A stretch of 23,392 bases of DNA from a virus, in IMG/VR virus record IMGVR_UViG_3300031957_000328, positions 1 through 23,392 of that record. One strand, given 5' to 3'. A model generated the notes under the pieces. That model worked only from the letters and a program-made list of their open reading frames with translations. It did not search any database and was not told the origin of the DNA. Positions 1 through 23,392 of the stretch are shown here, piece by piece. Made by a program: the position numbers and the translations under genes. How positions within the stretch are numbered: position 1 is the first letter of the stretch; every line of letters begins with the position of its first letter.

Positions 1-88
1 TCTTCTTAAATAAATCTTCGTATTTGTTTAAATACTGTTTTAGTTTTACTATATTTTTTTCTTTCGGTTTGTATCTTAAAGTACCCAT
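1..88 (-). CDS. Partial small protein, 5' end only (runs off window)
   Basis: An ATG at 88 opens a frame that stays open to the left edge (29 complete codons, lysine-rich, beginning MGTLRYKPKEKN and ending NKYEDLFKK). It overlaps the 3' end of the connector gene by 13 nt, as is normal for this cluster. By position it should be another head-tail connector or accessory morphogenesis protein, but too little is visible to name it. Confidence 0.55.
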   Translation of the reverse strand, partial: MGTLRYKPKEKNIVKLKQYLNKYEDLFKK

Positions 89-576
89 CCATTAAATGTT
101 GCATCTGAATCAGGAAATACATCTCCTCCACTATTATCATTATACTCAGGAAATAAATCACTATTGTTGTTTATGTAATCTAAAAATCTCTGTGTGTAGT
201 ATTCTGCCGTGTTTCTTGCTTTGTTTACTAGAAAATCTACCTCTCCTTTAGAAACTGATTCAGAGTTCTCTGATATTCCTTTAAATACGCCTCCTGCTTT
301 GATTTTGTATGCTGCATAAGGATAATACTCTGCTTGTGCATACCATATTAACATAGGTTGTACATAATCATTTACTAAGGTTAGATAGTTTCCTGATAAA
401 CCAGATCCTGAAATATCTGCTGCTATTTTGTCGTATAGCTTAGTTCCTAAATAGTTTCTTATTTCTATTTGTTGTGCAATCTTAATAAATTGTATAAACA
501 AATCAGTATCTGTATTACCATCGATAATACTGTTCTTAACTAAATCTGTTCTTGATATGAATAATACTGTTGCCAT
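76..576 (-). CDS. Probable head-tail connector/adaptor protein
   Basis: A 166-residue protein immediately downstream of the portal gene, with only 2 nt between them. It begins MATVLFISRTDLVKNS and is mostly predicted helical, with a Tyr-rich middle (QAEYYPYAAYKI, about residues 81-92) and a Ser/Asp/Asn-rich C-terminal tail. Size, helical content and position after portal fit the small adaptor proteins that sit under the portal ring in siphoviruses. Similar proteins occur in Bacteroidota phages, usually as uncharacterised families. I see no catalytic motif. The function is inferred from context and not from a diagnostic motif. Confidence 0.55.
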   Translation of the reverse strand: MATVLFISRTDLVKNSIIDGNTDTDLFIQFIKIAQQIEIRNYLGTKLYDKIAADISGSGLSGNYLTLVNDYVQPMLIWYAQAEYYPYAAYKIKAGGVFKGISENSESVSKGEVDFLVNKARNTAEYYTQRFLDYINNNSDLFPEYNDNSGGDVFPDSDATFNGWVL

Positions 577-578
577 AA

Positions 579-2366
579 TTAATTTTTAAACCCCATTTTT
601 TTCCAATAAGCTGCAGTATATCCTTTATATTTTGTGTTCTTAGGTGCTATACTTACTTTTTTATTGTTCGTTTCTGGTTTGAATCCTGCTTTAATAGCTC
701 TGTTTGTTGATATGCTTTTACCAACACCTTTAGTATCGTCTTTTCTTAAAAATATCTTTCTTGTCCAGCGATGAAAACATCTAGCTCCTCCTTTGTATAG
801 CCAAATGTTATATTCCGCAGCTCCATTTTTACCAAAGCCTGGATTCACGGCTACATTACCCATAGCCATAATATCTTCTTTTCGATATACCTTTTTAGCC
901 TTCATCATTTTTTTACAAAATTCTCTAGACGAATCTGCTTTGCCTGGTGCTTTTGTGTATGTATATCTAACTAAAAATGTGTACCCTAAAGCTCTTGAAG
1001 ATTTAGTTGTACCATCTTGCTCACTATCTTTCGTTTTGTTTGCTCGACCTGTACTAACTAGTTTTACTTCATTGTTTAGTTCATCGATTTTTTCGTTAAG
1101 CTCATCATCTAATTCATAATCTACCTCGTGTTCATCAATTAAATCATATTCTTTTAATATATCTTCTTCATTCTCTCCTAAGTCGATTAGCTTGTTTGCT
1201 ATTTCGTTATCTTCAGAAAGTTTAACTCCTGTTTCTTCTTCTCTTGTTTCATCATCCTCTACATTCTCTAAGTCTGTAAATTCTAACGGCTGAAGCGTTT
1301 TAAAGTATAAATGCAACGAGATATTGTTGTAAGCTAGTATTTTATCGAAAGCCTCTATTAAAAGACCTTGAAAGCTCTTAATTACAAGATTGTCAAATAA
1401 GATAGATGCAGTCTTTAATTCATCTGCATTGTTTCCTAGTCCTGTATCATCCTTAATACCAAATAACATAGGACTTACAATTCTGTGAGATACCATTATC
1501 TTTTTAGAACTCTCTGAACTTAGAAACTCATATTGTTGATGTGCATCACTTAACTGTACAGGCTCGATACTTGCAGCAGTTTCTGGATTGTCATTAAACG
1601 CTAATATAAATTTACCTGCATTACTAGAACCACTAAACTTTTCGTAGATTCTTCTCTCTATCATTTCTCTTTGTTCAGGATCAGGAGTTCCATTATTGAA
1701 GTTAATTAACATACTAGGTGCTAAACCATTAAGAATGTTGTTTAAATGAAAGTTAGAAATTTCCTCCTCTAATTCAGCGTATTGTGTACCACCTTGATAA
1801 TCTACTGGACTATAATATTTAAAACCTGCTCTGTATGGCTTTACATAAAGTATCTCTAATCCTTCCTTAGAAGTTCCGAATGCAGGTATTCTTGTTAGTT
1901 CGTTTCCTCGCTTGTACTTTGCCCAATCACTAAAATAGTAATAACCCTCTATCTCTCCTTTATCATTGCATTTCTCAGCTCTAAGAGTTTCAATAGGTAT
2001 ATGCTCTAACTGTAAAATCTTGCTTCTATCTTTTGAATAGATAACTTGTATAGCACATTGTCCCATTAATTTTAAATCATAGCATAATTTTCTTACACAA
2101 TCATTATTAAATAAAGACTTCATTTGAGCGTACTGGTCAGGCTTTTTATTTGAATTGGTAGCATCTAACCCTTTTCCGTAAATCATCTCGCTAACACCAT
2201 TTATAATAGCGTTATTGGTAGGACTTCCATTGTATCTATCTATTAAGTATTGGAAATAGTTGTTATCTCCTCCGTACTCAATCCAATCTTTACCACTTAC
2301 CTCTTTGACTTGTGGAGATGTGTAGGTACTTAAATTTACTATACTTAAATCTGATTTGTTTTTCAT
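579..2366 (-). CDS. Portal protein with an unusual C-terminal domain
   Basis: A 595-residue protein. Residues about 25-365 look like a phage portal: an N-terminal WIEYGGDNNYF stretch, a GKGL turn near 64-67, the ISNFHLNNILNGLAPSMLINF region (about 203-223), and the SHRIVSPMLFGIKDDTGLGN segment (293-312), typical of portals from Bacteroidota phages. The dodecameric portal is the DNA channel and the terminase docking site. An acidic linker (about 365-435) leads to a separate domain (460-540) containing REFCKKMMKAKKVYRKEDI and GGARCFHRWTRKIF, followed by a basic tail ending YWKKMGFKN. That domain may be a MuF/head-morphogenesis-like or unknown appendage. The ATG at 2366 overlaps the stop of the preceding gene (ATGA). 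Portal identity is quite secure; the role of the C-terminal domain is not. Confidence 0.8.
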   Translation of the reverse strand: MKNKSDLSIVNLSTYTSPQVKEVSGKDWIEYGGDNNYFQYLIDRYNGSPTNNAIINGVSEMIYGKGLDATNSNKKPDQYAQMKSLFNNDCVRKLCYDLKLMGQCAIQVIYSKDRSKILQLEHIPIETLRAEKCNDKGEIEGYYYFSDWAKYKRGNELTRIPAFGTSKEGLEILYVKPYRAGFKYYSPVDYQGGTQYAELEEEISNFHLNNILNGLAPSMLINFNNGTPDPEQREMIERRIYEKFSGSSNAGKFILAFNDNPETAASIEPVQLSDAHQQYEFLSSESSKKIMVSHRIVSPMLFGIKDDTGLGNNADELKTASILFDNLVIKSFQGLLIEAFDKILAYNNISLHLYFKTLQPLEFTDLENVEDDETREEETGVKLSEDNEIANKLIDLGENEEDILKEYDLIDEHEVDYELDDELNEKIDELNNEVKLVSTGRANKTKDSEQDGTTKSSRALGYTFLVRYTYTKAPGKADSSREFCKKMMKAKKVYRKEDIMAMGNVAVNPGFGKNGAAEYNIWLYKGGARCFHRWTRKIFLRKDDTKGVGKSISTNRAIKAGFKPETNNKKVSIAPKNTKYKGYTAAYWKKMGFKN

Positions 2367-2710
2367 ATTACTATATAATCATTATCGTAAGCATCATTTC
2401 CTGATGGTGTTGTATATTCTCCATTATTAACTGAGTAACTTGATATAGCTTGGTCAGTACAGAAAACTTTGTCTTTATAAATTACATTACTTCCCTCTTT
2501 TAAAGTAAGGTCGTAAAACCTTCCCTCTACTAATATAGGACTTAATGCTTTTGATATCACTAAATAATTTTTATCTGTTGTTGTACTTACTGAGTATGTT
2601 GTAGAGGTGTTTGTTGAATCGTCTCTTAGTATCATACTTACAGTACTTGCATAGCTTCTAGGTATTACCTTGAATGTTTGTGCCGATGCAGATGTCGTTA
2701 AGTGTATCAT
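2363..2710 (-). CDS. Small structural-cluster protein of unknown function
   Basis: A 115-residue, Ser/Thr-rich, probably beta-rich protein between the tail-tube-like gene and portal. I start it at the ATG at 2710 (MIHLTTSASAQTFKV). An in-frame ATG at 2761 would add 17 residues, but those codons overlap the tail of an intrinsic terminator and the conserved TACGTTAT element. The element sits exactly 6 nt before the 2710 ATG, the same spacing as at three other genes. The tail is acidic (GNDAYDNDYIVI). Its position suggests a virion component such as a decoration or connector protein; no family motif is recognised. Confidence 0.65.
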   Translation of the reverse strand: MIHLTTSASAQTFKVIPRSYASTVSMILRDDSTNTSTTYSVSTTTDKNYLVISKALSPILVEGRFYDLTLKEGSNVIYKDKVFCTDQAISSYSVNNGEYTTPSGNDAYDNDYIVI

Positions 2711-2716
2711 ACTTAT

Positions 2717-2724
2717 ATAACGTA
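2717..2724 (-). promoter_or_regulatory. TACGTTAT start-proximal element, candidate late promoter
   Basis: TACGTTAT on the minus strand, followed by ATAAGT and then the ATG at 2710, a 6-nt spacer. It fits TAnnTT, the core of the Bacteroidota -7 element TAnnTTTG. A transcript initiated the usual few bases downstream would begin at or next to the ATG. It lies just downstream of an intrinsic terminator, where a new transcription unit would be expected. Confidence 0.6.
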
Positions 2725-2745
2725 CAAAGTTTAGATTTTGTGTAT

Positions 2746-2776
2746 AAAAAAAGAGGAGCATTAAAACTCCCCTCTT
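2746..2776 (-). terminator. Intrinsic terminator after the tail-tube-like gene
   Basis: On the minus strand AGAGGGGAG pairs with CTCCTCT around an 8-nt A+T-rich loop, with a two-base GG bulge, followed by seven T. It lies about 55-85 nt beyond the stop at 2830 and about 35 nt before the next ATG. The bulge makes it weaker than the terminator at 3368-3397. Confidence 0.6.
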
Positions 2777-2829
2777 TCTCTAATCTAAAAATTAATTAAT
2801 GAAAACTTTTGTAATATACAAAAATTATT

Positions 2830-3354
2830 TTAATTAGGTGCAATTTGTGTTGCACTTGCATCTCCTGTTACTACAGAACCTGTAATAAAGTATGGTGGTG
2901 CAGTTTCTTGAGCAACTAAAGTTAGTGTAAATCCACTAAGGTCTCCCATAGCAGCACCACTTACGATTGATCCTCCTGTTACCTCTGCTCCGTGTTCTAA
3001 TCCCATTACAAAGTAGTTACCATTATAATCTTCTACAAAAACGTGAGGTCTTGCGTGTGCGATTAATTTAAGTTCTTCTTGTGTAGCCTTTTCTAGGAAA
3101 GTAAGCGTTAAGTTTAATGTTGATTCGTAGAATGTAGTTCCGTTTTCTCTTGAGCTATTGATTGCAGATTCTAAAGAAGAATTTCCTTTTATATCAAATT
3201 GAAATAAAGTAGGACTTCCTGCAAAAGCAGTAATTTCTCCATCTACAATAGTAGCATCTCCAAGAGTTCCGTAATCTGCAAAGTAAACAGTCTTTAGACC
3301 ACCTACTGCTGATTTACAAGGAACTTTTCTACCTGTTGTTAATATACAAGCCAT
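2830..3354 (-). CDS. Probable major tail (tube) protein
   Basis: A 174-residue protein starting MACILTTGRKVPCKSAVGGL and rich in predicted beta strands, with a region around residues 65-100 reading SRENGTTFYESTLNLTLTFL and then HARPHVFVEDYNGNYFVMGL. It resembles a conserved structural protein of Bacteroidota siphoviruses that I take to be the tail-tube subunit. It has its own unit: a strong terminator precedes it (3368-3397) and another follows it. That arrangement suits a protein needed in many copies. It could instead be a capsid decoration protein, because it directly follows the major capsid gene. Confidence 0.55.
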   Translation of the reverse strand: MACILTTGRKVPCKSAVGGLKTVYFADYGTLGDATIVDGEITAFAGSPTLFQFDIKGNSSLESAINSSRENGTTFYESTLNLTLTFLEKATQEELKLIAHARPHVFVEDYNGNYFVMGLEHGAEVTGGSIVSGAAMGDLSGFTLTLVAQETAPPYFITGSVVTGDASATQIAPN

Positions 3355-3367
3355 AATTGTTAGTATT

Positions 3368-3397
3368 AAAAAAGGGTAGGTAGATTAATACCCACCC
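3368..3397 (-). terminator. Strong intrinsic terminator after the major capsid gene
   Basis: On the minus strand GGGTGGGTA pairs with TACCTACCC (9 bp including one G-U pair) around the loop TTAATC and is followed by six T. It lies 23-52 nt beyond the capsid stop, and its T-tract ends only 13 nt before the next ATG at 3354. Confidence 0.85.
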
Positions 3398-3419
3398 TCT
3401 TATATGTTAGTTAAAAATA

Positions 3420-4349
3420 TTAAGAATAAAGAACTACGTCTGCTCCAATTCCGATTTGAACTCCAGCAGTATAGCGTAAAATTACTCTACAATTCTGCGA
3501 TCCATCGATGTCTGACATATCAATTACTTTAACTTCGTTTCTGTCATTTAATAGACCTGTTCCGAAGAATAAGTTACTTGATCTTGCAGCAATTGCAGTA
3601 TCGTCAGCTAATCCTGATGTAGCATAGATTTTAACACCATCAAAGAATAAATCATTTAATGATTGGTTGTTCCCTTTGTTGTCATATCCGTTAGCTCCAA
3701 CACCTGATGCACCAAATCCTCCTAAAGCTCTAACATAAGCTCTATAAATATTTTGTGATACGTAAATGTGTAGGTCATCTGCTCCGTAAACTGCACTTGG
3801 AATAGCATCAACTATTTTTCCTAATTCAGTTACTACGTTTCCTGCATTAACGGCAGTTTGTGCAACATCTACTACAGTTCCATCAGCAGTAGCTAAAGCA
3901 GTAAATCCGTCAAAGTTTCCTTCTCCTACAGCTCCACTCCATATAGAAGTTTCTGTAGCACTTGCTACTTCAGCAGCTACTCTTGCGATAACGAAATCAG
4001 AGAATAGTGGAGGTAAGCTATCAAATGCAGAATATCCCATTTGTGCAGCTTCCCAGTCAGCGTGAAGTTCTTTTTTACAGATTTGTAAGTTTACTTGTAA
4101 CTCAGTTGGAGTTAGAATTGCTTCCTGTAAGTTTAATCCAGAAGTCGAAGAATCGAAATCGCAATCTGCACTTCTTACTAAGTTTGAAAAAGTTCCTACT
4201 TTCATAGCAGCTTTATACTTAATGTTTGGCATAATAGTTATTGCTGCATCATCTAATGTTTTTGCAGTTAAAAGACTAGCTGCAAGATATTTTCCTGCAA
4301 ACTCTCCAGAATAACTTGAAGCAATTGGTGTGAATGTTGGGTTTGGCAT
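3420..4349 (-). CDS. Major capsid protein
   Basis: A 309-residue protein beginning MPNPTFTPIASSYSGEFAGK, rich in Ala, Gly and Ser. It matches the pattern of major capsid proteins in Bacteroidota phages: a helical N-terminal segment with AASLLTAKTLDDAAITIMPN (residues 23-42), a central CKKELHADWEAAQMGYSAF (about 92-110), and a beta-rich C-terminal half ending VQIGIGADVVLYS. Gene order (protease, small proteins, scaffold-like protein, this gene, strong terminator) supports the call. It should form the icosahedral shell, probably with the HK97 fold, though I cannot demonstrate the fold. It has no separate TACGTTAT element and is probably co-transcribed from the scaffold-like gene 11 nt upstream. 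Confidence 0.8.
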   Translation of the reverse strand: MPNPTFTPIASSYSGEFAGKYLAASLLTAKTLDDAAITIMPNIKYKAAMKVGTFSNLVRSADCDFDSSTSGLNLQEAILTPTELQVNLQICKKELHADWEAAQMGYSAFDSLPPLFSDFVIARVAAEVASATETSIWSGAVGEGNFDGFTALATADGTVVDVAQTAVNAGNVVTELGKIVDAIPSAVYGADDLHIYVSQNIYRAYVRALGGFGASGVGANGYDNKGNNQSLNDLFFDGVKIYATSGLADDTAIAARSSNLFFGTGLLNDRNEVKVIDMSDIDGSQNCRVILRYTAGVQIGIGADVVLYS

Positions 4350-4360
4350 TTTTTTTAATT

Positions 4361-4936
4361 TTAATTGTTAGTTAATCTTTTCATTACTCTATCTAAAGTT
4401 GTTTCTTTTCTGTTTTGAGCGAACTTTAAATTTGTTTTTTGTTTTACTTCTGGATTGTGAGAGATAGGCTCAGTTGCAGGAGTTTCGCTAAGTTCTTGTT
4501 TTACTTGCTCCTCTACTTCTGCCATTTCTTCTTTCTTGTCCTTCAGTTCGTTTATCATACCTTTGATTTCCTCAACGGCTGATTCAAATTCTTGTTTAGA
4601 TACATAAGCCTCTACTTCTTCTTCAGCTTCTACTTCTTCTTCTGATTCCTGTGCTTTTATCTCTCCAATGATTCCTTCCTCGCTTACTACAAGGATGTTA
4701 CCATCTATCATTTGATATTCGCCTACAGGTACGGCTACTCTCTGATCTTGAGTAACAATAAAGATTTCGTTTCCTGCTTCAAAAGCCTCAGCTTCTAAAA
4801 TTGTACCATTGTCTAATTTAGCCTGAGCTAATTTTACTTCCTCTTGAGTTTCCTCAGTAGCTTCTAATTGTGTTTCTACTACTTTTTCCTCTCCTAAGAA
4901 AGTTTTGATTTTGTCTAAGATTTCTGTTGATTTCAT
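4361..4936 (-). CDS. Scaffold-like acidic coiled-coil protein upstream of capsid
   Basis: A 191-residue protein with three parts. Residues 1-36 are Glu-rich. Residues 37-93 form a small beta-rich module (LDNGTILEAEAFEAGNEIF, then VPVGEYQMIDGNILVV). Residues 94-155 are a long Glu/Lys coiled coil, followed by a basic tail ending TTLDRVMKRLTNN. Charge, coiled coil and position directly before the capsid gene fit a scaffolding protein that organises procapsid assembly and is then removed. Residues 32-38 (QEEVKLA) match a peptide repeated in neighbouring proteins that could be a protease site. The ATG at 4936 is preceded at 6 nt by CACGTTAT. Confidence 0.6.
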   Translation of the reverse strand: MKSTEILDKIKTFLGEEKVVETQLEATEETQEEVKLAQAKLDNGTILEAEAFEAGNEIFIVTQDQRVAVPVGEYQMIDGNILVVSEEGIIGEIKAQESEEEVEAEEEVEAYVSKQEFESAVEEIKGMINELKDKKEEMAEVEEQVKQELSETPATEPISHNPEVKQKTNLKFAQNRKETTLDRVMKRLTNN

Positions 4937-4942
4937 ATTACT

Positions 4943-4950
4943 ATAACGTG
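4943..4950 (-). promoter_or_regulatory. CACGTTAT start-proximal element, candidate late promoter
   Basis: CACGTTAT, one mismatch from TACGTTAT, followed by AGTAAT and the ATG at 4936, again a 6-nt spacer. It would drive the scaffold-like and major capsid genes up to the strong terminator at 3368-3397. Confidence 0.55.
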
Positions 4951-4971
4951 TTAAAATTTATATTTGCATTT

Positions 4972-5355
4972 TTAAAATATTGCCCTTTTTACTGCTCTAA
5001 CTCTTTCATCTATTTCTTCACTTAACTTCTTTCCCATTTTTAAAGATTGATTTATTTTTCTCAAAGAGTTATCAATAGATTTTCTATCAACTCCTATAGA
5101 TTCTGCTTTAGATTCAAAATCTGATGATTGTTTAATTAATTCTTGCCTTGTTTTGTTAAAATCTTTTATAATAGGCATAATTCTATCAAGCATTTTATTA
5201 CCTTCGATATTAAAACTTCTATTTGCATCACCAAAAAGACCATCAAGTTTATCTGCTGTACTTTGTGCATCTGACAACAAAGACAATTCAACCTTTTCAG
5301 TAGATAATTCTTGTTTATTAATCTCGACTATTTTAGCCATTGCTTTTTTACTCAT
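4972..5355 (-). CDS. Small helical head-cluster protein, paralogue 3 of 3
   Basis: A 127-residue, Lys/Glu/Ser-rich, almost wholly helical protein. Residues 18-30 (STEKVELSLLSDA) match residues 11-21 of the two upstream proteins (STEKVELALVDD and SKERVELGLIDD), so the three form a tandem family. This copy has a longer, divergent N-terminus (MSKKAMAKIVEINKQ). It has no recognised domain. Location between the protease and scaffold-like genes suggests a head-assembly role, such as an internal head or scaffold-associated protein. The ATG at 5355 lies 9 nt after the preceding stop within ATATAAGTTATGAG, a start context shared with the gene at 5694. Confidence 0.65.
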   Translation of the reverse strand: MSKKAMAKIVEINKQELSTEKVELSLLSDAQSTADKLDGLFGDANRSFNIEGNKMLDRIMPIIKDFNKTRQELIKQSSDFESKAESIGVDRKSIDNSLRKINQSLKMGKKLSEEIDERVRAVKRAIF

Positions 5356-5364
5356 AACTTATAT

Positions 5365-5694
5365 TTATATACTGTTTATTATATTTGTTATTTTATTAGA
5401 TGCTTTTGCAACTTCATTTTGATAATCTTTTGCTTCATCTCCTCTTGCTCCAAATAATTTTCTTAAATCGTCTGCACCTAATTCTTTTGCTTTATTTTCA
5501 GCATCTTTAGCTAAACTAAAAGCTTTTGCATAATCAGATTGTAGATTATTTAAATTATCAGCAATTTTAAGTGCTTGGTTTTGCAATCTTCTGCGATCTG
5601 AATTTGCTTTATCTAATATTTTTTCTATATCATCAACTAACGCTAATTCTACTTTCTCTGTGCTAAATAGCATCTTGCTTATACGTTTACTCAT
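5365..5694 (-). CDS. Small helical head-cluster protein, paralogue 2 of 3
   Basis: A 109-residue, helical, coiled-coil-like protein starting MSKRISKMLFSTEKVELALV. Its first 18 residues are nearly identical to those of the gene at 6174, and similarity is also visible at nucleotide level around the two starts. The remainder diverges but keeps a helix-rich, charged composition with DAENKAKELGADDL (about 64-77) aligning to DKAESAAKDLGIDL of paralogue 1. Function is unknown. The conserved N-terminus carries the E-x-V-E-L peptide proposed below as a possible maturation site. Confidence 0.7.
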   Translation of the reverse strand: MSKRISKMLFSTEKVELALVDDIEKILDKANSDRRRLQNQALKIADNLNNLQSDYAKAFSLAKDAENKAKELGADDLRKLFGARGDEAKDYQNEVAKASNKITNIINSI

Positions 5695-5697
5695 AAC

Positions 5698-5832
5698 TTA
5701 TATTTTACCGATTCCTTGATTTATTATTTTACCCTTGCAACACTTTACTGAATAGGTATCTTTATCTTTACATAAACAACCTCTACGTCCACCCTTTGGA
5801 CTTGTCTTACTTGGTGTTTCAAATTGTTTCAT
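5698..5832 (-). CDS. Cys-rich microprotein (44 residues)
   Basis: A 44-codon ORF from the ATG at 5832, beginning MKQFETPSKTSPKGGRRG and containing CLCKDKDTYSVKCC near residues 19-32, ending NQGIGKI. It fills the otherwise empty gap between two paralogous genes, ends within 4 nt of the next ATG, and shows a CxC...CC pattern with conserved-looking glycine turns. I recognise similar Cys-rich mini-proteins from Bacteroidota phage structural clusters but know no function. The four cysteines could bind a metal or form disulfides. Confidence 0.7.
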   Translation of the reverse strand: MKQFETPSKTSPKGGRRGCLCKDKDTYSVKCCKGKIINQGIGKI

Positions 5833-5835
5833 ATC

Positions 5836-6174
5836 TTAGAACAAACTGTATAATTGGTTTATTTTACTCATTATATTTTGAGCTTCTTTTATACCTGATT
5901 TGCTTGATGCTATTTTATTTTTAAATGTGTCAGGTAAGTCTATACCTAAGTCTTTAGCTGCAGATTCTGCTTTGTCTGCTATTTTAATTACAGATTGATA
6001 GTCGTTTATAATTGCTTTATATTTGCTTTCTGCTTTACCTAAAGCTGATATTAAACTTTGTCCTATTTTTAAATCATTATTTACTGTTTTTTCAAACTCA
6101 GATTCAAAGTCATCAATTAAACCTAACTCAACTCTTTCTTTGCTAAATAGCATTTTACTTATTCTTTTGCTCAT
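5836..6174 (-). CDS. Small helical head-cluster protein, paralogue 1 of 3
   Basis: A 112-residue helical protein starting MSKRISKMLFSKERVELGLI, the first of three tandem paralogues directly downstream of the protease gene (6-nt gap). The near-identical N-terminal 18 residues contrast with a more divergent body, as if the N-terminus is a targeting or processing signal. No known domain is seen. Its start has no TACGTTAT element, so it is probably transcribed with the protease gene from the element at 7372-7379. Confidence 0.7.
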   Translation of the reverse strand: MSKRISKMLFSKERVELGLIDDFESEFEKTVNNDLKIGQSLISALGKAESKYKAIINDYQSVIKIADKAESAAKDLGIDLPDTFKNKIASSKSGIKEAQNIMSKINQLYSLF

Positions 6175-6180
6175 TTTATA

Positions 6181-7365
6181 TTATTTTATTGGTATGCAAT
6201 TAGGTACTAGTTTACCACCTTTCATTTTCATTCCGTATTGTTCGTATCCTGCTTGACAAGGTGCTTTTAAATTGTGTTCTTCACAAGGCATAAACCAAGT
6301 CTTACCCTCAAACTCGTGTTCGTGGTAACTCTCACATCCTATATCTTGTGCAGCTTTTATAGCTAACTCTTTAGTAGCATAAGCTAATCTATCATCAATA
6401 ATAGCCATAGAATCGTTTATAACCTCACTAGCTAATTCTATCTCTCCTAGTTCTTTAAGTTTACTCTCTGACCATCTTAAAGCAGCTTTACCACCCCATA
6501 ATAAATATGAAATAGTACCACACGCTTTAGAATCTCCCTCATCGTAATATTCCTCTGCTCTACTTAAATAAGAATACATTCTCTTTATAGTTTCTTTAGA
6601 GATAGGTTTGCCTTGTGCTAATTGTTTAGCTCGTATCTTGCCAACTTGTGTAGCACACTTGTTGTTTACTTTGTCGTTTAGTTCTATACCTCTCTTAGCG
6701 TTGTTCTTTACTCCATCAGGGTAATCACTATAAGATTCTAGTTCTCTCCTCTGACCATCTTTTAATCGCTTATCCTCTTTCACTATAGAACGTATTACAG
6801 ATAACATTTCTTCTGCTTCTTCTTCATCAAAGTCGTTTATAGGTTCTTTAGGTCTTTCCATTTTGTCAGCAAAGTAACCCTCGATACTAAATCCTTTTAC
6901 TTTACCTGTTTTAACAAAGTCATTCCAGATCTGGTCGTTGTTTACTTTTACTGCACCCATCCAAGTACCTACAGGAACATTTAATCCGTACTTACGAGAT
7001 TTATCGTGTACCTCATCTTCAACTAACCAAGATTCTACTAAGGTTAATCCATTAATCGTGTGTTGGTGTTCTAATGTAGCTTTTGATTGATTGCCATTCA
7101 TTAGATAAAGTTGTGAAGCTTTCTCTACTGTTTCTTTTGAGAAATATATATAATATTCTTCTTCTCCTTTTCTACGATAGATAGGTTTGTTAGGAACAAG
7201 TAATGCACCCATTAAGATACGTTTCTCATTATCTACTTCAGCAAGTTTTATTTCCTCGCTTTTTAGAGCTATAAAATCTTCCTCTATTGCAGGATTCTCA
7301 ACTACCGAAATAGCTTCTATTCCTGTCATTTCATCGTCTCCTAATATTAGTTCAACTATTCTCAT
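6181..7365 (-). CDS. Head maturation protease fused to a conserved C-terminal domain
   Basis: A 394-residue protein. Residues 1-175 resemble XkdF-like/prohead proteases: GIEAISVVENPAIEEDFIAL near 15-34, a candidate catalytic His in LEHQH (98-102) and a candidate catalytic Ser in VKGFSIEGYF (156-165). This enzyme should cleave scaffold and capsid components in the procapsid. After an acidic linker, residues about 210-310 form a second module (SDYPDGVKNNAKRGIELN, then NNKCATQVGKIRAKQLA, KRMYSYLSRAEEYYD, ACGTISYLLWGG) that recurs in many phage proteins and has no function known to me. The C-terminal 50 residues hold Cys and His (CESYHEHEFEGK, FMPCEEH, KAPCQAGYEQYG) and may bind metal. ATG at 7365, 6 nt after TACGTTAT. 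Confidence 0.75.
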   Translation of the reverse strand: MRIVELILGDDEMTGIEAISVVENPAIEEDFIALKSEEIKLAEVDNEKRILMGALLVPNKPIYRRKGEEEYYIYFSKETVEKASQLYLMNGNQSKATLEHQHTINGLTLVESWLVEDEVHDKSRKYGLNVPVGTWMGAVKVNNDQIWNDFVKTGKVKGFSIEGYFADKMERPKEPINDFDEEEAEEMLSVIRSIVKEDKRLKDGQRRELESYSDYPDGVKNNAKRGIELNDKVNNKCATQVGKIRAKQLAQGKPISKETIKRMYSYLSRAEEYYDEGDSKACGTISYLLWGGKAALRWSESKLKELGEIELASEVINDSMAIIDDRLAYATKELAIKAAQDIGCESYHEHEFEGKTWFMPCEEHNLKAPCQAGYEQYGMKMKGGKLVPNCIPIK

Positions 7366-7371
7366 ACTATT

Positions 7372-7379
7372 ATAACGTA
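7372..7379 (-). promoter_or_regulatory. TACGTTAT start-proximal element, candidate late promoter
   Basis: TACGTTAT, then AATAGT, then the ATG at 7365: a 6-nt spacer. It separates the tail block (ending with the tape measure gene at 7397) from the head block and would drive the protease gene and the small paralogues. Confidence 0.6.
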
Positions 7380-7396
7380 TTAATTTATTTTTTTGT

Positions 7397-9136
7397 TTAT
7401 CCTAAACTTGCACTTGTAACAATGTTTCTGTCTAACTCTTGTGCCGTACTCACATCTCCTGAAACTACAAAGGCTTGTAATGGTGGTTGATTACCTAACA
7501 ATTCAGCTATTTGATTTGTTCCACTTGTTCCTACTGTACTAAATTGAGGAGGTAAAGATGCAGTACTTGGTGCAGAGCTTGGTCTTGATGGTACAGATAC
7601 ACTCGGTGTTCCTCCACCCATACCTGCAGTTTGTGGTGTTTTAGTAGATGTTATTGCTTTAACAGTTTTTAAACCTGATATTGTCGCTGCTGCTGCTGCT
7701 GCAAAACCTAATGCTGGACCTATTATAGGTATTTTTGCAAGTGATGTGTAACTATCTTGTGCACCTTGATAGGTAGATATTAAAGCACTTGCTACGGCTG
7801 CTGCCTTACCTGCTGCAGTTTCTTTTCCTAGATTTGCTGCTAATCCTGCTAAACCTTTTTTAGCATAATCAAGTTTTTGATCTTGTGTCATTTGAGACCA
7901 CTTAATTTCTTTTTCTGCAGCGTCTGCATTAAGATCATTTATTTTACCATCAAAATCTTTTTTAAGATTAATTAACATCTCATTTTTTTCTGCTTCATCT
8001 GTTATCTCACGTTCTATAAGTGCCTTTTTAGCATCATAATCTTGTTGAAGTTCTATACGTTCTATCTCACGTTCTGTTTTACCTATAAGTGCTAATTCGT
8101 TTTGTAGGTCTTTTTGTTCTCTTAATAATGAGTTTGTGTTTGTTTGTTGCTCACTCCTAAAGCCTGTTATTTGTGCCTCAATAGCTGCTTGTTCATTAAG
8201 TGCTTCTTGATAGGCTATTTGTAAATCTACATTTTCTTTATTTTTTGATAGTTCTACCTCTGCTTGTTTAACTCTAGCAGCAGCGTTTGACATCATTGTT
8301 TTTTCTTGTTCGTCTAATAGTTTACCTAAATCCTCGTTTGCTTTTATACGTTCCTCAAAGCTTTTACTTTCATCATCTCTAATTTGTCTTAGTTCCTCTG
8401 CTTGTCTATCGTAGCTTTCAATAAGTCCTTGATTAACTGCCTCTAATTTTCTAGCAGTTTTTTCTAACTCAACATTAGAATCTGCAGCCTTAATAGTTTC
8501 TTTAACATAATCACTAGTTGCTTTAACTACTTTATTAACTACCTCTGTTCCTTTATCGAATGAATTATTTACTCCTGTTAAAACATCAACGGCTTCTTTA
8601 CCTGCACTCTTTACATCTTCTAATGCTCCTGCAAAGTCTCCACTAAATACTTTTTTTACTGCACTACCTATTAATCCTAAAGTATCTAAGTAAGATTCAA
8701 ATCTTTCTTGTATGTTTCTTTTAAAAGCATCTGCAAAGTCTATTAAAGATTGTTTAGGATCTTCAAAAATACTTTTAAAGTAACCTACTACTGTACCTAC
8801 ATTATTATCTAAGAAATTAAAGAAATCGTTAAAAGCAATAGATAAACTTTCAAAAGCAATATTAAAAGCATCAGCAACTTTTTGGTTTTGCTCAAATACT
8901 TCTTTTAGTTTTGTGAATGCAGCAAGTAATAAACCAATACCAATAGCCTTTAAAGTAGTTCCTATTTTTCTAACTCCTTTAGCCGTGTCTTTAGATGCTT
9001 TCTCAACACCTTCAAAACCTTCTGCAGTTTTATCTACATTTTTGTTAAGAGTATTAATTTCTTTATTGATTCCCTCAACATCTTTTTCTATTTTGTCGGT
9101 CTTTGCCTTTAACTCAATTATTACTTCTTTTGCCAT
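7397..9136 (-). CDS. Tape measure protein (short)
   Basis: A 579-residue protein with long heptad-like coiled coils (residues 5-60 and about 225-430), a hydrophobic segment near 63-75 (KAIGIGLLLAAFTKL) and a second Ala/Gly-rich hydrophobic stretch (GPALGFAAAAAATISGL) in the C-terminal third, followed by a Pro/Ser/Thr-rich low-complexity region. This is the usual design of siphovirus tape measure proteins, which set tail length and help DNA eject. At roughly 1.5 Å per helical residue the protein would specify a tail of about 85 nm (inference). It follows the two large tail genes and is preceded by a 45-codon ORF that overlaps its start. Confidence 0.75.
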   Translation of the reverse strand: MAKEVIIELKAKTDKIEKDVEGINKEINTLNKNVDKTAEGFEGVEKASKDTAKGVRKIGTTLKAIGIGLLLAAFTKLKEVFEQNQKVADAFNIAFESLSIAFNDFFNFLDNNVGTVVGYFKSIFEDPKQSLIDFADAFKRNIQERFESYLDTLGLIGSAVKKVFSGDFAGALEDVKSAGKEAVDVLTGVNNSFDKGTEVVNKVVKATSDYVKETIKAADSNVELEKTARKLEAVNQGLIESYDRQAEELRQIRDDESKSFEERIKANEDLGKLLDEQEKTMMSNAAARVKQAEVELSKNKENVDLQIAYQEALNEQAAIEAQITGFRSEQQTNTNSLLREQKDLQNELALIGKTEREIERIELQQDYDAKKALIEREITDEAEKNEMLINLKKDFDGKINDLNADAAEKEIKWSQMTQDQKLDYAKKGLAGLAANLGKETAAGKAAAVASALISTYQGAQDSYTSLAKIPIIGPALGFAAAAAATISGLKTVKAITSTKTPQTAGMGGGTPSVSVPSRPSSAPSTASLPPQFSTVGTSGTNQIAELLGNQPPLQAFVVSGDVSTAQELDRNIVTSASLG

Positions 9137-9258
9137 TCTTTCAATACTTTAAATGTTTCCTTAAATGTTTCAGGATATTTGTATTTACCCTTAGCTATTT
9201 TTATGTTTTCCGTTTCGCCTGTTGCTAGAGGCAGTAAGTCTAATATGTTTTTTATCAC
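9121..9258 (-). CDS. Small protein with GTG start between tail gene and tape measure
   Basis: A 45-residue ORF reading (V/M)IKNILDLLPLATGETEN, then KYKYPETFKETFKVLKEWQKK. The GTG at 9258 overlaps the TGA of the upstream 694-residue protein (GTGA) and the stop lies 16 nt inside the tape measure gene. This tight coupling, full occupancy of the gap and sensible composition support a real gene. It has no recognised family. Confidence 0.6.
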   Translation of the reverse strand: MIKNILDLLPLATGETENIKIAKGKYKYPETFKETFKVLKEWQKK

Positions 9259-11339
9259 GTTAGTACACTATTAGTATAGGTTAATGTTTTGACTATAAGT
9301 TCAATCTCTGACTTGCCTGTCTTTAGGTTTGTGCTTAAACTATTTATATAATACTCTTTTCCGTTTATTACTAAGACATCGTTTATACTATAATTTAGAA
9401 TAAAACTTTCTGGCAGTTGTGCAGTTACTTTTATTATCCTTCCTTTAAGATTAAAAGATTGCTCTATGAATTGTTGGTAAAATCTACTAAACAAACTATT
9501 TTCATTTAAATTACCAGTATATTCATTAAACTCAATTCCAAAGTTTAAACTATGACTGCTAAGTTCTGTTGAATTGGAAGGAGCATTATATGTGTCGTAT
9601 TGTGCTGAGGTAACTGGGTATTCTGATGAATCAACTAATTGATTAAAAAACATATATGGACTACCCAATGCTATCTTATCATCAAAATCAAGCCAAGCAC
9701 CATAAACTAAACCTGTTGTATCATCATTCTCATCTATTATATTTACTAATACGCTACGTTGCCCATCTACTTTTACATCATAGCTTTGTCCATCATACTT
9801 ATCTGGTGCAGAATAATTAAGGTTTCCAAATTGTTGGCTAAATTGGTTTAAGTATTTTAAACTTGTTAGTGTAACAGGTGGAGAATAATCAAAGTTAATT
9901 TTTGAATATGGTATTGGTCTGTCGATTGTGCTTTGAGTTATATCTACGTATTTAGTGATATCTCTTGTTACTCCAAGTGTCATAAAATCATCAAAGGTCT
10001 GCACATAGATTTGTGAGCTATCTCTTTTTGTGTAAGCAACTAAATTAAACATCTTAAACAAAGTTGTTAAGTAATCTATCACTTTCATATTAGGTATATA
10101 GTCTTGTATAAATAAGTTTTCGCCTAAAGTAAAAGCATTGTAAGAATAATCCCCAATTGTTGCACCAGTTCCATCTTTTAGCGTTCTAGTTATACGAACA
10201 GTTTCAGCATCAAAACTAGCACCGATATTAGAATTCAATCTAAACTCTATATCATAAGTTCGTGAGGATAATGTGCCACTATTTAAATCTCTTAATGTAA
10301 CATTAAAATTAGTAGATGGTGTCATTCTTGTTTGATAATCTAATAACTCGTTTGTTAGTTTATCTCTTGATATAATTTCTAAATCCCTATCTGCATCTGT
10401 GTCAAGAACTAATCTTATAGAATAATTATACTCATCGCTTACTACTAATTGGTTATTAGTTAAAAAATCAGTACCAGATGTAAAAGTAAAATCTGCAAAC
10501 GTTAGCTTCTTAGACCTTGTAACATAATCAATACCATAACTACCAATGCCTGAACCTGTTGAAGGTGGTTTTACTTTTTCCCTATGCAGCCATAAATAAA
10601 GATTATCAAACATTGCACTACCAAAAAAACTTTTTATACTCCCCTCATCTACCATATTAAACGTAATCCCATATTGAGTTTCTATTGCTTCAATAATACG
10701 TTTACATTTTATAGCTGGTTTTAATTGTTTATTTAGTGGTAGTGTGCCACTTGCAAAACCTACACTATGTAAATTATATGAAGGAGAAACAGATGTAGAA
10801 TCATAAACGAATATATTAGCCAAACTAATTAAAGGCAGAGTTACGTTTCTATTAGAAGTAAGAGTAGCTTTTACTCCACTACTTTGTAAACCATCTGTAA
10901 AGGCATCTAAAAGGTCGTTGTTATTTAAGACCATATCATAAGCGTTAAGAGGGTTTAAAGCACTTAAAGTTTCATCTCCGAATAAGTCTTTTAAATTGTT
11001 AGGTTTGCCAAAGAACACCACCTTATAAGTATGTGGCTTGTTGTCTTTCATTCCTACTCCATTTAGTTTTATTTGACCTATCTTAAAATCAATACCATTT
11101 AGTTTTAGTATTGCATCTACTCTAAACCTAGCATCAAAGCCATTATCTATATCAAAGTTGTAATAATGTTTGAATAGTTTGTTGTTTGTTGAGGATGCAG
11201 GTAAATTGAATTGCTTAGAAAAAGGTGCAAAGACTTTAGCAATATCTCTAATATCTTTAAGAGCCTCAGTAATTGTTACTGATTCATCTTGAAACATATC
11301 TACTCTTATGTTATTTATGTATAGTTCTAAAACTTGCAT
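9255..11339 (-). CDS. Large tail structural protein (distal tail/hub candidate)
   Basis: A 694-residue, beta-rich protein beginning MQVLELYINNIRVDMFQDES, with KVFAPFSKQFNLPASSTNN (about 36-54). It has no transmembrane segment and no enzymatic motif. Its size and its place between another tail protein and the tape measure gene resemble the distal-tail or hub proteins of Bacteroidota siphoviruses, which are generally annotated only as structural proteins. Its ATG at 11339 touches the last base of the upstream stop (TAATG), so the two are translationally coupled. The role is assigned by context. Confidence 0.55.
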   Translation of the reverse strand: MQVLELYINNIRVDMFQDESVTITEALKDIRDIAKVFAPFSKQFNLPASSTNNKLFKHYYNFDIDNGFDARFRVDAILKLNGIDFKIGQIKLNGVGMKDNKPHTYKVVFFGKPNNLKDLFGDETLSALNPLNAYDMVLNNNDLLDAFTDGLQSSGVKATLTSNRNVTLPLISLANIFVYDSTSVSPSYNLHSVGFASGTLPLNKQLKPAIKCKRIIEAIETQYGITFNMVDEGSIKSFFGSAMFDNLYLWLHREKVKPPSTGSGIGSYGIDYVTRSKKLTFADFTFTSGTDFLTNNQLVVSDEYNYSIRLVLDTDADRDLEIISRDKLTNELLDYQTRMTPSTNFNVTLRDLNSGTLSSRTYDIEFRLNSNIGASFDAETVRITRTLKDGTGATIGDYSYNAFTLGENLFIQDYIPNMKVIDYLTTLFKMFNLVAYTKRDSSQIYVQTFDDFMTLGVTRDITKYVDITQSTIDRPIPYSKINFDYSPPVTLTSLKYLNQFSQQFGNLNYSAPDKYDGQSYDVKVDGQRSVLVNIIDENDDTTGLVYGAWLDFDDKIALGSPYMFFNQLVDSSEYPVTSAQYDTYNAPSNSTELSSHSLNFGIEFNEYTGNLNENSLFSRFYQQFIEQSFNLKGRIIKVTAQLPESFILNYSINDVLVINGKEYYINSLSTNLKTGKSEIELIVKTLTYTNSVLT

Positions 11340-12481
11340 TAACGTACATTATTTATAGTTTGATTAGCAAATTCTACTTGTATAGTGTAATCAATTAGTT
11401 TGTCGTTAAGACTTGTTTTAAACCCTAAACTATTTGATGTGATTAATACAGGAAGTGTTTTATTATCGTACTCTATCCATACTCTCTCACTTAGTATAAG
11501 TTGTTTAAATAACTCATTGTTAGATTCTGGATAGTAACCACTATTAAGCGTAAGGCTTTGTTTAGCGTTCTTAGTTAGTATAGTGTTTTGATGACTGTAA
11601 GTATTATAAGAACCATTAGTTAAAATGTTTCGTTTAAACTTCTCCTCTGTTGCCGATATGCTTATACTATTCTTTTTAAACATCCATAAATCTTGATATG
11701 CTCCAAACTTATTTATAAAAGTTAGCTTGTAAGGGTTGAATTTACATTCGCTTATATTGTTTACTTTGATAACAGTAACACCCTCTATTGCGTTTATTAT
11801 AACCTCATCTACTGGGTATATAGTTTCGCCTTTTAGAAATTGTTGTAAGCATATACTATCTTCAAAAGTTCCTCCTGATCCCTCTACTCTTTCTCTGTAA
11901 TTATCTACACTTGCAGATGCAGTACTAACGTATTGTATTTGGTCTTGTATCTTCAAACCTGAAGAAGGTGTCCAAGTATGTATTTCATCTCCTTTATTAA
12001 AGAAAGCTACTGAAGTTGTTTTTTCGTTATCTACAGGTATTCTTAAAGCATCATCATCTGATTTTAATATTGTTGTGTTTGATTGTAAGTAGCCTTGTAA
12101 TAGTTGAGGGTTTGCACCTTCTTCAAAATAACCATATCCTAAAAACGCTCTTTCTCCTAAAACAGTTGTAACAACATCGCTACCACCTGTTATAGTTTCT
12201 GTAGTTCTATAATCAACATACATTGTAGTATAATCATCTGCTGCTAAAATTGAGTTAGGGTACGTTCCACTAAACTCTGCAGGAATGTAGTCTTTAATTA
12301 ACTCTGCTATTTCAAAGTTTACTTTAGCGTTTATAGCAGTCGAGGTTAATGTGTATTGTGGACTTCCTTGCCAAGTAGTCTCAGCAGCTCCTGCGTATAT
12401 TCTTAACTCAAGTTTTGCACTTGCTAGGTTAGTTGTATCTAGGTTTATAAAGTAAGGACTTATTACGTTTATCTTAGCCAT
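11339..12481 (-). CDS. Tail structural protein
   Basis: A 380-residue beta-rich protein starting MAKINVISPYFINLDTTN, with an early region (ASAKLELRIYAGAAETTWQG, 20-39) resembling an Ig-like or carbohydrate-contact fold, and NVRxx at the end. It is adjacent to and coupled with the 694-residue protein (TAATG) and with the gp10-like gene upstream (again TAATG). No motif gives a specific role. A baseplate or tail-tip structural role is the most likely by position. Confidence 0.5.
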   Translation of the reverse strand: MAKINVISPYFINLDTTNLASAKLELRIYAGAAETTWQGSPQYTLTSTAINAKVNFEIAELIKDYIPAEFSGTYPNSILAADDYTTMYVDYRTTETITGGSDVVTTVLGERAFLGYGYFEEGANPQLLQGYLQSNTTILKSDDDALRIPVDNEKTTSVAFFNKGDEIHTWTPSSGLKIQDQIQYVSTASASVDNYRERVEGSGGTFEDSICLQQFLKGETIYPVDEVIINAIEGVTVIKVNNISECKFNPYKLTFINKFGAYQDLWMFKKNSISISATEEKFKRNILTNGSYNTYSHQNTILTKNAKQSLTLNSGYYPESNNELFKQLILSERVWIEYDNKTLPVLITSNSLGFKTSLNDKLIDYTIQVEFANQTINNVR

Positions 12482-13017
12482 TATTCAAATATTATGTTTT
12501 CAATATCTTTTACAAAGTTTTCTTGTAGTTCTTCTGGTAGTTTGTCAAACGCTTGATTAAAAGGTTTAGTAAAAAACATACTAGCCTTTATACCTTTTTG
12601 AAATACACTTCTTGCTATTAAGAATTGTAAAGATTTGTTTGTTATAAATCTACCTGTTTTTTTATCTCTACCTTTTATACCTTTTCTTTTTATAAAGTCT
12701 TTAAACGCTGAGGGTGGAGGCATTCCCTTTAATCCTCTTTTTCCTCCTTTGCTTTTAAACTTGTAAGGACTACCGCTTGTGGTTTTGTCAGCGTAGTAAG
12801 AATTAGCACCTCTAACTCCCTGATCTTGGAACATTCCGTATTTCTCCATAAAAAACTTAACACCTATAGAATCTCCTGTTGTAAATGGTAGATACTCTAA
12901 ACTGTTATATAGTTTCTTGTTTACGTTTTTATTGCCCTTTGTTAGTCTTGACCTAGCTTGTTGTATTACAAACTTACCAAAGTTATTTAAAGCCTCTTTT
13001 GTTTGTTTTAACTGCAT
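12481..13017 (-). CDS. HK97 gp10-like tail completion/neck protein
   Basis: A 178-residue basic protein beginning MQLKQTKEALNNFGKFVIQQ, with an N-terminal helix, then YNSLEYLPFTTGDSIGVKFF (41-60) and a Gly/Lys-rich middle (FKSKGGKRGLKGMPPPSAF). The layout of helix, 'slow down and assemble' beta strands, and a flexible basic loop matches the HK97 gp10/tail-completion group found next to tail terminator genes. It begins 10 nt before the upstream gene ends. Assignment to this group is moderate because sequence similarity within it is always low. Confidence 0.5.
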   Translation of the reverse strand: MQLKQTKEALNNFGKFVIQQARSRLTKGNKNVNKKLYNSLEYLPFTTGDSIGVKFFMEKYGMFQDQGVRGANSYYADKTTSGSPYKFKSKGGKRGLKGMPPPSAFKDFIKRKGIKGRDKKTGRFITNKSLQFLIARSVFQKGIKASMFFTKPFNQAFDKLPEELQENFVKDIENIIFE

Positions 13018-13481
13018 ACGTTTATATCATTTGCAATTAATACATTGAATGTACAAGCTACACCTGCTAATTCATTTTCAAACCTTTCATAAAAGAACTC
13101 ACAAGAAGCATCGCCATCTATTTGGTATTTGTCTCTATATAAATCCCCTTTGCTTAATAACCCTACTAACTTATTAGCTACTGCTAGTTGTGTGTTTAGT
13201 ATATCTTGCTCGTTGTTGTTTCCCCTGAATACGTCTGTTGTTTCCTCTTTTGATTGATCTACAACATCCATACACATTACAGTTATGTTAAAGCTGAGGA
13301 CTTGTTCTTGTATAGTTGCAGAGTTTACTATAATATGTGATAAAGGAAATATAGTTTGTTTGGATAAATCTATTTCAAATATATCGCCTGTTGTTACTGT
13401 ATTGACATTCTCATCTGCTAAGAGATTAGTCTTAATAGTTTCCGTGATTTGATAATAGCCTCTTACTCCTTGATTACTCAT
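13008..13481 (-). CDS. Probable tail terminator protein
   Basis: A 157-residue alpha/beta protein beginning MSNQGVRGYYQITETIKTNL, with FPLSHIIVNSATIQEQVLSF (46-65) and a later NTQLAVANKLVGLLSKGDLY. Size, predicted fold and position between tail chaperone and gp10-like genes fit the tail terminator family that caps the tail tube at the neck. No single diagnostic motif exists for this family, so the evidence is mainly contextual. The start overlaps the end of the 40-residue membrane protein gene by 8 nt. Confidence 0.5.
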   Translation of the reverse strand: MSNQGVRGYYQITETIKTNLLADENVNTVTTGDIFEIDLSKQTIFPLSHIIVNSATIQEQVLSFNITVMCMDVVDQSKEETTDVFRGNNNEQDILNTQLAVANKLVGLLSKGDLYRDKYQIDGDASCEFFYERFENELAGVACTFNVLIANDINVCS

Positions 13482-13596
13482 TCTTTATAGATTTGTATTT
13501 AACACTAAGTAATAACATTATTAAAAAAACAATAGTGAAGAAATTCAAATGAGGTTCTCCACATATACCGAAAAAATGTTTAACTGTTTCTATCAT
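13474..13596 (-). CDS. Small single-pass membrane protein (40 residues)
   Basis: An ORF from the ATG at 13596, beginning MIETVKHFFGICGEPHLN, with one strongly hydrophobic segment (FFTIVFLIMLLLSV, about 19-32) followed by a basic end (KYKSIKNE). Its ATG overlaps the stop of the -1 frame chaperone extension (ATGA). The positive-inside pattern predicts the C-terminus in the cytoplasm. I recall similar ICGEPH mini-membrane proteins in flavobacterial phage tail clusters. The location beside tail genes does not exclude a lysis-associated (holin-like) role, but nothing demonstrates it. Confidence 0.65.
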   Translation of the reverse strand: MIETVKHFFGICGEPHLNFFTIVFLIMLLLSVKYKSIKNE

Positions 13597-13850
13597 CTAT
13601 TATATTTACTTTTTATATTGTTTGATTCTATCTCTGCCTTTTCTTTCATAAAACTTAAAGCATAAAGACAGGTGTGTATATTTAGTTTAGTGATATCTTC
13701 AAATCTTGTAATATCTCCCTGAGAGAGTCCGAAAAGTGATTGATACCATCCCCATTTCCTTCCGAAGTTAGATATTGAGCTAAGTTCGTTTCCTTGCCCT
13801 CCTCCAAAGAGTTCAGCATAGTTATCGACAAGTCCATCCCTAAATGATAA
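13593..13850 (-). CDS. -1 frame extension of the tail chaperone (gpGT-like T part)
   Basis: An 85-codon reading frame, -1 relative to the upstream chaperone, beginning after the slippery T-run at codon TTA (13850) and ending with TGA at 13593. It reads through FGRKWGWYQSLFGLSQGDIT, then NIHTCLYALSFMKEKAEIE and ends IKSKYNR, which looks clearly protein-coding. The frame is closed by a TAG at 13866-13868 just upstream of the slip site and has no ATG until near its end, so the whole stretch can only be translated by frameshifting. Predicted fusion: 161 residues of the 0 frame plus 85, or 246 in total, analogous to lambda gpGT that recruits tail tube and tape measure proteins. Confidence 0.8.
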   Translation of the reverse strand, partial: LSFRDGLVDNYAELFGGGQGNELSSISNFGRKWGWYQSLFGLSQGDITRFEDITKLNIHTCLYALSFMKEKAEIESNNIKSKYNR

Positions 13851-14332
13851 AAAAAAAGTATCGAACTAAGTACGGCATCCATTGGCATATCTTTCATCTT
13901 ATCAGGATCATCTCCTGTGTAGTCCTCTATCAAATATTTATCATCGTGCTTTTGTTTGATTGGTCTGTATAGGACATTCATTGCTCTATGTATGTTGTCC
14001 ATATCTCCAATGTACGTATCTAAGTCAATATACTCTCCAAAACTAATATCTTCTAACTTAGGTACAAAACCATAAGTCTTACCTTTCATTTTAAACTCTC
14101 TCACTAGCTTAGGCTTCTCATTAAACATATCAGTTAGTATAAGTGTAATGTCTTGAATACTTTTAGCTTTCATTTGCATTATCGTATCGCCTCTTAGTCC
14201 ACAAAAGATTTCAATCATCTTAATAGCTAAGAAGTTCTCATCTGTGTTGTTTCCTTGAATCTTTAGATACCTTTGATATTTATCTAGTGTAATCTCACTA
14301 AGAGTATCAGGAATGTAAACTTCTAGTTTCAT
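13682..14332 (-). CDS. Tail assembly chaperone (gpG-like), 0-frame product
   Basis: A 216-residue protein beginning MKLEVYIPDTLSEITLDKYQ, mostly helical, with KMIEIFCGLRGDTIMQMKAK (38-57) and a conserved-looking FGEYIDLDTYIGDM then AMNVLYRPIKQKH. This matches the pattern of tail assembly chaperones in Bacteroidota phages. It is produced when ribosomes do not slip at the T9 run (13849-13857). The 0-frame C-terminus after the slip site (FYHLGMDLSITM... to DLKISLN) overlaps the -1 extension for about 170 nt. It is preceded at 6 nt by TACGTTAT (14339-14346) and is the first tail gene after the terminase pair. Confidence 0.75.
   Translation of the reverse strand: MKLEVYIPDTLSEITLDKYQRYLKIQGNNTDENFLAIKMIEIFCGLRGDTIMQMKAKSIQDITLILTDMFNEKPKLVREFKMKGKTYGFVPKLEDISFGEYIDLDTYIGDMDNIHRAMNVLYRPIKQKHDDKYLIEDYTGDDPDKMKDMPMDAVLSSILFFYHLGMDLSITMLNSLEEGKETNLAQYLTSEGNGDGINHFSDSLREILQDLKISLN
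13849..13857 (-). promoter_or_regulatory. T9 slippery site for -1 programmed frameshifting
   Basis: Nine consecutive T on the minus strand. In the 0 frame they read CTT TTT TTT TAT, giving the perfect slippery heptamer T TTT TTT. One-base backward slippage joins the 0 frame to an 85-codon open -1 frame. I did not model a downstream stimulatory pseudoknot. Slippage at such a run could also occur at the transcript level (RNA polymerase stuttering). Confidence 0.75.
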
Positions 14333-14338
14333 ATATAT

Positions 14339-14346
14339 ATAACGTA
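14339..14346 (-). promoter_or_regulatory. TACGTTAT start-proximal element, candidate late promoter
   Basis: TACGTTAT, then ATATAT, then the ATG at 14332: a 6-nt spacer. It lies in the 34-nt gap after the terminase large subunit gene and would start the tail-gene unit. TTTAAAA lies 12 nt upstream of its ACG, the same arrangement as at the terminase element (15797-15804). Confidence 0.6.
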
Positions 14347-14366
14347 AAATTAAAAACTTTTAAAAA

Positions 14367-15536
14367 CTATCTTATAGCGTATTGTCCTCTATTAGGATTC
14401 TTTAGTTGCATCATTAAAGCGTATCTAGCTGCATCAATGCAATCAGGGTGTGTACCTGTGGGTTTTTGTAGATTGTTACCCTCTTTGTCTTTTGCCCATA
14501 CATAACCCTGTAACTCCCTAATAAGATTCTTAGACTGTGATGTAATGTAGATTTCGTTTTGGTTGATTAGGTTAATACCATAGACTATTGAATCTCTACC
14601 CTTTGTTACTGCAAAGACTTTGTGTCCATAGTTTCTTAGTTCTTGTATTGACTTAGGCTCTGCACTATCTGCATATATGTTTTCTCGTATCTCATTAGTC
14701 TTAATAAAATAACTTAGGTCTCTATTAAGCATTCCCTTTTGATAAAGTACCTCATCAAATATGTAAGATTGATTCCATTTGTAAAGTTTTATAATCGTGC
14801 TTGGATCTACAGAGTAGCCAAAATCTAAGCCTGCACATAATAACCTAGCCTCCTCTGGAATAGTGTCTATAGGTTTCCAATCAGGAATACATACACCCTC
14901 TAAACTGCCTATCTGTCCTAGTCCGTAAACTTGCCACCAATTTGCCCAGTAGGTTGAGGTCTTTCCTTTCTCTCTAGCTTTTTCTATTTCTTTTACTATA
15001 GTATCAGGTAGGCTATCGTTGTCTTTGTAGGTTAGGGTTATGAAGTTCGCATCTTGTTGTCCTATAAGTTCCTTATCTACCCAGAATAGATTAGCAGGGT
15101 TATAGTCTAACCAAATATTACTTGATGTTCTAACTGCTAATTGTTGATAGGAATCAAAGCTAACATTGTTACATTCGTTAATAAATAAATCAGTTCTTCT
15201 AGCTCCTCTTAGTTTGTCTGGTTGGTCTGTAGAAAAGAACTCAATATAACTACCATTACTAAAAACGTATTTTAAGGTACTTTTGTTGAACTTTCTATCA
15301 TCATACCTATGTAACCCCTTTAAGATGTTTAAGAAGTCTTTTAAAGCACCTCTACGTAAGTGTGGTATAGATTCAGATACGATGCTTATTTCTTTTCCTT
15401 TGTTTCTTATTGCATAATCTATAAGGATAGATATAATAGCTATTGTTTTACCTGCCGATGATCCTCCTCTTACTATACGAACTCTTTTATCTAGTTCTCT
15501 TAATCTTTGTAGTGCTGAGGTTTTTGTTACTTGCAT
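14367..15536 (-). CDS. terL: Terminase large subunit
   Basis: A 389-residue packaging motor of the PBSX-like type. The N-terminal ATPase has a Walker A RIVRGGSSAGKT (20-31), an adenine-motif-like start, and a Walker B with catalytic Glu in DLFINE (116-121), followed by WLDYNPAN (142-149). The C-terminal RNase H-like nuclease has candidate metal-binding Asp in CAGLDFGYS (D238), IYADSAEP (D290) and HPDCIDAARYA (D365). It binds portal, cleaves concatemers and pumps DNA. Translation is coupled to the small subunit (its ATG overlaps the preceding stop). All expected motifs are present, so it appears intact. The length is at the short end for the family. Confidence 0.93.
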   Translation of the reverse strand: MQVTKTSALQRLRELDKRVRIVRGGSSAGKTIAIISILIDYAIRNKGKEISIVSESIPHLRRGALKDFLNILKGLHRYDDRKFNKSTLKYVFSNGSYIEFFSTDQPDKLRGARRTDLFINECNNVSFDSYQQLAVRTSSNIWLDYNPANLFWVDKELIGQQDANFITLTYKDNDSLPDTIVKEIEKAREKGKTSTYWANWWQVYGLGQIGSLEGVCIPDWKPIDTIPEEARLLCAGLDFGYSVDPSTIIKLYKWNQSYIFDEVLYQKGMLNRDLSYFIKTNEIRENIYADSAEPKSIQELRNYGHKVFAVTKGRDSIVYGINLINQNEIYITSQSKNLIRELQGYVWAKDKEGNNLQKPTGTHPDCIDAARYALMMQLKNPNRGQYAIR

Positions 15537-15769
15537 TAATCAATAAATAAAGGCACATCTTCGTTTACGTGAATGTCCTTAGTTTCTCTTGGTTTACCTG
15601 CTACATAGTTGTAGTAGAGTTGTACATATTTAAAGTCTCCCTTTTCTAAACCTTTTTTAAGAGCTTCAAATGCTAATGGTTCTAAAGGCGTTAGCTTTTC
15701 TACTAACTTTAATTCCTCGTCTTTAGGCTTTCTACCTGAATTGTCTCTTTTACCTCCGTGTTTACTCAT
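15536..15769 (-). CDS. Terminase small subunit-like protein (short)
   Basis: A 77-residue protein beginning MSKHGGKRDNSGRKPKDEEL, with the Gly/Arg-rich GGxRxxSGRKPK motif seen at the start of many phage terminase small subunits, then AFEALKKGLEKGDFKYVQLY (34-53), typical of the oligomerisation part, and NYVAGKPRETKDI. It is half the length of common small subunits and lacks an obvious N-terminal helix-turn-helix, although the basic AT-hook-like stretch could bind DNA. Coupling to the large subunit gene supports the call. Its ATG has no TACGTTAT at 6 nt; instead a palindrome separates it from the element 28 nt upstream. Confidence 0.7.
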   Translation of the reverse strand: MSKHGGKRDNSGRKPKDEELKLVEKLTPLEPLAFEALKKGLEKGDFKYVQLYYNYVAGKPRETKDIHVNEDVPLFID

Positions 15770-15773
15770 CTTG

Positions 15774-15794
15774 AAAAAACTTGATTAATCAAGT
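15774..15794 (-). terminator. 16-bp perfect palindrome plus T-tract (terminator or operator)
   Basis: ACTTGATTAATCAAGT (15779-15794) is a perfect palindrome; on the minus strand it ends in six T, so it can fold as a 6-bp A+T-rich hairpin with TTAA loop and T-tract. It lies 24-44 nt after the stop of the PP-loop gene and only 2 nt downstream of the TACGTTAT element. It may terminate the replication operon, or act as an operator covering the start of the late transcript. The stem is weak for a terminator (two G-C pairs). Confidence 0.45.
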
Positions 15795-15796
15795 AT

Positions 15797-15804
15797 ATAA
15801 CGTA
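15797..15804 (-). promoter_or_regulatory. TACGTTAT element upstream of the terminase genes
   Basis: The same octamer as before the other morphogenesis genes, here 27 nt before the terminase small subunit ATG and not 6 nt. The transcript would carry a short leader beginning within the palindrome at 15779-15794. TTTAAAA lies 12 nt upstream of its ACG, as at 14339-14346. Confidence 0.5.
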
Positions 15805-15817
15805 ATAATTATAAATT

Positions 15818-16663
15818 TTAAATACCACAATATCCAGAATCACATTCATTAAAGTCATCTTCAAATAATTCTGTTTGATTATCCCATTTAATTATTTCGT
15901 TAAAAGATAAGTTTTTTTCTTTATACCAAACATCTTTATTGTGTTTAATTCTTTCTTTACTTGCAAACCATTCTATTTTGTTTTTGTGTTTAGTGTGCAT
16001 CTTTTTTATAAGCAATGGGTTTTTATGAAAACACCCTACACAATTATTCATCCAAGCAAATCTTACAGGTTTGTCTTTCCAATACTCCTCTATGTTGTCT
16101 TTATATATATTATCTTTAATAAGTGGAAACGTTGGTTTCTGCCATTCTATTATTCCCCATTTGTTTCTAGTTTTTCTTTTTCCTATAATTGCTTTCATTT
16201 CTAACAATCCATTGACGTTTGTTTTCTCTAAAGTTCGTTTAGCTCTACGTTGTTCGTTAGCTCTAAAGCCTATTCTAAATTCTGATGGTTCATTAATTGT
16301 TTGTTGCCACCATTTAAATATAGGTTCTAGTTTCATTTGTGTTGTGCAGTATCTTCTAAGTGGATCAGGTAATGTTCCTGCAGTATCTAATACTTTATCA
16401 AATGTTTTACCTGTAACCCATTCTATCTTTTGACCAATGTATTGTTCCAGATCTAACATAGTATATATAATTGTATCATCTTCAGCAGTAGCTATAAATG
16501 GAGCTTGTATTCTATCCTCTACTTCTTGTCTTATTTTTTTATCTGGAAATTTAGATTCTTTATGTTCTATTCTAACTAAAGAAAATACATTATAATCAGA
16601 TGGGTAATGTGCAGATATATATGCAGAGGTTTTACCTCCACTAATCGTGTTTACTGTTTTCAT
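15818..16663 (-). CDS. PAPS-reductase-like PP-loop protein
   Basis: I start this at the ATG at 16663 (281 residues, MKTVNTISGGKTSAY); an in-frame TTG three codons upstream is less likely. SGGKTSA (8-14) is the PP-loop ATP-pyrophosphatase motif of the adenine nucleotide alpha-hydrolase/PAPS reductase (CysH, DndC-like) family. Further conserved features are RRYCTTQMKLEPI (103-115), NCVGCFHKNP (207-216) and C-terminal CDSGYC (274-279). C106, C208, C211 and two C-terminal Cys could hold an Fe-S cluster. Such phage proteins are common but their substrate is unknown; they need not reduce PAPS. It ends the replication operon and shares QTELF (263-267) with the methyltransferase two genes upstream. 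DNA modification by sulfur or other adenylate chemistry is a guess. Confidence 0.75.
   Translation of the reverse strand: MKTVNTISGGKTSAYISAHYPSDYNVFSLVRIEHKESKFPDKKIRQEVEDRIQAPFIATAEDDTIIYTMLDLEQYIGQKIEWVTGKTFDKVLDTAGTLPDPLRRYCTTQMKLEPIFKWWQQTINEPSEFRIGFRANEQRRAKRTLEKTNVNGLLEMKAIIGKRKTRNKWGIIEWQKPTFPLIKDNIYKDNIEEYWKDKPVRFAWMNNCVGCFHKNPLLIKKMHTKHKNKIEWFASKERIKHNKDVWYKEKNLSFNEIIKWDNQTELFEDDFNECDSGYCGI
15863..15881 (-). repeat. 19-nt direct repeat, copy 2 (inside PP-loop gene)
   Basis: AAATAATTCTGTTTGATTA on the plus strand, identical to 16769-16787. On the minus strand it encodes the NQTELF peptide in both genes in the same frame, near each C-terminus. Confidence 0.75.
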
Positions 16664-16769
16664 TCTTCTCAAGGCTTTTCTTTATTACCTCTACACTTAA
16701 ATAGATTTGGCTTACTATGTTCTCTAGTCTTTTTATTCTTTGTATGTTGGTATGTTTCTTTTGTTTCAA
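16641..16769 (-). CDS. Small coiled-coil protein with TTG start (42 residues)
   Basis: An ORF from the TTG at 16769, which overlaps the TGA of the methyltransferase (TTGA), reading (L/M)KQKKHTNIQRIKRLENIV then SQIYLSVEVIKKSLEKNE and ending SKHD. It has a heptad pattern throughout, fills the 100-nt gap and overlaps the start of the PP-loop gene by 23 nt. Its position suggests co-translation with the modification genes. The TTG start and small size keep confidence moderate. Confidence 0.55.
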   Translation of the reverse strand: MKQKKHTNIQRIKRLENIVSQIYLSVEVIKKSLEKNENSKHD

Positions 16770-17398
16770 AATAATTCTGTTTGATTAATATTTTCTTTTC
16801 TTCTTATGCCCATTACTGTATCTAATATTGTTTTACCTGCAACATAATCTACTAGATTTCTAGCAATTTTATTAATTGGTTGTTTGCCTTTGTATTTATA
16901 AAAATTATAATTGTGAAAATCACACAATTTTTTAACTTCTTGTGTACCAGTAGAGATTCTAGCTTCTCTATGAGTTAATTTATTAGGTAAATTAAAATTA
17001 CACCAATATAAATGTCTATGCCTTTTTTTTGCAGGTATCAAAGGTTCATAATAAGGTATTACATTTTCAACTACATACTTGCCATTATATAACTTATCTA
17101 AAAAAATAATTTCTTGATATAAACTCATATCAGGATATTTCATTTTTATTTTGTTTTTGTTTGATTGCACTAACCTACTATGTGTAGGACAAGGTGGTGA
17201 ACTCCAAATAAAATCAAAGTCTTTGTAGTGGTCTAATAAATATTGATGTGCATCTGCAACTATTACTTTATCGCCAGGAAATCTTTCTTGATATAAACTA
17301 GCAAGTTCCTCATCCCATTCAACAGCTGTTATTTCGTGTTCATTGCCCCACTTGTATCTATTACCTCCAAGACAAGCATATAAGTTTAGTATCTTCAT
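16766..17398 (-). CDS. C5-cytosine DNA methyltransferase (short form)
   Basis: A 210-residue protein with motif I LYACLGGNRYKW (6-17, SAM binding, relaxed from FxGxGG), an acidic AVEWDEELA (25-33, motif II), motif IV SSPPCPTHSR (66-75, catalytic Cys70), motif VI ENV (111-113), motif VIII-like KKRHRHLYW (124-132), and a C-terminal GKQPINKIARNLVDYV (171-186) resembling the closing motif. At 210 residues it is much shorter than typical Dcm/HhaI enzymes (about 320), and the target-recognition region is only about 40 residues. It may therefore have relaxed or unusual specificity. It could protect phage DNA from host restriction; no cognate nuclease is adjacent. It ends KENINQTELF. Confidence 0.75.
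   Translation of the reverse strand: MKILNLYACLGGNRYKWGNEHEITAVEWDEELASLYQERFPGDKVIVADAHQYLLDHYKDFDFIWSSPPCPTHSRLVQSNKNKIKMKYPDMSLYQEIIFLDKLYNGKYVVENVIPYYEPLIPAKKRHRHLYWCNFNLPNKLTHREARISTGTQEVKKLCDFHNYNFYKYKGKQPINKIARNLVDYVAGKTILDTVMGIRRKENINQTELF
16769..16787 (-). repeat. 19-nt direct repeat, copy 1 (methyltransferase 3' end)
   Basis: The partner of 15863-15881. It codes for the last residues INQTELF of the methyltransferase. Both the exact nucleotide identity and the shared reading frame argue for duplication of a peptide module or selection on it. Confidence 0.75.
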
Positions 17399-17736
17399 TC
17401 TGTACCTGATATTATATTATCTTTTATGTACCATAAGTCCTCTCTTATGTTGTCTTTCTCTATTTCTTTTTGTAAGTGTGCTAAGGCTCTCCATACTACT
17501 TTTGCCGAGTGTCTTACTCCGTCTAAATCTATCTTGCCGTTTTCTATTAGATGTCGCATAAGTGCATCTAAGTCATCTTGGCTTTTATCTCTGTCCCAAT
17601 GTATCTCTTTCTCTGGGTGGTGTTGTTTACTTCCTATGTAACTAACTCTAGCTACTTCGCATAGTGCATCAGGAAAGTATTTAATCAGTCCTTTATACAA
17701 AGGTATCTGCTTTCTCTTTTGTTGGTTTGTTTCCAT
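17395..17736 (-). CDS. dATP/dGTP diphosphohydrolase-like domain protein
   Basis: A 113-residue protein matching a small phage family annotated as dATP/dGTP diphosphohydrolase N-terminal domain: YFPDALCEVARVSYIGSKQH (20-39), then HPEKEIHWDRDKSQDDLDAL (40-59), MRHLIENGKIDLDGVRHSAK (60-79) and WRALAHLQKEIE. The acidic and His residues fit an all-helical, metal-dependent (MazG-like) nucleotide hydrolase. Such enzymes could adjust dNTP pools during replication. Related enzymes occur in 2-aminoadenine phages, but no PurZ or dedicated Z-polymerase gene is in this window, so that role is not supported here. ATGA-type overlaps link it to both neighbours. Confidence 0.75.
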   Translation of the reverse strand: METNQQKRKQIPLYKGLIKYFPDALCEVARVSYIGSKQHHPEKEIHWDRDKSQDDLDALMRHLIENGKIDLDGVRHSAKVVWRALAHLQKEIEKDNIREDLWYIKDNIISGTE

Positions 17737-18136
17737 CTATATCGTTTAAAGGTAATGTATCTACTATTCTAAGGAGTTTCTTTAAGTCCTTTTCTTTAGT
17801 GTAGTCTATTATGTGGTTTATTAATGCTTTTCTTAATTTGGATTTGTTTCTTAGTCTTAGTAGAACTAAATCAAAATACTTGTCTAGGTTTCTGTTATAT
17901 CGCCTGTGGGTTTCAAATGCTTTCAAACTATGTATTGCAGTTGCGTGATCATAACTCTTTCCGTTTAATCTATAAAAGTCTTTTATTTGATGATAGGTAA
18001 AATTACAATGATGCCTCAACATAAACGTAAGCAAACTTCTGACCTCTATATATTCTCTTTTCCTAGTATTTTTAAATACATCAATATCAGATATATCTAT
18101 AATGTTCTTTGCTATCTTATTTGCCTCTTTATTCAT
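17693..18136 (-). CDS. DnaA domain IV-like (origin-binding) helix-turn-helix protein
   Basis: A 147-residue protein resembling the C-terminal DNA-binding domain of DnaA without the ATPase: EYIEVRSLLTFMLRHHCNF (28-46) parallels the DnaA 'a-r-i-YL-r' helix, then TYHQIKDFYRLNGK (47-60) and the signature-like SYDHATAIHSLK (61-72), compare DnaA DHSTVLHA. The C-terminal half is a basic helix-rich extension. It could bind DnaA boxes at a phage origin or act as a regulator that competes with host DnaA. I did not find an obvious cluster of DnaA boxes in this window. Confidence 0.65.
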   Translation of the reverse strand: MNKEANKIAKNIIDISDIDVFKNTRKREYIEVRSLLTFMLRHHCNFTYHQIKDFYRLNGKSYDHATAIHSLKAFETHRRYNRNLDKYFDLVLLRLRNKSKLRKALINHIIDYTKEKDLKKLLRIVDTLPLNDIDGNKPTKEKADTFV

Positions 18137-19070
18137 AACTCGTGCATATGTATTTTAATTGTACTTTGTTTAAATTAAACCACTCTCCTCTTACATTTTG
18201 TTTTTTATATTTTTTATGTAAGTCTGTTTCTATATCGTTGTTAAATATCTTTATTAGTTCGTATGTTGGTTTCTCTGCTTGTAATGTTTTCTCTCTATTA
18301 AGTGGATTTATAGATTTGCCTATTTTATAATAGCCTGTGTTTTTGTCCTTGAGTATATAAGTTTTTGAAGCAGGTTTTACATAATCATTATAAATGTAAG
18401 TATTGTAATTGTATTTATTTTGTGCTATTTTTTTTTGCTCTTTATATTGTTTTTTCTTTGCCTTATATTTCTCTATATTTTTTTTGTACCCATATTTTAA
18501 ATAAATACCAAAATAACTAAAGAAATCAATAAATTCACTATTATATTTTTTTATAGTTTTATATGGTATTTTAAATAAGTCTTGTGCTTTTATTGTGTAC
18601 CAACAAGAATTACTCCACCCATAAGTTTCTATTAAAACATCTAACTCATCATTAATCATTAACTGTTCCCAATAATTTTCATACTCGCCTTTACACCAAT
18701 AACATCTTATACCTTTACCTGAATAGACACCAAGTATTCTTTTATCAAACAAACCATAACTTGCTAGATTTGAAATAGTATTTACATAACTATTTTCACT
18801 GCACTTATATATAAACCTTTCTAAATATAAATTGCTTCGATAGTATTTATAACTTAAATCTAACAAATCAAAATCAAGTCCAATATAGTCATCCATTACA
18901 CCTAATTTTTTTTTATAGTAATCGCCTTTTGGTTTTGTGTAATAAATTTCTCCATCTACTTCTATTCGCTTACTATAACCCTCATCATAATAAGTCATCT
19001 CTTTTTCAGGATTTATTCTTATATTATTTTCAGAATCTATTGATAAATCTTCTTTTCTTATTATATTCAT
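18129..19070 (-). CDS. T5orf172/Mug113-type GIY-YIG superfamily protein
   Basis: A 313-residue protein. The C-terminal part (about 237-309) matches T5orf172/Mug113 domains: KTYILKDKNTGYYKIGKSIN (236-255), PLNREKTLQ, then LHKKYKKQNVRGEWFNLNKV (284-303) with Glu and Trp in GEWFNL. These domains belong to the GIY-YIG nuclease superfamily. The N-terminal 200 residues (Tyr/Lys-rich, with CYWCKGEYENYW near 123-134) are not recognised and are followed by a lysine-rich helix. The gene looks even more A+T-rich than its neighbours, with long A and T runs, suggesting a separate origin. Nuclease activity is inferred from the superfamily; a homing role is not shown. Confidence 0.65.
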   Translation of the reverse strand: MNIIRKEDLSIDSENNIRINPEKEMTYYDEGYSKRIEVDGEIYYTKPKGDYYKKKLGVMDDYIGLDFDLLDLSYKYYRSNLYLERFIYKCSENSYVNTISNLASYGLFDKRILGVYSGKGIRCYWCKGEYENYWEQLMINDELDVLIETYGWSNSCWYTIKAQDLFKIPYKTIKKYNSEFIDFFSYFGIYLKYGYKKNIEKYKAKKKQYKEQKKIAQNKYNYNTYIYNDYVKPASKTYILKDKNTGYYKIGKSINPLNREKTLQAEKPTYELIKIFNNDIETDLHKKYKKQNVRGEWFNLNKVQLKYICTSYE

Positions 19071-19837
19071 AAAGTACCTGTTATGCAGTAACTATCTATA
19101 TCTGCTCCGTTAATAAAAAATGTCTCGTAGACCTCTAATGCCTTTGTTACTTTAGCCTTTCCTGATTCATAGAACCCCTCACTACAATCATAGATACCTA
19201 TATCTAATGAGCCTTTGTCTATTGCTATAAACTTAAACTCCTCGTATGGTTTGTTAAATAGTTCAGAATATAAATATACCTGTACATCATATCCATACTT
19301 GTAAGATGAGTAAGGAAATGCTTTTAAGTCTGCAGTTGTTTTAAGATCAATGATTCCTTGACCTAATACATCTGCTTTTCCTCTAAATGGATATCCTTGT
19401 ACCTCGCCTATTGCAGGAACTTCAAACTCTGTATTTGTTATAAGTTTTAAAGCGTGTTCGTTTCTAAAGAAAGCATCTGCTAGTCTTTCGGCATCGTTCT
19501 TTTGTTTCATCGTATAAACTTTTCCGTGTTCCTCTTTAGCTAGTTTATATGCCTTAGTGTTTTTAGATTGTACATCTACAAAGATTTGTTTTGCAAATAC
19601 ATCAGGTTCTAATATACAAGTGTGAAATAACCACCCTGCATCTAAAGCGTTTGATTCTTGTGATCCGTATTGTGTAACATACTTATACTTCTTAGGACTA
19701 TCTAAGAGTAATTTAATCGTAGAGGAGCTTAGAGCTGCTTTGCCTAAGTAACCATAGTAAAACGAATCATCATTCATTTTCTCTAGTATCTCATCTCGTT
19801 TGTATGTTTTTCCGTCTAATAATTGAATAGTGTCCAT
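19067..19837 (-). CDS. PD-(D/E)XK exonuclease, RecE/Cas4-like
   Basis: A 256-residue protein of the DUF3799/exodeoxyribonuclease VIII-like group. Landmarks: SSSTIKLLLDSPKKYKYV (37-54), ALDAGWLFHTCILEP (64-78, conserved His72), GYPFRGKADVL (148-158, D156), GIIDLKTT (161-168, D164 and K166 of the DxK active site) and YGYDVQVYLYSEL (181-193, with the Q-x3-Y motif of RecB-family nucleases). This 5'-3' exonuclease would feed single-strand annealing recombination or process DNA ends; a partner annealing protein is not in the window. Its start overlaps a tiny membrane-protein ORF, and its stop overlaps the next ATG. Confidence 0.8.
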   Translation of the reverse strand: MDTIQLLDGKTYKRDEILEKMNDDSFYYGYLGKAALSSSTIKLLLDSPKKYKYVTQYGSQESNALDAGWLFHTCILEPDVFAKQIFVDVQSKNTKAYKLAKEEHGKVYTMKQKNDAERLADAFFRNEHALKLITNTEFEVPAIGEVQGYPFRGKADVLGQGIIDLKTTADLKAFPYSSYKYGYDVQVYLYSELFNKPYEEFKFIAIDKGSLDIGIYDCSEGFYESGKAKVTKALEVYETFFINGADIDSYCITGTL

Positions 19838-19905
19838 AGTAAAATAAGTATTATGCCTATGTAGCTAAATGCTAAGGCTTTCATTCTGTTTTCGTAGTTT
19901 TTCAT
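19816..19905 (-). CDS. Tiny membrane protein (29 residues)
   Basis: An ORF from the ATG at 19905 starting MKNYENRMKALAF and ending with a single hydrophobic span SYIGIILILLWTLFNY. It overlaps the end of the 92-residue gene and the start of the exonuclease gene, bridging their 27-nt gap. Composition is a clear transmembrane pattern, but the short length and double overlap leave coding status uncertain. Confidence 0.45.
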   Translation of the reverse strand: MKNYENRMKALAFSYIGIILILLWTLFNY

Positions 19906-20143
19906 TTTCTTTATCTGTTTTTCTTGCTCGAGTTATTGCTCTTAGTTTATCGCTTCTTGCTTCTGAAATTAATTTCTCAAAAGAATATTGCTCTAACTCT
20001 AACTGATTTATATAAAAGAATATTCTAATTGCAATATCCTCTAAATCTTTTATCTCTTTGTTTTTTGATTTCGCTTTCCATTTCTTAACCAAATGTAACA
20101 AAGCATTTATATCTGCCGTAGCTTGTAACTTTCCTAAACTCAT
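19865..20143 (-). CDS. Helical protein of unknown function
   Basis: A 92-residue, highly charged, all-helical protein beginning MSLGKLQATADINALLHLVK and ending in a Lys/Glu coiled coil (RARKTDKENEKLRKQNESLSI). I recognise similar proteins in Bacteroidota phage replication clusters but know no function. It overlaps the stop of the 35-residue gene upstream (TAATG). Confidence 0.65.
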   Translation of the reverse strand: MSLGKLQATADINALLHLVKKWKAKSKNKEIKDLEDIAIRIFFYINQLELEQYSFEKLISEARSDKLRAITRARKTDKENEKLRKQNESLSI

Positions 20144-20250
20144 TAAAACATTGAATCAATTATAGATTCTAAGCTCAGTAAAAATACTGTGCATATAAAT
20201 AAGATTAGTGTTGCTACTGCAAGAGTTAAGTATTTCTTTAGTTTTTCCAT
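20143..20250 (-). CDS. Small single-pass membrane protein (35 residues)
   Basis: An ORF starting MEKLKKYLTLAVATLILFIC and ending SLESIIDSMF. It has a basic N-terminus and a hydrophobic span at about 8-27. It is linked by TAATG overlaps to the genes on both sides, which strongly supports translation despite its size. Function is unknown. Confidence 0.65.
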   Translation of the reverse strand: MEKLKKYLTLAVATLILFICTVFLLSLESIIDSMF

Positions 20251-20396
20251 TAGATTAATTTTTTATAGAGTTGTTGTATAAAGATTAGTGTTTCTTCTAA
20301 AGTTTCTTTTGTGATATCATCTTTACATCTTCTAACTGCATAGTTTAGATTACCTGATATCTTACCGAATTCTGATGCTATTTCTATTTTTGTCAT
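20250..20396 (-). CDS. Small protein of unknown function (48 residues)
   Basis: An ORF starting MTKIEIASEFGKISGNLNYA with an Arg/Lys segment (VRRCKDD) and a helical C-terminus (QQLYKKLI). Its ATG overlaps the upstream stop and its stop overlaps the downstream ATG (TAATG both times). Predicted helical; no motif recognised. Confidence 0.65.
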   Translation of the reverse strand: MTKIEIASEFGKISGNLNYAVRRCKDDITKETLEETLIFIQQLYKKLI

Positions 20397-20584
20397 TATA
20401 TAAAGTATTGATATTTTTCTAAGTTCTCGTTAAATCTTCTGTCTCTAAGAATCTCTGTTTGTTTAGCTCTTAGTTCTTTCCTTATCTTTATAAGGTCTTT
20501 AATTTCTGTATTAACCTGATCAATGTTTTTAAACTCATTGTCATTACTGTTGTAGTTAAATACTGTTGGTAGTTTTTCTGCCAT
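20396..20584 (-). CDS. Small helical protein, first gene after a terminator
   Basis: A 62-residue protein beginning MAEKLPTVFNYNSNDNEFKN with a Lys/Arg/Glu-rich helix (EIKDLIKIRKELRAKQTEIL). It starts 11 nt after the T-tract of the terminator at 20595-20616, so either read-through or an unseen promoter within the preceding gene supplies its transcript. It is the head of the overlapping small-gene chain. No family recognised. Confidence 0.65.
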   Translation of the reverse strand: MAEKLPTVFNYNSNDNEFKNIDQVNTEIKDLIKIRKELRAKQTEILRDRRFNENLEKYQYFI

Positions 20585-20594
20585 ATCTTTTTTT

Positions 20595-20616
20595 AAAAAG
20601 GGGTTTTTACACCCCT
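20595..20616 (-). terminator. Intrinsic terminator after the 95-residue gene
   Basis: On the minus strand AGGGGT pairs perfectly with ACCCCT around the loop GTAAAA, followed by five T. It starts 8 nt after the stop at 20624. Confidence 0.8.
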
Positions 20617-20623
20617 ATTGTTA

Positions 20624-20911
20624 TTAAAGTTGTTTTTCTGTAACTGATAATAAATTAAAATCTTTACAAGCATTTTTTATTTCTTCATATAAATCATAAC
20701 CATTAGAATTAGATGATGTACTAAAAAAATTCCAACCCTCATACCCTTTCTTACAACCTACTTTTTTCTTTAATCTCCAGTCTCCAAACATCTTGACTGT
20801 TATAGAACAAGCGTCTAAATAACCACTTGCATTTCTATCATATTTATTTTTATGATTATTTTTAAGTGATTCTAATTTGTTTTTTAAATTTTGATAATCT
20901 TGAATTTCCAT
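20624..20911 (-). CDS. Small protein of unknown function with its own promoter
   Basis: A 95-residue protein beginning MEIQDYQNLKNKLESLKNNH, with a coiled N-terminal third and a Trp/Gly/Cys-containing middle (MFGDWRLKKKVGCKKGYEGW, 41-60). It is a single-gene unit: a good Bacteroidota-type promoter upstream (20942-20972) and a terminator 8 nt after the stop. That isolation within an otherwise overlapping cluster suggests early or high expression; it could be an early host-takeover or anti-defence protein, but nothing in the sequence shows this. Confidence 0.65.
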   Translation of the reverse strand: MEIQDYQNLKNKLESLKNNHKNKYDRNASGYLDACSITVKMFGDWRLKKKVGCKKGYEGWNFFSTSSNSNGYDLYEEIKNACKDFNLLSVTEKQL

Positions 20912-20941
20912 TTCGTTTTGCTTTTAATTAATAATTATACT

Positions 20942-20972
20942 GCAATATACAAATTAAAATGATATAAACAAA
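20942..20972 (-). promoter_or_regulatory. Host-type promoter TTTG-N19-TATATTGC
   Basis: In the 63-nt gap before the 95-residue gene, TTTG (20969-20972) is followed after 19 nt by TATATTGC (20942-20949). This matches the Bacteroidota consensus TTTG-N19-21-TAnnTTTG at the -33 element and at TAnnTT of the -7 element. Expected start is near 20936, giving a leader of about 25 nt before the ATG at 20911. Confidence 0.65.
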
Positions 20973-20974
20973 TG

Positions 20975-21388
20975 TTAATTAGTTTTATTTGCTTGTACTC
21001 GGTGTGCATCCCTTTCTTTAAGAAGGTAACAAGGCTTTTTAATTCGTTTTTTAGTCCATAGTGTAGTGTCAGGACAATACATTTCTACCTCCTCTTGTTT
21101 AGGTAAATCGTTTAACCAGAATATATAATTGCCTTTAGGATCAGCTACAAAATATAAAGCGATAGCATCTTCCTTTATGAGTTTATCGAACTTATACTTC
21201 TCAATCATTTTGTCCTCATAGTACTTTTTCCTTAGCTTGATTTCCATAACACATTGAACACCCTTTGGAGTTGTGCCTATACAATCAAAATGCTCAAAGC
21301 CTCCTCCACACCATTCAAGATTCCACCCATCTAAGTTTAAGAGTGTTACTATTGATTGTTCAAACTGATGTACTTTACTTATATTCAT
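20975..21388 (-). CDS. PD-(D/E)XK-like nuclease, small
   Basis: A 137-residue protein with a Cys/Gly-rich start (WCGGGFEHFDCIG, 26-38) and a core FDCIG...VMEIKLRKKYY (34-57), giving D35 followed by E49-x-K51, the arrangement of PD-(D/E)XK nuclease active sites in small resolvase/restriction-like enzymes. The C-terminus (PDTTLWTKKRIKKPCYLL) is basic. It may process branched or foreign DNA. Overlap of its ATG with the upstream stop (ATGA) ties it to the sigma-factor operon. The assignment is motif-based only. Confidence 0.55.
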   Translation of the reverse strand: MNISKVHQFEQSIVTLLNLDGWNLEWCGGGFEHFDCIGTTPKGVQCVMEIKLRKKYYEDKMIEKYKFDKLIKEDAIALYFVADPKGNYIFWLNDLPKQEEVEMYCPDTTLWTKKRIKKPCYLLKERDAHRVQANKTN

Positions 21389-21576
21389 ACAAGTTTATTA
21401 ATGTCTTTTATCCAGATCTTATATATAGAACCATTGCAGGTACAAGGCTCGTGATATTTATGGTTGTAGTATTTAGCGTGTAACTCTGCTACTAGTTTTA
21501 TTTGTTCTTTGTTTAGTTCGTGTTGTCTTTTACGATTGACAAACTCTAACCATCTTGATAAATCTTCTTCTACCAT
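21385..21576 (-). CDS. Small protein with CxC motif
   Basis: A 63-residue protein beginning MVEEDLSRWLEFVNRKRQHE and containing KYYNHKYHEPCTCNGSIYKI (35-54). The CxC with nearby His residues could bind zinc. It resembles small proteins found beside phage sigma-factor genes; function unknown. ATGA overlap with the following nuclease-like gene and a 7-nt overlap with the preceding small gene. Confidence 0.65.
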   Translation of the reverse strand: MVEEDLSRWLEFVNRKRQHELNKEQIKLVAELHAKYYNHKYHEPCTCNGSIYKIWIKDINKLV

Positions 21577-21725
21577 AGCTTTACCTTTTTATCTAAATCG
21601 TTTTTTCTGTCTGTGCAGCCACAATCATCTTTTCCTAATTTCTTTGCTACCCAAGTAGCTAAACGTTTACCATAACCTAACGTTATTACGTTTATGATTT
21701 TTTCTAATAGTGTTCCTAGTCCCAT
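21570..21725 (-). CDS. Small protein with CGC motif (51 residues)
   Basis: An ORF from the ATG at 21725 beginning MGLGTLLEKIINVITLGYGK with a DDCGCTDRKNDLDKKVKLW end. It overlaps the end of the sigma-factor gene by 10 nt and the start of the 63-residue gene by 7 nt, so the region is otherwise fully explained. I recognise DCGCxxRKxxL mini-proteins from Bacteroidota phages; no function known. Confidence 0.7.
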   Translation of the reverse strand: MGLGTLLEKIINVITLGYGKRLATWVAKKLGKDDCGCTDRKNDLDKKVKLW

Positions 21726-22210
21726 TGTATGTTGTCTTTAATTAATGTTTTAACGTTTTTATATGTGTTGTATAAAGAATAATAAGATATGTTTGTTTTC
21801 TTTGATAGCTCTGCTATACTCATTCCATCTGAGATGAGGTCAAATACTTTCCTATCATACCAATAGACTTTATCTAATACTGTATGTAGTTCTTTCATCT
21901 TACCCTCAATGTCTTTGTATTCTTTTACTTCTTCCTCTTGTACAAACGTTTCTAGGTACTCTACGTTTACTTTTGTAATCTTCGCTTCTTTTCTGCATAA
22001 ATCTATAAATAAGCTTCTAAGTATTCTATATATATAAAAGTGGTTAATGTCATCTTCATAACTAATATCAATACCTCTGTTGATTAAAGTGTGCATCTTC
22101 AAATACATAGTTTGTACTATATCCTCACAGTATTCGTTTTTACATCCAAAGCTTTTAACGATTCTTACCCAGTCATCGTGTTTATTTGCTATCTTTTCTA
22201 GTGTTGTCAA
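21716..22210 (-). CDS. Sigma-70-like RNA polymerase sigma factor
   Basis: A 164-residue protein of ECF-like size. Region 2: KNEYCEDIVQTMYLKMHTL (24-42), then FYIYRILRSLFIDLCRKEAK (58-77), the part that contacts core polymerase and the -10 element. Region 4 helix-turn-helix: WYDRKVFDLISDGMSIAELS (117-136) and KKTNISYYSLYNTYKNVKT. An acidic linker separates them. The start is TTG at 22210, inside the upstream gene, since no ATG is available before region 2. It could direct host polymerase to phage promoters; the TACGTTAT elements before the morphogenesis genes are the obvious candidates. It could alternatively be a sigma-like transcription regulator without independent sigma activity. Confidence 0.75.
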   Translation of the reverse strand: MTTLEKIANKHDDWVRIVKSFGCKNEYCEDIVQTMYLKMHTLINRGIDISYEDDINHFYIYRILRSLFIDLCRKEAKITKVNVEYLETFVQEEEVKEYKDIEGKMKELHTVLDKVYWYDRKVFDLISDGMSIAELSKKTNISYYSLYNTYKNVKTLIKDNIQWD

Positions 22211-23105
22211 TGGTTAATTGTTTCTTGGTTTTATATTTTATTAAATTGTTTCCACCTATTTCAAAGCCTACGTTGTTTAGTATTGACTTAAACATTATAG
22301 GAGATTCATAGCTTGTTGGTTTATATCCTAGCTCTTGCATTTTTACCTTAGCTACAAAAAGTCTAGTGTACATCCACGAATCAGGACTGTATATATATCT
22401 GTGAATGATGAGGAAATCATCAGCTCTGTTTGCGTTTACTGCTCCACCCTCTGCATCTCCTATACTTGGTGGCATAGGTTGTCCTGCAAAATCGTGATTA
22501 GGTGTGTGTTTGTTTCTTAAACTAGTTGTAACTGCGTGGCAACATATCCAGGTAGCTATGTTATATTTTTTGCAGAAGATTCTAATATCGGTTAAACACT
22601 CGTAAGAATATTCATAGCCGTTAGTATTTCTTAAATCTTTTCTTAGTGAGTTTATAGGATCAATTAAGAACCCATCATAGTCCCAAGCATCTTTGATAGA
22701 ACCTGCTAAGTCTAAGAGTTCTTTATAAGTGTATTGTCTGTTAGTATCTACGAATTTAAAATGTTTATATACAAACTCTTTAGAATCGTTGTAGTCTGTT
22801 TCTTCTATTTTGTTTATTGGTTTGCCTTCTCGCATCTCGATTAGTTTCTTAATCAAAGAATACACTTCGTTCTCACTTGAAAAGACTAACCATTTAATAC
22901 TGTGTTTGATAGAATAAAGCAACATCAAATAAAACGTAAAATGTGTTTTACCTACATTGTTATGTCCTAGTAGGAAATTCATATTTCCTCTTACAAACCT
23001 AAAGTGTGAATCTAATTCTTTGTGTCCTACCTTTAAAGCTTCCTGAACTTTACCTTTCCTAAAGTCCTCTAGTTTTTTAATATGTTGATCGTAATTTATA
23101 AGCAT
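22182..23105 (-). CDS. DnaB/RecA-fold ATPase (replicative helicase-like)
   Basis: A 307-residue protein. The Walker A is LLGHNNVGKTHFTF (45-58), Walker B DGFLIDPINSL (144-154), and a sensor-like IATWICCHAVTT (183-194) before a loop rich in Gly and Asn (GQPMPPSIGDAEGGAVNANRADDF). This is the DnaB C-terminal/gp4-like helicase core without an N-terminal primase or DnaG-interaction domain, so it may be a helicase acting with other phage or host proteins or a recombination ATPase. The ATG at 23105 directly follows a terminator T-tract. Sigma-factor start overlaps its end by 29 nt. Confidence 0.75.
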   Translation of the reverse strand: MLINYDQHIKKLEDFRKGKVQEALKVGHKELDSHFRFVRGNMNFLLGHNNVGKTHFTFYLMLLYSIKHSIKWLVFSSENEVYSLIKKLIEMREGKPINKIEETDYNDSKEFVYKHFKFVDTNRQYTYKELLDLAGSIKDAWDYDGFLIDPINSLRKDLRNTNGYEYSYECLTDIRIFCKKYNIATWICCHAVTTSLRNKHTPNHDFAGQPMPPSIGDAEGGAVNANRADDFLIIHRYIYSPDSWMYTRLFVAKVKMQELGYKPTSYESPIMFKSILNNVGFEIGGNNLIKYKTKKQLTIDNTRKDSK

Positions 23106-23130
23106 AAAAAAAGGGGGTAGTTAGCCCCCT
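23106..23130 (-). terminator. Intrinsic terminator between DUF3127 and helicase genes
   Basis: On the minus strand AGGGGG pairs with CCCCCT around a 7-nt loop and is followed by seven T that abut the ATG of the helicase gene directly. It lies 8 nt beyond the upstream stop. Confidence 0.85.
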
Positions 23131-23138
23131 GTATTAAT

Positions 23139-23392
23139 TTAAAATGGTAAATCGTCCTCTCTGTCTGGAGACTGAGCCGATACTGCTACTTCCTCAACTG
23201 CTTCTTGAACTCGCCATCCTTGAATTGAGTTGAAGTATTTAGCCTCCCCTTGAGGGTTAGTCCACTCTCTACCTTTCAAATTAATCGAAACTTCTACAAA
23301 TGCTCCTAGATTACAAAAGTGTGCATCTAATAAACCACACTTGTCTTGTACAAACTCTGTTAAGATTGTTTGTGGATATTGTTCTGTCGTTT
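23139..23392 (-). CDS. DUF3127-family single-strand-binding-like protein (partial)
   Basis: The last 83 codons and stop of a gene that continues past the right edge. It reads TTEQYPQTILTEFVQDKCGL, then VEVSINLKGREWTNPQGEAK and YFNSIQGWRVQEA, and ends in an acidic DREDDLPF tail. That matches DUF3127 proteins of Bacteroidota and their phages, a probable OB-fold family. The DDLPF end resembles the C-terminal tip of bacterial SSB, which recruits replication partners. A ssDNA-binding role beside the helicase gene is likely but inferred. Confidence 0.8.
   Translation of the reverse strand, partial: TTEQYPQTILTEFVQDKCGLLDAHFCNLGAFVEVSINLKGREWTNPQGEAKYFNSIQGWRVQEAVEEVAVSAQSPDREDDLPF

Follow-up and report, generated by a model that had tools for sequence, protein, structure and literature searches.

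A bipartite element, AAA-N14-CGTTATA, precedes the late genes of an uncultured virus and is, in all likelihood, a late promoter for bacterial core RNA polymerase carrying a phage-encoded, ECF-like sigma factor, with transcripts that would be mostly leaderless or near-leaderless. The window analyzed here is a complete 23.4 kb IMG/VR viral record in which the recognisable genes all lie on the minus strand: portal, capsid-like, protease-like, tape-measure-like, and terminase genes occupy 76-15769, and replication-side genes are found at about 15.8-23.4 kb. A bipartite element of fixed spacing, its position before late genes, the predicted sigma fold, the use of one promoter class per phage, and the covariation of the motif with sigma residues are all documented here. 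The candidate promoters, the sigma gene, and a palindrome in the terminase leader are the following.

15797..15819, minus strand: candidate late promoter of TerS/TerL; AAAA at 15816-15819 and -10 element CGTTAT at 15797-15802, with the pattern in register; terminase transcript predicted to start at 15790, leader about 21 nt
14339..14361, minus strand: candidate late promoter of ORF 13682-14332; AAA at 14359-14361, CGTTAT at 14339-14344; ATG and predicted +1 at 14332
7372..7394, minus strand: candidate late promoter of ORF 6181-7365 (head-maturation-protease-like); AAA at 7392-7394, CGTTAT at 7372-7377; predicted +1 at 7365
4943..4965, minus strand: candidate late promoter of ORF 4361-4936 (scaffold-like), which precedes the capsid-like gene; AAA at 4963-4965, CGTTAT at 4943-4948; predicted +1 at 4936
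2717..2739, minus strand: candidate late promoter of ORF 2363-2710, which directly precedes the portal gene; AAA at 2737-2739, CGTTAT at 2717-2722; predicted +1 at 2710
21716..22210, minus strand: ECF-like sigma gene, 164 aa, TTG start
15780..15793, minus strand: palindrome CTTGATTAATCAAG, lying across the position where the terminase transcript is predicted to start, with a T tract after it (to 15774)

The minus strand carries ACGTTAT at 2717-2723, 4943-4949, 7372-7378, 14339-14345, and 15797-15803, in every case on the coding strand upstream of late genes and preceded by T at four sites and by C at 4943. A sixth copy, at 21680, is on the plus strand and runs antisense to the ORF that contains it. 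Shuffles predicted 1.96 copies on both strands, and none of 100 reached six. Four of the five coding-strand copies stand exactly 6 nt before an ATG, while the opposite strand has no CGTTAT-N6-ATG; among 300 second-order Markov simulations, 284 contained no such arrangement, 16 contained one, and none contained more, so that the recurrent motif first noticed from the letters is real. The fifth copy (15797) is located 27 nt upstream of the TerS ATG, and 2710, within a longer open frame from 2761, is the most likely start of the gene that follows the first site. What had been described was only the CGTTAT half of the element. The half that was overlooked, AAA, stands exactly 14 nt upstream of CGTTAT at all five sites; across the window, AAA-N14-CGNTAT picks out the five late sites only, and most of the genes lack the AAA-N14-CGTTAT module.

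To place the element among relatives, 80 TerL-related viral loci were fetched (L-numbers label loci or contigs). In these loci, ACGTTAT-N6-ATG was counted 100 times on the strand that carries TerL, near-copies included, and not once on the opposite strand. In aligned orthologous upstream regions, AAA (-17 to -15, counting from the C) is followed by 14 bases with an A/T bias only and then by CGTTATA, with AAA conserved at 95-100% in 39 non-redundant near-ATG sites and at 91-100% in 34 non-redundant terminase sites. Among the relatives, AAA is in register at 68 of 73 distinct coding-strand CGTTAT-N6-ATG sites, compared with 16 of 207 CGTTAT occurrences on the other strand. Variants of the motif include CGATAT, TTATAT, and CGTACAT; in the TTATAT class, AAA is one base further off when the ATG sets the frame. 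L080-type phages possess a different region-4 helix together with a different upstream element, GTACAnTTT, a pairing that fits sigma region 4 as the putative reader of the upstream element. Promoter class was assigned solely from orthologous starts of named genes, because CGATAT matches before a second ORF (L112, L121, L148, and others), considered as promoters, turned out to be coding sequence of the gene before it. One stray CG[TA]TAT-N6-ATG match was all that was found in a Flavobacterium phage whose terminase is related but which has no detectable sigma relative, and L329-L331, which are MAG contigs with distant sigma homologues, had no recognisable in-register site before a late gene. The bipartite build, fixed spacing, restriction to late-gene starts, and retention in relatives strongly support the late-promoter reading.

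The distance from the module to the start codon is itself informative. It amounts to 27-42 nt at terminase promoters, to 16-20 nt at non-terminase late genes in L059, L160, and L168, and to 18 nt in several TTATAT-class phages. Since the spacing between the promoter parts stays constant while the distance to the ATG varies, we do not regard the module as a translation element. Such an element, already raised as an alternative by the sequence-only reading, would act through an A-rich context of the Bacteroidota kind, with A at both -3 and -6, on mRNAs starting further upstream; the spacers do have A at -3 and -6 at 4 of 4 ATG sites, and these bases favor initiation in Flavobacterium johnsoniae (PMC6847099). 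The proposal is nonetheless barely plausible, given that internal spacing is fixed over ATG distances of 6 to 42 nt (with the whole module 16-42 nt away at some sites), that AAA lies 29 nt upstream of the ATG, that most window genes are without the motif, and that the motif changes along with a sigma factor. The comparison with the Bacteroidota -7 element (TAnnTT) fared no better: conservation falls on CGTTATA and AAA, not on TTTG at -33 with TAnnTTTG at -7, and a pattern scan for this primary-sigma promoter, with spacers inspected, matched 0 of 5 sites. A generic sigma-70 pattern scan of the window yielded fewer matches than in shuffles. Elsewhere, at 20940-20972 (minus strand), TTTG-N19-TATATTG upstream of ORF 20624-20911 matches the Bacteroidota primary promoter well and is possibly an early promoter.

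The sigma gene directly follows a helicase-like gene on the replication side. Its product matches the PHROG 1740 sigma factor (E=7.6e-7), scores 19.4 bits with Pfam Sigma70_r2, below the curated cut-off of 24, and has 72 relatives whose profile retrieves region 2 of Streptomyces SigR (1h3l) at E=0.0012, which provides sequence homology to sigma region 2. The predicted structure (164 residues, pLDDT 84) comprises two helical domains and a low-confidence linker at 84-95, and in structure comparison it comes closest to ECF sigmas, with Z 10.7 for E. coli sigmaE and about 9.7 for Mtb sigmaH. In this model, regions 2 and 4 are joined by a linker without region 3, as defines ECF (group 4) sigmas, and the cognate sites would supply a -10 core of the GTT/CGT type (CGTTAT and its variants, in register). 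The usual, though not strictly defining, -35 element with AAC (GGAAC) ~16-18 nt before the -10 core was not found, with AAA at 14 nt occupying the upstream position. A sigma relative is present in 37 of the 80 TerL loci, many of the others apparently being too short to include the gene, and cultured phage records gave no sigma match at E<=0.01. Judged by homology and modeled fold, the phage encodes a small ECF-like sigma; this is almost certainly the reader of its late promoters. L011 and L021 harbor a more distant sigma-like gene near TerL, with 23% identity to the window sigma, which is possibly a second sigma.

Residues likely to confer specificity can be located by comparison with characterized sigmas. 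In the SigR alignment, S66 corresponds to N of 'RILTN' and D70 to N of 'IN'; these are Mtb sigmaH N88 and N92 in the residue numbers of the sigmaH paper, which reports that N88 contacts T-10, that N92 contacts C-11 of the template strand, and that sigmaH promoters carry G-11 T-10 T-9 (PMC6411747). Further scans yielded 208 distinct sigmas, of which 122 could be assigned a promoter class; no phage had two motif classes. Across these 122 pairs, the -12 base is C with D70 in 78/80 and T with N70 in 42/42, and the -10 base is A with G66 in 55/55 and T with S, T, N, or A at position 66 in 66/67. When the 164 sigma columns are ranked, column 70 is first for the -12 base, and columns 38 and 66 are first and second for the -10 base; the -10 element thus changes at its first base jointly with residue 70 and at its third base jointly with residue 66. 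The exceptions are L160 (G66 with CGTTAT) and L137 and L328 (C-12 without D70), and residue 70 tracks -12 here as opposed to the -11 contact of sigmaH N92, an offset of one base. G66/A-10 appears in three separate sigma-tree groups (L112/L125, L083/L064, and L172 types) and N70/T-12 in two (L172 and L310/L321 types). A covariation sign test over so few independent changes (three of G66/A-10, roughly two of N70/T-12) was not significant; the independent pairs for G66/A-10 point in the same direction every time and are too few for significance. The weight of the covariation comes instead from the coincidence of the changing columns with the residues picked out by the sigmaH structure. In members of a single sigma family, D70 occurs with CGTACAT and N70 with TGTACAT (L310-L314, L321, L324 against L305-L309, L317-L319).

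The covariation also bears on whether the sites could be promoters for a host sigma, primary or ECF, with the phage sigma serving other genes. Host polymerase would be used regardless, and joint change of sigma and promoter could merely reflect phage lineage. Yet the five sites match no Bacteroidota TTTG/TAnnTTTG promoter, the sigma columns that change are those predicted from the sigmaH structure, and the same base substitutions are seen again in sigma groups that lie apart in the tree, all of which renders a host sigma a highly unlikely reader.

When the sites are numbered in the sigmaH frame, CGTTAT becomes C-12 G-11 T-10 T-9 A-8 T-7, six bases follow, and the predicted +1 is the A of the ATG. 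T(-1) is found in 33/33 non-redundant CGTTAT sites with an ATG. The initiator argument was based on terminase orthologues, as pattern-only sites without an ATG include many coding matches; in these orthologues +1 does not fall on a start codon, and 100% of the sites have T(-1) and 95% a purine at +1, as would suit a transcription initiator lying 12 nt downstream of the C. Leaderless late mRNAs, as predicted from geometry and initiator bases, are likely because the sigmaH numbering places +1 at the A of the ATG and because the initiator persists at leadered terminase sites. There is a lesser but appreciable chance that the phage sigma reads the promoter and that transcription starts a few nucleotides upstream of the ATG, giving leaders of 1-5 nt: start choice can move by a few bases, and the spacer contains A residues, against which stand the sigmaH numbering, the T(-1) at both kinds of site, and the purine(+1) preference at terminase sites. 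Of the initial interpretation, the late promoter is retained, leaderless transcription gains indirect backing by analogy with ECF numbering and from the initiator, and the Bacteroidota -7 box is abandoned.

From these data we infer sigma binding, expression timing, and transcript 5' ends. Each site would constitute a full promoter, AAA-N14-CGTTATA, used by bacterial core RNA polymerase together with the phage sigma, which, once made, would send polymerase to the five promoters feeding the terminase, head, and tail units. Region 4 of the sigma would contact the A-tract, and region 2 would read CGTT as C-12 G-11 T-10 T-9, with residue 70 setting the -12 base and residue 66 (with 38) setting the -10 base. 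Four of the five transcripts would begin at the A of the ATG, leaderless or nearly so, and the terminase transcript would carry its leader of about 21 nt.

Phage sigmas that redirect host polymerase to late genes are represented by T4 gp55 and SPO1 gp28/gp34, and the proposed system is similar in that a phage-encoded sigma would steer host polymerase to late genes. T4 late promoters consist of a -10 element, TATAAATA, alone, with no -35 element, and their transcripts have SD leaders. In contrast, the element described here is bipartite and probably leaderless, with an ECF-like sigma; a T4-type extended -10 TATAAATA without an upstream element was not found at the sites, which have CGTTATA and an in-register AAA. 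There is also a likeness to the promoters of Mtb sigmaH (PMC6411747) and C. glutamicum SigH/SigD (PMC11588781), which share the GTT -10 core and an equal distance to +1. In C. glutamicum, SigH promoters have GTT and SigD promoters GAT (PMC11588781), a change at the very place of the CGTTAT to CGATAT change among these phages, and sigmas of the SigR/SigH kind have their specificity residues at positions equivalent to those of the phage sigma. The differences are that the phage upstream element is AAA rather than GGAAC/GGAAT and about 3 bp nearer the -10, that the phage promoters conserve the -12 base (C or T) and the TATA that follows the core, and that the sigma is phage-encoded, assigned to late genes, and weakly similar in sequence. 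Leaderless genes of Actinobacteria and Deinococcus-Thermus have TANNNT about 12 nt before the start, a -10 element whose position lets transcription begin at the start codon, as predicted here; unlike the phage element, these are primary-sigma promoters (PMC3160421). With the Bacteroidota primary promoter, only A/T-richness is common, and letters, spacing, and second element differ.

The palindrome CTTGATTAATCAAG is conserved in relatives, including L080-type phages in which the promoter is not adjacent (L305, L312, L321), and its folding as RNA in the terminase leader is not better than that of shuffles. Its persistence away from the promoter suggests a probable function of its own, for example as an operator or packaging site. 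Immediately upstream of the terminase operon lies a phosphoadenosine-phosphosulfate-reductase-like gene (15818-16672, minus strand; PHROG 424). Three consecutive small ORFs at 4972-6174 (minus strand) have similar starts (MSK..), and two of them share a 72-nt stretch at 78% identity, which suggests tandem duplication. A terminator-like hairpin with a T run occupies 3378-3397 (minus strand), just upstream of ORF 2830-3354, and many relatives have a G-rich/T-run stretch immediately upstream of late promoters; this placement suggests terminator-promoter punctuation.

The host is probably a member of the Bacteroidota; the best cultured-phage TerL matches are Flavobacterium phages (49%) and distant sigma homologues occur in MAG contigs labeled Bacteroidia, Psychroflexus, and Campylobacterales. 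No earlier description of a Bacteroidota phage sigma with such late promoters was found in the literature searched, whose incomplete coverage makes the novelty provisional. Leaderless-type signals were reported in 1 of 37 Bacteroidetes/Chlorobi genomes (PMC3160421), and F. johnsoniae transcripts are mostly leadered (PMC6847099); the phages would thus produce leaderless messages in a phylum where these are thought rare. On balance, it seems more likely than not that a large group of uncultured phages, probably with Bacteroidota hosts, runs its late program with its own ECF-like sigma and leaderless late mRNAs, and that sigma and promoters were rewired together several times according to a residue-to-base code (66/38 with -10, 70 with -12). 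A late-transcription mechanism can be proposed for many uncultured viral contigs, in which the motif may be used to locate late operons. The natural sigma/promoter pairs would display stepwise change of specificity, with the D70/N70 family offering close natural pairs for base recognition at -12.
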